Source: Thuidium tamariscinum
Taxonomy: Eukaryota; Streptophyta; Bryopsida; Hypnales; Thuidiaceae
Direction: 5' to 3'
Length of the DNA: 64,000 nt
Assembly (NCBI GenBank): GCA_947034885.2
Contig: OX344753.2
Span: 28,040,347 to 28,104,346, forward strand
Part shown: piece after piece, positions 1 through 64,000 of the stretch
How positions within the stretch are numbered: position 1 is the stretch's first letter
Layout: every line of letters starts with the position of its first letter
Translations under genes and position numbers: made by a program
The notes under the pieces: model-generated
Told to the model about the DNA's origin: nothing
The model's input: the letters and a program-made list of their open reading frames with translations, nothing else
The model's database searches: none

Positions 1-876
1 TGAGAAGAGGCCATCAGCCCCTTCTCCAAGATCTTCACCAAGGGAGAAGGAGCATGATCAACCCTTAGAAGAGCAAGATCAGCCATTGGAGGAGCAAGAC
101 CAGCCCTTGGAGGAGCAAGAGGAGCCACGTTATCCAACAAGGACTCGTAGGCCTCTAGGAGATTGGTGGCTGAATCACATTCTTCCCCCACAACGTGAAG
201 AAGAAGCCAACGTAGCTTGCTTTGGAGATGCAACCACACTTGGAGAAGTGTTGGGTTGTGAAGATGCAAGCAAGTGGGAGTTGGCTATGCAAACGAAGTG
301 TAAAGCCCTAGGTACACCACTTAACACTCATGAAGAGTTGCCCAAGCTCATAGATGACGAATTTGAGGAGGCAAGGGCTGAAATGCAAGGTGTGCCTTAT
401 AAGGCAGCGGTGAGTTCTTTGAAGCATGCCATGGAAGCCACAAGGGCTGATTTGGCATTATCGGTGAGTGTTGTATGTGAATCCATGTCTAAGTATGGCC
501 CAAAGTATTGGGCAGCGGTCAAGAGAGTGTTGAGATAGTTTTATGGCGTACTTGGTAAGCCACCAATCCAAACTTGATTGCAATGATAATTCATTGCACC
601 TTTGACCACTCTCAAAGTGGGAGTGTTGAAGATCATGTACATATTAGTGTAGACCATGTACATACAGCCCTAGGAGTAGCATTAGACACTAGGTTAGTCT
701 TAGAGTTCATTGGGTATTGCTCGTAGTCAAAGGCAGCCCATGAAAGGTAGTTATCCCACATGGTTTGTGGATAACTAGGGAAAGGCTTTTAGTATAAGAT
801 CAGCCCACTCATGGGTCTTTGTATCTTCCTACCATCTAAGTAAAGCCTTTCATCCATTCATACCTTTGTTTTCTCA
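1..876 (+). mobile_element. Ty1/copia retrotransposon relic: 3' internal region and 3' LTR
   Basis: A fossil copia element cut by the window edge. The stretch at 86-538 translates to copia polymerase fragments (the phrase GVPYKAAV and a MSKYGPKYWAAVKRV block also found in the copies near 18 kb and 35 kb). A purine-rich tract, AAAGTGGGAG, sits directly before the LTR, which runs from TGTTGAAG at 624 to TCTCA at 876 (253 bp, the same length as the two other LTRs in the window). The internal part is broken and much shorter than a complete copia polyprotein. Family assignment is firm; the 5' end lies outside the window. Confidence 0.85.
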
Positions 877-953
877 ATAGCTCCAAGATCTCCTCCAAAT
901 GCTTTGACTTCCTCCCTCAAACGCAACTCCAAGTGCGTGGGCCCATAACCTAT

Positions 954-1206
954 TGAGATTACAATGTTATGAATGGATGAAAGGCTTTACTTAGATGGTA
1001 GGAAGATACCATGGCCCATGAGTGGGCTGAACATAAGGGAGAAGCCTTTCCTTAGTTATCCACAAACCATGTGGGATAACTAAACACTATGGGCTGCCTT
1101 TGACTACAAGCAATACCCAAGGGACTCTAAGCCTAACTAAGAGTCTACTCCTACTCCTAGGGCTGAATGTACATAGTCTACACTAATATGTACATGATCT
1201 TCAACA
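954..1206 (-). mobile_element. copia LTR in opposite orientation
   Basis: A second 253-bp LTR of the same copia family, reading on the minus strand from TGTTGAAGATC at 1206 down to TCTCA at 954. With the LTR at 624-876 it forms an imperfect palindrome with a 77-bp centre. Only the LTR and at most a short piece of the leader (877-953) are present, so this is the remnant of an element inserted tail to tail with the first or left by an inversion. Confidence 0.8.
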
Positions 1207-1216
1207 CATCTCTGTT

Positions 1217-1350
1217 GCCCTGAGTCGTAATCGGTGAGGATTGTCTGCTTCTCTGCCGCCCTGAGTCATATTCGGTGAGGACTGTCTGTTCTAATCGGAG
1301 TGTTTCAATGTGTTGCTGCCCTGAGTCATGATCGGTGAGGGCTGTCTGTT
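1217..1350 (+). repeat. three short direct repeats upstream of the RT gene
   Basis: GCCCTGAGTC followed by ATCGGTGAGG or a close variant and then CTGTCTG recurs at 1217, 1258 and 1318 (spacings 41 and 60). The repeats lie between the copia LTR and the reverse transcriptase frame. They may be part of the leader of that retroelement; no known regulatory site is recognised. Confidence 0.6.
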
Positions 1351-1528
1351 CTAATCGTGGTTTCGATGTGTTGTACGGGTTTCAGAAAATGCAAGATTTA
1401 TTTCGGTAGACCCACTGGGACGTCGGGTTCTTGGAAAGACTGAATCTCGTGCTAAGACAGGTTTCATTACGTTGTCTTATCATTCTCGTGCATTGGAATG
1501 GATCAACATCCGCCAATTGTTTGTGGAG

Positions 1529-3541
1529 ATGTTGATTGCATTTGGTTTTGAGAGTTTGGTGGAGGTTGTACAAGGGATTGTTATTGCTTGGCGTTACAAT
1601 AAGAATCTAGCAACTTACTTGTACAAACCGGCTTGTGTGTTCAAATCGTTTTCTTTCTTAGAGTTGCTTGATGTTAATGTAAAGTGTGCGTGTCTGCAAG
1701 TAAAGAAGCTCCAGCGCTTCATCGATCCTCTCACACAGTCTGAAACTTCTAGTTTTGTTCCTGCTGCCCCCCATGTTCAGACTATGAACATGGATATTAT
1801 CCAAAATACTCAGTTACGTCAAGCAGTTCGGTTAGGGTTGAATCATATTCCCCTCCAACCGACCAAGATCAGTGCTTGCATCCACACGCTAATGGACGCA
1901 TTTGAGCAATTGAGTAAAATTTTACAGCTTGCCGATCTGGAGTTCCCAGTCGATACCGCCAACTCCTGGCTCCGTGATACGGCTCTTGCGCAGCTTAAAC
2001 TCGCCCAGAAGCAAAATCGGTTTGGTTTCCGTATGTCTGGGCAGGATCTATTTTCGATCAAGGCAGTTAAAAACGATGTTGCTTGGATTACTAAGCGGTT
2101 GTTTTGCTCTGGATTGGATAAGGCAGGTAACACATGTTGTTTCTTATGCATTCGCCATATTCGATTAATGGCTGCAGAAAGACTCTCGGGTCCTGACTTT
2201 CGACCTTGCATGGAAGATGGTACTTGGGTATTGAGGTCCCACATTTTGCTGAAAATTGCGAACGAGTTACGAAGCTTATTTCCTGAATTGGCAATTCAGT
2301 ATGAAGCTTTGCCATATTTAATGGCAACCTTCAAACAGCATAAAGGCAAATATAGGTGGTTAACCAATGCCTTTCACACTTCTTTTTGTAGAATTGCACA
2401 TTTATTGACTATTGCAACTATGCTGATACTTGATTCAGTGAAGCTATGGGCAGCAGAGATGTCCTCTTCCTATAAGAATTTTATGCAAGTAGAGACGTCA
2501 TTATTTTGGGTGATTAATTCGGTCATTGAGATCTCCCTTAATTTACCTGAGTCTCTTTCTGACATCTTTGTTGGTGATATTACAAGATGTTATGAATCCA
2601 TTCCATTGGAAGGAGGGGACAACCTCTTGAGTGCTATTAAACACCTAATTATTTTAGGGTTTAAACAAAAAGCTAAAGAGTATCCTCGTGCCACTCCTAA
2701 AATTTGGATTAGAGTGGATCATGAGGGTCAAGCGGCACGTGCAAAATGGTCCACCTCTGCCCCTCAAGGAAATTGGTTTGAATTAGATGAACAATGCCTC
2801 ATTAACCTTCATGATTGGTTAATGCACAATTGTTTTGTCAATCTTGGTGATCGAGTTTGGCAACAAGTTTCCGGAATTCCTATGGGGTTTTCATGTTCAC
2901 CTCTTTGGTGCAATATGTATTTGCTATACTATGAATCTCGATTCATACAGAGATTAGCATGCTTAGGTCGTCCTGACCTTATGGCTAAATTCAAATATTC
3001 ATACAGGTACATTGATGATTTATGTCTAATCAACAATGGTATGGCTACTCAGTTCTTGTCACCTCACCAAGAACAAGTAGCTGACAATCCTTTTTGGATT
3101 TATCCTTTGCATGTATTGGAGATAAAACCAGAGATTGCCAAATATGTTGAGTCTGATCCTATGAGGGGGATTGCAGCACATTTTATGAATTTAAATATTT
3201 CCATAACCACTCAGGAACAAGTTCCAGGAAACTTCCATTTAAGCAAGTTTGATAAAAGAAGGGATTTACCATTCTCTTATGCACAATATATTGCTTTTCG
3301 TTCCAATAGGCCCATTCGGCAATCCTATGGAATAGTTATTTCTCAAACTTTTCCAATCTTATATCTTTCAAGTGATGTATCATCTGCGGCACATGAGATC
3401 CATATCCTTATTTCAACATTGGAAAGTAATGGTTTCTACCGCAACAGATTATTGGAATTTGTGACAAGATTCCTTAGTACCAACAACTTTCCAGGTGTTC
3501 GATTTGATGTCAACACCCTGTTAGGTGTTTTAAGGTACTAA
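1529..3541 (+). CDS. Penelope-like reverse transcriptase, apparently without GIY-YIG endonuclease
   Basis: An uninterrupted frame that is open from 1355; the first in-frame ATG is at 1529 (670 aa), so the true start or a 5' truncation is unresolved. Numbering from codon 1472, the RT motifs are: motif A GDITRCYESI with Asp369, an insertion, GIPMGFSCSPLWCN at 468-481, and the catalytic YIDD box at 513-516. It is followed by KFDKRRDLPF and SYGIVISQ, a C-terminal pattern that I know from Penelope-like RTs of the type reported in cnidarians, protists and green plants. All catalytic aspartates are present. No GIY-YIG module, LTR, integrase, RNase H or gag is visible. Endonuclease-lacking Penelope-like elements are known to sit at telomeres, and a CCCTAAA-type run lies 160 bp downstream. 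The frame looks whole and may be active or recent. A telomerase or group II intron RT is a less likely alternative. Confidence 0.75.
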   Translation: MLIAFGFESLVEVVQGIVIAWRYNKNLATYLYKPACVFKSFSFLELLDVNVKCACLQVKKLQRFIDPLTQSETSSFVPAAPHVQTMNMDIIQNTQLRQAVRLGLNHIPLQPTKISACIHTLMDAFEQLSKILQLADLEFPVDTANSWLRDTALAQLKLAQKQNRFGFRMSGQDLFSIKAVKNDVAWITKRLFCSGLDKAGNTCCFLCIRHIRLMAAERLSGPDFRPCMEDGTWVLRSHILLKIANELRSLFPELAIQYEALPYLMATFKQHKGKYRWLTNAFHTSFCRIAHLLTIATMLILDSVKLWAAEMSSSYKNFMQVETSLFWVINSVIEISLNLPESLSDIFVGDITRCYESIPLEGGDNLLSAIKHLIILGFKQKAKEYPRATPKIWIRVDHEGQAARAKWSTSAPQGNWFELDEQCLINLHDWLMHNCFVNLGDRVWQQVSGIPMGFSCSPLWCNMYLLYYESRFIQRLACLGRPDLMAKFKYSYRYIDDLCLINNGMATQFLSPHQEQVADNPFWIYPLHVLEIKPEIAKYVESDPMRGIAAHFMNLNISITTQEQVPGNFHLSKFDKRRDLPFSYAQYIAFRSNRPIRQSYGIVISQTFPILYLSSDVSSAAHEIHILISTLESNGFYRNRLLEFVTRFLSTNNFPGVRFDVNTLLGVLRY

Positions 3542-3698
3542 TCAAGTCCTTTAGTAATTTCTTCTATCTTCATGTTTATGGGTTTAAAACATTGATGATT
3601 TTTTCATCTATGTTTTTGAGGTAAGCCTGGTGTGCCCCCTTGGTATGGGGTACACCAGTACACTTACCAGGGGCCGCTATCCAGGGGTGGTGGCGGGT

Positions 3699-3725
3699 AC
3701 CCTAAACCCTAAATCCTAAACCCTC
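3699..3725 (+). repeat. interstitial telomere-like repeat
   Basis: About four units of the plant telomere word CCCTAAA, one of them changed (AAATCCTAAA), about 160 bp after the RT stop codon. The same words reappear at the start of the next 2-kb unit (5677-5700) and after it (7671-7735). Confidence 0.75.
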
Positions 3726-5191
3726 AGTCTTGGCACATTATGTGTATTTATACTCTAAGTTTTGACAAAGGATAAGGTGATGTGTCCTCCTTTGAAGAAA
3801 TATAGATTTTATTTTTATTTGGTGGGAAGGTTTTTTCCTTATAAATATCTATAGCAAAATCAGAGACCAATTTTTATTTTTGCCTCTGGATTTTTGCTTG
3901 TAGACCTGATGACTATAATAACATGGTAATTAAATATGTACCATGTGATTTTTTCTTGTAGTAGTCCTTTCTACCTACCCATACTTGTTAATTTCCTTCA
4001 AATGGTATTTTTATGTTTGGCCATATGTGCTCTAAAGTACCATGCCACCTTTCTATAGTTTGTAGGTATGAGTGTATGACATAATATTTTATGGATTTTT
4101 TAGTAGAAAGCCTTTATAAATTTTGGGCATGTTAATACATGAAAGTGAACTCACCATACAATTACTATTATTGTGGTGGGTGGTCTCAATGTAATTTTAG
4201 CATGGAACGTGGAGATTTTAGGACCTTCCATGTTGAATGAAGCATGATGCAGGGCTTTATGACTTTGTATCTTTGCCCCAAATTAGGGGTCATCTTGGTT
4301 TTTTCCAATACCATGACACCATTTATTTGTTTATTTCTAACCTATTGTTTAAAGCCGTGGTAAAAATTGTAGTTGGCATGGCTTATGTCCTACCAGTTAA
4401 ATTTTTGAGGTATTTTAGACTCAATTTAATTGATCAAGGGGGTTGTAAAATTCGAACCTTCTTGGGTAGGTGAAGATAAGTACTCTGTACTTTGACATGA
4501 CCAGGTGTCTTGTACCTCATTGGTAGTTGGTGTAGGCTTGTCTGGCACACCATAGGGGGTACCATGATGGACTGCACATGATGGGCTACTTTTATGTGTG
4601 GATGGTTCTCAACTCCCCACATGGTCAGGGTGGTTGGATGTTTCTGAATTTAGAAGCTTTCTAGAACAAGTCTTGTTGACTTGACTATTCCTTGGAGCCA
4701 ATGCACGGTTCCGTGGCTCCCAAGACATAGACTATGCCTAGGTGTGGCTGGCATGTATAAGAAGGGCAGTTCCATACTTGAGTCTTGCATAATTGGCTCC
4801 GGCTGGCTGGCTCTCTTGCAGTATTGGAAGGCACTTCGTGGGGTGTGAGGATAGAGATGGCGTCTACACAGGTTTTCTATGAGGCACATTTGTGATTAGA
4901 CTTGAGCTTGTTGTCAGTTTCTTGTGAGATTTTTAAGCCTTGTTTTGTGAATGTTTCCTTTGTGACTGCTATAACACGCTGTTGTGAACTAAAGACACCT
5001 TGTCTACAACTTACTAACATCCTGATGTTGGGTTTGTTATGGAGACAGGTGAGGTTCACAACCTCTTTGGTTACTTCACCAAGACAGCTTATTCCAAGAT
5101 GTTGACAACTTTTGGTTTTTTATGGGTTATTAAATCATATTGTGGACATGATTTAGTCTATTACATGAAGAAGTTAGTCTTTAAGGACTTG

Positions 5192-5211
5192 ATATATATA
5201 TATATATATAT
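5192..5211. repeat. (AT)n microsatellite
   Basis: About ten AT dinucleotides in the first 2-kb unit; absent from the second. Confidence 0.9.
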
Positions 5212-5676
5212 TTTAAAGTTTCATGGTTGATATAGCACCATGTAATGATTTGATGTGATCCATGTGATTGAGTGAGATATCTTCTCTGATTTGAAGCTTA
5301 AAGATTTGGAGGTGTTTTGATTGTACTTTTTTTAATAAGATTAGCTTGTTTTGGAGAGCACTTTTCTTATTTAGTTTCTAGGAATCATTATTACTATAAG
5401 GTATTTGGTTCCTATAGGGATTTTTGTGCCTCATTGATGGTAGGCTTTATGTGGGAAACTGCCTATCTTATCAAATGATTGCTTAGAAATTATGTAGTAC
5501 TATGAAGTCCATAATTTCTATGAATTAGGTTTGGCTATGATGGATAGTTTAAACTTGAAGTACTTATCTTACCTTTTATGTTTTGTAAATGATTAAGTTA
5601 GGCTTTAGCCATGGTTGATTTGGAAATTAATAGGTAGAGCCCTGTATGGGGATGTCCCTCCCACCCACCCGGGTTG

Positions 5677-5701
5677 CCTAAACCTTAAACCCTAAACCCT
5701 C
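5677..5701 (+). repeat. interstitial telomere-like repeat
   Basis: Three to four CCTAAAC-type units at the start of the second 2-kb repeat unit, followed by the same CAGTCTTG seen after the first run. Confidence 0.75.
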
Positions 5702-7670
5702 AGTCTTGCACATTATGTGTTTTATAATGTTTGGTTCTTTCGAAGGATATGGTGGTAAATTATCCCCCTTTGGAGAATGATAGATCATTTATTTTGTGGT
5801 AGGAGTACCCTTTATAAATGTCTATTGCAAATAAGAGACCAATTTTTAAATTTACCTCTGATGTTTTGCATATGAACCTGTTAACTATGGTAATATGGTT
5901 GCTTAACACATACCATGGGATATTGTCATGTATTGTCCCTCCCACCCACCCATAGGGGTTAATTTCCTTCAAATGGTATTCTTTTGAGGAGCTTGATGTG
6001 CTTTGGAAATACCATGCCACAGTTTTTTAAACTATGAGTATTTTATAGATTTTTTCTTGAAAAGCCTTTAAAATTTTAAATTTTAAAATTTTAAATTTTG
6101 GCCATGTAAATTACATGGAGGAGAGCTCACCATACTATTGCCCATGTGTATGTTTGGGAGTTTGTTGTATAAGTTTAGCATGGAATGTGGAAATTTATAA
6201 CCTTCCATGTGCTATGAAGTTGGATGCATGGTAAATATGCCTTTGTATCTTTGCTCCAATTAAGTGTCATCAAGGTTTTCAATACCATGACACCATTAGT
6301 GTAAGTTCCAACTTGTTGATTAAACTATGGTAGAGTTTTATTCAACATAGCTTAGATCATATTTTCTTAAAAATTCAATGTCTATGAGTCGGTCTGGTCT
6401 TTGCAAGACTCGGTTGAATTAACCAAGGGAGTGAAAAATGTGAGCCTTCCTCGGTAGGTAAAGAAAAGTACTTTGTACTTTGATATGACCAGGTGTCTTG
6501 TACCTCATTGATAGTTAGTGTAGGCTTGTCTGGCACACTATAGGGTGTACCATGATCAACCGCACATGGTGGGCTACTCACATGTATGTGTAGCCCTCAA
6601 CTGCTTATGTGGTCATGATTGGTTGGAATTTTCTTACTTTTGAGGCCTTCTAGAACAAGTCTGGTTGACTTGACTATTCCATGGGTCTACAATACAGTTA
6701 CTTGGCTCCCAAGGTATAGACTATACCTAGGTATGGCTGGCTTGTATATAAAGGGCACTTCCAGGCTTGAGTCCTTCACAATTTGCTTTGGCTGGTTGGC
6801 TCTCTTGCGGTATTGGAGGATACTAAGTGTGGTGTGAGGATAGATATGGCGTCTACACAGGTTTTCTATATGGCACATTTGTGTTGGACTTTGGCCTTTT
6901 GTCAATTTCTTGTGTGAAGTTTTAGCTTGGTTGTGTGATTTTTTCCTTTGTGACTGCTATGACACGCTGTTGTGAACTGAAGACACCTTGTCTACAACTT
7001 ACTAACATCCTAATGTTTGGTTTGTTATAGGGACAAGTGAGGTTCACAACCTCTTAGGTTACTTCACCAAATCAAGGCTTATTCCAAGATGATGACAATT
7101 TGTTTATGGGTTACTTAATCATGCTTTAGATATGGTTGAATGTGTGACATGAAGATATTAGCCTCTAAGTACTTGATCCCCTTTTCATGATTATTGTAGT
7201 ACCATGTAATGATCTGGCATGATCTATATGGTTTACTGGAAATCTTTGTTGAAAGATTTGTAGTTGATGTGATGGTACTATTGGATGTGATGGTACTATT
7301 TGGTGAGTTGGTATGGTTAGAATAATACATGCCTTTCTTACTTTAAAAGAATTATTATTCTAGCAAACTATATGTTTGTTTGTTTTTGGAGGTTTATAAA
7401 CCTTATTGATAGAAGGTTGTAGATGATAAATACCTCTCTTATCAATTGTTTTTTATGCCATATGAAGTCTATAAGTTCTTTGACTAATTGGCTTTTATTG
7501 ATTTGATAGTTTAAAATTCCTATCTTATCAGTGTTGTTTTGGAAATTACTAGTCAAGGTTTAGCCATGGTTAGTTTGGAAGTTTGTAGGAAGAGCCCTGT
7601 ATGGGGATGTCCCTCCCACCCACCCAGGTTTCCTAAAAACCTTGTAACCGTGTACTCTATGGCCTATACC

Positions 7671-7735
7671 CAAACCCTATACCCCCAAACCCTATATCCT
7701 AAACCCTAAAAACCCTAAAATCTAAAACTTAACCT
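7671..7735 (+). repeat. interstitial telomere-like repeat, degenerate
   Basis: A run of CCCTAAA and variants (CCCTATA, CCTAAAA), the longest telomere-like stretch on this side of the window, at the point where the 2-kb repeats give way to very AT-rich DNA. Confidence 0.7.
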
Positions 7736-7739
7736 AAGC

Positions 7740-10130
7740 AAATCGAAACCCACTATAGAAAATTTAAAAAAAAATTAAAACTAAAATGAGATGTTTTTCA
7801 TTACAATTCGACATTTTCTTTATAAACATAATAGTACCTATATTTTTCCATTAGAAAAATTGAGAAGTTTAATGACTTGTAAAAAGATGAATATTAATTT
7901 TACCAATAATGTTGTTCACTTCTTTCTTTATGAGAAGAAAAAGCAAGCTTCTTCTTGCAATAAGTCTAATAAAAATTCTTCTCTAAGAATTTAAGACACG
8001 TATTTTTATTTTTTGTTACAATTGAATATTATCTTAATAAGAAAACAATTTTCATATCATTTCTTTATCATTTCAAATAATTTTTTAGTTTGATTATATT
8101 GAAAACATCCATAATATTCTTTTTTTTAAATCTGAATATATTTTGTATCAAATTAAAATAAACTCTTTTTTTTCTATTATTCTTCTTTATAAGGATAAGA
8201 AAACACACATCAATGACATCATTAGAAACCATGATTATATAAATTATAGAATAATATATTGACAAGGATAAAAATCCCTTTGCTCATGACATTTATGTAA
8301 TTCAATATTTTCTTTAGAAAAATGAAAATGCCCATTATCTCTATTCCGTTGAAATAAAAGTAAATAAATAAATAAGAGTGCTTTTTTTCTCTTAATGATA
8401 TACACAACTATAAGAAGAAAACAATACATTGTATTTAAATTCTATATTACAAAAAAAAATCCACACTTAGTTCTTTTATTACATTTAAGTATTATCTTTC
8501 ATACTAGAATCATACAACCCACTTTTTTTCCTAAGTTATGCTTGAGTATTTCTTGAGTACAATAGAAGTACCATTGTTTATTTTGTTTATTATGATGGAA
8601 TATGTTTTGTAATTCAAGATTCACATAATCCATTCTTTTTTTAGGGTCATGTATTTTCTTGAAGACATTAGAACACACTTTTTAGTTTTTATTTTCTTTT
8701 ATAACCTTTGAAAATATTTTGTACTTGATGTTTTATATATTGACCCATTTTTTTCCTTTATCTTTATTTGTCTTCTTTTCAAACAATAATAACTTCTTTC
8801 TTTATTTTCTTTGTTACAATTGAGTATATTTTGTAGTTCAAGATTTCTACAACCCAATTCTTTCTTAATCTTAGTGTATTTTCTTTACAACAATAAGAAC
8901 ATCCTTGTTTATTTTCGTTTTTATAGTTGAATATTATATTAAATAAAAGATTCATACAATCCATCTTTTTCCTTTCATGTTTTTTTTCCTTAGGGACATT
9001 AAAACACACTTTTTTATTTTCATTTTGAAAAAATGAAGATATTTTGTACTTGATTTTTGATACAATTGAGTATTATCTTGAATATTAGATTCGTACAACC
9101 TATTTTTTTCCCTTACTCATGTGTATTTTCTATGAGACAACAAGAACTTCCTAATATAATTTCTTTTATTACAATTAGGTATTATCTTAAGCACAAAATT
9201 CATACAACTCATTTTTCCTTTTCTTGAAGTCATTAAAAACACTATTTTTTATTTCCCTATACTACAATACAATTTTTTTTCATTATGTTCTTAATTCATA
9301 CTCCCTCTATTCCACTAGAAAGCTCCAAATTAGATATTTGTTTCACAAAAACCTTTATTTCTTAATTTTGACCATTTAGTACCAAGTTTTTTTCAAGTTT
9401 TTTGTTTTGAATGACCTTGTGACGGCAAGTGAAACAATGTGGGAGCAAATTTTAAGATTTGCAAGCTTAGCCTTGCCCATTTAAAGGTCATTGCATAAAT
9501 TGCTCCTTCAAATACTAGTACTAATGTATTAAGTGCCAACTTTGTTCCTTGGCAAATTTGATTATAAAATCAACTAGTACTTTTTTCTGGATATTTAGGT
9601 TAAAGAAGAAGTTTCTAGAATCTTAATGTTGCCACCACCTTTTAAATAATTTAAAATAATGGAAGTGGCAACATTCCCAAACTAAGCTCAAAAATCATAC
9701 TTTGCACAAGGATTTGGGATGTCTACACGATAGCACCTAAACTAAACATTCTACATAGATATGGGGGATGGATTAATTGTTCTTCAATGCATGTATTGCT
9801 AGCACTATGACTTAAAAAACAATTAAGTTAATTTCTCAAAGGAAAGATTTTAGGAGGTTTGTACTTCGTAGTGGAATAGAGGGACTATAATTCATTTTTT
9901 CCCCTTTTTTGGTTATGCATTTTCTTTAACACCACAAAACACCCATATTTTTTCACTTTTTTACAACAAAGTCTGTTTTTTAATAAAAGATTCTTAGAAT
10001 CCATTTTCTTTCTTTTAAGGTCATTATAATTTTTATTAAAACAACAAGAACAATCATATATTTCTTTAAATTATAATTGTTATAATTGATTGAATTTTAC
10101 AAATGACACTGATTGACCATTCAGGGTCCT
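7740..10130. repeat. AT-rich diverged tandem repeats, no gene seen
   Basis: Phrases such as TACAATTGAGTATTATCTTG, then CATACAACCCATTTTTT, return every 110 to 130 bp (for example near 8479, 8593, 8815, 8930, 9060, 9170). Units are strongly diverged. Small frames in this stretch are low-complexity and unsupported. The array is interrupted by the MITE at 9301-9885. Confidence 0.65.
9301..9885. mobile_element. Stowaway-like (Tc1/mariner) MITE
   Basis: Terminal inverted repeats CTCCCTCTATTCCACTA at the left and, on the minus strand from the right, GTCCCTCTATTCCACTA, flanked on both sides by TA (9299-9300 and 9886-9887). CTCCCTC ends with TA duplications are the hallmark of plant Stowaway elements. 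Length 585 bp with no coding capacity, so non-autonomous. Confidence 0.85.
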
Positions 10131-10199
10131 AATGTGTCATTTCTAAAAATGATGATGAGTGAAGACAGCTTTTATTTTACGCCATGCCTTGCGCCCTTG

Positions 10200-11985
10200 C
10201 ATTGATTGGTGGGTACAAGTTTAACCGGTTATACAATGGCAACCGGTCAAGTCCGTAAAGCAGGTGACCGGTGGTACCCGGTTCATGTTCAAACGGGGAC
10301 CGGTACTGTAGTTCACAAGAATCTCCGCTTAGTCCGTCATGTTACCTCATTTGTTGTCGATGAGCTTGGTTTTGCGTTGCCTTCACGCCCTTTGTGTTTA
10401 GGATTGTGAAGATTGGCTTCCATTGGAGACTTACATGTGTTGCGCTTGCGCTGTGGAGGAACGACAAAGGAGTCTTCGAAGGAAGTACATTGCATTTTCT
10501 TCTGCATTGTGCATCATCTCCCTTTGGTAGGTTTCTTCTACCTTTGTTTTTTTGAATTGCTTGTTGTTTTGACATTGCTTCTTGTTTAGTAACTCCATCT
10601 TACTTGAGTTGTTTTCTGTGAATGATTTAGGGTGGATTCACGTGCATGAAACCCCAATTCAAGGACTGGACATGCGTTGGTTCCAGTGTTCGCGAGTGGC
10701 ATTGCTAGTCTACTGTGATGACCATTGTCGTAGCACAGGAAAGCACAATTCCTTCTCTAAGGCTTTAGAATGCACTAAATTAGCCTTAAAGTGACTCGTG
10801 TATCGTTCCCAAGAGATTTGGTCGAAAGTTGACGAAAGACCGGAATACGTTAGTGGTTATCACAACAAAACCCAAGCAAAAGACTGATCCGGTCTGGGTC
10901 TCCAACGTTCCTAAGATTTCCTTGGACCTGATTACTAGATCAATCCTTTATCCTTCCAAACTAAGTCTATCTATCTATACCTGTATGTTCACCACCTTGA
11001 TGCTTACGCTTACTAGATATGGGACTAAAGACCGGATACTAGTAGCTGGTCCAATCCCTAGTATAGTAACCAAGTGTAAGTTTTACCTCGATAACAAGAG
11101 GGATCTGCTTGTTTGGGCGTTTAGGAAGGAAGCTTACTCCTACCCTTCAAGTTTTAAAGTGTCAGAAGTTCCACTTATAAGTAACAAGAAACTACTACTG
11201 CAAACAGACCGGAATACCTCACAACTGGACCGGGACTAATCCGACCCAGCAGGTCACGCAAGCACTCCTGCCTGATCCTAACAAAGGCTACAACGACGGA
11301 ATAACCAGTTAGTCTAATCCCTGGTAGAATAAGGGCGGTAGCTTATGCAAGAGAGCTGAATTTCCTCACTTAGTCCTTCTTTCTTCTACAGAGACCGGAT
11401 CACCATTCAGTTGGCATTTGGCCGGACGCTCCCGATCTCAAACCCAGACTCTACAAGTGTCTATCTCTATCAAATACTCCCTAGACCTGTTCCAGAAAGC
11501 ACTGTGGGATCCTGCACAAATTCCCTATCAAAACCAAATTCACTTTAAGTCCAGAGACCGGATAAACTAAACATCCGGGCACACACTTATCCATACAAGG
11601 TTGCAATCCTAACCATCACCATAAGACTTTGACAAGGTCCCATGCACACAGTCCACTTCAGAGTGAATCAGAAAGGTTCTGACTTGTATTTGCAACACAA
11701 AAACTTGTGAAAGTAAGATAACATAATGCGCGCCCGAATTCAATTACGAACCGGGTTTAAATACTAAACTGCAAGAAAACCTAAAAGTGCAAATGGAATC
11801 AACACCAGCCGCCAAGAATGCCACCTCACATTCCTCTACAACTTGGGTAGGTTGACTTCCACAAAACTACAAAAATACCAACAAAATAGGATCACAGATC
11901 CTACATATCTGGATCCGGTCTAAGTTCAAAAGTTCCTAACCTAAATATAACTTGGTTTAGCCGCCTTCCTATCTACCTGTAATTA
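10200..11985. other. ACCGG-rich non-coding block downstream of the coiled-coil gene
   Basis: ACCGG, ACCGGT and GACCGGAT are strongly over-represented from about 10220 through the gene to 14530 and absent from the flanking AT-rich DNA, so 10.2-14.5 kb looks like one inserted unit. Frames at 10206-10409 and 10829-11239 on the plus strand have no recognisable domain and are not called as genes. Unit ends were not found. Confidence 0.5.
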
Positions 11986-11992
11986 ATGCCCC

Positions 11993-12301
11993 CTATTTCC
12001 TCGCCTTCTTGAGAGGCGACGCACCTTTCCGGGCTGGCTGCTTCTTCGGAGACCGGTACATCTTGATGGGCTTGGGTTTCGGTTTGGTCTTACCCCGCGC
12101 CCTGGCCCTGGTCTTCGTGGTCTCTGCCAATGCCTGGTCCGCATCTGAGTACTGTTCCGACTCATCACCGGAGTCGGTCTCTTCCTCCGAGTCCTCATCT
12201 TCCTCATCTGACTCCTCTTCCTCTTCATCCCGGGCCTTCCGCTTCACCTTGGATGTCTCCGCGGTCTTCTTCTTGAATCCGGTGATGGGCGGGTGGTGCA
12301 C
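11993..12301 (-). CDS. short acidic-then-basic tail frame
   Basis: A 102-aa frame immediately downstream of the 595-aa gene and touching its end. It has an acidic stretch (residues about 25-50, mostly Glu, Asp, Ser) followed by a lysine/arginine/proline-rich end with short KPKPK and SPKK motifs that resemble nuclear or DNA-contacting tails. A similar acidic then basic composition follows the related gene at the right end of the window (63.8-64.0 kb), so this arrangement is a family trait. Whether it is translated separately is not decided by the sequence. Confidence 0.45.
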   Translation of the reverse strand: MHHPPITGFKKKTAETSKVKRKARDEEEEESDEEDEDSEEETDSGDESEQYSDADQALAETTKTRARARGKTKPKPKPIKMYRSPKKQPARKGASPLKKARK

Positions 12302-14088
12302 TATCTTGCTTTGCGGGGTCTGCTCTCCACTTTCTCGGCAGTCCGGGCTGGTCCCTGGCTTGGTGACCCGGATCCAGATCCGGTCTTCAGTATAGAGCGG
12401 ACCTGCACTGTTGCCTTCGCTTCCCCTCCGGTCTTTGGTTGTGTGATGACCGTGGGTGATGACTTGCTTGGAGAATCATCCAACAAGGTGATGAACTTGG
12501 TCTTCTCCCTTGGTGGTGTAGTTCCCCGGATTATCTCCCTTAACACAATCGGCTCGGGTTCCGGCTCCTTGGTCTTCTCGGGTTGAGAAACCCTGGGCTC
12601 TTCAATCCGGGCCGGTGGGACAGGTTCCTCCTCCACTGCGTCGGTCCTGGTTCCCTCTTCCTTCGCTGGTTCAGATATGCCGGTTTCTACCTCGACAGCT
12701 GGTGGTGGTGGCTGATCCTTCGGTTGCTCCTCCTCCATCTTTGGCTCTTCCGGTCCTGAGACCGGAGCAGAACTAGCTTGGACCTCCGTGACTACTGACC
12801 GCCACTTCTCCAGCGCTGCCTCCATTTTCTTGTTGTAGGCCACCAGAGCTGTAAGCATTTGAGGACCCACCATCTTGCCTGCTTCCAAGACCTTCCTGTC
12901 GAAAAGCATGGCTTTGTTGACGACTTCGCCCGGATGCGTGATGAACTCTCGGATTTCTCCGAGTGTGTTCCGGGCCCGCGTGGTGAGGCGTCTCTCTTCA
13001 TCCAGCTCCTCCTGAGTGTGATGGAGCTCCCTCCTCAGGGCTGAGACCTGATTTGTTAGCCGGAGTACCTCCTCTCTGTCCCGACTATCATGAGCCTCCT
13101 GAATCAATTCTCCCAACACCTCCATGATCTTGGAGGGGGGAATAGAGCCTAAGGCTTGGCTTATGGCCCGCAATAACCCTCTCTCCTCTAGGTGGTGCTT
13201 TCTGAAATCTTCCAGGTCTCGCAGGATCCTTAGCAAGGGATCCTGTTCCCAGACCGGATCTAACCTCTGGGCTTCCCCGGCTACTACAGGGGTTTCTAGA
13301 GGTGGATCCTCTCTTCCTACCTCTGGAACCTCATCTACCTCCTGTGTGCCTCCTTGATGCCCCTCCTGACTCTCATCCTCGGAGTCCTCCTCATCCTGGT
13401 CATTTTCAGCTTCCGGGTCTGCAATCTCATACTCTATCAATGCAGCCCCTACCTCGTAAGCTTCCATCTCCTTTTCTCTCAAGAGGTCTAACGAATGATA
13501 TAGATGAAACAGGAATGGTGAAATGGGAGAGGGTTTAGATTTCCCAATTCCTTTCACCATTCGGTCCATCCGGTCCCTCATAACTAACCCCCAATCTATC
13601 TTCCTGTCTCCCGACAGTGCACCAAAGACGGTGTTGGCTACGGTGACCGTAATCCTACTAGGTCTATCCGGGTTCAAGATCGCCATCATGAACCGCAGTA
13701 GCCTCTTGTGTCTAGCAGACACACACTCTGCTACCGTAAAGCCGTCCTTCGGGTTGGTGGGCCTACGGAATTTCCCCTGGTGGAATTTGTCCGTTCGGGT
13801 GCCCGTCGCATCTCCTCCTTGCTCGAAGGCGTACACCTTGCGCCACATCGCTGCACTCCACTCCTTTGGCAGCGCCCGGACCGTCCCTTTCCACTCGTTG
13901 GTCTGGCCGGCCAGTAGCTCCTCCACCATCGCCTCATCCTTCAGGTTCCAGGGATGAGCCATGAACCCCTCGCAGCCCATCTGCCTGAGGTCTTCCTCCA
14001 GCTCCCTCTTGTCTTGTGCATCAGTTGGCACGACCGGATTCACATTCCGGAAGGCTAGAATCCTTCCTTCCTGCACCTCTTCTGCCAT
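12301..14088 (-). CDS. coiled-coil protein of a repeated, transposon-linked family (member 1)
   Basis: A 595-aa frame with an ATG at 14088. Residues about 20-190 form a globular region with the phrases ELEEDLRQMGCEGFMAHPW, TNPKDGFTVAECVSARHKR and ITVTVANTVFG. The same positions are conserved in the gene at 40000 (ELEDDLVFLGCHGLIRCPW, ITVTVANTIFG-like), so the two are paralogues. An acidic Asp/Glu stretch, a long coiled coil (about 320-430) and a Pro/Glu-rich tail follow. The first region is reminiscent of the 'putative plant transposon protein' domain of plant retroelements, a weak resemblance by eye only. Upstream (on the minus strand) come a TATA box and an ACCGG-rich stretch. Function unknown; it may be the structural protein of a retroelement or a transposon accessory protein. 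Confidence 0.6.
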   Translation of the reverse strand: MAEEVQEGRILAFRNVNPVVPTDAQDKRELEEDLRQMGCEGFMAHPWNLKDEAMVEELLAGQTNEWKGTVRALPKEWSAAMWRKVYAFEQGGDATGTRTDKFHQGKFRRPTNPKDGFTVAECVSARHKRLLRFMMAILNPDRPSRITVTVANTVFGALSGDRKIDWGLVMRDRMDRMVKGIGKSKPSPISPFLFHLYHSLDLLREKEMEAYEVGAALIEYEIADPEAENDQDEEDSEDESQEGHQGGTQEVDEVPEVGREDPPLETPVVAGEAQRLDPVWEQDPLLRILRDLEDFRKHHLEERGLLRAISQALGSIPPSKIMEVLGELIQEAHDSRDREEVLRLTNQVSALRRELHHTQEELDEERRLTTRARNTLGEIREFITHPGEVVNKAMLFDRKVLEAGKMVGPQMLTALVAYNKKMEAALEKWRSVVTEVQASSAPVSGPEEPKMEEEQPKDQPPPPAVEVETGISEPAKEEGTRTDAVEEEPVPPARIEEPRVSQPEKTKEPEPEPIVLREIIRGTTPPREKTKFITLLDDSPSKSSPTVITQPKTGGEAKATVQVRSILKTGSGSGSPSQGPARTAEKVESRPRKAR

Positions 14089-14317
14089 CTCTTACTTGAC
14101 GCCTACACAATCTAGGCGCGGTCCAACTTAACTAAACCTCCCGCGCTCAAGAACCTGTCGGCTAGCGTAGTGCTACTCGCTCAACTATGTACCAGACCGG
14201 ATTGACAGTTTATCTATCCCTTCTCTCTGTCTGTAGACCGAATACTCTATCTCTGGCCGGAAACCCTTTCTCGAACTGCGTGCAAGAAAGTGGCAGGACC
14301 TGGCCCTGCTTCCCTGG

Positions 14318-14325
14318 TCTTATAC
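14318..14325 (-). promoter_or_regulatory. TATA box of the 595-aa gene
   Basis: Minus strand AGTATAAG about 230 bp before the ATG at 14088. ACCGG/CCGG-rich DNA lies further upstream (14350-14530), the same order of island, TATA box and gene as in hAT-1. Confidence 0.5.
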
Positions 14326-14739
14326 TTTTTCCCCCGACATTAATTACTGACCGTTAGGTTTAAACCAGTCTGGTCACGTGGGAGAGATCCCGACGATCTC
14401 TAGACTCGGTAGCCACTCATTACCTATCCGGTCTCGGTCGCTAGGTGGGCGGAATCCGGGATTTCATACGCTGTCCCTTAACGTAGTTCCTGGTTTACGG
14501 TCTAGGGTTTTCCGGTTTCCGGTCTTGGTCCCAATTATGTGTAAAAACTAAGAAAACAACAAAAAAATGGGGATTGAACAGATCCCTCTTCCCGTATTTT
14601 GCTTAAGAACCTGCTTAGGTGAATTCTAGGTTGCCACAACCATGGGATCCGATGAAAGCATTTTGTGGGGCAATTTTTTCCAATAAACTCTGTCAAAGCT
14701 TGCAAGGAGAGTGCGCAACATTTATCCACAGTTAAATAG

Positions 14740-15353
14740 GGTGGATAGAAAAGACGCGAATTGTACCAAACTCGTTTCAGGTAAAGCCATTCTTAAGTTT
14801 TTGAGTTTTTGAGTTGTGCTTCAAAATTGCATCGCTTGTGATGCAGAAGTTCATGGATTACAATGCACCTTCACTAGTTTACGTCTCATTACAATGTACG
14901 AGCTGTTGTCTTTAACTTTTCCTCTTGAAGAAAATTATATCCATTTAAGATCAACCCAAGGCATTGTTTACAGTTTTCTCTGCTTATGGTCCTGTTGAAG
15001 GCATGAGAGAAGCTTCAGGTCTTCTTGAATTTGTTGAGGAGCATTGAGAAAACCCTAGTTCCCAATTGTACTGTTCGTACAATGTTTACACGTTGGATCG
15101 TAAATTTGTACTGTTTGTACTTTGTACTGCTGTCGTAGGTGACAGCAAGTTTGCTCGGCATGTCTCCTTTAGTATTTGGTTTCATCAAATTTTCCATTGC
15201 ATTCCTTTTCTTTCATGTCGAGACAAATGCTCAGTGCTTAGGGTTGCATCTCCTTGACATTATTTTATGTTGTTTCCCTCATTATTGTTCTGGGTGTAGA
15301 CAAACCTTTATACATTTTATACTATCCTATCACACTTTGTTTTGGAGGTGCAG
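14740..15353 (+). promoter_or_regulatory. leader region of the RING-H2 gene, TTGTAC-containing, with a 3' splice site
   Basis: TTGTAC or GTACAA occurs repeatedly at 15066-15130 and singly at 14749. The segment ends with TTTTGGAGGTGCAG at 15353, a plausible 3' splice site 11 bp before the ATG, so the leader probably contains an intron. The 5' splice site and transcription start were not located. Confidence 0.45.
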
Positions 15354-15364
15354 AATTGTACAAA

Positions 15365-17215
15365 ATGGTTCAGTTGAGAGGGAGAGGCTCTCCTTCCAAG
15401 ATTCCATATAAGGGAGGTAAAGGTTCTGCCTCGCCAAGACTTACGATGCAAGGAGGAGGTGAAGGTTCTGCCTCGCCAAGACTTACAGTGGAGGGAAGAG
15501 GTAGAAGCTCAGGGTCACCAAAACTTATGGTGAGAGGGAAAGGCTCAGCCTCTGTAAAGAGGATACGTTTAGTCCTTGATGCACAAGAAAAAGAAGGCAA
15601 CGAGGGCTACAACAGCGAGGGCAGCGAGGGCGACGAGGAGGGCGAGGACAGCGAAGAGAGCGAGGAGAGTAATGGTAGCGAGGGCAGCGAGGAGGGCGCT
15701 GATGCTCCACAGGAAGTGGAGTTTGATGTTGATGATGAGTTGGAAAAGCTCTCCGACCCACCACCGGCGCTTACAAAAGCTGATTTTGTGGAGAAGTACG
15801 AATTCAAGGACGAAGGGTACCTCCCCAATCGCTTAACGAAATGGGAAGGCAAACGGTTTGATGATAGAAAATGTGTGGCCCTATTTGGAAAGGCGGTGGG
15901 ACCTGGGGGACGATACGGCTATAACTGGAATCAAGTGAAGTCTCTGAGGCTCCACAAGAGGATCACAGAGCTCTTACAAGCTCTCTATCAACGAGAAGCT
16001 CTGCGAACCTTGCTTCCTCACAAAATGGCGAGGGGAATTGTTCTAGAAGAAGAAAACATTCCGGTCAATTGGGCTGCTTACGGGGAAGCAACAAACAAAA
16101 CTCAACGGCAATTGCATGCGAGGAACCTTATCAGGTTGGATAAAATGAAGGCAAAGGTGAAGGACACTAGTAAGGTGACTGAACGCACTGCATGGCGAAA
16201 ACTTCATGTGGATCCTCGAGAGCTGCAATCAGAGGTTTGTGAGGGGAAAGGGAGCTCAATGGGCCCAATAATTCTGGAGGATGGTGAGTGTAACTCTAGG
16301 TTAGAGTATTTGAGCCGATTGTTGGCGGTGTCAAACTTAGAGCTCGAGACCAAGATGGATGATGAGCAGAAGAGTAAGGCGATTTTAGAAAAGCATATCG
16401 AGAAGGTGAATCAAAACAAGGGGATGGTGGAGCTTATGAATCTTAAACAAAAGAGGTATGATAAACAGGTACATGAAGCAACCAAGGATGGAACGCTAGA
16501 CTTGATGTTGATGCAAAAGGCAAAGGCATATGAAGAGCTAGTACAGACCGCATGCCGAAAAGTGAAGAAGTTAGAGAAGATTGCCGCGACTTTAGAGCGC
16601 ACTCTCTCCTTTCAGAAAAACGAACTTCTCAAAACGCAAATGCTGGTTCGTGCTCTCAAGGAAGAGCATACTTATCTTAGCCGTGCATCTTGTGGTTTTC
16701 ACTTGCGTCCATTACCGTTGGTCTACGTCATAGGGGGAGCAAGCAATGGAGCAGGTTCCATCCAAGTGGACAACTGCTCCCTTTGCGGTTTTCCCTTTCC
16801 TCATTACGAGATGATTGTCACGGCTTGCAAACACCTTTATCACCCATGGTGTGCGTTAGTAAACTTCACTGATAGCACAGAATGTTGTGCTTTGGGTTGC
16901 AAGCAAGTTCAACCCATTGAATGGATGATGAGTTTTGGGTTTAGGGGTGTTCGTGGCTGTGGACGTCCTGGAGGTGGAAGTGAAGAGTGGACAAAGTTGA
17001 CAGCAGAGTGTGCCATTGCTATCACTGGAGGATTAGCAGCTAGGACTGACGCTGTAGCTAAACTTCGTACTGCCATCCAACAACATAGCCAAGCCATGGA
17101 AGATCATGAAGGTAATATTACACAACTTCTTTATGATTGGTATTCTGCCCCCTTCATTGGTACAGTGTATTATATTCAAGTTGTTTGTGCTTTCAAGGGA
17201 TTGGGAGAAAGGTAG
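15365..17215 (+). CDS. coiled-coil RING-H2 protein, putative E3 ubiquitin ligase
   Basis: 616 aa from the ATG at 15365; the frame stays open further upstream, but a splice acceptor just before this ATG favours it. N-terminus: SPRL-type Gly/Ser/Lys repeats (about 5-65), then a Glu/Ser/Gly acidic tract (about 75-125). Residues about 140-270 form a globular region; about 310-430 are coiled coil. The C-terminus has a RING-H2-type finger: Cys471, Cys474, Cys488, His490, His493, Cys496, then Cys507 or 508 and Cys512. The last cysteine pair has an unusual spacing (CALGC). RING-H2 fingers normally bind two zincs and recruit ubiquitin-conjugating enzymes. Its layout parallels the RING gene of hAT-1 at 21-23 kb, although sequence similarity outside the finger is low. 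TTGTAC-rich DNA on both sides suggests that it belongs to another mobile element. Target unknown. Confidence 0.65.
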   Translation: MVQLRGRGSPSKIPYKGGKGSASPRLTMQGGGEGSASPRLTVEGRGRSSGSPKLMVRGKGSASVKRIRLVLDAQEKEGNEGYNSEGSEGDEEGEDSEESEESNGSEGSEEGADAPQEVEFDVDDELEKLSDPPPALTKADFVEKYEFKDEGYLPNRLTKWEGKRFDDRKCVALFGKAVGPGGRYGYNWNQVKSLRLHKRITELLQALYQREALRTLLPHKMARGIVLEEENIPVNWAAYGEATNKTQRQLHARNLIRLDKMKAKVKDTSKVTERTAWRKLHVDPRELQSEVCEGKGSSMGPIILEDGECNSRLEYLSRLLAVSNLELETKMDDEQKSKAILEKHIEKVNQNKGMVELMNLKQKRYDKQVHEATKDGTLDLMLMQKAKAYEELVQTACRKVKKLEKIAATLERTLSFQKNELLKTQMLVRALKEEHTYLSRASCGFHLRPLPLVYVIGGASNGAGSIQVDNCSLCGFPFPHYEMIVTACKHLYHPWCALVNFTDSTECCALGCKQVQPIEWMMSFGFRGVRGCGRPGGGSEEWTKLTAECAIAITGGLAARTDAVAKLRTAIQQHSQAMEDHEGNITQLLYDWYSAPFIGTVYYIQVVCAFKGLGER

Positions 17216-17870
17216 TTTCTGTTGCAATAGTTGTACAGGTTGTAATAGTTGTTGTATAGATTGTATTGTGTATTTGTCAATTGTACACTGTTTTAAATGT
17301 TTCGTATAGATTGGTACAAGAAATGTTTACGAGATGATTCATTTGTACTTGATTTTTCTTTTTGCCCACCTGGTTGTATTGTCTACACTTTTGTTGCTTG
17401 AGTTTGTACAGATCTGGAACTTATTGGATACATTCTGAATCCAAGGTGTTTTGGGATTACCGATTTTGTACCCGATAACCCTTGTATATACTTGTTGTAC
17501 AGTAACAAGTTCATTTTGTGTTTAGGTTACATGTTGTTTGTACTTAGGCAGGCGGTGTTGTATTTTGATATTTTTTTTTGTACTTGTATTGTATAATTTG
17601 TACAACTTGTTTGTACAAATTGCACAAGGTTGTACCTCTACTACTGTGACTTTATCATGTTTGAATGTTTGTACCTGACATGGATACCGAACTTATACAA
17701 ATTGTACAGGTTTGTACCTCTTATACTACGACCTCTATCATGTTTGAATGTTTGTACCTGATATGCATACCGAACTTGTACATATTGCACAAGTTTGTAC
17801 CTCTTATACTACGACCTATATCATATTTGAATGTTTGTACTTGATATGGATATCGAACATGGTTTTAGTT
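17216..17870. repeat. TTGTAC-rich 3' flank with about 80-bp repeats
   Basis: TTGTAC, TGTACA and GTACAA occur about twenty times in 650 bp. From 17620 to 17850 a unit of about 85 bp containing TATCATGTTTGAATGTTTGT, then ACC(T)GATATGGATACCGAAC, is present three times. This could be the subterminal region of an element carrying the upstream RING gene; no terminal inverted repeat was found. Confidence 0.6.
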
Positions 17871-17879
17871 TACTAAATT

Positions 17880-18736
17880 GAAGGCCTTGTGTTGCTGCAG
17901 CACTTACTTCCTCGGATGAAGAGGCAGAAGAAGAGAGAAGAAATTCTTCTACACCAATAGGTGGCAATGACGATCAGGTTTTCGAAGAACACAACACCGC
18001 TCTACAGAGTCCAGCTTGGAGCTTACAAGAACAAAGCCATAGGTACACCACTTGAGACTCGTGTGAAGTTGCCCAAGCTCACGGATGCTGAATTTGGAGA
18101 GTTGAGGGCTAAAATGCAAGGTGTGCCTTACAAGGCAGCGGTGGGTTGCTTGATGTATGCCATGGTAGCCACAAGGCCTGATTTGGCCTTTCCGGTGAGT
18201 GTTGTGAGTCAACACATGTCCAAGTATGGCCCAAAGCATTGGGCTGCGGTGAAGAGGGTGATGAGGTACCTTCAAGGCACACTTGGGCTGGAGTTGCAAC
18301 TTGGAGGTGCCCATGTGACTTTGCATGGCTATTGTGATGCGGATTGGGCAGGTGATGAGGCGGATAGGAGATCCACCACCGGCTACGTGTTTAAGCTTGG
18401 ATTGGGTGCCATTACTTGGAATTCCAAGAGGCAGCCCACCATAGCTCTTTCTACAACGGAGGCTTAATACATGGCCATGAGCCAATGCACCAAGGAGGCC
18501 ATTTGGTTGCGGCAACTCTTGGCTGATGTTGGCCTTGTCCAAGAGGGGAGCACACCCATCTGGTGTGACAACCAAGGGGCCATTGCTTTGGCCAAAAATC
18601 CCACCCACCACTCTCGGACGAAGCACATTGATGTGCAACACCATTTCATTTGTGAACGAGTGGAGGTTGAGGTGATTGAGCCTACCCAAGCTACCCAAGG
18701 GGCCATTGCTTTAGAGTCCTTTGGGTATTGATTTAT
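17880..18736 (+). mobile_element. Ty1/copia relic, RT-RNase H part
   Basis: Fossil copia polymerase DNA on the plus strand. It shows the RT C-terminal phrase [20 protein letters not shown] and the RNase H region ([21 protein letters not shown]). It ends with a short piece of LTR-like sequence and abuts an oppositely oriented LTR at 18737. It is broken. The family is the same as at 1-876 and 35070-35845. Confidence 0.85.
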
Positions 18737-18801
18737 TGAGATTATAATATTATGAATGGATGAAAGGCTTTACTTAGATGGTAGGAAGATACCATGGCCC
18801 A
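18737..18801 (-). mobile_element. copia LTR, first part (split by hAT-1 copy A)
   Basis: The first 65 bp (on the plus strand) of an LTR whose other 188 bp lie at 34882-35069. The two parts add up to exactly 253 bp, the length of the LTRs at 624-876 and 954-1206. This fixes the hAT-1 insertion point and its 8-bp target duplication. Confidence 0.9.
18794..18801. repeat. left target-site duplication of hAT-1 copy A
   Basis: ATGGCCCA, matching TTGGTCCA at 34874-34881 in six of eight positions. Uninserted LTR sequence at about 1010-1020 reads ATGGCCCATGAG. Eight-base duplications are typical of hAT elements; the mismatches suggest that this insertion is not very recent. Confidence 0.75.
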
Positions 18802-18829
18802 CAGGGTTGCTTCCGTTGCGTCGCGTCCG

Positions 18830-19285
18830 TCCGTCCGTTGATGTGACGGGGAGCCGAGCGTCCGTCAGGATGAAATTCACGACAGAATCCGTGACAGAGG
18901 ATGAAAAATCGTGACAGCGGTCGTGGACGCCCTCACGGACGACCTCTGTGGACGACCTGGAAGGACGTGCTCGGTGGACAGTTTCGATGGACGGTCCTGG
19001 CTGACTAGACGGCTTGGATGGACACTCTCGGTTCTGCCGACGGTCCGGATCCGGTGGACGGTTTTAGGGGACGGCCCCACTCGCGGGGTATGGACGGCCC
19101 CGATGGACAGGACATCCAGTGGACGGCCCGGACGGACGCCTCCACATCGACGGTCTGGGTACGGTCTACGCTTGGGAAGGACGGCTTGGATTGAGAGGAA
19201 GGTTGGACGGCCTGGGTTCGATAGACGGCCTGGCTGTGCCGTCGACAGTCAGGATGGACGGCCTGAGCTCCGTGGACTGGAACTC
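18830..19285. repeat. left subterminal GGACGG island of hAT-1 copy A
   Basis: GGACGG, GACGGCC and CCGTCC recur on both strands roughly every 15-25 bp. Frames read through it are composition artefacts. hAT transposases are known to bind subterminal repeats (such as the AAACGG motif of maize Ac), so a binding-site cluster is the natural reading. Copy B has the same island at 41180-41640. Confidence 0.75.
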
Positions 19286-19439
19286 TTTATTTGTAAGACT
19301 TAAAAGTCTGAGTTCATATTCGCAATCAAAATTTTCTCATTAGTCTATGAGGTTTAACCATCTCTCAAAAAATAATTTCGAAAGTTTTGTATTTTAGGCC
19401 TTCTATAGTCTAAATATAATATATATTCTGTATTTTTAA

Positions 19440-20745
19440 AAAAGGGTGTTAATGGTTTGAATCAAAAAAATGGAAATGGTTTGAATGAAAATAACGTTAA
19501 TGGTTTGGAATTGTGAATAAAAAAAAATGTAAAACTGGTTTTGAAAAAAAATGTGTTAATTGTTCGAATAAAAAAATTATGGAAATGGTTTGAATCAAAC
19601 AAATGGAAATGGTTTGAATAAAAAAAAACGTTAATGGTTTGAAATGTTGAATGAAAAAAAAATATAGAAAGGGTTTGGAAAAAAATGTGTTAATGGCTCG
19701 ACCAAAAAAATTTGGAAATGGGTTGGGAAAAAAATGTGATTAGGGTTTGACTAAACGAAATATGGAAATGGGTTGAAATGTTGGAAAAACAAATTTAGAA
19801 ATGGTTTGGAAAAAAAATGTGTTAATTGTTTGACTAGAATAAATATGGAAATGGTTTAGGGTAAAAGAAATGGCCAAGTTTTGAGTAAAGAAAAACGGTA
19901 ATGGTTTAGGGTGTTGGAAATAAAAATATAGAAATGGTTTGGAAAAAAGGTGGGTTAATGGTTCGACTAAAAAAAATATGGAAATGGTTTGAATCAAAGA
20001 AAAAGAAAAAGGAAATGCTTTGAATAAAAAAAAAGTTAATAATTTGAAATGTTGAATACAAAAAAATATAGAAATGGTTTGGAAAAAAAATGTGTTCATG
20101 TTTCGACTAAAAAATATATGAAAATGCTTCGAATAAAAAAAAATATGGAAATGGGTTGAATAAAAAAAAAGGCAATGGTTTGAAAGGTTGGAAAAAAACA
20201 TATAGAAAGGGTCGTGAAAAAAAATGTGTTAATGGTTCGACTAAAAAAAATAAGTTGGAAAGAAAATGTGTTCAAGGTTTGATTAAAAATAATATGGAAA
20301 TGGTTTGAATAAAAAAAATGGAAATGGTTTGAAAAAAAAAACTTTCATGGTTTGAAATGTTGAATAAAAAACATTTAGAAATGGTTTGGAAAAAAAATGT
20401 TAATGCCTTAATGGTTAAAGCTCAAATTGGAAATAGTTTGAATCAATAAAATGGGAATGCTTTGAATAAAAAAGAACGTTGATGGTTTGAAATGTGGACG
20501 ACAAAAAAATATAGAAATGGTTTAAGAAAATGTGTTCATGGTTCGACTAATAAAAATATGGAAATGGGTTCAATCTAAAATATGGAAAGGGGTTGAATCT
20601 AACAAATGGAAATGGGTTAGGGTAAAAAAAAATGGTTATGGTTTGACATGTGGAAAAAAATAATGTGGAAAAATGCGGTGGGAAAAAATTGGTTTAATGG
20701 TTTGATTAAAAAAATTCGAAATGGTGGGAATTAAAAACAAAAGCA
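19440..20745 (+). repeat. A-rich ATGGTTTGAAT repeat array
   Basis: Irregular tandem copies of TATGGAAATGGTTTGAAT separated by runs of A, with variants TGTGTTAATGGTTCGACTAA and GAAATGTTGAA. Copy B carries the same array at 41810-43105. The complementary words (TTCAAACCATTTCCAT) occur at 25738-26105, on the other side of the RING gene, in the opposite orientation. No coding capacity. Confidence 0.85.
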
Positions 20746-21097
20746 TATATACTTGTGGCATATGTAAAAAATAGAATTTTGGCATTTTTTAAAAGTAAAC
20801 TTACAAAATATACTTTAAGTGAAAGTATGGCATTGGATTTAAATGAACTTGTTGCACATACATTTCAAGCAAACGTATTGAGTATTCTTTTCATTTGTTC
20901 ATGGTTAAGTTTTCAGTTTAAGTGTTTAACAGACAATACAGTTGTACGAGAAAAATGAAAATGCTTCATTGCCCAAAAAATGTACTTTTGCAACATGAGC
21001 AACAAACGCTCGTAAATGGTCGTCATAGCCAAATACTATTTACAATACTAATATACTATACATCCGTCTAATGGCCTAACTCATCACCAGAAGGTAT

Positions 21098-23461
21098 TCA
21101 ACCTTGTTCTGGTTCTACAATGCCTCTGCCTATACTATTTCTCAAAAAAATTTGCAATCCTTCTCTAGATTGCAAACTGTTCAACGTAGCCACTACGGTC
21201 TGATCATATCGATCGTGCAAGTAGGAAGAAATGGTTGACAACATTTGCACCTCATTGAACGTAGTGTCTTCGATGAACCTCATTTGTGCCTCATGATCCA
21301 GGTCTTGGAGTATTCCGATAGGATTTCCACTGGAGTCAAAAACCACATTTTCTGGATGTGGTCGGCGCACGAACTCCTGTCGGTCCAAGTCCCAATGGCC
21401 ACCAGCAAGTTGGCCAAAAAATACTCGCCGCCCTGGATCGCCCGCATTAATCAGCTTCTTGCACACCTCCGTAATCTCCGCATCATCGATCCACGGAACG
21501 TCTTGCACGCTGCGCATGGTGAGGTGTCTACTGTCATGGCCCCACTTCCACATCCATATCATGTCATTACCCCAACTCCCTCTATTCTCATCGCCAGGCA
21601 AGTTCTCTTCGTTCAACTCGAAGTGCTGGGGCATGTAATCCTCCAACCCAAATTGGACGTACGACCGCCAATGCAAAGGAGCCTTGCATTGCGCGCACCG
21701 CTTTCTTGTGACCATGTGCGGAATGAGACATCCGGGGTGGTACATATGTCCACATGTTCCAAGGCTCCATCCACCCTCGGGCCCAAACGGTTCCATGCAA
21801 ATTGTGCACGTCGTTCCATCCTTCACAAACTCGGGAACTATGGGCCACAGTAAGGGGGGATTGCCTTCTCTATCCACGAGCCCGTATCGGTATCTTGCGG
21901 TGTTGAATTGGAAGTCTAGATGCGGATGCCCGTCCCAATCAATGCTTGCATTATCGCGATTTGTGGGCAATGTAACTGGAAACATATCCTCCAGTCGGGC
22001 CCACGATGTCAAGCCAAAATAACGTTGGCTACCATCTCTAAATTGTGCAGCTATTCTCCTGACTTCACGCTGCAGTTGTGCGACCTCGTTCATAGCCAAA
22101 GTGCATGCCAATCTCATGTTGCTCATGGCAAGCAACTTTTGCTCCCTCGTAGTTGACGTTTGTTGCAACAATCTATCCTTCATGGCATTTACAAATGCCA
22201 ACTTGTCCTGTAGTCCCTCTAAAGTCGCTGATACAGCCTCCATGTTGGCCTTGGCCTCATTGCACTCGCCCTCTGCACGCTCCGCTCGTGCCACAAGGGC
22301 ATCGTATGCCACGCGCTCAACGCTTATGAACTCTTGGCCCAATGCATCTGTTGATTGGGTTGCCGCATTTGAACTCTCACCACGAAAATGTGGTGTTGGG
22401 AACATACCACGAGGCCACACCCGGCGCACCGTCAACGGGTCAGCTGGCTCAATTAGACCATACGTGGCCCGCTCCACGACCTCATCCAATGGTGGAGTGC
22501 CATCCGTGCTTTGGCAACGTTCACGTTCAAGCAAGTCAATGTTACTTGCTAGTAACTTAGCATTCGTTTCCTCCAAAGCCTTCACCCGTGCGTTGTGGGC
22601 TTGTACCTCCATCTCGTGCCTTCGCTCAGCTTCTGCACCATCCTCACGCAGCTTAATCACCAATGCACGTAATGCCTCTAATTCCCCATTCGCTCCAAAT
22701 ACTTCATTAATTGTCGTGGACGGGGGAATTGGGTGAATGGCGAGTGGCATGGGCTCGCTTGGACCGGCAATGGGCGCCTCCAATTCGGGAGCCACCGGAT
22801 TTTGTTCGTTGGCGCCTTGAGGTGCATTGTCGACCTCCATGGGGTCCGCGGCCGCCGCTTCGTCCCCTTGTGCCCAAGCCACTCCTTCGCCCTCCAATTG
22901 CACTACAGGGTTTGGTAGAATTCTACGGCTTTTAGTAGGGAAACGGCCACCCCATTGTTTTGCCGTATACGTGTTCCAATCCACGTCCTTGCCCAAAAAA
23001 ACCTCCGCATACGCCATTTGACACAATGCGAGGGTCCCATCCTTCTTCGAGAGGGTCCCCCAAAGTGCCAATGCCACCTCGGTCAACCGCTTCTTGAACG
23101 TTGGGTGTATGAAGTATTTTATCAATGCACAGCCACATCGCACGTGCGTCTCATTTCTCTCCCGTGGAAAATGGCGGTTGATGTAGGCCCAGTCCACGTA
23201 TGTCCGACATGTGGTGCGGGTCCATGGCTCAAGCGCCTGTTCCCACCTGTGCCCGGCCAAAACTTCTCCAGTGTTGAAAGTCGCCCAGTCTACAGTGCTC
23301 CTGTTCCCACGACGCCTCCTGTGTGGGGGTTCACCTTCATGGGTTACCATCTCCTGGTTTTCTACCACTGGGGGGTGATTTCTAGGAACTACCACCTCCT
23401 GGTTCTCTGCCATGGGGGGGTTCTCTACATGTATTACCATCTCTTCAGGGTTTAAGGCCAT
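21098..23461 (-). CDS. coiled-coil RING-H2 protein of hAT-1 (copy A)
   Basis: 787 aa from the ATG at 23461; the frame continues a few codons upstream without another ATG. The N-terminal ~60 residues contain imperfect repeats around ENPPMAENQEVVVP. About 60-170 form a globular region (YVDWAYINRHFP, KKRLTEVALALWG, KDVDWNTYT). About 250-320 and 375-490 are coiled coil. A RING-H2 finger follows: Cys552, Cys555, Cys570, His572, His575, Cys578, Cys589, Cys592, complete and regularly spaced. About 170 residues of unknown type come after it. RING-H2 proteins are usually ubiquitin ligases; the substrate is unknown. A TATA box and a GGACGG island lie upstream (23663 and 23730-24150). Copy B encodes a protein of identical length with scattered substitutions and an intact finger, which suggests the protein was maintained, at least until recently. 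Whether it serves the transposon or was merely captured is open. Confidence 0.75.
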   Translation of the reverse strand: MALNPEEMVIHVENPPMAENQEVVVPRNHPPVVENQEMVTHEGEPPHRRRRGNRSTVDWATFNTGEVLAGHRWEQALEPWTRTTCRTYVDWAYINRHFPRERNETHVRCGCALIKYFIHPTFKKRLTEVALALWGTLSKKDGTLALCQMAYAEVFLGKDVDWNTYTAKQWGGRFPTKSRRILPNPVVQLEGEGVAWAQGDEAAAADPMEVDNAPQGANEQNPVAPELEAPIAGPSEPMPLAIHPIPPSTTINEVFGANGELEALRALVIKLREDGAEAERRHEMEVQAHNARVKALEETNAKLLASNIDLLERERCQSTDGTPPLDEVVERATYGLIEPADPLTVRRVWPRGMFPTPHFRGESSNAATQSTDALGQEFISVERVAYDALVARAERAEGECNEAKANMEAVSATLEGLQDKLAFVNAMKDRLLQQTSTTREQKLLAMSNMRLACTLAMNEVAQLQREVRRIAAQFRDGSQRYFGLTSWARLEDMFPVTLPTNRDNASIDWDGHPHLDFQFNTARYRYGLVDREGNPPLLWPIVPEFVKDGTTCTICMEPFGPEGGWSLGTCGHMYHPGCLIPHMVTRKRCAQCKAPLHWRSYVQFGLEDYMPQHFELNEENLPGDENRGSWGNDMIWMWKWGHDSRHLTMRSVQDVPWIDDAEITEVCKKLINAGDPGRRVFFGQLAGGHWDLDRQEFVRRPHPENVVFDSSGNPIGILQDLDHEAQMRFIEDTTFNEVQMLSTISSYLHDRYDQTVVATLNSLQSREGLQIFLRNSIGRGIVEPEQG

Positions 23462-23662
23462 AGTACCTGCACACAATGCCACAACACGGATGTATGTATA
23501 TACAGATGACTATGCTCTGCCTCCTGTTGCGTGAGGGCAACTAGAATGTGGCAAAGCAATAGCCAAATGCTTGACTTCCTCCCGAATTGCAATGCAAAGC
23601 TTTTTTCAAGCTAGGATAGAGCAACTCAAAAGAGAAAGCAAGGTGAATGTGGCTTAATTTGG

Positions 23663-23671
23663 GATTTATAC
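23663..23671 (-). promoter_or_regulatory. TATA box of the hAT-1 RING gene
   Basis: Minus-strand AGTATAAATCCC about 200 bp before the ATG and about 60 bp from the GGACGG island. The same box is present in copy B near 46035-46045. Confidence 0.6.
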
Positions 23672-23729
23672 TCCCCATTACCAAGGCTCGTTAGAAGTGT
23701 TAATTTGTGTCTAATCACATCGCCATGCA

Positions 23730-24150
23730 CCACCTGGAGCCGTTGATGCGGACGGCCATCGACGGTTGGGGCGTCCAGGGACTGTCGACTCTGGTTCGAG
23801 AGGCCGTCGACAGCTTCGGGATGACGTCACAGAGGCCGTCCACAGGTCCGGCACCGTCAACGAGTTCGAAAAACATCATGACTTCGAAAAACACTTATTA
23901 CTCCGCTGAATTACAAATTCGATGGCCCAAAATGGCTCTTCGTGACGGCCTGCCCGTGGTCTTGGACGGCCACTGTTCAGCTGTGGACAGCCTGCCCGGA
24001 CAGGTCAACGCTCCGGCCCGAGGTCCTGGACGGCCCAAATTCGTTGCGGACGGCCTGTCCAGGTCCTGGACGGGCCCGTGTTGCTGGACGGTTTTCTGGA
24101 CGCCCTCCGTCCCCGTGACGGCCTGCCCAAGTCCTGGACGGGCTCAATAG
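23730..24150. repeat. internal GGACGG island upstream of the RING gene
   Basis: GC-rich DNA with GACGGCC, GGACGGC and CCTGCCC words in an otherwise AT-rich element, beginning about 60 bp beyond the TATA box of the RING gene. Copy B has it at 46115-46890, enlarged by extra repeat units and a MITE. Confidence 0.7.
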
Positions 24151-24159
24151 GTGGCTACA

Positions 24160-27100
24160 ATATATACCCTGAATTTCAATTAGGCAGGTGGAATCCAATT
24201 AGACAGCCAGGATCCAATTATGCAATTGGTATTCATTTAGGCAGTTGAGATGCAATAAGCTGTAAGACAGCTGAATTTTAATGAGGGTGAACTGGTGAAG
24301 ATTGCCAATGCAGTATCTGTATACTGTAATTTTTATTGGAGCTCAGTGAGTTAACATTCACAGCTTGCATTTCTTTTTAAAAAATTTTGGGATTCATTCA
24401 TGATTGTGACAAGTGTGTGACTCATTCAGATCTTGTATTTCTTTTTAAATTTTTTTAGGATTCATGATTGTGACAAGTGTGTTAGCCATGTATGCATGGT
24501 AGGAGGCTAAGATTCCACTTATTTAAATTAAGAGTTGATTTGCCTTTTTCCTGTATGTCTTTAGATGAAAATATTTTTAGTTTATTTTTCAGTCAAGGAG
24601 AAATAGATGAGGAATCTAATACAAGTTGTTTCATATTTTTTTTGAAGAAAAATTGAATTAATTATGAATTTTCAAACACAATTTGTCATAGGACCCTATT
24701 TGTGATCAGTAAGCCTTAAAAACCTATACATGCACAGTTTCTAAAAAAATCTGGTTTGGTTCAAAAACTAGTAATGCAACATGTAAAAAACGGTTTGAAA
24801 TGGTTTCTAAATGTGTCCCTTTCAAAAACTGAAATGAATTCTTCAATTAATCATTATTTCAAAACAATTTCACATTTGAAAGAAGGTAGTTTAACAACCA
24901 TTTTTTATTTTGAATAAAATTAGTAGACACCTATAAGTACACTTAGTTATGATTGAATCCATTATAACTCTAAAACCATCCATTCATATAGTAAAAATCA
25001 AATCTTAGCATGCTTCAATATAATCCACAATTAGTTTTCTCACAATGAGCTATCCAATTCAGACCCTCCTATTAGGCAGATACAAAAGCCTGCATAGTTT
25101 ATGAACCTCCGTGTGAGCTTCCTACCATAATAGTTGATTTGAGAGCCCAGGTCCTTGAACTTCTTCATTTTAGATGTTAGAATGGATTTGCAGACTTATT
25201 GATACTTGTGTTTTTAAACACAATCGGCTTATTAAATTCCCTAAGTTTTCTTATTATATAAATGAATGTGAATATGCTCTTGTGCCTTTAAATTGGTTTT
25301 AAATATTGCATTAGGATTGTCTACTATAGTTTAATTTCTCTATTGTGTGCTTTGTTTTCTTATAAATGGTGAAATATAAATAGTTGTAGCTTTGATTTTT
25401 GATTTTCAAACTCTTTAGTGGCACATAGATAGCATATGCTGTGCGTTTCACCATGTTCTTAGTTCATCAAAATCCTTGAAGCTGACATGTTTCCTTGTAT
25501 ACAATGTTTTTGATCTTCTCAGTATTTTGTAATTATGAAATGTAGAAAAAAATAGGGTGTTCAAAAATAGTCCTTCAAAGAATTTACAAAAGAAAATAGG
25601 GTACTCTAAAATACACTCCGGTAGCTTTATTTCTACTAATAGGGAGGGACAAAAACATGAGAAGGACATAAATACCCCCCCATTAAATACCCTGTTATCG
25701 CACGTGGTTACTAAAAGATAAGGGGTGTGAACCCCCCAAGTCTGTTATTCAAACCATTCCCATTTTTTTTATTCAAACCATTTCCCCATTTTTTTCCAAA
25801 GCGATTCATTTCCATTTTTTTTTTGGCGAACCATGAACCCATTTTTTGGTCCAAATCCCTTCTATATTTTTTTTTCCAACACCCAAAACCATTAACGTTT
25901 TGCTTTATTCACACCACTTCCATTTTTGGGATTCAAACCATTTCCATATTTTTTTTAATTGAACCATTAACACATTTTTTTCCAACCCATTTCCACATTT
26001 TTTTTATTCGAACCGGGCTCGACAATTTCTTTCCAAACCATTTCTATATTTTTGGCGGGTAACTTCTTTAACCCTTTGACATGTTTTTTTGGTTCAAACC
26101 ATTAACACACTTGCGGAATTCTAACTCTTTCGTCTAGGGTTTATCATAGACTTCGGCAAAGAGAGGATTAGAGCGGTTTAGGGTCCCGCAGAAGAGTCTG
26201 AATTCTGAAAATTGGTTGGTGCCCACTAATGGAGTCTTGCTTGCTAGTGCCCCCGTCCTAAACTCCTAATTAGTGCTTTAGTTCACTTATACTTTCATAA
26301 CTCATAGTTTCATAACTCATAAGTAGAGTACATGACTACAGGACCAGAATATTATGCAATATAGTAATATACTAATATGTACATGTAGTACTAATCTAAT
26401 TTCCTAAAAAATATATGCCTAGTCGGATGGCTCCCGAATTTAAAATTGAGAAGTTTAAATCCCTACATATCCGTAGGGCACTACTTCTAAAATTTAGGGT
26501 CCATCACTTCAGCCATTCTCGATATGAGATGAAGCACTGGAAGGCAATGTAAAATTTTAGCCGTGTACATTACACACTACCCACCAACAAGTTTAGGGTC
26601 ATCCAATTCTGCCATTGAAACGAATTTTGCATAATATAATCAAGCATACCAAATGTGGATTTCACATAAGTCAAATTCAGTTTTTGGTGAATTGTTTCAT
26701 TCAAAACTCATGGTTTAGCATGATAATTGATTATAAAACATTGGTGATGAATTAGCATTAATTTACAAAGAGGAGATATGTAGGAAACATCCATATGCAC
26801 ATTTTTCATACCAAAAAACATCCTAGATTCCTAGTAAGTTACAACAATATAATTGGGTTGAAGAATTCAATTAGGCATTTTATATGACCCCATTTTGTAA
26901 AATAGATGTATGTACGCTTGAATTAGATTTAGGCAAAGTCATTGTACGGAAATGATTTAAGTTCCTCAAGGAGTCATAGTGTGACCATCAAATAGCAAAT
27001 GCTAATTAAGCCGGATTAAATTATTAAAATTAGCTCCTATTTCCTAAATTTGCGGGGGAGAATGAAATTAGATGGAAAGGGAGGAAGTAGAGCTTTTTGA

Positions 27101-27500
27101 TGACACAACTGAGAACGGATATGCATCAACCAAAGAGGTATGTGTTTAGACCCTAAACCAATAAGTTTAATCATTTCGTGTTATTTCTTTTATTTACTTC
27201 AAAATTTGCAAAATTAGATTGACGCTAGGAAAAGAAAGATCAATTACCGAATACAAATTATAATGCACTTCTTAAGTTATTAAATTACTAAACTAGACAT
27301 TTTACCCTCATTTACCCAAAAGTGAAAAGGAACTTAAACCCTAAACCCTAAATCCTAAACCTTCGGTTGGGCAAGGGCTTTAGGCTGGGTTTTTGACCTT
27401 CTCAAAATTCAGTGTCAGCCCTTAGATGGGCGGTTTCTGGCCTGTTACCTTATTACCTTGTAGAGGAATTTCAGTTGCACGAGGCTTGCCATTAAGTCTT
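24160..27500. other. AT-rich spacer of hAT-1 between the RING and kinase genes
   Basis: 3.3 kb with no supported gene; copy B carries the same sequence (46890-50720). It holds the T-rich complement of the ATGGTTTGAAT array at 25738-26105, and an interstitial telomere-like run at 27331-27362 (AAACCCTAAACCCTAAATCC). Small frames, such as 25448-25669 minus, are shared by both copies but have no domain and no coding signature. Confidence 0.6.
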
Positions 27501-27539
27501 CGCTGGCATCTTCACCGCCCTGTGCTTCCCCGACGATCC

Positions 27540-27860
27540 CCTTAATGGTTCAGAATCCCCGAGACGCCTTGTGGGGTCGTGTGGACGGCCTCGTTCCATG
27601 ACGGACCCCCGAATTCCCAGGACAGCTTGTGCGTCCCCTCGACGGTCTCGCAGTTCCTCGACGGTCCCCACGACGGCTTTGAAATTCTCGGGACGGATGG
27701 GGCGTCCCGTCGACGGCCTCATCGTCCTCGACATTCCCCTCGACGGCTTCCGAATTCTGAGGACGGCGACCACGTCCCCTCGACGGTCTCGGAGTTCCCG
27801 ACACCCCTCGACGGCTTTCGAGTTCCCTGGACGGATCGGCCATCCATGCGACGGCTCGCC
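27540..27860. repeat. internal CGACGG island upstream of the kinase gene
   Basis: CGACGGC, GGACGG and CCTCGACGG repeated at about 20-30-bp intervals, ending 7 bp before the TATA box at 27867. Copy B: 50740-51058. Confidence 0.7.
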
Positions 27861-27866
27861 AACGGC

Positions 27867-27873
27867 TATATAA
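27867..27873 (+). promoter_or_regulatory. TATA box of the hAT-1 kinase locus
   Basis: TATATAAGG directly after the CGACGG island and about 200 bp before the ATG at 28069; conserved in copy B at 51064. A pyrimidine-rich leader (TCTCTCCTGCTCTGACGG) follows. Confidence 0.7.
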
Positions 27874-28068
27874 GGTAGGCCAGTTTCCCCACTCTGCACG
27901 AGTCTCTCCTGCTCTGACGGTGCTCTCTTGCCCTGGATTGGTTGCAGTCCTTGCTTGGGAGCGCGGGTGCTTGCAAGGAGGCTCGGCTGAGGAAGGGGGG
28001 ATAGTTTTCACATTTGTGACTACTGAACCCTAATTCCTTGGTTTTACCATCGCATATTTTTTTCCAGA

Positions 28069-28677
28069 ATGGACGGGCGAGGTGCGTCGAAGCGCAAGGT
28101 TGATGTGTGGTTTTCAGGCATCGGAGATCCTGTTGGTGAGCATTCTCTAGAATCCATTGACTGTGTATCGGAGGCAGTATTGGCCGGAGAAGGGGTCGGT
28201 GGTGCGGCTGGAGGAGAATCTTCGGGGGCCAAGAAAAAAAAGAACAGGCGGAGGCACAAGGCTACGAATACAGACGACTGGCCAAGGAAGGCTGCAACCA
28301 GGAAAGTGCAGGAAGTGGCATTGGATTTTCTGGAGCAATATACGATTGCTCAATTGAATACGACCTACGTCTCGCGTGGATTGCAAGGGGTGGAGACAAT
28401 AAAAAAAAAATTCACCCACATGGTTTGGACAACAATGGGCGAGGATGAGTGGCTTGAAGATCGCACAAAGGAACACTTCCGTCGTTGGCTTGACGAACAA
28501 GTGCAAACTTGTGTTTTCAACATCGCCCAAGTCGCCGCATCGGTAAAGGGCTTCAAACGAGATGTAGCGCCGAAGCAACAAGCATTGCATTTGTTGCACA
28601 AAAAGGTGTATTGGTGGCATGACGCAATGCGAGCGCTGTCTTCCAGCAATATCCGCTCTGCCCCATGGTTTCAGTAG
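28069..28677 (+). CDS. 202-aa protein of hAT-1 kinase locus (copy A)
   Basis: The ATG at 28069 is preceded by TTTTTTTCCAG, a strong 3' splice site with a branch-like TACTGAAC 50 bp upstream, so the leader holds an intron. The protein has a basic nuclear-localisation-like cluster (KKKKNRRRHK, about residues 59-68) and a mostly helical C-terminal two thirds rich in Trp and Lys. I recognise no domain. It ends in a TAG, after which the same frame continues into the kinase domain; this stop is the same in both copies. It may therefore be the N-terminal part of the kinase, reached by splicing or read-through, or a separate protein. Copy B (51266-51874) is nearly identical over residues 30-202, with most changes near the N-terminus. 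Confidence 0.6.
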   Translation: MDGRGASKRKVDVWFSGIGDPVGEHSLESIDCVSEAVLAGEGVGGAAGGESSGAKKKKNRRRHKATNTDDWPRKAATRKVQEVALDFLEQYTIAQLNTTYVSRGLQGVETIKKKFTHMVWTTMGEDEWLEDRTKEHFRRWLDEQVQTCVFNIAQVAASVKGFKRDVAPKQQALHLLHKKVYWWHDAMRALSSSNIRSAPWFQ

Positions 28678-28686
28678 AGCCAAAGC

Positions 28687-29729
28687 TTGTCCCTAGGCCA
28701 AGCGGGTGCAGGAGGAGTGGTATTTCTCGAACGAGGAGTGGTGGTGGTTCCATTGTCAGGCCACAACAAACAAGGGGGGCACGGGAGGGTGCGTAAAGTG
28801 AGCCTCCAAAATTCAAGGCACATTCCCCCCACGATGGAATTGGCGGGCAAGACAGCCCTATATGTGGATCAATTGAAGAAGTCACGGGAGAAGTTGTCCA
28901 TCGAGGCTTTGGTTTGTCCATGTAATCATCCAGGGGTCATAAAATTTTTTGCTATAAATGACATGACCATGGAGTGTTATTCTCAATGGTGGAATGGAGG
29001 AACATTGGAGCCATGTTCGCATTGGACCATAAAAACCGAGATTATGCTGAGATCGGGGAGCTTGCCTACCATGCAACTCCACAGACGATGCAAGAAGCCA
29101 AAAGACTCTTGGCTTATCGTAGAAACCGCACCGAGCTTGCATGGGCGTTAATTTGCATCGTGGATGCGGTGCAACAATCTTCGGTGCTCCACAACGACAT
29201 CACGCCAGAAAACATCATGTTGCATTTTCCGAATGATGATGGGCGAACAGTGTGGATTGGGCTATGTGATTGGGGAATGGCTAGTCGTATCAATGAAGAA
29301 ACCCATTCTTTGTACCAGTTTCAATGTGGAAGCCAAATGCGGGCTACACGTCAAAAACGTTGGTGGGTGGCCCCTGAATTGATGTATGTTCCTGGAGAGG
29401 CGGGCACTTCGGTATCTCCCACTCGTGCAGATGGGGCACCGTGTGTTAGTATACATACAGACGAATATGCTGTTGGGAAGCTTGCGGAGAAGATATGGAA
29501 GAAAGACCACGAAAATACGCAAATGCTTCCCGACCATACAGCGTTTGGTACATTTCAAGCGACATTGGGCGAATTGTGCAAAGAGGACCCACTACAACGA
29601 CGCACGGTAACGTACACCGTGGGACGAATTAGTGGCGCCCCCTTATTTTGGACTCCACCCGTGGATTGCTACCGCGAGGCCCGCAAGGAGCAAGCACTTC
29701 TACAAGAACAAGCAAGGAATGAAGATTAG
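28687..29729 (+). CDS. protein kinase domain carried by hAT-1 (copy A, one frameshift)
   Basis: The N-lobe lies in the frame of the upstream 202-aa protein: Gly-rich loop GGHGRV, AGK (the Lys of the VAIK motif), helix-C Glu in SIEALV, and HPGVIKF. The C-lobe lies at 28974-29729: HNDITPEN (the catalytic loop; Asp75 and Asn80 of that frame, Asn replacing the usual Arg of HRD), DWG (Asp99) in place of DFG, APE at 133-135, and the F-helix Asp163 in TDEYAVGKL. All residues needed for catalysis are present. The two frames meet near 29008, where copy A reads TTGGAGCC and copy B TTGGGAGCC, so copy A has lost one G. Without a search I cannot place it in a kinase group. An AATAAA lies at 29841. Its position within the transposon and behind a GGACGG island argues that it is transposon cargo, probably captured from the host long ago. 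Confidence 0.7.
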
Positions 29730-29840
29730 AGAATAGTATTTTAGTGGCAATGTAATCGTAGACGTACCTTAGTACTTGCTTTTACCACAGTATAGTCCAC
29801 GAACTTTGCGTCACTGAATTTTGTACTAACTCCTTTTTGA

Positions 29841-29846
29841 AATAAA
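29841..29846 (+). terminator. polyadenylation signal after the kinase gene
   Basis: AATAAA 112 bp after the kinase stop codon, followed by T-rich DNA. A consensus match only. Confidence 0.4.
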
Positions 29847-30336
29847 TACATGTAAATATTTTTGTTCCATTCGAGTATGATTCCGGTGAGTGGATTTGTG
29901 AGTAGTTCTGTCCCTTCGCAAATTTTGGACTTAATGCCATGTTAATTCAGTACTTTCAATCATTTTCTCCATATTCCAGATTACATTTGTTTTCTTGTAC
30001 AAGTTCGAAAATCCATAATGATCTCAAAATATCCAAGCATGTAGGTAACCAACTTCGAAGAATGAATCCAAATTTAAGAGTATAGAACACATGGCAAATG
30101 ACAAAGCAAATATTTCCATTTCTTGGGACAAATATCCATAAATGGATCCGTTGTTGACTTGTTGCGTTGTAGAATTTGTGACATGTGAAGATAAAAAATT
30201 TCTACCCACGTGCCTTACATGAGCACATGAAGCATGGGTAGTATTTATAATTAATGCCGAATTTCACATGCAAGGTATTCAGCCTTACATAGTATTACAT
30301 AAGATGACATGGAGACATTTTTTTCCCTAGATGCTC

Positions 30337-30993
30337 TCAACGTCTTGCACGTGTACGATTAAGAACCATGCTCCTTGCAGCAGCCTCTCGCGTGGTTGCT
30401 TGGTTGTCTTGAGGTGTAGGTGGAGGACCTCTACGAGTCCCTCTATAATCACTATCTCCCGGAACTTCACCATCTTCACCTATACTAGGACCCATGGATT
30501 CATCATCATGATTGGACGTTGCCCTACCGACTTCGCTTGGTGAGTTGTCAGGGCTGTCTGAGCCTTCACCTACAATAGAAGCCAATCTGCAGATTGTTCG
30601 CCCCCCTATTCCATCACCAGCGGTATCCACACTCGGCCCCGCTGGTCTAGGGAGAAGACCTTCGCGGAGAAATGGTGTACTCGCCACTTCTTCCCTTCTT
30701 AGCCTTCTACGTGTTCTTCTACTCACTCGTTCGTTGGTAGGGCCTTCTTCACGTGGCCGCGACCGTCGATTAGTAGTGCGTGTAGGCGGTGCAACGGGTT
30801 GTTCTGAGGATGGAGGTGCATTCCTTCGCTCGGTCATATTTAGAGTTGGGAAGAGACCGGCCAATCGTGTACCGATTGATGGATTTTCTTGGTTGGGGCA
30901 GGCTCTAGAAGATGAAGGCCGTGCTGAAATTTGGACGGGTGGATCATCCAAGCTAGGCGCTTGTGTTCGCACGCCGATCATGTCTCGACGCAA
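30337..30993 (-). CDS. Arg/Pro/Ser-rich frame downstream of the transposase
   Basis: A 218-aa frame, 51 bp beyond the transposase stop and on the same strand. It is disordered and basic, with an RRTRRRLRRE cluster, and has no recognisable domain. Its position suggests a 3' exon or alternative tail of the transposase transcript. Copy B lacks this region, so no comparison is possible. Confidence 0.4.
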   Translation of the reverse strand: MRRDMIGVRTQAPSLDDPPVQISARPSSSRACPNQENPSIGTRLAGLFPTLNMTERRNAPPSSEQPVAPPTRTTNRRSRPREEGPTNERVSRRTRRRLRREEVASTPFLREGLLPRPAGPSVDTAGDGIGGRTICRLASIVGEGSDSPDNSPSEVGRATSNHDDESMGPSIGEDGEVPGDSDYRGTRRGPPPTPQDNQATTREAAARSMVLNRTRARR

Positions 30994-31044
30994 TGTGCGA
31001 AAGTCTATCTCGACACCAATGGGGGATATGTGGCTACGAGTGTT

Positions 31045-33498
31045 CTACGCCACTGGGGGATCTGTGGCAACGACCTCATCTTCGCCTTGTCTTTCTACCA
31101 CAACGACATGTTCATGTCTCCAGGTACGCATTTCTTCTTCAATCGGCCCTACAACTGGCAAAGGTGGGGCTTCAACCCCTTCGTTTTGATTTCCACCACT
31201 TGACCCCGCAATCGATGTACGTGGCATCCATGACGGACTGCCACCATTTCCCCCGTTGTCATTTCCACCCTCGTCTCCCCCGTTGTCATTTCCATCCTCA
31301 TCTCCCCCGTGGTCATTTCCATCATTATCCGCGCCATCAAAGTCAAATACGGACTCGTCAATTAGGGGACCCCTTTCTTGCCTTTCACCCAAAGGCCGAA
31401 ATGGTGGATCATCATCGCCATTGGAACTGTCGTCTAAGTCATCGTTGTTAGCGTCTGACATAACCGAACCACGATCCAAGCCATCTGATTCGGTTGTCAT
31501 GGAATCTTCGGACAACATGTTCTCAGTGTACCACCGTGCTGCATCCGCGGCACCCCTTTCCCTGAGAGTCCTCGAATTGGTATAAATGTAAACCAATTCC
31601 TCTGCGCGCTCAGATGTCAATCTGTTGCGAGACTTGCTGTGGACAAATGAATACATGCTCCAATTGCATTCGCATGATGATGGGGAACATACTTGTGCGA
31701 GGATCCTTCTTGCAATAGGTGCAAGCATATGAGCACCGGCTCCGAGAAGATCCCACCATTCATGTGGCTCCAAATTCAAAGTATTCACATCGGGAAGTCC
31801 AGCGAACATGCCTCGGCGGTCTCGAAAGGATTGGTACTCAAACAAAGCGGTTGCATATCCCAACCCTCCAACTGCCAATTTGCGTAGTACTCTAAGAATG
31901 GCCTCCTTTGCCTCGTTATCGTCTATTAGTATAATTTCATCAAGGAGGAATGGATTGAGCAGGGCAGCTGCGTAGTGCAAATCGGTCTTCATCAAATCCC
32001 ATCGTTCGTAAAACGCGTATTCAGCACGGTCCACATAATTTGCCTCCAATGAAAATGGTCGATTCCTTAAAGCCAAAACATGCTTTTCTAGCTTCTTCAT
32101 CACGATCCATGCTTTGCCCATGACCGGATGTTTTCCATCAAACTCTCGAAGAGCCACCAACACAGGCTCTACCATATGCACAAAGTTGAGACACCTCCTC
32201 CAGAACTCGTCCTTTCGAACCCTACGTCGAACCTTTTCTGCCTTATTGTGTATTGCAGCGTTCGAGGACCTCACATATTTGTTCCACTGCGGATCATGGA
32301 CTGTAGATTCCACGGCTTCCTTGACCTCGGCCAAACGCTCGATCATGAGGAACATGGTCGCAAAATGTGTCTCACTAGGATTCTTCAACATGAGATTAGG
32401 AGAATGTCTTCGGAAAATGGCGAGTGGCATGTGATGCGTGTGAATGAATTTCACGATTGATTTTGCTTTCTTCACCATTTTGACCACCCAAAGTTGCTTG
32501 CCCCAATCTTCAAGTAGAAGGTCAAGTGCATGCGCGGAACAACCTTGGAAATATAGGTGAGGGAATTCGCGAGTAATTTGAGTACCAGCCAAACGCATGT
32601 TTGGCGCATTGTCCGTACAAACTTGCACCATATTCTGTCCCCCCACTGCATCAATGTAATCGATCATGCGATTAGCCACATAAACAGCATCTTTGCTTTC
32701 GCCTGTAGTGTCCACTGATCCCAAAAATACTTCTCCACTCGTGCACGACAACATGACATTGATCAATGGCCGATGGCTGACATTGTCCCATCTGTCAAAA
32801 CATATAGTGACACTGTACTTGTGGATAGGCCCCCTTGTCTTCTCCACTACCAGTGCAGCCACTTCCTCCTTTATTGATGTCATGAGCTTCGTACGTATGG
32901 CATTGTAAGGTGGAAGTTTGTAAAGAACTCTGAACTCGGAGGTTGATTTCACGGCATCCACAAAAGCGGGGTGTCTCACCACATTGAATGGGATATTTGC
33001 TTCGTAGAAAAACTTCGCCCACTTCTTGTCTAGTACTTGCTTTTTGGATGTGTCCATCCCTTCTTGTACGGATAATTGCCTCAGCAGTCGACTATGGGTC
33101 GAAGAAGGGACAGGCGCCTCTGATGATCGAACTTGAGAATTTTGGCCCAAAGTATTTCCTCCCCCTCCACTAATTGAGATTGAAGCATTGGGTAATTCTT
33201 GATCAGGTACCACCCTCGTTGGATTCGATGACGGTGATGTCACTTCCACATCATGTTCCTCTTCGTCTTCGGAGACCGTAGGAACATTCCCTCCACAATT
33301 GAAAAACATAGCCTTCACTGCTGCACTGGCCTTGTTGCACATTCTCACTCCGGGGAGGGTGTCATTTCGTTTATAACCCAAGTGGAAAAGCAAGCGATCC
33401 TTGCGGTAACTAATCTTCGTTTTGCAGAACTTGCATTCCACTTTCCCATCCTCTTGTAGCCTGTACCAGGGTTCCCATTGTGTCCTCCCCCCTCCCAT
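31045..33498 (-). CDS. hAT-superfamily transposase with N-terminal BED zinc finger
   Basis: 817 aa from the ATG at 33498. The frame remains open to 33609, but a TACTAAC branch site and TTTGTGCAG acceptor at 33525-33548 show that the upstream part is an intron. Residues 5-60 form a BED finger (Cys22, Cys25, His39, Cys54). The middle has the DUF659-like catalytic region with Asp235 in CFDRWDN and Asp296 in CTDNAPN, then CSAHALDLL, and the C-terminal hAT dimerisation region with the third acid, Glu610, in SSCECNWS followed by RNRLTSERAEELV. This is the RNase H-fold acidic triad of hAT transposases, which cut DNA through hairpin intermediates and leave 8-bp duplications, matching those seen. The tail (about 700-817) is acidic with imperfect GGNDNGGDE repeats. 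The gene appears whole and is the only transposase in the window. Confidence 0.9.
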   Translation of the reverse strand: MGGGRTQWEPWYRLQEDGKVECKFCKTKISYRKDRLLFHLGYKRNDTLPGVRMCNKASAAVKAMFFNCGGNVPTVSEDEEEHDVEVTSPSSNPTRVVPDQELPNASISISGGGGNTLGQNSQVRSSEAPVPSSTHSRLLRQLSVQEGMDTSKKQVLDKKWAKFFYEANIPFNVVRHPAFVDAVKSTSEFRVLYKLPPYNAIRTKLMTSIKEEVAALVVEKTRGPIHKYSVTICFDRWDNVSHRPLINVMLSCTSGEVFLGSVDTTGESKDAVYVANRMIDYIDAVGGQNMVQVCTDNAPNMRLAGTQITREFPHLYFQGCSAHALDLLLEDWGKQLWVVKMVKKAKSIVKFIHTHHMPLAIFRRHSPNLMLKNPSETHFATMFLMIERLAEVKEAVESTVHDPQWNKYVRSSNAAIHNKAEKVRRRVRKDEFWRRCLNFVHMVEPVLVALREFDGKHPVMGKAWIVMKKLEKHVLALRNRPFSLEANYVDRAEYAFYERWDLMKTDLHYAAALLNPFLLDEIILIDDNEAKEAILRVLRKLAVGGLGYATALFEYQSFRDRRGMFAGLPDVNTLNLEPHEWWDLLGAGAHMLAPIARRILAQVCSPSSCECNWSMYSFVHSKSRNRLTSERAEELVYIYTNSRTLRERGAADAARWYTENMLSEDSMTTESDGLDRGSVMSDANNDDLDDSSNGDDDPPFRPLGERQERGPLIDESVFDFDGADNDGNDHGGDEDGNDNGGDEGGNDNGGNGGSPSWMPRTSIAGSSGGNQNEGVEAPPLPVVGPIEEEMRTWRHEHVVVVERQGEDEVVATDPPVA

Positions 33499-33524
33499 TG
33501 CTCCCACTGGTTCTTCACTTGAAA

Positions 33525-33548
33525 CTGCACAAACAAAACAAGTTAGTA
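33525..33548 (-). other. 3' splice site of the transposase leader intron
   Basis: On the minus strand TACTAAC, an optimal branch sequence, is followed 16 bp later by CAG after a T-rich tract. This places the end of an intron 27 bp before the ATG at 33498. Confidence 0.7.
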
Positions 33549-33711
33549 TTCTGTTTGGATGTGATGTGGAAATAACACTTACTGCTTTCACAGCAAGTGT
33601 TCCTCCCACACACTCTTCTTGGACTTCACTCTAATGCAATGGCTGTGTGCCAACCAAGTCATAAGAACAGAGATCAACAAGGGAAAGTGACCTTCAAATA
33701 CACGGCTCGCG

Positions 33712-33719
33712 CTATATAA
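33712..33719 (-). promoter_or_regulatory. TATA box of the transposase gene
   Basis: Minus-strand TTATATAG about 215 bp before the ATG and about 30 bp from the GGACGG-rich subterminal block, the same order as in the RING and kinase genes. Confidence 0.55.
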
Positions 33720-33739
33720 TGTGAAGGCCTGGCAGCAGT

Positions 33740-34870
33740 CATCCAGTCGACGGCTTGTCCGTTGGCGCACTGTGGACAGCCGCGGACGCGACGTCGTGGC
33801 CGTCCCCGCAGACGCTCTGGCCGTCAAGCGGACGTTCCGCTGTCCAGACGATGGCCTCGCCGTCCCCACAGACGCTATGGCCGTCCAGCGGACGTCCCGC
33901 TGTCCAGACGATGGCCTCGCCGTCCCCACAGACGCTATGGCCGTCCAGCGGACGTCCCGCTATCCAGACGACGGCCTCGCCGTCCTCGCAGCGTGGACGG
34001 ACTCTGGACGCCGTGACCGTCCGCTGAACGGAAAATTGTCGAGGCGACGACCTCGCCGTCTCGTTGAGCGGACGCTGTGGCCGTCCAGACGACGGCCTGG
34101 CCATCCCTACAGCGTGGACGGACTCTGGACGCCGTGACCGTCCGCTGAACGGAAAACTGTCGAGGCGACGACCTGGTCGTCTCGTTGAGCGAACGCTCTG
34201 GCCATCCAGACGACGGCCTGGCCGTCCCCGCAGCGTGGACGGACTTTGGACACCGTGACTGTCCGCTAAACGGAAAACTGTCGAGGCGACGACCTGGCCG
34301 TCTCGTCGAGCGGACGCTCTGGCCGTCCAGACGACGGCCTGGCCGTCCCCGCAGCGTGGACGGACTTTGGACGCCGTGACCGTCCGCTGAACGGAAAACT
34401 GTCGAGGCGACAACCTGGCCGTCTCGTCGAGCGGACGCTCTGGCCATCCAGACGACGGCCTGGCCGTCCTCGCAGCGTGGACGGACTCTGGACGCCGTAA
34501 CTGTCCGCTGAACGGAAAACTGTCGAGGCGACGACCTGGCCGTCTCGTCGAGCGGACGCTCTGGCCGTCTAGACGACGGCCTGGCCGTCCCCGCAGCGTG
34601 GACGGACTCTGGACGCCGTGACCGTCTGCTGAACAGAAAATTGTCAAGGCGACGGCCTGGCCATCGCGCCTAAACTCTAAAGCCGCGAACGCTCTGGCCG
34701 TCCACGTGACGGCCAGTCGTCGAGGCGGCCGACAGGCCATCTGAGCGCTGTCGACGGACTTCATCCGCGCTGTCGACGACGCCGTCAACATTCAGGACGG
34801 CCTCTGATGCGTCCTGCCGCGTCATGACATCCGGAAGGGAAAAGCCCACGTCACGTCAGGATAGACAACC
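33740..34870. repeat. right subterminal repeats of hAT-1 copy A: 60-bp and 121-bp tandem units
   Basis: Between 33800 and 33975 a 60-bp unit (GACGCTATGGCCGTCCAGCG) occurs about three times. From 33990 to 34680 a 121-bp unit marked by GCGTGGACGGACT starts at 33991, 34112, 34233, 34354, 34475 and 34596. All are rich in GGACGG/CCGTCC. Long frames here (such as 33739-34791 minus) only reflect the repeats. The block abuts the transposase promoter. Confidence 0.85.
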
Positions 34871-34873
34871 CTA

Positions 34874-34881
34874 TTGGTCCA
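34874..34881. repeat. right target-site duplication of hAT-1 copy A
   Basis: TTGGTCCA, six of eight identical to the left copy at 18794-18801. Confidence 0.7.
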
Positions 34882-35845
34882 TGAGTGGGCTGAACATGAG
34901 GGAGAAGCCTTTCCCTAGTTATCCACAAACCATGTAGGATAAGTAAACACCATGGGCTGCCTTTGACTACAAGCAATACCCAAGGGACTCTAAGGCTAAC
35001 TAAGAGTCTAATGCTACTCCTAGGGCTGAATGTACATAGTCTACACTAATATGTATATGATCTTCAACACTCCCACTTTGGGAGTGGTCAAATGCTCGAA
35101 GGCCCATCTTCTCAATCAAGTTGTGGTGTTGTGGCTTCCCAAGAGCCTTGGTCAGCACATCAGCAACCATAGCTTGGGTAGGCACATACTTGAGCTCAAT
35201 CACCTCAGCCTCCGTTGTAGAAAGAGCTATGGTGGGCTGCCTCTTGGAATTCCAAGTGATGGCACCCAATCCAAGCTTAAACACGTAGCCGGTGGTGGAT
35301 CTCCTATCCGCCTCATCACCCGCCCAATCCGCATCACAATAGCCATGCAAAGTCACATGGGCACCTCCAAGTTGCAACTCCAGTCCAAGTGTGCCTTGAA
35401 GGTACCTCATCACCCTCTTCACCGCAGCCCAATGCTTTGGGCCATACTTGGACATGTGTTGACTCACAACACTCACCGGAAAGGCCAAATCAGGCCTTGT
35501 GGCTACCATGGCATACATCAAGCAACCCACCGCTGCCTTGTAAGGCACACCTTGCATTTGAGCCCTCACCTCTCCAAATTCAGCATCCGTGAGCTTGGGC
35601 AACTTCACATGAGTGTGAAGTGGTGTACCTATGGCTTTGCACTCCTCCATGTTGAAGCGCTTGAGAATTTCTTCAAGGTACTTGCGTTGGCTCATGGTGA
35701 TGGTGTGGGCAGCCCTATCCCTCTTGAACTCCATTCCAAGGCAATAATTCAGCATCTCATACTCCTCCTTGAGCATGGCCTTCACTTCAAGCATTTGGGA
35801 GATATGCTCAATTGTGACTAATGTGACTAATGCTTTTTGGGGCAT
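34882..35845 (-). mobile_element. Ty1/copia relic: LTR remainder and RT-RNase H part
   Basis: 34882-35069 completes the LTR begun at 18737. CCAAAGTGGGAG, the polypurine tract on the minus strand, adjoins it. 35070-35845 is copia polymerase DNA ([46 protein letters not shown]). It is broken and truncated at its 5' side. Closely related to the fragment at 17880-18736, which lies in the opposite orientation. Confidence 0.85.
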
Positions 35846-36586
35846 TAGTCACATTAGTCACAATTTTCTATATTAGCCACAACTTTTGCATAGGCAACCA
35901 AAACTTTCTAAATTTTTTTATACATGCTTGGCATGCTATGGAACACCTACTTGAAAATTTTCAAAAGCAAAGGACACTTTTAGAATTTTGTACAATTGTT
36001 TGATGGTTTTGACTTACAACCCCAAAAGAAATAAAATTGGAGGTTACTTGTCCAACTTCAAATGTCAATATACTTCATTAGGATGCATTGGAAGTATTTG
36101 GGGATTTTCAAGAAAAATTGAAATTGAGAAGGATAGGAATTTAGGAGATATGTTGAATTGTCGGACCTCTGGCGTCCGCCTTGGGTCGTCCGACGACAAG
36201 CCCGTCCGCCTCGGAAGTCGTCGGCTGGACCTAGCGTTTGACAGCCCCGCTATGCATCCGCCCTTCCGATGTCCTCGTCCGCCTTGCCACCACCCAACGT
36301 CCGCCCTGTCGACTTCGCCGTCCGCCCTGCCGAGTGCCGACCGCCCTACTGACTTCGCCGTCCGCCCTTCCGACCGCCCAGCATCCGCCCTTTGGCCTTG
36401 ACCATCCGCCCTGCCGACCGAGTGGGCGTTCGACAAAGGCGTCCGCCCTGCCGACTGATTAACCTCCGTCGAAGACCGCTCAGATTTCAAGTCCAAACTC
36501 AACATTGGATTCCACAAGTGAAAACTTGACATTGGATTCCAGAAGTCCAAACTCAACATTGGGTTCCTAGAAGTCATATTTAAAGC
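35846..36586. other. intergenic DNA with a GTCCGCC-rich island
   Basis: 36165-36470 is GC-rich with GTCCGCCCT and CCGACTTCGCC words, some 15 occurrences of CCGCC, in AT-rich surroundings. It resembles the islands of the transposons nearby but with its own word. The frames across it have no coding character. No ends were found. Confidence 0.5.
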
Positions 36587-37892
36587 TTTAACCCTTAAAG
36601 GACCGTCAATATACTTTCACCAAAAGCGCTCCAAAAGACCAAAACTGCCATTTCTAATACAAGTACCAAAATTTTCGGAAAAAAACTCTTTTTGACATAT
36701 TTGACTGTAGGATATTGTATTATATAGTATCAAAAACATGTAGTAAAAATTTCAAACATTTCCACCAAGTGGATTGCAAGATATAAGCATTCAAATTAAC
36801 TAAAATCATTTTTTTGACTCTGTGAAAAGCAAGGCAGGTGCACTTCACAAGCTCACATTTCTATGAAAAAATGACCTAAATGGTGGTGCTTCTTTGGATT
36901 TGTTTTCCTAGACAAGTTGGGCACATGCTTGAAAATTTTCAAATCATTTGGAATAGTACAACATATCAGGGTTGTCTTGTCGAACATATTTTTGGGTTTG
37001 GGTGTTGTGTACGACGTTCAATGTCGCGTGTCACGGTGACAATTTGTTACGAAGGGCGTTCCACCTCGTCGCGAAAGTCCATTTTCAGCAGCTCAAAAAA
37101 ATGAAAATCTTACTATTACTATGAACCTAAATAAAGAATGTAATATGTATTCATAAAATTGAAACACTTAATTGAAACCCAACTTATATATGTCAAAATT
37201 TTAAATTTCTAATGATCTATTTTTAAGTCAACTTGATTTTTAGTCAATGAGACGTCACGAGGGCTCTATTAGACGTTGCGTGACGTCTGTCTGTTGCGAT
37301 GTCGCACTGTCCGGCAGAACAACCTTGCAACATATAGGAAAAAAATAGTAAGTATATAGTAGTAGAGAATGATTAAACATACTAAATTATTTATAGTCGA
37401 AATATGGAATTGAAAATTTCCAATCCCAAATTCTCAATGGTCGAAAATTTGAAATGTTGTAATAATGTATCTACATCTTACGATTTTATTTTGTCCAAGA
37501 ATATTGGAAATTGGGTAAGATAAAGGATTTTGAAGTTTATTTTTAGAGTAGGAAATCCAAAACTTACCAGAAACAAAAAATCCACATAACTTTTGACTCA
37601 TTCATCAAAATGGAATGATTCAAAACTTCACGCGTATACAAAATTCTAGAAAATCAATTTGTGGAATTCTTGTTTATGAGAAAAGCCCAGTTATGAAAAA
37701 AAATAACATATTAGGCTATAACTTTTGACTTGTATTTTCAAATGTCATGAAAATGTGTTGCATATGAAAAATCTTCCTTGCCCCCACATTCTATTCAAAT
37801 TTCAGCCTTTGATCTAAAAGTCCCCGCTCGTAGGTACCTGCCCAAAATTTCTATACATCCCAAAAAAACAGTGCGGTCTTTTAAGGGTTAAA
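36587..37892. mobile_element. 1.3-kb element with 19-bp terminal inverted repeats
   Basis: TTTAACCCTTAAAGGACCG at the left (36587-36605) and its inverted copy at the right (37874-37892), one mismatch. The interior (36640-36790) is related to the repeat unit of hAT-2 at 53.9-55.0 kb (AAAACTGCCATTT, TGTAGGATATTGTA). A target duplication is not clear and the superfamily is undecided. Non-coding. It is interrupted by the MITE at 36967-37327. Confidence 0.6.
36967..37327. mobile_element. 361-bp hAT MITE with perfect 8-bp target duplication
   Basis: CAGGGTTGTCTTGTCG at the left and, on the minus strand, CAAGGTTGTTCTGCCG at the right. CAACATAT flanks it on both sides (36959-36966 and 37328-37335). 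Its first ~85 bp and last ~60 bp match the ends of the 9.2-kb hAT-2 at 53468-62707, so it is a deletion derivative of that family. Confidence 0.9.
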
Positions 37893-39480
37893 ATGGGAAG
37901 TGTTGGAAAAAGCATCCAATGTTCAATGTATGTGTGAAATTGAGTTTCATTATGCACATTTAAAGAAAGTAAGTCCTAAACCCTACACCCTATCCGAATA
38001 GCATCAACGTCCACTTCTGTAGAGTGTAGACAAGCCCAAACCCTAAACCCTAAATTCTAAACCCTAAACCCAAGCTTCTTCATCATTTTTGCATTATGGG
38101 TGTCATATACAATAATAAATAGTGAAAGTAAATTGATGAATGATCCAAGGATTCAACACATTATTAATTAAAAAAATGTATGCATCCTACTTTAATAGAA
38201 AAAATATATATTCTTTACATATTTCTAAATACAAACTAGTAAGGGATAAAATTATTTGAAGTACACTCCTTCATATTCACATTCACAGATTCACTTACAT
38301 TCAAATGAAAGATTCTATAATTTTTCATATTTTCAAATTTTTTTCAAGTATAATTGCATCATTTTCAAATTTGACTCATCCTCTTATGAAATCTTGAATG
38401 TCATCATCTTCCAACTGTAGAATTGTAGAAAGTATGGTGATACATTTTTCTAATTTGTTTAGAAATTGAAATATTAGGCCCTTACAAGTTACAATTTGAG
38501 AGTTGAGAATGTCTTGGAATAAAATATGGTTATAAATCTCTCCCTATATTGTTAACCCCTAAAGGACCAAGGCCATTTTTTTGTTACAAAAAACTACCAT
38601 TTTTACTGCGTTCACTATAAGAAAACCAAAAAAATACTTTTCTTGGGATCTAACCATAGGATCTTGTACTTTATTTATCTAGGATAATGTGGTAAGAATA
38701 TCAGATGACTTTGAGCACCATTCGTGGAATTTTTTGGAACTATGGAGTATGGACCTTGAATTAAAAAATTTTAAGGAATTTGAAGAACTTAGAACGAAGT
38801 TGAAAGTCTAAGACAAAAATTTCAAGAAAGATAGGCTTGATTTTCATTATTCAAAACATAGTTAAGTACAAGTAAGTCCAAGATTGAAAGAAAAACTAAA
38901 TCATTAATAGCTCTAACATGGGATTGAAACACAATAATCTCAATGGTGAGATTGTTCTAGCTATTTTCAACCCCCCGTCCCTTACTTTCAATATTTTGAG
39001 TTCATTGGATCATAATTGTTGCTCTTGGGCATCAATTGTGAAAAAAATTACATTCCATGAAATATAATCAACTTTTTTATCTTCTGAAGAAGTTTGTAAA
39101 AACGAGGATCAAATTTGAATTTAAGCCCGCAGGTACTAGCACAAATCACATGTTTCCCCTGAAGGACCAAAAGTGAATGATCCTCTAGGATTTCAAATTT
39201 CAATTGGAATTCCATTAAATTTGAATATTCCTTTCTCATGGGAGGTGTGTTATTGTGTTTGGAACAATTTGCATCAACTAAATTTCAACTATTGATATTG
39301 ACAATTTCCAATATTTAAGACTAGTATCATTATAATTTCCTAGAATTACAAATACTTTCACAAGAGATTAATTTATGATTTCTAGAAAAATAAAATCGTA
39401 AGATGTAGATTGTCGCAGTCCGGAAATATCATGTAAGTAAAATAGGAAGATAGTATATAGAGTAAGCTCAATTTTTCAAA
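37893..39480. other. AT-rich intergenic DNA with telomere-like words
   Basis: CCCTAAA-type words cluster at 37975-38070. At 38553 a TTAACCCCTAAAGGACC, like the ends of the 36.6-kb element, is followed by related internal words (ACTACCATTTTTACT, ATAGGATCTTGTAC), so a diverged relative starts here. No gene was supported. Confidence 0.5.
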
Positions 39481-39529
39481 ATTTTAGGGTTAGATATGGC
39501 GAAAAGAAGACAATTAGAGTCTTCTTCCC

Positions 39530-39825
39530 TTGGGATCCGTCTAAACCGGATTGACCAAGGTGAATTTCCGGTCTATGGGCATAAGTTTCCGGATCCGGAT
39601 TCCATAGTATCCGGAACGGAACTTTCCGGAAGACGGAACTTGGAAAGACGGATCCGATATTTTCGAAGGCGGATCCGGTATACCTAAAGACGGATCCGAG
39701 GCAGTTCCGGATGGTTAGCACCTACAGGTCTACGCCACCGACCTACGGAAGCTAGCGTAACGGCTGGGGAACGTCGCGCCGTTCCGAGGGGAACTGGGAA
39801 CGCAGGGTACCGACTAGTATATAAA
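39530..39825 (+). promoter_or_regulatory. TCCGGA-rich island and TATA box of the coiled-coil gene (member 2)
   Basis: CCGGATCCGG, TTCCGGA and GACGGATCC recur between 39540 and 39720. TATATAAA lies at 39818-39825, 175 bp before the ATG at 40000. The island, TATA and gene order again parallels hAT-1. Confidence 0.6.
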
Positions 39826-39999
39826 CCCCTCCTCTCCACTTCATTTTTCCTTTTCGATTTGGCAAATCGAGGTACGGCTTGTGTGCAGGTTTTGGAGCGC
39901 GTATAGAGAGAGAAAGAGTGGTAAGCAGTAGAGATCGGTTCCGGGTTTAGTTCAGGGTCGGTGCCGACCGCACCGACAAGTTCCAACTCGGGCGGAGAG

Positions 40000-41153
40000 A
40001 TGGCGAGTTCCTCCAATCCAAAGCGAGCGGTAGTGACGGCCAAGGCAATTTCACCAGTCATCCCTTCCGATCCGCAGCATCGGAAGGAATTAGAGGATGA
40101 TTTAGTCTTTCTAGGGTGTCATGGATTGATCCGGTGCCCTTGGAGTGTGAAGAGTGACGAGATGGTACAGGAAATCCTCTCGGGAGTTCTAAATCAGTAC
40201 GAACTCACAGTGAGGGATAGACCGAGTGCCTGGACGTCGGATATCTGGGCGAATGTATACGGTTTTGATAAAACCGGATTAGGTCTAGCTCCCCGGACGG
40301 ACAAGTTTGGTGTTAACAAGTTCCGGAATCCGCCCCACCCTAAGGACGGATACTCAGTTCCGGATTGCACCAACGACCGGCATAGATGGATGTTGGAATT
40401 CTTGATTCCCATCCTCTATCCGGAAAAGCCTACCCGTGTCACCGTGACGGTAGCAAACACCATCTTCGGGTGTTTTGAGAAGCGGATAGTCAACTGGGGT
40501 ATAGTCCTCCAGTGGGTAGTTAATCGGCTAGCCGAGCATGTGGGACGGGAGAAGACCAGCACTATCAGCGGCTATCTCTTCCACCTGTACCACCACCATG
40601 ATGTGTTGAGTGGCCCGGAACTCCTCCGCTATGGGACGGGAGAGTAGATCCTCAAGTACGGCTTGACGGATGAGTTGGAGAAGGAGCCGGAGGACCTAGA
40701 GGACGAGCGGATGGACGAGGACTCGGAAGAGCAGAAGCCGGCCAGTCAGCCGGAATGGAAGAAGTCCACGACGCCGGATAAGAGGGGACACCCAGACCCG
40801 GATCCACTTGGATCGACCTTGGGGAAAAAGAAACGGAACCACTTCGACACCATCATCCGTCACGCCATGATGGCACACGCGGACAACAACCAGTATGAGG
40901 CGATACTCGAGCAGATCGTCACGAAGCTGGGCGCGGTGAAGATTAAAGACATTCCGGAAATCCTCGACCGTCTTCCGACTCAAGAGGTGTTGCGGAAGAA
41001 GGACGAGGAGATCCGGAAGTGGGAGGACGAGGCCCGGAACCAGACAGATCGAACCCGACAGGCGGAAGATCTGGCCCGGGTAGCTGAAGAGGGACGACGG
41101 AAGGCGAAAGAGGAGCGGAATGGGCTCCAGAGCACGGTGACGTACCTGGAGAG
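40000..41153 (+). CDS. coiled-coil protein of the repeated family (member 2), 5' part
   Basis: The ATG at 40000 begins MASSSNPKRAVV. The region to about residue 215 is paralogous to the gene at 12301-14088 (ELEDDLVFLGCHGLIRCPW, HPKDGYSVPDCTNDRHRW, VTVTVANTIFG, NWGIVLQWVVNRL). An acidic region and a coiled coil follow. The gene is split at 41153 by hAT-1 copy B and resumes at 63173. Apart from that insertion it looks broken, with about two interruptions. An antisense partial copy without the hAT is at 52279-53467. It may be the structural protein of a retroelement or an accessory transposon protein; function unknown. Confidence 0.6.
41146..41153. repeat. left target-site duplication of hAT-1 copy B
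   Basis: CTGGAGAG, identical to 63173-63180. The empty-site paralogue near 52560-52580 has it once (on the minus strand, GTACCTGGAGAGTGATCTC). Confidence 0.95.
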
Positions 41154-41179
41154 CAGGGTTGCTTTCGTCGCGTCACGTC

Positions 41180-41640
41180 TGTCCGTCAGGATGTCCGTCC
41201 GCTGACGTGACGGGGAACCGAGCGTCCGTCAGGATGAAATTCACGACAGAATCCGCGACAGAGGATGAAAAATCGTGACAGCGGTCGTGGACGCCCTCAC
41301 GGACGACCTCCGTGGACGACCTGGAAGGACGTGCTCGGTGGACAGTTCCGATGGACGGTCCTGGCTGACTGGACGGCTTGGATGGACACTCTCGGTTCTA
41401 CCGACGGTCCGGATCCGGTGGACGGTTTTAGGGGACGGCCCCGCTCGCGGGGTATGGACGGCCCCGATGGACAGGACATCCAGTGGACGGCCCGAACGGA
41501 CGCCTCCACATCGACGGTCTGGGTACGGTCTACGCTTGGGAAGGACGGCTTGGATTGAGAGGAAGGTTGGACGGCCTGGGTTCGATGGACGGCCTGGCCG
41601 TGCCGTCGACGGTTAGGATGGACGGCCTGAGCTCCGTGGA
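41180..41640. repeat. left subterminal GGACGG island of hAT-1 copy B
   Basis: Counterpart of 18830-19285, nearly identical, with GGACGG words on both strands. Confidence 0.75.
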
Positions 41641-41809
41641 CTGGAACTCTTTATTTGTAAGACTTAAAAGTCTGAGTTCATATTCGCAATCAAAATTTTC
41701 TCATTAGTCTATGAGGTTTAACCATCTCTCAAAAAATAATTTCCCATGGTTTTGTATTTTAGGCCTTCCATAGTCTAAATATAATATATATTCTGTATTT
41801 TAAAAAAAG

Positions 41810-43105
41810 GGTGTTAATGGTTTGAATCAAAAAAAAGGAAATGGTTTGAATGAAAATAACGTTAATGGTTTGGAATTGTGAATAAAAAAAAATGTAAAAC
41901 TGGTTTTGAAAAAAAATGTGTTAATTGTTCGAATAAAAAAATTATGGAAATGGTTTGAATCAAACAAATGGAAATGGTTTGAATTAAAAAAAACGTTAAT
42001 GGTTTGAAATGTTGAATGAAAAAAAAATATAGAAAGGGTTTGGAAAAAAATGTGTTAATGGCTCGACCAAAAAAATTTGGAAATGGGTTGGGAAAAAAAT
42101 GTGATTAGGGTTTGACTAAACGAAATATGGAAATGGGTTGAAATGTTGGAAAAACAAATTTAGAAATGGTTTGGAAAAAAAATGTGTTAATTGTTTGACT
42201 AGAATAAATATGGAAATGGTTTAGGGTAAAAAAAATGGCCAAGTTTTGAGTAAAGAAAAACGGTAATGGTATAGGGTGTTGGAAATAAAAATATAGAAAT
42301 GGTTTGGAAAAAAGATGGGTTAATGGTTCGACTAAAAAAAATATGGAAATGGTTTGAATCAAAGAAAAAGAAAAAGGAAATGCTTTGAATTAAAAAAAAG
42401 TTAATAATTTGAAATGTTGAATACAAAAAAATATAGAAATGGTTTGGAAAAAAAATGTGTTCATGTTTCGACTAAAAAATATATGAAAATGCTTCGAATA
42501 AAAAAAAATATGGAAATGGATTGAATAAAAAAAAAAGGCAATGGTTTGAAAGGTTGGAAAAAAACTTATAGAAAGGGTCGTGAAAAAAAATGTGTTAATG
42601 GTTTGACTAAAAAAAATATGGAAATAAGTTGGAAAGAAAATGTGTTCAGGGTTTGATTTAAAATAATATGGAAATGGTTTGAATTAAAAAAATGGAAATG
42701 GTTTGAAAAAAAAAACTTTCATGGTTTGAAATGTTGAATAAAAAACATTTAGAAATGGTTTGGAAAAAAAATGTCAATGCCTTAATGGTTAAGGCTCAAA
42801 TTGGAAATAGTTTGAATCAATAAAATGGGAATGCTTTGAATAAAAAAGAACGTTGATGGTTTGAAATGTGGACGACAAAAAAATATAGAAATGGTTTAAA
42901 AAAATGTGTTCATGGTTCGACTAATAAAAATATGGAAATGGGTTCAATCTAAAATATGGAAAGGGGTTGAATCTAACAAATGGAAATGGGTTAGGGTAAA
43001 AAAATGGTTATGGTTTGACATGTGGAAAAAAATAATGTGGAAAAATGCGGTGGGAAAAAATTGGGTTAATGGTTTGATTAAAAAAATTCGAAATGGTGGG
43101 AATTA
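41810..43105 (+). repeat. A-rich ATGGTTTGAAT repeat array (copy B)
   Basis: Counterpart of 19440-20745. The copies differ mainly in the length of A runs and a few small indels. Confidence 0.85.
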
Positions 43106-43469
43106 AAAACAAAAGCATATATACTTGTGGCATATGTAAAAAATAGAATTTTGGCATTTTTTAAAAGTAAACTTACAAAATATACTTTAAGTGAAAGTAT
43201 GGCATTGGATTTAAATGAACTTGTTGCACATACATTTCAAGCAAACGTATTGAGTATTCTTTTCATTTGTTCATGGTTAAGTTTTCAGTTTAAGTGTTTA
43301 ACAGACAATACAGTTGTACGAGAAAAATGAAAATGCTTCATTGCCCAAAAAATGTACTTTTGCAACATGAGCAACAAATGCTCGTAAATGGTCGTCATAG
43401 CCAAGTACTATTTACAATACTAATATACTATACATCCGTCTAATGGCCTAACTCATCACCAGAAGGTAT

Positions 43470-45833
43470 TCAACCTTGTTCTGGTTCTACAATGCCTCTG
43501 CCTATACTATTTCTCAAAAAATCTTGCAATCCTTCTTTAGATTGCAAACTGTTCAACGTAGCCACTACGGTCCGATCATATCGATCGTGCAAGTAGGAAG
43601 AAATGGTTGACAACATTTGCACCTCATTGAACGTAGTGTCTTCGATGAACCTCATTTGTGCCTCATAATCCAGGTCTTGGAGTATTCCGATAGGATTTCC
43701 ACTGGAGTCAAAAACCACATTTTCTGGATGTGGTCGGCGCACGAACTCCTGTCGGTCCAAGTCCCAATGGCCACCAGCAAGTTGGCCAAAAAATACTCGC
43801 CGCCCTGGATCGCCCGCACTAATCAGCTTCTTGCACACCTCCGTAATCTCCGCATCATCGATCCACGGAACGTCTTGCACGCTGCGCACGGCGAGGTGTC
43901 TACTGTCATGGCCCCACTTCCACATCCATATCATGTCATTATCCCAACTCCCTCTATTCTCATTGCTAGGCAAGTTCTCTTCGTTCAACTCGAAGTGTGG
44001 GGGCATGTAATCCTCCAACCCAAATTGGACGTACAACCGCCGGTGCAAAGGAGCCTTGCATTGTGCGCATCGCTTTCTTGTAACCATGTGCGGAATGAGA
44101 CATCCGGGGTGGTACATATGTCCACACGTTCCAAGGCTCCATCCACCCTCGGGCCCAAACAGTTCCATGCAAATTGTGCACGTCGTTCCATCCTTCACAA
44201 ACTCGGGAACTATGGGCCACAGTAAGGGGGCATTGCCTGCTCTATCCACGGGCCCGTATCGGTATCTCGCGGTGTTGAATTGGAAGTCTAGATGCGGATG
44301 CCCGTCCCAATCAATGCTTGCATTATCGCGATTTGTGGGCAATGTAACTGGAAACATATCCTCCAGTCGGGCCCACGATGTCAAGCCAAAATAACGTTGG
44401 CTACCATCTCTAAATTGTGCAGCTATTCTCCTGACTTCACGCTGCAGTTGTGCGACCTCGTTCATAGCCAAAGTGCATGCCAATCTCATGTTGCTCATGG
44501 CAAGCAACTTTTGCTCCCTCGTAGTTGACGTTTGTTGCAACAATCTATCCTTCATGGCATTTACAAATGCCAACTTGTCCTGTAGTCCCTCCAAAGCCGC
44601 TGATACAGCCTTCATGTTGGCCTTGGCCTCATTGCACTCGCCCTCTGCACGCTCCGCTCGTGCCACAAGGGCATCGTATGCCACGCGCTCAACGCTTATG
44701 AACTCTTGGCCCAATGCATCTGTTGATTGGGTTGCCGCATTTGAACTCTCACCACGAAAATGTGGTGTTGGGAATATACCACGAGGCCGCACCCGGCACA
44801 CCGTCAACGGGTCAGCTGGCTCAATTAGACCATACGTGGCCCGCTCCACGACCTCATCCAATGGTGGAGTGCCATCCGTGCTTTGGCGACGTTCACGTTC
44901 AAGCAAGTCAATGTTACTTGCTAGTAACTTAGCATTCATTTCCTCCAAAGCCTTCACTCGTGCGTTGTGGGCTTGTACCTCCATCTCGTGCCTTCGCTCA
45001 GCTTCTGCACCATCCTCACGCAGCTTAATCACCAATGCACGTAATGCCTCTAATTCCCCATTTGCTCCAAATACTTCATTAATTGTCATGGACGGGGGAA
45101 TTGGGTGAATGGCGAGTGGCATGGGCTCGCTTGGACCGGCAATGGGCGCCTCCAATTCGGGAGCCACCGGATTTTGTTCGTTGGCGCCTTGAGGTGCATT
45201 GTCGACCTCCATGGGGTCCGCGGCCGCCGCTTCGTCCCCTTGTGCCCAAGCCACTCCTTCGCCCTCCAATTGCACTGCAGGATTTGGTGGAATTCTACGG
45301 CTTTTAGCAGGGAAATGGCCGCCCCGTTGTTTTGCCGTATACGTGTTCCAATCCACGTCCTTGCCCAAAAAAACCTCCGCATACGCCATTTGACACAATG
45401 CGAGGGTCCCATCCTTCTTCGAGAGGGTCCCCCAAAGTGCCAATGCCACCTCGGTCAACCGCTTCTTGAACGTTGGGTGTACGCAATACTTGATCAATGC
45501 AACGCCAGATCGCACTTGCGTCTCATTTCTCTCCCGTGGAAAATGGCGGTTGATGTGGGCCCAGTCCACGTATGTCCGACATGTGGTGCGGGTCCATGGC
45601 TCAAGCGCCTGTTCCCACCTGTGCCCGGCCAAAACTTCTCCAGTGTTGAAAGTCGCCCAGTCTACAGTGCTCCTGTTCCCACGACGCCTCCTGTGTGGGG
45701 GTTCACCTTCATGGGTTACCATCTCCTGGTTTTCTACCACTGGGGGGTGATTTCCAGGAACTACCACCTCCTGGTTCTCTGCCATGGGGGGGTTCTCCAC
45801 ATGTATTACCATCTCTAGTGGGTTTAAGGCCAT
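43470..45833 (-). CDS. coiled-coil RING-H2 protein of hAT-1 (copy B)
   Basis: 787 aa from the ATG at 45833, the same length as copy A with no frameshift between them. The RING-H2 finger is intact (CTICMELF, then TCGHMYHPGC and CAQC). Differences from copy A are scattered substitutions. The frame remains open upstream of this ATG, unlike copy A, but no better start is seen there. TATA box and GGACGG island are conserved upstream. The survival of the full frame in a copy that has lost its transposase suggests either a recent origin or selection. Confidence 0.75.
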   Translation of the reverse strand: MALNPLEMVIHVENPPMAENQEVVVPGNHPPVVENQEMVTHEGEPPHRRRRGNRSTVDWATFNTGEVLAGHRWEQALEPWTRTTCRTYVDWAHINRHFPRERNETQVRSGVALIKYCVHPTFKKRLTEVALALWGTLSKKDGTLALCQMAYAEVFLGKDVDWNTYTAKQRGGHFPAKSRRIPPNPAVQLEGEGVAWAQGDEAAAADPMEVDNAPQGANEQNPVAPELEAPIAGPSEPMPLAIHPIPPSMTINEVFGANGELEALRALVIKLREDGAEAERRHEMEVQAHNARVKALEEMNAKLLASNIDLLERERRQSTDGTPPLDEVVERATYGLIEPADPLTVCRVRPRGIFPTPHFRGESSNAATQSTDALGQEFISVERVAYDALVARAERAEGECNEAKANMKAVSAALEGLQDKLAFVNAMKDRLLQQTSTTREQKLLAMSNMRLACTLAMNEVAQLQREVRRIAAQFRDGSQRYFGLTSWARLEDMFPVTLPTNRDNASIDWDGHPHLDFQFNTARYRYGPVDRAGNAPLLWPIVPEFVKDGTTCTICMELFGPEGGWSLGTCGHMYHPGCLIPHMVTRKRCAQCKAPLHRRLYVQFGLEDYMPPHFELNEENLPSNENRGSWDNDMIWMWKWGHDSRHLAVRSVQDVPWIDDAEITEVCKKLISAGDPGRRVFFGQLAGGHWDLDRQEFVRRPHPENVVFDSSGNPIGILQDLDYEAQMRFIEDTTFNEVQMLSTISSYLHDRYDRTVVATLNSLQSKEGLQDFLRNSIGRGIVEPEQG

Positions 45834-46502
45834 AGTACCTGCACACAATGCCACAACACGGATGTGTATGTACAGATGCCTATGCTCTGCCTCCTGTTGC
45901 GTGAGGGCAACTGGAATGTGGCAAAGCAATAGCCAAATGCTTGACTTCCTCCCGAATTGCAATGCAAAGCTTTTTTCAAGCTAGGACAGAGCAACTCAAG
46001 AGAGAAAGCAAGGTTAATTGTGGCTGAATTTGGGATTTATACTCCCCATTACCAAGCCTCGTTAGGAGTGTTAATTTGTGTCTAATCACATCGCCATGCA
46101 CCACCTGGAGCCGTTGATGCGGATGGCCATTGACGGCTGGGGCGTCCAGGGAGCGTCGACGGAGGTTCGGGAGGCCGTCGACAGCTTCGGGATGACGTCA
46201 CAGAGGCCGTCCACAGGTCCGGCGCCGTCAACGAGTTCAAAAACACTCATGAGTTCGAAAATCCATAATTACTCCGCCGAATTACAAATTCGATGGCCCA
46301 AAATGGCTCTTCGTGACGGCCTGCCCGTGGTCTTGGACGGCCACTGTTCCGCTGTGGACAGCCTGCCCGGACAGGTCGACGCTCCGGCCCACAGCCAAAT
46401 TCGTTGCGGACGGCCTGCCCAGGTCCTGGACGGGCCCGTGTTGCTGAACGGTTTTCTGGACGCCCTCCGTCCCCGTGACGGCCTGCCCAGGTCCTCGACG
46501 GC

Positions 46503-46733
46503 CAGGGAGGACTGACCCCTCTATTGCCCCTCCGGAGGGTAAATGTAAAAAATTCCCCCCTATTTTGTGCCGATTAAATTTTAGATTTCAACACGTCCCC
46601 TAGCTAAATCGAGGTCTCTGATTCCAAATAAGAATTCAGAATTTGCAAAAAAGAATTTGTGTGAAAAATAAAAGAAATTCCAGGGTTTTCTGCAAGGGTA
46701 AAAAAGGGGCAATAGAGGGGTCAGTCCTCCCTG
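46503..46733. mobile_element. 231-bp MITE with long TIRs inside the GGACGG island of copy B
   Basis: CAGGGAGGACTGACCCCTCT at the left and its inverted complement at the right; identity extends to about 28 bp. Absent from copy A, so it entered after the copies separated. The flanks are themselves repeats and palindromic words, so the target duplication is not resolved and the superfamily is open. Confidence 0.75.
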
Positions 46734-46919
46734 GCCGTCCTCGACGGGCCCGTCTTCCTGGACGGTTTTAGGGACGCCCTCCGTCCCTGTGACGGCCTGC
46801 CCAGGTCCTAGACGGGCCCGTCTTCCTAGACGTTTTTCTGGACGCCCTCCGTCCCCGTGACGGCCTGCCCAGGTCCTGGACGGGCCCAATAGGTGGCTAC
46901 AATATATACTGAATTTCAA

Positions 46920-49900
46920 TTAGGCAGGTGGAATCCAATTAGACAGCCAGGATCTAATTACGCAATTGGTATTCATTTAGGCAGTTGAGATGCAATAAGC
47001 TGTAAGACAGCAGAATTTTAATGTGGGTGAACTGGTGAAGATTGCCAATGCAGTACCTGTATACTGTAATTTTTATTGGAACTCAGTGAGTTAACATTCA
47101 CAGCTTGCATTTCTTTTTAAAAAATTTTGGGATTCATTCATGATTGTGACAAGTGTGTGACTCATTCAGATCTTGTATTTCTTTTTAAATTTTTTTGGGA
47201 TTCATGATTGTGACAAGTGTGTTAGCCATGTATGCATGGTAGGAGGCTAAGATTCCACTTATTTAAATTAAGAGTTGATTTGCCTTTTTCGTGTATGTGG
47301 GTGGAAGCATGTTAATAGGAGCCACCGGTAGACCTTAATTGATCTCCTTTAACGTCCTTAGTTGCTTATTTGACAGTGCTTGGAATTTTAAAAATCTTAC
47401 ATAACTTACACCATATACATTAAAGAAGAGTTGAAAGACAAAATTTGAAGTATTTCCTACTTTGTTTTAAAGGCAAGGACAATAACAACTTCTAAATCTC
47501 ATCCATAATGATATAAAATCCATTTAATTTTAAAGCACATAAGGGTTAAAAAGGACCAGTTACACATAGTATTTTGTCCCTATTCTATATATAAACATTC
47601 TAGAATACCATCATATTTATAGACAAGATATACGTATGTTATTTGAATATAGTATTGCAATTTTTTTCTTAAAACTTACAATTTTGATACTTCAAATTTC
47701 AAATTTCAATCAAAAAAAGCAACTGTTACGGCCAAGTTGGCTCCTATTAACATGCTTCCACCCATGTCTTTAGATGAAAATATTTTTAGTTTATTTTTCA
47801 GTCAAGGAGAAATAGATGAGGAATCTAATACAAGTTGTTTCATATTTTTTGGAAGAAAAATTGAATTAATTATGAATTTTCAAACACAATTTGTCATAGG
47901 ACCCTATTTGTGATCAGTAAGCCTTGAAAATCTATACATGCACAGTTTCTAAAAGAATCTGGTTTGGTTCAAAAACTAGTAATGCAACATGTAAAAAACG
48001 GTTTGAAATGGTTTCTAAATGTGTCCCTTTCAAAAACTGAAATGAATTCTTCAATTAATCATTATTTCAAAACAATTTCACATTTGAAAGAAGGTAGTTT
48101 AACAACCATTTTTTATTTTGAATAAAATTAGTAGACACCTATAAGTACACTTAGTTACGATTGAATCCATTGTAACTCTAAAACCATCCATTCATATAGT
48201 AAAAATCAAATCTTAGCATGCTTCAATATAATCCACAATTAGTTTCCTCACAATGAGCTTTCCAATTCAGACCCTCCTATAGTCCTATTAGGCAGATAAA
48301 AAAGCCTGCATAGTTTATGAACCTCCTTGTGAGCTTCCTACCATAATAGTTGATTTGAGAGCAAGAGGTCCTTGAACTTCTTCATTTTAGATGTTAGAAT
48401 GGATTTGCAGACTTATTGATACTTGTGTTTTTAAACACAATTGGCTTATTAAATTCCCTAAGTTTTCTTATTATATAAATGAATGTGAATATGCTCTTGT
48501 GCCTTTAAATTGGTTTTAAATATTGCATTAGGATTGTCTACTATAGTTTAATTTCTCTATTGTGTGCTTTGTTTTCTTATAAATGGTGAAATATAAATAG
48601 TTGTAGCTTTGATTTTTGATTTTCAAACTCTTTAGTGGCACATAGATAGCATATGCTGTGCGTTTCACCATGTTCTTAGTTCATCAAAATCCTTGAAGCT
48701 GACATGTTTCCTTGTATACAATGTTTTTGATCTTCTCAATATTTTGTAATTATGAAATGTAGAAAAAAATAGGGTGTTCAAAAATAGTCCTTCAAAGAAT
48801 TTACAAAAGAAAATAGGGTACTCTAAAATACACTCCGGTAGCTTTATTTCTACTAATAGGGAGGGAAAAAAACATGAGAAGGACATAAATACCCCCCCAT
48901 TAAATACCCCATTATCGCACGTGGTTACCAAAAGATAAGGGGTGTGAACCCTCGAGTCTGTTATTCAAACCATTCCCATTTTTTTTATTCAAACCATTTC
49001 CACATTTTTTTCCAAACCGAACCATTTCCATATTTTTTTAGTCGATCCATTAACCCATTTTTTGGTCCAAATCCCTTCTATATATTTTTGCCCAACACCC
49101 GAAACCATTAACGTTTTGCTTTATTCACACCACTTCCATTTTGGGGATTCAAACCTTTTCCCTATTTTTTTTAATTGAACCATTAACACATTTTTTTCCA
49201 ACCCATTTCCACATTTTTTTTATTCGAACAGGGCTCGACAATTTCTTTCCAAACCATTTCTATATTTTTTTGGGGTAACTTTTTTAACCCTTTGACGTGT
49301 TTTTTTGGTTCAAACCATTAACACACTTGCAGAATTCTAACTCTTTCTTCTAGGGTTTATCATAGACTTCGGCAAAGAGAGGATTAGAGCGGTTTAGGGT
49401 TCCGCAGAAGAGTCTGAATTCTGAAAATTGGTTGGTGCCCACTAACGGAGTCTTGCTTGCTAGTGCCCCTGTCCTAAACTCCTAATTAGTGCTTTAGTTC
49501 ACTTATACTTTCATAACTCATAGTTTCATAACTCATAAGTAGAGTACATGACTACAGGACCAGAATATTATGCAATATAGTAATATACTAATATGTACAT
49601 GTAGTACTAATCTAATTTCCTAAAAAATACATGCCTAGTCGGATGGCTCCCGAATTTAAAATTGAGAAGTTTAAATCCCTACATATCCGTAGTGCAACTT
49701 CTAAAATTTAGGGTCCATCACTTCAGCCATTCTCAATATGAGCTGAAGCACTGGAAGGCAATGTAAAATTTTAGCCGTGTACATTACACACTACCCACCA
49801 ACAAGTTTAGGATCATCCAATTCTGCCATTGAAACGAATTTTGCATAATATAATCAAGCATACCAAATGTGGATTTTACATAAGTCAAATTCAGTTTTTG

Positions 49901-50720
49901 GTGAATTGTTTCATTCAAAACTCATGGTTTAGCATGACAATTGATTATAAAACATTGGTGATGAATTAGCATTAATTTGCAAAGAGGAGATATGTAGGAA
50001 ACATCCATATGCACATTTTTCATACCAAAAAACATCCTAGATTCCTAGTAAGTTACAACAATATAATTGGGTTGAAGAATTCAATTAGGCATTTTATATG
50101 ACCCCATTTTGTAAAATAGATGTATGTACGCTTGAATTAGATTTAGGCAAAGTCATTGTACGGAAATGATTTAAGTTCCTCAAGGAGTCATAGTGTGACC
50201 ATCAAATAGCAAATGCTAATTAAGCCGGATTAAATTATTAAAATTAGCTCCTATTTCCTAAATTTGCGGGGGAGAATGAAATTAGATGGAAAGGGAGGAA
50301 GTAGAGCTTTTTGATGACACAACTGAGAACGGATATGCATCAACCAAAGAGGTATGTGTTTAGACCCTAAACCAATAAGTTTAATCATTTCGTGTTATTT
50401 CTTTTATTTACTTCAAAATTTGCAAAATTAGATTGACGCTAGGAAAAGAAAGATCAATTACCGAATACAAATTATAATGCACTTCTTAAGTTATTAAATT
50501 ACTAAACTAGACATTTTACCCTCATTTACCCAAAAGTGAAAAGGAACTTAAACCCTAAACCCTAAATCCTAAACCTTCGGTTGGGCAAGGGCTTTAGGCT
50601 GGGTTTTTGACCTTCTCAAAATTCAGTGTTAGCCCTTAGATGGGCGGTTTCTGGCCTGTTACCTTATTACCTTGTAGAGGAATTTCAGTTGCACGAGGCT
50701 TGCCATTAAGTCTTCGCTGG
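46920..50720. other. AT-rich spacer of hAT-1 copy B
   Basis: Counterpart of 24160-27500 with the MITE at 47299-47763. It holds the T-rich complement array (48965-49325) and the telomere-like run near 50549-50575. No gene was supported. Confidence 0.6.
47299..47763. mobile_element. 465-bp MITE with 25-bp TIRs
   Basis: GGGTGGAAGCATGTTAATAG at the left and its inverted complement at the right; the repeats are perfect for 25 bp. Copy A has the empty site GTATGTCTTTAG near 24553; copy B has ATGT on both sides (47295-47298 and 47764-47767), a 4-bp duplication. Non-coding; superfamily not assigned. Confidence 0.85.
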
Positions 50721-50739
50721 CATCTTCACCGCCCTGTGC

Positions 50740-51070
50740 TTCCCCGACGATCCCCTTAATGGTTCAGAATTCCCGGGACGCCCTGTGGGGTCGCGTGGAC
50801 GGCCTCGTTCCACGACGGACCCCCGAATTCCCAGGACAGCTTGTGCGTCCCATCGACGGTCTCGCAGTTCCTCGACGATCCCCACGACGGCTTCGAAATT
50901 CCCGGGACGAATGGGTGCGTCCCGTCGACGGCCTCATCGTCCTCGACATTCCCCTCGACGGCTTCAGGGCGTCCCCTCGATGGTCTCGGAGTTCCCGACA
51001 CCCCTCTACGGCTTTCGAGTTCCTTGGACGGATCGGCCGTCCATGCGACGGCTCGCCAACGACTATATAA
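50740..51070 (+). promoter_or_regulatory. CGACGG island and TATA box of the kinase locus (copy B)
   Basis: CGACGG-rich to 51058, then TATATAAGG at 51064, as in copy A; the island has lost one repeat unit. Confidence 0.65.
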
Positions 51071-51265
51071 GGTGGGCCAGGTCCTCCACTCTGCACGAGT
51101 CTCTCCTGCTCTGACGGTGCTCTCTTGCCCTGGATTGGTTGCAGTCCTTGCTTGGGAGCGCGGGTGCTTGCGAGGAGGCTCGGCTGAGGAAGGGGGGATA
51201 GTTTTCACATTTGTGACTACTGAACCCTAATTCCTTGGTTTTACCATCGCATATTTTTTTTCAGA

Positions 51266-51874
51266 ATGGACGGGCGAGGTGCATCGAAGCGCAAGGTTGA
51301 TGAGTGGTTTTCAGGCATCGGAGATCTTGTTGGTGAGCAGTCTCCAGAATCCATTGACTGCGTATCGGAGGCAGTATTGGCCGGAGAAGGGGTCGGTGGT
51401 GCGGTTGGAGGAGAATCTTCGGGGGCCAAGAAAAAAAAGAACAGGCGGAGGCACAAGGCTACGAATACAGACGACTGGCCAAGGAAGGCTGCAACCAGGA
51501 AAGTGCAGGAAGTGGCATTGGATTTTCTGGAGCAATATACGATTGCTCAATTGAATACGACCTACGTCTCGCGTGGATTGCAAGGGGTGGAGACAATAAA
51601 AAAAAAATTCACCCACATGGTTTGGACAACAATGGGCGAGGATGAGTGGCTTGAAGATCGCACAAAGGAACACTTCCGTCGTTGGCTTGACGAACAAGTG
51701 CAAACTTGTGTTTTCAACATCGCCCAAGTCGCCGCATCGGTAAAGGGCTTCAAACGAGATGTAGCGCCGAAGCAACAAGCATTGCATTTGTTGCACAAAA
51801 AGGTGTATTGGTGGCATGACGCAATGCGAGCGCTGTCTTCCAGCAATATCCGCTCTGCCCCATGGTTTCAGTAG
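51266..51874 (+). CDS. 202-aa protein of hAT-1 kinase locus (copy B)
   Basis: Same length and almost the same sequence as 28069-28677. The 3' splice site before the ATG is conserved (TTTTTTTTCAG). The final TAG is also conserved and is followed by the same kinase frame. Confidence 0.6.
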   Translation: MDGRGASKRKVDEWFSGIGDLVGEQSPESIDCVSEAVLAGEGVGGAVGGESSGAKKKKNRRRHKATNTDDWPRKAATRKVQEVALDFLEQYTIAQLNTTYVSRGLQGVETIKKKFTHMVWTTMGEDEWLEDRTKEHFRRWLDEQVQTCVFNIAQVAASVKGFKRDVAPKQQALHLLHKKVYWWHDAMRALSSSNIRSAPWFQ

Positions 51875-51883
51875 AGCCAAAGC

Positions 51884-52278
51884 TTGTCCCTAGGCCAAGC
51901 GGGTGCGGGAGGAGTGGTATTTCTCGAACGAGGAGTGGTGGTGGTTCCATTGTCAAGCCACAACAAACAAGGGGGGCACGGGAGGGTGCGTAAAGTGAGC
52001 CTCCAAAATTCAAGGCACATTCCCCCCACGATGGAATTGGCGGGCAAGACAGCCCTATATGTGGATCAATTGAAGAAGTCGCGGGAGAAGTTGTCCATCG
52101 AGGCTTTGGTTTGTCCATGTAATCATCCAGGGGTCATAAAATTTTTTGCTATAAATGACATGACCATGGAGTGTTATTCTCAATGGTGGAATGGAGGAAC
52201 ATTGGGAGCCATGTTCGCATTGGACCAGAAAAATCGAGATTATGTTGAGATCGGGGAGCTTGCCTACCATGCAACTCC
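51884..52278 (+). pseudogene. kinase N-lobe fragment (copy B)
   Basis: Glycine-rich loop, AGK lysine, helix-C Glu and HPGVIKF as in copy A, reading without a shift through the point where copy A lost a G. The domain ends at 52278, where hAT-1 sequence joins an antisense piece of the coiled-coil gene. The catalytic C-lobe is absent, so it cannot encode an active kinase. Confidence 0.75.
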
Positions 52279-53467
52279 GTAAACACCTGCTGGTTGAGCA
52301 AGTTCGATAGTCCTTCCCCCAACTCCGGGTTGAGCGACCCAATTAAGGCCCTCATCTCCTTCAGTACTCCTTCCATCTTGGCCTGGTAATCCACCAAGAT
52401 GGTGATGACCTTTGATCCGGTGACATGCCCTTCCGTCATCAGCCGGGCGGAAAACAGTTTCGCCCTCAACATTGTATCCGCCGGCTGGGCCACCAACTCC
52501 TGCAGGTTCCGAACTAAGGAGGTGGCCTCCACGATCTTCCCGTTAGCGACACTGAGATCACTCTCCAGGTACGTCACCGTGCTCTGGAGCCCATTCCGCT
52601 CCTCTTCCGCCTTCCGTCGTCCCTCTTCAACTACCCGGGCCAGATCTTCCGCCTGTCGGGTTTGATCCGTCTGGTTCCGGGCCTCGTCCTCCCACTTCCG
52701 GATCTCCTCGTCCTTCTTCCGCAACACCTCTTGAGTCGGAAGACGGTCGAGGATTTCCGGAATGTCTTCGATCTTCACCGCGCCCAACTTCGTGACGATC
52801 TGCTCGAGTATCGCCTCATACTGGTTGTTGTCCGCGTGTGCCATCATGGCGTGGCGGATGATGGTGTCGAAGTGGTTCCGTTTCTTTTTCCCCAAGGTCG
52901 ATCCGGGTGGATCCGGGTCTGGGTGTCCCCTCTTATCCGGCGTCGTGGACTTCTTCCGTTCCAGTTGACTGGCCGGCTTCTGCTCTTCCGGGTCCTCGTC
53001 CATCCGCTCGTCCTCGGGGTCCTCCGGCTCCTTCTCCAACTCATCCGTCAAGCTGTACTTGAGGATCTGCTCTCCCGTCTCATAGCGGAGGAGTTCCGGG
53101 CCACTCAACACATCATGGTGGTGGTACATGTGGAAGAGATAGCCGCTGATAGTGCTGGTCTTCTCCCATCCCACATGCTCGGCTAGCCGATTAACTATCC
53201 ACTGGAGGACTATACCCGAGTTGACTATCCGCTTCTCAAAACACCCGAAGATGGTTTTTGCTACTATCACGGTGACACGGGTAGGCTTTTCCGGATAGAG
53301 GATGGGAATCAAGAATTCCAACATCCGTCTATGCCGGTCGTTGGTGCAATCCGGAACTGAGTATCCGTCCTTAGGGTGGGGCGGATTCCGGAACTTGTTA
53401 ACACCAAACTTGTCCGTCCGGGGAGCTAGACCTAATCCGGTTTTATCAAAACCGTATACATTCGCCC
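52279..53467 (-). pseudogene. antisense partial copy of coiled-coil gene member 2
   Basis: On the minus strand this matches 40247-41153 and then directly 63181 to about 63465, without the hAT insertion, so it is an empty-site paralogue. The left junction at 52278 shares only TCC between the two partners. The right side runs straight into the CAGGG end of hAT-2. Partial at both ends and the fossil of a duplicated locus. Confidence 0.85.
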
Positions 53468-53639
53468 CAGGGTTTTCTTGTCGGACATATTTTTGGGTTT
53501 TGGTGTCGTGTAGGATGTCTGACGTCGCGTGTCGCAGGTGACAACATGTCGCTACCCCGTCGCAGGCCGTCGAGTAAGGTAAAAAAAATTTACCCTACAG
53601 TGAATGGATTTGGCATACGTGGCAGATTGTTCAGAGTGA

Positions 53640-55030
53640 CGTGGAACTTTAAGTAGGCGACTTCGGGTGGGGCGACTGCGCTTCAAGATAGGGCGACCAT
53701 GTGTCTAATTTTGAGGGCGACTTCGGGAAGGGCGACCGCGCTTCAAAATAGGGCGACCACGTGTCCAATTTTGAGGGCGACCTCTTGTCGAGGGGCGACC
53801 TCGGGTGGGCGACCTCTAGTTTGGGGGCGACCTCTTATCAAGAGGCGACCGCGGGTGGGCGACCTCTGGTCTAGGGGCGACCTCTTGTCAAGGGGCGACC
53901 GCGGGTGGGCGACCTCTTTGTTGCAATTGTCAAAAAAACACTTAAAACTGCCATTTTTAGTACAAAAAACAAAAAAAATTAGAAATGAAATTTTTTTCAT
54001 ATATAATGGTAGGATCTTGTAATATTATAGTATGAGAATATGTGAAAAAAATTTCAAAAATTTTCACCACACAGATTACAAGATAATTGCATTCAAAGTG
54101 TAGAAATTATGTTTTGGGGGACTCTGGCGACCTCGGGTGGGCGACCTCTTGTCTAGGGGCGACCTCGAGTAGGCGACCTCTGGTCTAGGGGCGACCTCGG
54201 GTGGGCGACCTCGGGTGGGCGACCTCTTTGTTGCAATTGTCAAAAAAACACTTAAAACTGCCATTTTTAGTACAAAAAACAAAAAAAATTAGAAATGAAA
54301 TTTTTTTCATATATAATGGTAGGATCTTGTAATATTATAGTATGAGAATATGTGAAAAAAATTTCAAAAATTTTCACCACACAGATTGCAAGATAATTGC
54401 ATTCAAAGTGTAGAAATTATGTTTTGGGGGACTCTGGTGACCTCGGGTGGGCGACCTCTTGTCTAGGGGCGACCTTGGGTAGGCGACCTCTGGTCTAGGG
54501 GCGACCTCGGGTGGGCGACCTCTTTGTTGCAATTGTCAAAAAAACACTTAAAACTGCCATTTTTAGTACAAAAAACAAAAAAAATTAGAAATGAAATTTT
54601 TTTCATATATAATGGTAGGATCTTGTAATATTATAGTATGAGAATATGTGAAAAAAATTTCAAAAATTTTCACCACACAGATTGCAAGATAATTGCATTC
54701 AAAGTGTAGAAATTATGTTTTGGGGGACTCTGGCGACCTCGGGTGGGCGACCTCTTGTCTAGGGGCGACCTCGGGTAGGCGACCTCTGGTCTAGGGGCGA
54801 CCTCTGGTCAAGGGGCGACCTCGGGTGGGCGACCTCTTTGTTGCAATTGTCAAAAAAACACTTAAAACTGCCATTTTTAGTACAAAAAACAAAAAAAATT
54901 AGAAATGAAATTTTTTTCATATATAATGGTAGGATCTTGTAATATTATAGTATGAGAATATGTGAAAAAAATTTCAAAAATTTTCACCACATAGATTGCA
55001 AGATAATTGCATTCAAAGTGAAAAAAAAAT
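53640..55030 (+). repeat. four tandem units of about 300 bp in hAT-2
   Basis: TTGCAATTGTCAAAAAAACA starts at 53921, 54231, 54527 and 54841 (spacings 310, 296, 314). Each unit is an AT-rich half (TAATGGTAGGATCTTGTAAT) and a GGGCGACCTC-rich half of variable length. Units are nearly identical, so expansion was recent. Confidence 0.9.
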
Positions 55031-58000
55031 GTTTTAGGGGACAATGACAAACTAAGGTAGACATGCCTATTTGCAATCTAGCTATATTGGAGTCAATTCT
55101 AAGAGGGGTACATATTTATTTGAAGTGTGCACATGTTTCTTGAATCAAACCCAAATGAAATTATAATTTTTCAATCAAAATCGTAATTTCTATGAATTTT
55201 TGAAGTAGACAATCCTAAATTACAAAACCGCCTTTAGGCTAGGATCATAAACAACTTATAAACATTGTATAACCACCTAATCAACAACTAGATATTTTCT
55301 ATTTAAATAGTGACACATTACTCCAACTTGTCATAAAATCCTTGATTTTGTCATAGAATGAAGGGAATTTGCGGGGGGAGGTAGAAATGGGGCCAAAACT
55401 AGAGTGACGGAAATAGGCTAGTCTAGTTGGTGGAATAGAGTTACAAATGGAAATGGGTTGGTCTACTTTAGCTTAAGAGATTTGATTTTCTTAACTTAAA
55501 AAGTTTTCACTTTAGATCTTAACTTAATATATCATTCAAAATTAAGTTGAGAATGTAGGGAAAATAATGTGGTTGTCATTTTATTTTAAATTATTAAGTA
55601 GAAGGTACATCATAGAGGAAAAAAAATAATAGCTCTAAGGTGGAAATGTGGAAATAGAAATTCTAATCCCAATGGTGAGATTGTTTGATTAATCAATGCT
55701 AATACTACAAAACTGCTTTTTTTAAAATTAAAATTGAAGTAAAAAATGAATCCTATCTCAAACAATTTCAAAATCTTATTATTATTGCCCACAAAACAAA
55801 ATGATTCATAATCTTTGCATCACCAATCTAAATAAAATGAATCAAAGTTCTAAGAAGACAAAATTACAATCTATAAGAAAAAAAAATTTAATTTTTGTGG
55901 ATTTGTCTTTACCTACATAATTTAGATCTAAGCTTATTGTGATATGACTCTTGCTTTTAGGCACTAATTCAAATAAAACTACATTTCTAGAAAGCCAATA
56001 AGATTCTCTATCTTATAATAATGTTTCAAAAAGTTCCATAAAAATTTGACATTATAGGAACTTGTACAAAATCCACTTTACCTCCTTGTAGAGACAATGA
56101 AACTTTAGAAGATTACAATCTACTAATGTATTACTTATCAAAAAGATTTTGAAATATAAAATTATGGATTGTGATTTTTTTTAAATCATCCCCATTTGAT
56201 TTTTTCTAATCTCCAAGCATCATTATATTCTTATATTTCTTAGCAAGTTAGCATCTTCACCTAAATTTAAAAATTAGAAGAAATAGATTTGAATTAAAAC
56301 TTCTCCTTGTAATTTATGTAAAAGTCAAAGAATCATTCTAAAACTGTATTATTAACTAATTCGATTTCAAAATACAAAATAATGAATGGATATTTGTGTA
56401 AGAACTTCATCACTTCAATTTTTCTATTTTTCAAGCATCATTATATTTATATATAATTTACCACCTTCACCAAAAATTTTAAAACTAGAGGGAAGAGATT
56501 ATTTTAACTTAGAACTTCTCTTTTGTTTATATATAAATCTCATAGTCATTCTAATTGTGTGAAATTTATAACTCAGGAGGGGGGGCACTCCTGGTTTATT
56601 TAATTATAGCGTGCAATCAAATGAAAGGTGCTTTTAATTCCCTTAGCCTAAATTTTAAACAATTTTTAGAAATAAATTAGCATCACTAAAATGAGCTATT
56701 ATCATTATAAATAATGAAGGGTAGAAAATAATACACAACTTTATCAAATTTGTTTTTCTAAATAAGGGTAGCCAAAAAGGATCTCTAGAAATTTGAACTT
56801 TTATGAAGTATACTAAGTTTGAAATAAGGAATCCTATGAGCTAAATACTATGAGAGCATGAGCTCTACATGTAAATGAGAGTGACAACTAATGGGTGACA
56901 ACTAATGGTGACAACTAATGGTTGTGCTCTTATGAGTACTCACACTTTGAATGTGTTTGAATGAAATTGTTTAAAATGGAAGTATTGCTTATCTAGTCTC
57001 TAGCCTCTACATGTATCACATGTTTAGTCAAAGTTTTAATGACAAATTCTTTTTTCTTTGTAATTATTTGCAAAAAAAATGCAGGTCTTTCTTATGTATA
57101 ATGAACATAGTGTATAATTAATTAGCACCCAAGAAAAATTCAAAATAAAGATAGGGTTATTGAAATTACCTAAGTTTAAAAATTTAGGTAAAGATAGGTC
57201 TATTTTAATTCACCAAATGTACCTACATTGCCCCCATCTTATAAGGGCTTGAATGCACGTCATGTCCTAATATATTACAAAGTGCATCCCCGGGGAGGAC
57301 ACTTCTTGTATATTTGGAGGATCCACGTGCGGCGGTGGGGTATTTTTAGGGGGGCTATCAATTACTTGTAATCATTACTTGGCAACATTAAAAGAGCTCC
57401 TATTTTACCATAAAGCGGAAAAATCAGCCATATTATAATCCCTATTTTATTTTTAAAACACTTTGCCTTTTTAATGTCCCCTATTTTATATGTAAATTTC
57501 TTATAAATTTTACCTAAGATTATTTAAATGTACCCTATATTCCGCCGCATGTAGGTTATTAAAAAACGGGAAGTGTCCTCTCCTAGAGTGCATCCCCCAA
57601 GATTTATAAAGTGAATTATAGGATACAAAATAATTATTAGAATTTTGTGTAACTAAAAACTTCTCCATTTGAATTTTTCTATTTTCCAAGCATCAACATA
57701 TTCATGTATTCTTCATTACCTTCACCAAAAGCTTAAAAACCAAAAAGAAGAGATTCAGATGAAAACTTTCCCTTTTCATCTAATCAAATCTTAAAGTCAT
57801 TCTAATGATGTAATATTTATTAAGTGAATTTTAGAATAAAAAGAATGCATGGATATTTGTGAACAATCTTCTCCATTTAAAATTCTCTATTTTTCAAGCA
57901 TCATTATATTTGCGTACTATTTATCAATCTCCACCTTCAACAATAAATCAAAAATAAAAATGAAGAACTTTAAATTAAAAAATTTTAATTTTAATTTCTA

Positions 58001-59375
58001 CAAATGTTATTTGAAGGCTCATCCTAATGGCAAATTATTTATCAAGCAAATTTTAGAACTCAAAATAGGGGATGGAGACTTTAATAACAACTTGCCTATT
58101 TCAATTTTTCCTATTTTCAAACCATCATCATTGTCATGTCTTATTTAGGCACCACCTTGATTTTATCCTAAAAATTAGAGGGAAGAGATATAAGTGAAAC
58201 TTCTCTTTTTTATTTATACAACTTTATTTTGAAGGCTTATCCTCATGGTGGATTATTCTATCAAATAGATTTTAGAACTCAAAATAGTAGATAAAGATTT
58301 CAATAACAATTTGCCCATAAGCCCATTTGAATTTCTTCATTTTTCAAGCATCATGATACTCATGTTTTATTTAAACACAACCTTAATTTTGTCTTTAAAA
58401 TTAGAGGGAAGAGATTAAAAAAATGAAACTCTTGTTTTAGATTTATGCAACTTTAATTTGAAGGCTCATCTTTTTGGTAAATTATTTATCAAGTGGATGT
58501 TAGAACTCAAAATAGTGGATAGAGATTTCAATAACAATTTACCCATTTGAGTTCTCTATTTCCAAAGTACCACCATACTCATATCTTAATATTTCACCAC
58601 CTTCATCTCAATCCTAAAAATTAGTGGAAAGATATTTAAATGAAAACATTTGCTTTTTGACTTACAAAAATGTCAAAGAATTGTTGTGGTAAAAAACATT
58701 TATCAAATAAATTCTAGAATACAAAATAATAGATTGAGATTTGTATAAGAAGATATCCATTAAAATTTTTCATTCTTGAAGCATCATTCTACTCAAGTAT
58801 TATTTACTACTTCAATTTAAGATTTTAAAATAAGAAGAAAGAGATTTAAATGATAACTTCTCCTTTTAGTTTATGTAAATGTCAATGAATCATCCTCATA
58901 GTGTATTGGATTTCAAAATACAAAATAATAAATAGAGATCAATGTAGATTGTTCCCCATTTAATTTATCAATACATTAAAAATTACAATTCCATTTACAT
59001 AAACATTCATACAATAATAAATTTCCCTTTCCGCAAAATCTGAATCCTCAATGAAAGTTGTGACCTTATCACTCCAATTATCCAGTAGAAAAAACTCATA
59101 GGTTAAATTAGATACACAAAAATTAAAACCTTACTATAGACAATCGAAAGTAAACAAATCTTGAGAAGAGCTTTGATATTTAGCAAATGAGATTAGACAT
59201 TTAGGCATTGAAGTCTAATTTCAAACATAAACATTTTCTTAGGTCACCAAACATAGAAGGTACATTAATCAATTCAGAAATTGAAGCAAGTGTAAGTACT
59301 CACAATGAGCTAGACTCTTCTTTCCCTCCATTTTTCAAAAAAATGCCATACTCTATGTTTCTTTCGCGACTACTT
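55031..59375. other. AT-rich interior of hAT-2
   Basis: No gene was supported. From 57600 to 58950 a loose repeat of about 200-250 bp is visible (words such as CATTTGAATTTTTC, TTTTCAAGCATCATTATA, TTAGAGGGAAGAGATT). 57240-57600 is distinct, with CCCCGGGGAGGACACTTC near 57290 and inverted GAAGTGTCCTCTCC near 57570, a possible small element. Confidence 0.5.
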
Positions 59376-59379
59376 CTCA

Positions 59380-59725
59380 AGGGCGACCTCTTGTGGGCGA
59401 CCGCGGGTGTGGGGCGACCGAAGGTAGGAGAACGCGGGTCTAGGGCGACCGCGGGTGGAGGTGTGAGCCATTCCCTCAACCAAGCTCAAAAAAAGTCATT
59501 TTGGGGCCATTTTGGGCCATTTTGGGGCGACTTCGGGTCTTGGGGCGACCTCTTGTGGGCGACCGCGGGTGGAGGTGGGAGCCATTCCCTCAACCAAGCT
59601 CAAAAAAAGTCATTTTGGGGCCATTTTGGGCCATTTTGGGGCGACTTCGGGTCTTGGGGCGACCTCTTGTGGGCGACCGCGGGTGTGGGGCAGTTGGAGG
59701 TGGAGGTGGGAGCCATTGCCTTGCC
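59380..59725 (+). repeat. GGGCGACC-rich direct repeats of about 115-130 bp
   Basis: GAGCCATTCCCTCAACCAAG, then TCATTTTGGGGCC and GGGCGACC words, beginning near 59462 and 59577, with a partial third near 59707. The frame across it (59208-59768) is a by-product of the repeats. Confidence 0.75.
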
Positions 59726-61466
59726 TTTTGTAACATTCTCTTTTATTTTGGATTTTTTTTGGCATTAGATTGAGATTTTTCAACTTGTTTACTATTTTTC
59801 CTAAAAATTAAAGAATTGTTGGTAGATGACTCTAAAATTATTCTCTGTGAACAAGTGATAACATTTAAAGAAGAGTATAGAGAGAATGCAAGCAAAGTAT
59901 AAATATACAATGGAATCTATTTTGTTTTCTATTGGAAAATTTGCCAACTTGATGAAAATTAATTAATAATATGGAAAAATACAATAGTGAAGTATTTGAA
60001 AATACATCAACATTAAGGTGCTTAATGAGGAAGTTGGGTGTATTGCTTCGAAGAAGCAAATGACAAATGGATAGTTGGTGAATTTGCTTACAGATAAACT
60101 ATGGTTGATGAAGCTCTTGAAAATAGTTTCCCCCACCCATTATTTTGTAATAGGACATGATATTCCTATATTACCATAAATGGGTAGGCCACATTGCATG
60201 CCTCTAAATTTCAAAAACTAATGTAAATAAATTAACAAATTCTTTATGATGTGCCATTTAGAAAAATATGTTGAATATCTTGTATGCAAGGTGATAAGGT
60301 GTTGAGATCTATGCATAGAATCTCAAATTTGAATTCTCTTGTGCAAATATTTTGTAATTTTTGTTATAAAATTTACTCTCATTTGTTCATTCCTAAATTA
60401 CTGCATGAAAAAGTCTACAAAATGAAATTGAAATATAACATGTAGAGAATCAAGAATCCCCTTGTCTACATATAAAGCTATGATTCATTCTATTTGGACT
60501 AATGATTAAAAAATTATAGATAATCTTGTTTTTTGAACAATTATAGAAACTTCTTGAAAAATAACGTATTAGATTTCATTTTGAATGCAATTTTCACAAA
60601 TTTTCTAAAAAACTATTTATCAAGTTAAAATTTTCTTCCTAGAAAAATCACACAATTAGAATTTATGTGATTCAATTCTATCCTAGAGCTATCAATAATT
60701 TATTTTTTTGTTCAACCTATTTCTACTTAACAATTTGTAAACCCCTAAGTACTCACGTGGCTTTTTTTTCGTTGTTGCTTGACTTTGGGTAGAATTTTTG
60801 GGCATTATATTTTTTTTCAATTTAAAAAAATTGGATTGTCTTTCAACATTTACATTCAAAACTAAGATCAATGTGATCAAACAAAAATTATAAGAAAAAT
60901 AGTAGGAAGTGTTTAGAATTGCATAGTGTTGAAAATTTTAATATTTGGAGAAAATTTTGATTCTTTCATTATTAGATCTTTTTCATTTTTTCACAAATCA
61001 ATAGAAACCACAATTTTGACCAATCCAAAAAAAATCAAGTGCTAAAGATAAAATTTGTATTTTTGGTGATTTTTTGAAGTTATATCTTCAAAATTCATTT
61101 GAAAATAATCTAAAAACAACTTTAAAACTCTACCTATATAGATACTTTCTATTTTTTGTGTTTCATATAATCTTTTTTGATGATAACTTCAAAAAAGTTA
61201 TAGAACTTGTATTTTATCACATTTGCATTTTGTCCTAACCTTTTGGGCTTTTAGGGGTTAGAGATTGAAAACAAATTTGTTTTTTTGGAATTTTTTTTCT
61301 TAGACTTTTAAATCAATTTTTTTTATTATAATATAACATAAAAAACAAAGTCTATAGTGCAAAAAATTTCCATGAATTACGGTCAAAGTCATTGAAATTG
61401 TAGTCCAACATTCAAAATTTTATTTTTCCAACTTGAATGCTAATATCTTCTAATGGGTGATTGCAA

Positions 61467-62300
61467 GAAACACTTGTACTATTTGTTGCGTTTTGTCACA
61501 CCTTAGATTCCGATTTTTTTTTAGCCATAAATTTTGTGTTTTAGCTTCAAATGATTCAAAATTTATTGGGAAGCTACTCATGGCTATTATGTATCTATAA
61601 TGAATTTTGGAGATTTTTCAAAAATAACTTATTATTTTTAAATAGCCCCAAAAATTTCTCACAATACTTGATTTAGGGGTTTTTAGCACCATTTACCTCC
61701 CCCCAAAACGAATTTTGACCTAAAATTTAGAAAAGATGGTCTCTTAGTATATTTATAGCTACTGTCTAAATGAATTTTTAAAATAGACTTATTTTTATGT
61801 ATTGTAGAAGTCCACAAAAAGAGCTTCATTTTGCATTTTTTTCCAAAGGTATAAAACATTATTTTAGTGAGTTTTTTGGTCAAATCTCATCTCCGCAAAG
61901 TTTTTCCAAATGATGTATTTTTATGTATTTTAAGAAAAAATGCAAAATGAAGCTCTCTTTGTAGACTTCTACAACACATTAAAATAAGTATTTTAAAAAT
62001 TCATTTAGACAGTAGCTATAAGTCTACTAGGAGACCATCCTCTCTAAATTTTAGGTCAAAATTCGTTTTTTTTGCAGGTAAATGGTGCTAAAAAACCCTA
62101 AATCAAGTATTGTGAGAAATTTTTGGGGCTATTTAAAAATAATAAATTATTTTTGAAAAATCTCCAAAATTCATTATAGATTTATAATAGCTATGAGTAG
62201 CTTCCCTACCAATTTTAAGTCATTTGGAGCAAAAAATAAAAAGTTATGGCCAAAAACAAATAAAAAACTAGGGTGTGACAAAAGGCTTTAAGTGTTTCTA
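61467..62300. repeat. large imperfect inverted repeat
   Basis: Left arm about 61467-61847 and right arm about 61932-62300 with a loop of about 85 bp. Matching words include TTTTGTCACACC (61491) with GGTGTGACAAAA (62272), and GAGCTTCATTTTGCATTTTT with its complement around 61935-61960. Similarity is high along the arm with small gaps. Such a structure could fold into a long RNA hairpin if transcribed, or be a foldback element. Confidence 0.8.
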
Positions 62301-62399
62301 AATTTTTATTTTTTGTATTCTTAGATGAGTGCAATTTTTTTAATAGCATTAGAAGAGGTCACCCCCTTTCTTTTTAATGCAATGGGGTTTCCCCATTTG

Positions 62400-62401
<2 letters not shown>

Positions 62402-62454
<53 letters not shown>
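62402..62454 (+). repeat. poly(A) run of about 53 bases
   Basis: An uninterrupted A run next to GGTCGCCCC words at the right side of hAT-2. Perhaps a retroposed tail or slippage product; its length in the assembly should not be trusted. Confidence 0.85.
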
Positions 62455-62456
<2 letters not shown>

Positions 62457-62707
62457 AAGAGGTCGCCCCTACCCGAGGTCGCCCCCACCCGAGGTCGCCC
62501 TCTACCCGTAGTCGCCTATCTTTTTTAGACCCGCATGCGCCTCCCAAATGTAATACGTGGATGCCACATGGCATCCAGGTGGCGTTATTTACTGTGTGGT
62601 AAATTTTTAAAAGTCAAAGGTAACTTTGACTCTATTGGACGTCGCGAGGGTAACCACGAGACGTCGTGTGACGTCTGGTTGTCGCGATGTCGCCAGAGAA
62701 AACCCTG

Positions 62708-63172
62708 CTCTGGCCGTCAAGCGGACGTCCCGCTGTCCAGACGACGGCCTGGCCGTCCTCGCAGCGTGGACGGACTCTGGACGTCGTGACCGTCCGCTGA
62801 ACGGAAAACTGTCGAGGCGACGGCCTGGCCGTCCCATCGAAGTGCACAAGCCGCGGACGCTCTGGCCGTCCAGACGACGGCCTGGCCGTCCCCGCTGCGT
62901 AGACGGACTCTGGACGCCGTGACCGTCCGCTGAACAGAAAACTGTCAAGGCGACGGCCTGGCCGTCGCGCCTAAACCCTAAAGCCGCGGACGCTCTGTCC
63001 GTCCACGCGACGGCCGACAGGCCGTCTGCGCGCTGTCGACGGACTTCATCCGCGTTGTTGACGACGCCGTCAGCATTCGGGACGGCCTCTAACGCGTCCT
63101 GACTTGTCACGATTGACGCGTCATGACATCCGGACGGGAAAAGCCCACCTCACGTCGGGATAGACAACCCTG
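62708..63172. repeat. right subterminal region of hAT-1 copy B
   Basis: GGACGG/CCGTCC-rich, with two units of the repeat seen six times in copy A, ending GGATAGACAACCCTG. The first bases (CTCTGGCCGTCAAGCGGACG) match copy A near 33820. Confidence 0.85.
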
Positions 63173-64000
63173 CTGGAGAGTGATCTCAATGTCGCCAACG
63201 GGAAGATCGTGGAGGCCACCTCCTTAGTTCGGAACCTACAGGAGTTGGTGGCCCAGCCGGCGGATACAATGTTGAGGGCGAAACTGTTTTCCGCCCGGCT
63301 GATGACGGAAGGGCACGTCACCGGATCAAAGGTCATCACCATCTTGGTGGATTACCAGGCCAAGATGGAAGGGGTACTGAAGGAGATGAGGGCCTTAATT
63401 GGGTCGCTCAACCCGGAGTTGGGGGAAGGACTGTCGAACTTGCTCAACCAGCAGGTGTTTACGGACTTCAGCCCCGGAGCGCAAGGACGGATGTCGACGG
63501 ATCGGAAGCTACTCGGAAACTCGCCGGTCGTAAAGAACCTCGGCGAGCTCGGATCGGATCCGAATGCGGCAGGACCGTCCAACACACCTACGGATCCGCA
63601 AGAGAAAAGGGCATCACCACGGCTCGACCTCGAGATCCGGATGAAGGCCCTAGTGAATCCGGATAGGGAGAATCCGGAGAAGTTCGCCCACATGAACGAG
63701 CCAGACAGGGTTCCGGGCAAGGATCCGCGCAGCAAGACAGTCATCTTGGATGACTCGGACAGGGAAGACAATCCGCCCCTCACCATCCGTGATGAAGTTA
63801 GGGAGTAGGGCGGATTTCAGGAAGTGGAGCATTCGGAAAGCTCTGAGGCGGATTCGGAGGAGACTTCGACGGAAGACAGCGGAACGCCACCGGTTCCGAT
63901 TCAGAAGAGGCAGACCCGATCCGCCACCAAGAAGGCTCCCCCTCCCAAGGCAGCAACGCAGAGAAGTTCAGTTCCGCCCGTGGGCACGACATCGAAGCGG
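63173..64000 (+). CDS. coiled-coil gene member 2, 3' part (runs off the window)
   Basis: It resumes after the target duplication with the coiled-coil continuation (LSVANGKIVEATSLVRNL, then MLRAKLFSARLMTEG). This is followed by a Pro/Ser/Asp-rich region to 63808 and then an acidic and basic tail (SSEADSEETSTEDS, QKRQTRSATKK) that runs to the window edge. The composition parallels the tail frame at 11993-12301. The antisense copy at 52279 ends about 63465 in this alignment. The gene is broken in this copy. Confidence 0.6.

Follow-up and report, generated by a model that had tools for sequence, protein, structure and literature searches.

Elements of the hAT superfamily are usually regarded as transposons of a few kilobases with one gene. 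The Ac transposase binds AAACGG, a motif repeated near both Ac ends, and gene capture is described in the same source as rare in hATs (PMC3260210). The length of hATs is given as typically about 5 kb and up to 7,144 bp, with one 9.5-kb hAT carrying histone H3 (PMC6710886). Element-encoded control through DNA motifs is described for the VANC proteins of VANDAL transposons, which remove silencing and bind short motifs; in the noncoding DNA of the element, including the region upstream of VANA, these motifs have expanded into tandem repeats (PMC5735166, PMC10398659). With respect to the ubiquitin system, a 2015 paper states that RING is present in no known transposable element beyond the Chapaev type (PMC4411706), and deubiquitinase domains are known in Helitrons (PMC9741609).

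We analyzed a 64-kb window (the whole stretch of DNA considered here, without ambiguous bases and rich in transposable elements) and detected two related hAT insertions. We suggest, as slightly more likely than not, that they represent one unusually long multi-gene hAT transposon, in which a RING-H2 gene, a kinase gene, and the transposase gene would be integrated and controlled through the motif GACGG. Copy 1 (18802..34873, 16,072 bp) starts with CAGGGTTG at 18802 and finishes at 34873 with CAACCCTA (TAGGGTTG read inward), and its target duplication, ATGGCCCA / TTGGTCCA, is identical at 6 of 8 bp. An unoccupied version of this target was detected at 951..1207 (plus strand), where ATGGCCCA is present once and both flanks are joined. 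The left flank of copy 1 (18734-18801) matches 951-1018 (97%) and the right flank (34875-35070) matches 1012-1207 (95%), the two matches overlapping by 7 bp; because this repeat joins the two flanks, both ends of copy 1 are fixed. Copy 2 (41154..63172, 22,019 bp) has the ends CAGGGTTG...CAACCCTG and a perfect duplication, CTGGAGAG (8/8 identical). An unoccupied, inverted copy of its own target lies inside copy 2 itself, at 52273..53467 (minus strand), in place of the remaining kinase gene.

Short terminal inverted repeats were found in both elements (CAGGGTTG / TAGGGTTG in copy 1, CAGGGTTG / CAGGGTTG in copy 2). With related ends, 8-bp duplications, and an unoccupied target for each in the window, copy 1 and copy 2 are hAT insertions. 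The original prediction had given the termini and the 8-bp duplication of copy 1 and had assigned the element to hAT; the ends at 18802 and 34873, the 6/8 duplication, and the unoccupied site at 951-1207 bear out the former, and the duplications, the terminal inverted repeats, and the Dimer_Tnp_hAT and DUF659 matches described below agree with the latter. Inverted flanking repeats were noted for both elements (copia-like 18032-18464 and 35207-35639; 40247-41153 and 52561-53467). Larger elements or a misassembly were considered as their cause and rejected: repeats at the targets explain the flanks, and the unoccupied sites place the element ends. Judged from the sequence alone, an assembly error may be present in the inverted-flank regions.

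The two copies are 96.8% identical between 18802-24141 and 41154-46501, 96.5% between 24049-24558 and 46791-47298, and 97.3% between 24555-29080 and 47764-52278. The 3' ends (34425-34872 in copy 1, 62715-63171 in copy 2) are 84.0% identical and clearly more diverged than the other matching stretches, to which tandem repeats and CpG change contribute; CpG-type transitions account for 23 of the 68 differences in the aligned blocks. The expectation that the RING and kinase loci recur in identical order in a second copy was confirmed, at ~97% identity over the main matching stretches. The order is common to both, but the gene sets differ: copy 2 has no transposase and, besides the RING gene, only the beginning of the kinase gene, which is cut off at 52272. 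When the two copies were compared, the transposase region of copy 1 found no match in copy 2, where its place is taken by the inverted copy of the target, a second sequence of hAT type (53468-62707), and other repeats. In this second hAT-like sequence GTCGCC is clustered internally as well as at the two ends, and no ORF of at least 250 aa lies beside the clusters.

The transposase is encoded at 31045..33498 (minus strand, 817 codons and stop), within an ORF spanning 31045-33630(-), with the Met at 33498. Pfam detected DUF659 (E=1e-33, 116.6 bits, cut-off 34.7) and Dimer_Tnp_hAT (E=1.8e-7, 31.3 bits, cut-off 21.4). The residues D235, D296, and E610, proposed previously as the full catalytic triad, are all present at the claimed positions. 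Hermes is a weak PDB sequence match (E=0.045), in which D235 and E610 are in register but D296 is not, so the assignment of D296 rests on its motif, since the weak alignment does not place it. The BED finger that had been attributed to this protein was not recovered: Pfam gave no zf-BED match at E<=1, and a C-x2-C..H..C pattern is visible by eye only. The AlphaFold model, made from one sequence, has a mean pLDDT of 39, too low to use.

The RING-H2 gene is a single ORF of 787 codons on the minus strand in both copies (21098..23461 in copy 1; 43470..45833 in copy 2, intact, with no indel relative to copy 1). AT-rich minisatellites in opposite orientation flank the gene. The protein has a coiled-coil-like middle and a RING at residues about 551-594, numbered from Met. 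The domain was detected in copy 1 (E=1.4e-6; zf-RING_2 28.9 bits, cut-off 27.3), and in copy 2 it scores 27.2 bits, just under the cut-off of 27.3. All eight C3H2C3 ligands are identical between the copies, and together with the zf-RING_2 match they predict a protein of the E3 ligase type. The nearest PDB sequences are RNF24 (8.6e-5) and RNF126 (0.0037); the AlphaFold model, made from two sequences, has a mean pLDDT of 33, too low to use.

The kinase gene lies on the plus strand in both copies. In copy 1 (28069..29729) it is broken by a TAG at 28675-28677 and by a 1-bp frame difference at ~29007; in copy 2 (51266..52272, ATG at 51266) it ends at the cut-off. The Pkinase match covers the C-lobe only (E=4e-9, 36.7 bits, cut-off 31.7), the N-lobe pieces have no Pfam match, and nothing among the PDB sequences was found at 0.01 or better. 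By eye, the catalytic loop and the DFG-like motif can be read, with HND replacing HRD and DWG replacing DFG. The TAG at 28675-28677 of copy 1 is common to both copies and perhaps lies within an intron of 135 or 72 bp, since two in-frame introns of these lengths could remove it (few donor types allowed). At ~29007, in a GG/GGG run, copy 1 is one base shorter than copy 2 and its frame is shifted, and the frame of copy 2 continues open up to 52272; because the position is a G run, a sequencing error is possible. Two further multi-domain genes had been predicted beside the transposase: their RING-H2 and kinase C-lobe domains were detected, but the kinase is broken in both copies. The RING and kinase pair is therefore intact in neither copy, although the RING ORF is intact in both.

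Each of the three genes is preceded by an array of GACGG. GC-rich tandem repeats before the genes were noted by eye, words enriched in the two ends were extracted, and the motif was counted over the window; the block borders were set once the clusters had been recognized. The motif is packed at both element ends and 5' of all three genes, with the nearest motif 153-290 bp from the ATG. Observed counts exceed the dinucleotide-shuffle expectation in 8 of 8 blocks. In copy 1 these are the 5' end (18802..19300, 18 motifs, 4.2 expected), the stretch 5' of the RING gene (23600..24260, 14 and 1.6), the stretch 5' of the kinase gene (27480..28068, 15 and 2.6, with a 70-bp tandem unit), and the 3' end, which is also 5' of the transposase (33640..34873, 41 and 8.3, with 121-bp and 60-bp tandem units). 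The blocks of copy 2 are the 5' end (41154..41660, 18 and 4.9), the stretch 5' of the RING gene (45950..47000, 23 and 2.3, with a 68-bp unit and longer than that of copy 1), the stretch 5' of the kinase gene (50700..51260, 11 and 2.7), and the 3' end (62708..63172, 21 and 3.3).

The eight blocks make up 5,567 bp (8.7% of the window) and hold 161 of its 222 motifs, 28.9 per kb. The density is 0.77 per kb in the remaining element DNA (17 in 22,089 bp), and beyond the elements it is 1.2 per kb (44 in 36,344 bp). Window-wide, 20 of the 21 250-bp bins with at least four motifs fall within the two elements. Among the 5-mers occurring in all four copy-1 blocks, GACGG has the highest minimum z (6.0). 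Counts in the 1.2 kb 5' and 3' of the ATG in copy 1 are 14 and 2 for the RING gene, 15 and 2 for the kinase gene, and 37 and 1 for the transposase gene; in copy 2 they are 23 and 2 for RING, and 11 and 3 for the kinase (counted from 51257, nine bases off the ATG at 51266). Five further ORFs in the window have 0, 0, 0, 5, and 0 motifs in the 1.2 kb before their starts. Between the copies GACGG was retained in 74 of 84 cases, versus 786 of 1017 for other CpG-bearing 5-mers (overlapping counts, both directions), a suggestive difference. Among the 1.2-kb stretches in copy 1, 14.5% have at least 14 motifs, and random placement would put two internal arrays before the two internal genes with a chance of about 2%, a value that does not strongly exclude it; copy 2 is not an independent case. 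The presence of arrays 5' of all genes suggests that the RING and kinase genes may be wired into the element rather than being accidental baggage.

The arrangement could also have arisen if the 16-kb unit were several related hAT elements, fused or nested, with the internal GACGG blocks as remnants of their ends. The internal blocks do resemble the subterminal regions in motif content, the oppositely oriented minisatellites lie around the RING gene, and copy 2 has a nested hAT-like sequence. A search for exact ends, which does not cover degenerate ones, detected no [CT]AGGGTTG or CAACCCT[AG] within copy 1 besides the two termini, and matches between blocks at different positions reach 35 bp at most, so the blocks are not copies of one array. 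We regard a composite origin as very unlikely. The arrays might alternatively serve transposition only, in synapsis or replication timing, their position 5' of the genes reflecting the available noncoding DNA. There are few other noncoding stretches near the gene 5' ends, and the second hAT-like sequence shows that internal motif clusters can stand apart from an ORF of at least 250 aa. Noncoding DNA without arrays is nevertheless present in copy 1 at 19301-21097, 24261-27479, and 29730-31044, and the scarcity of the motif in the elements outside the blocks also speaks against this explanation, which we consider unlikely.

The divergence of the RING gene between the copies speaks against the integrated multi-gene element. 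The original prediction had proposed dN/dS between full copies as a check and had named neutral evolution of the cargo as a ground for refutation; for the interval since the copies split, the RING outcome was neutral-like. The two RING genes differ at 58 of 2,364 bp, by 17 synonymous and 41 nonsynonymous changes, with a dN/dS of 0.71 and 20/19/19 differences by codon position, indistinguishable from a neutral simulation (16.7 synonymous, 39.0 nonsynonymous). No protein-level constraint on RING since the copies split is visible. The RING ORF is stop-free in both copies, as are 8.3% of the neutral simulations. It has 0 indels between the copies, versus 11 in 5,197 bp of noncoding DNA, where about 5 would be expected for RING; the Poisson chance of zero is about 0.7%, in a noncoding comparison that includes indel-prone simple repeats. 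For the kinase gene the differences are too scarce for a judgment, with 2 synonymous and 5 nonsynonymous in its first part and 2 and 1 in the stretch that follows. Because differences between two copies accrue mostly after insertion, the RING divergence is compatible both with selection in the active lineage and with its absence, and neutral-like divergence is equally expected from the ordinary decay of silenced copies.

The same data bear on the possibility that the element carries the RING and kinase genes along unused, as sequence captured from the host (transduplication), with coincidental satellite growth of the GACGG repeats nearby. Neutral-like RING divergence and a kinase broken in both copies would fit such passengers, as would the sample, since only two copies of the element are known here, both within the window. 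Precedents are the ~9.5-kb fungal hAT with a captured histone H3 (PMC6710886) and Ds elements, which now and then carry gene fragments (PMC3260210). Against this reading speak the RING gene, whose long single ORF is intact in both copies, and the terminal motif, which forms arrays before every gene; we consider captured passengers rather unlikely. Pack-TYPE or transduplicating elements are non-autonomous carriers of fragments from a gene present elsewhere in the host, and the transposase ORF of copy 1 argues against such an element. The interpretation in the original prediction is partly supported. Its claim that the cargo is part of the family and not a single accident is supported: two copies share the order and the sequence (96.8% and 97.3%), no further exact terminus was found inside copy 1, and GACGG arrays like the terminal ones precede all three genes. 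Its proposal that the RING and kinase modules may act on the transposase or on host silencing factors is tentative.

If the three genes are integrated, the following mechanism could be proposed. The DUF659/Dimer_Tnp_hAT transposase would cut at CAGGGTTG-type ends and produce the 8-bp duplications seen in the element anatomy. The terminal GACGG arrays are most likely putative transposase binding sites, by analogy with AAACGG of Ac, and one element-encoded GACGG-binding protein most likely controls the RING, kinase, and transposase genes through the arrays that precede them. The candidate is the transposase, as the simplest case, or one of the two accessory proteins; it would serve transposition when bound to the ends and regulation when bound to the three promoters. 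The RING-H2 protein might, as an E3 ligase, lower host silencing or set the transposase amount, and the kinase might assist by phosphorylation. After insertion the copies decay, as seen in the kinase broken in both and in copy 2 without transposase. Any particular target of the RING protein is much less probable than the integrated arrangement. The complete self-regulating hAT, with one protein binding GACGG for transposition and at three promoters and with an E3 ligase and a kinase that hit silencing or set the transposase level, is a tentative proposal that we hold to be rather doubtful as a whole.

The combination of RING, kinase, and GACGG arrays before the genes in a hAT appears to be new, with its function proposed by inference, and hATs with an extra gene and elements with motif arrays were already known. 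In the open-licence literature, no hAT carrying both RING and kinase genes was found among the matches listed, and no paper treated the hAT superfamily, gene capture, a protein kinase, a RING finger, and a transposase together; the absence of such a hAT from print is weakly supported. Searches with the transposase, RING, and kinase against viral contigs and with RING and transposase against genome contigs confirmed no relative in viruses, bacteria, or archaea (single-sequence queries, reaching close relatives only).

With Ac/Ds of maize, as described in PMC3260210, the element shares 8-bp duplications, inverted repeats at its termini, which are short, and a motif repeated near both ends; its transposase may also be of the DDE type, as that of Ac is. 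Ac is 4.6 kb with one gene and AAACGG, whereas the element here is 16 kb with three genes and GACGG, which also forms internal arrays. The Pseudocercospora histone-H3 hAT shares the DUF659 transposase, the 8-bp duplication, an extra protein gene, and a larger than typical size (~9.5 kb); it is described as having one captured histone coding sequence inactivated by RIP (PMC6710886), in contrast to the two multi-domain genes behind arrays here. In Chapaev/RAG1 a RING finger is likewise linked with a DNA transposase, but as described it is fused to the transposase in cis (PMC4411706), and here it is a separate gene in a hAT. Helitrons with deubiquitinase also bring a ubiquitin-system protein into a DNA transposon, although the protease domain is reported in the RepHel ORF of a rolling-circle element (PMC9741609).

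VANDAL21/VANC of Arabidopsis is described as having several genes, tandem repeats of an element-specific motif in noncoding parts, including upstream of a gene, and a repeat number that varies between copies (PMC5735166, PMC10398659), all of which resemble the element here. VANDAL is Mutator-like, whereas the transposase here is hAT by Pfam. To our knowledge, VANC has no RING or kinase domain. A three-gene hAT whose genes all follow arrays of its terminal motif would show that multi-gene self-regulating transposons also arose among hATs, and the ubiquitin ligase and kinase that it encodes would be candidates for counter-silencing. If true, the self-regulating hAT would be the counterpart of VANDAL/VANC, using ubiquitin and phosphorylation.

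We detected within copy 2, the hAT element without a transposase, an inverted segment at 52273-53467 that is the unoccupied version of copy 2's own target, as found by comparison with the flanks 40247-41153 and 63173-63468. One edge of this inverted target copy lies inside the kinase gene of copy 2 and the other exactly abuts the terminus of a second hAT-like sequence at 53468. The segment has the appearance of filler introduced during break repair or by alternative transposition; it may also be the product of an assembly error.

The second hAT-like sequence (53468-62707) has the ends CAGGGTTTTCT...AAAACCCTG, and the 8-mers at its two flanks are not identical (ATTCGCCC and CTCTGGCC). GTCGCC clusters are present at either end and at 59200-59800, and no ORF of at least 250 aa starts within it. 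A further CAGGGTTG terminus was observed at 36967-37042, with 84% similarity to 53468-53544 across 77 bp; no second end to pair with it was found in the window.

In copy 1, the hAT element with a transposase, a 235-aa open frame (30337-31044) lies in the transposase frame immediately beyond the stop (TAG). It had no match in Pfam and is perhaps a transposase C-terminal extension, severed by a nonsense change. AT-rich minisatellites of one kind lie on either side of the RING gene (19438-20741 and 25745-26103) in opposite orientations, and this minisatellite is present in copy 2 too. Copy 1 is flanked by mutually inverted copia-like fragments (18032-18464 and 35207-35639; 98% identity), the right one with an RVT_2 match below the cut-off.

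Elsewhere in the window, the 728-aa ORF at 1355-3541 had a weak RVT_1 match in Pfam (E=7.8e-5, below the cut-off), and the motifs GIPMG and YRYIDD were read by eye. The 596-aa ORF at 12301-14091 is similar to the ORF at 52149-53594 (41% over 141 aa, E=1e-36). The C-terminal part of its neighbour, the 657-aa ORF at 15242-17215, is RING-like and shows a relationship to the RING-H2 protein (787 codons) encoded by copies 1 and 2 (30% over 59 aa).
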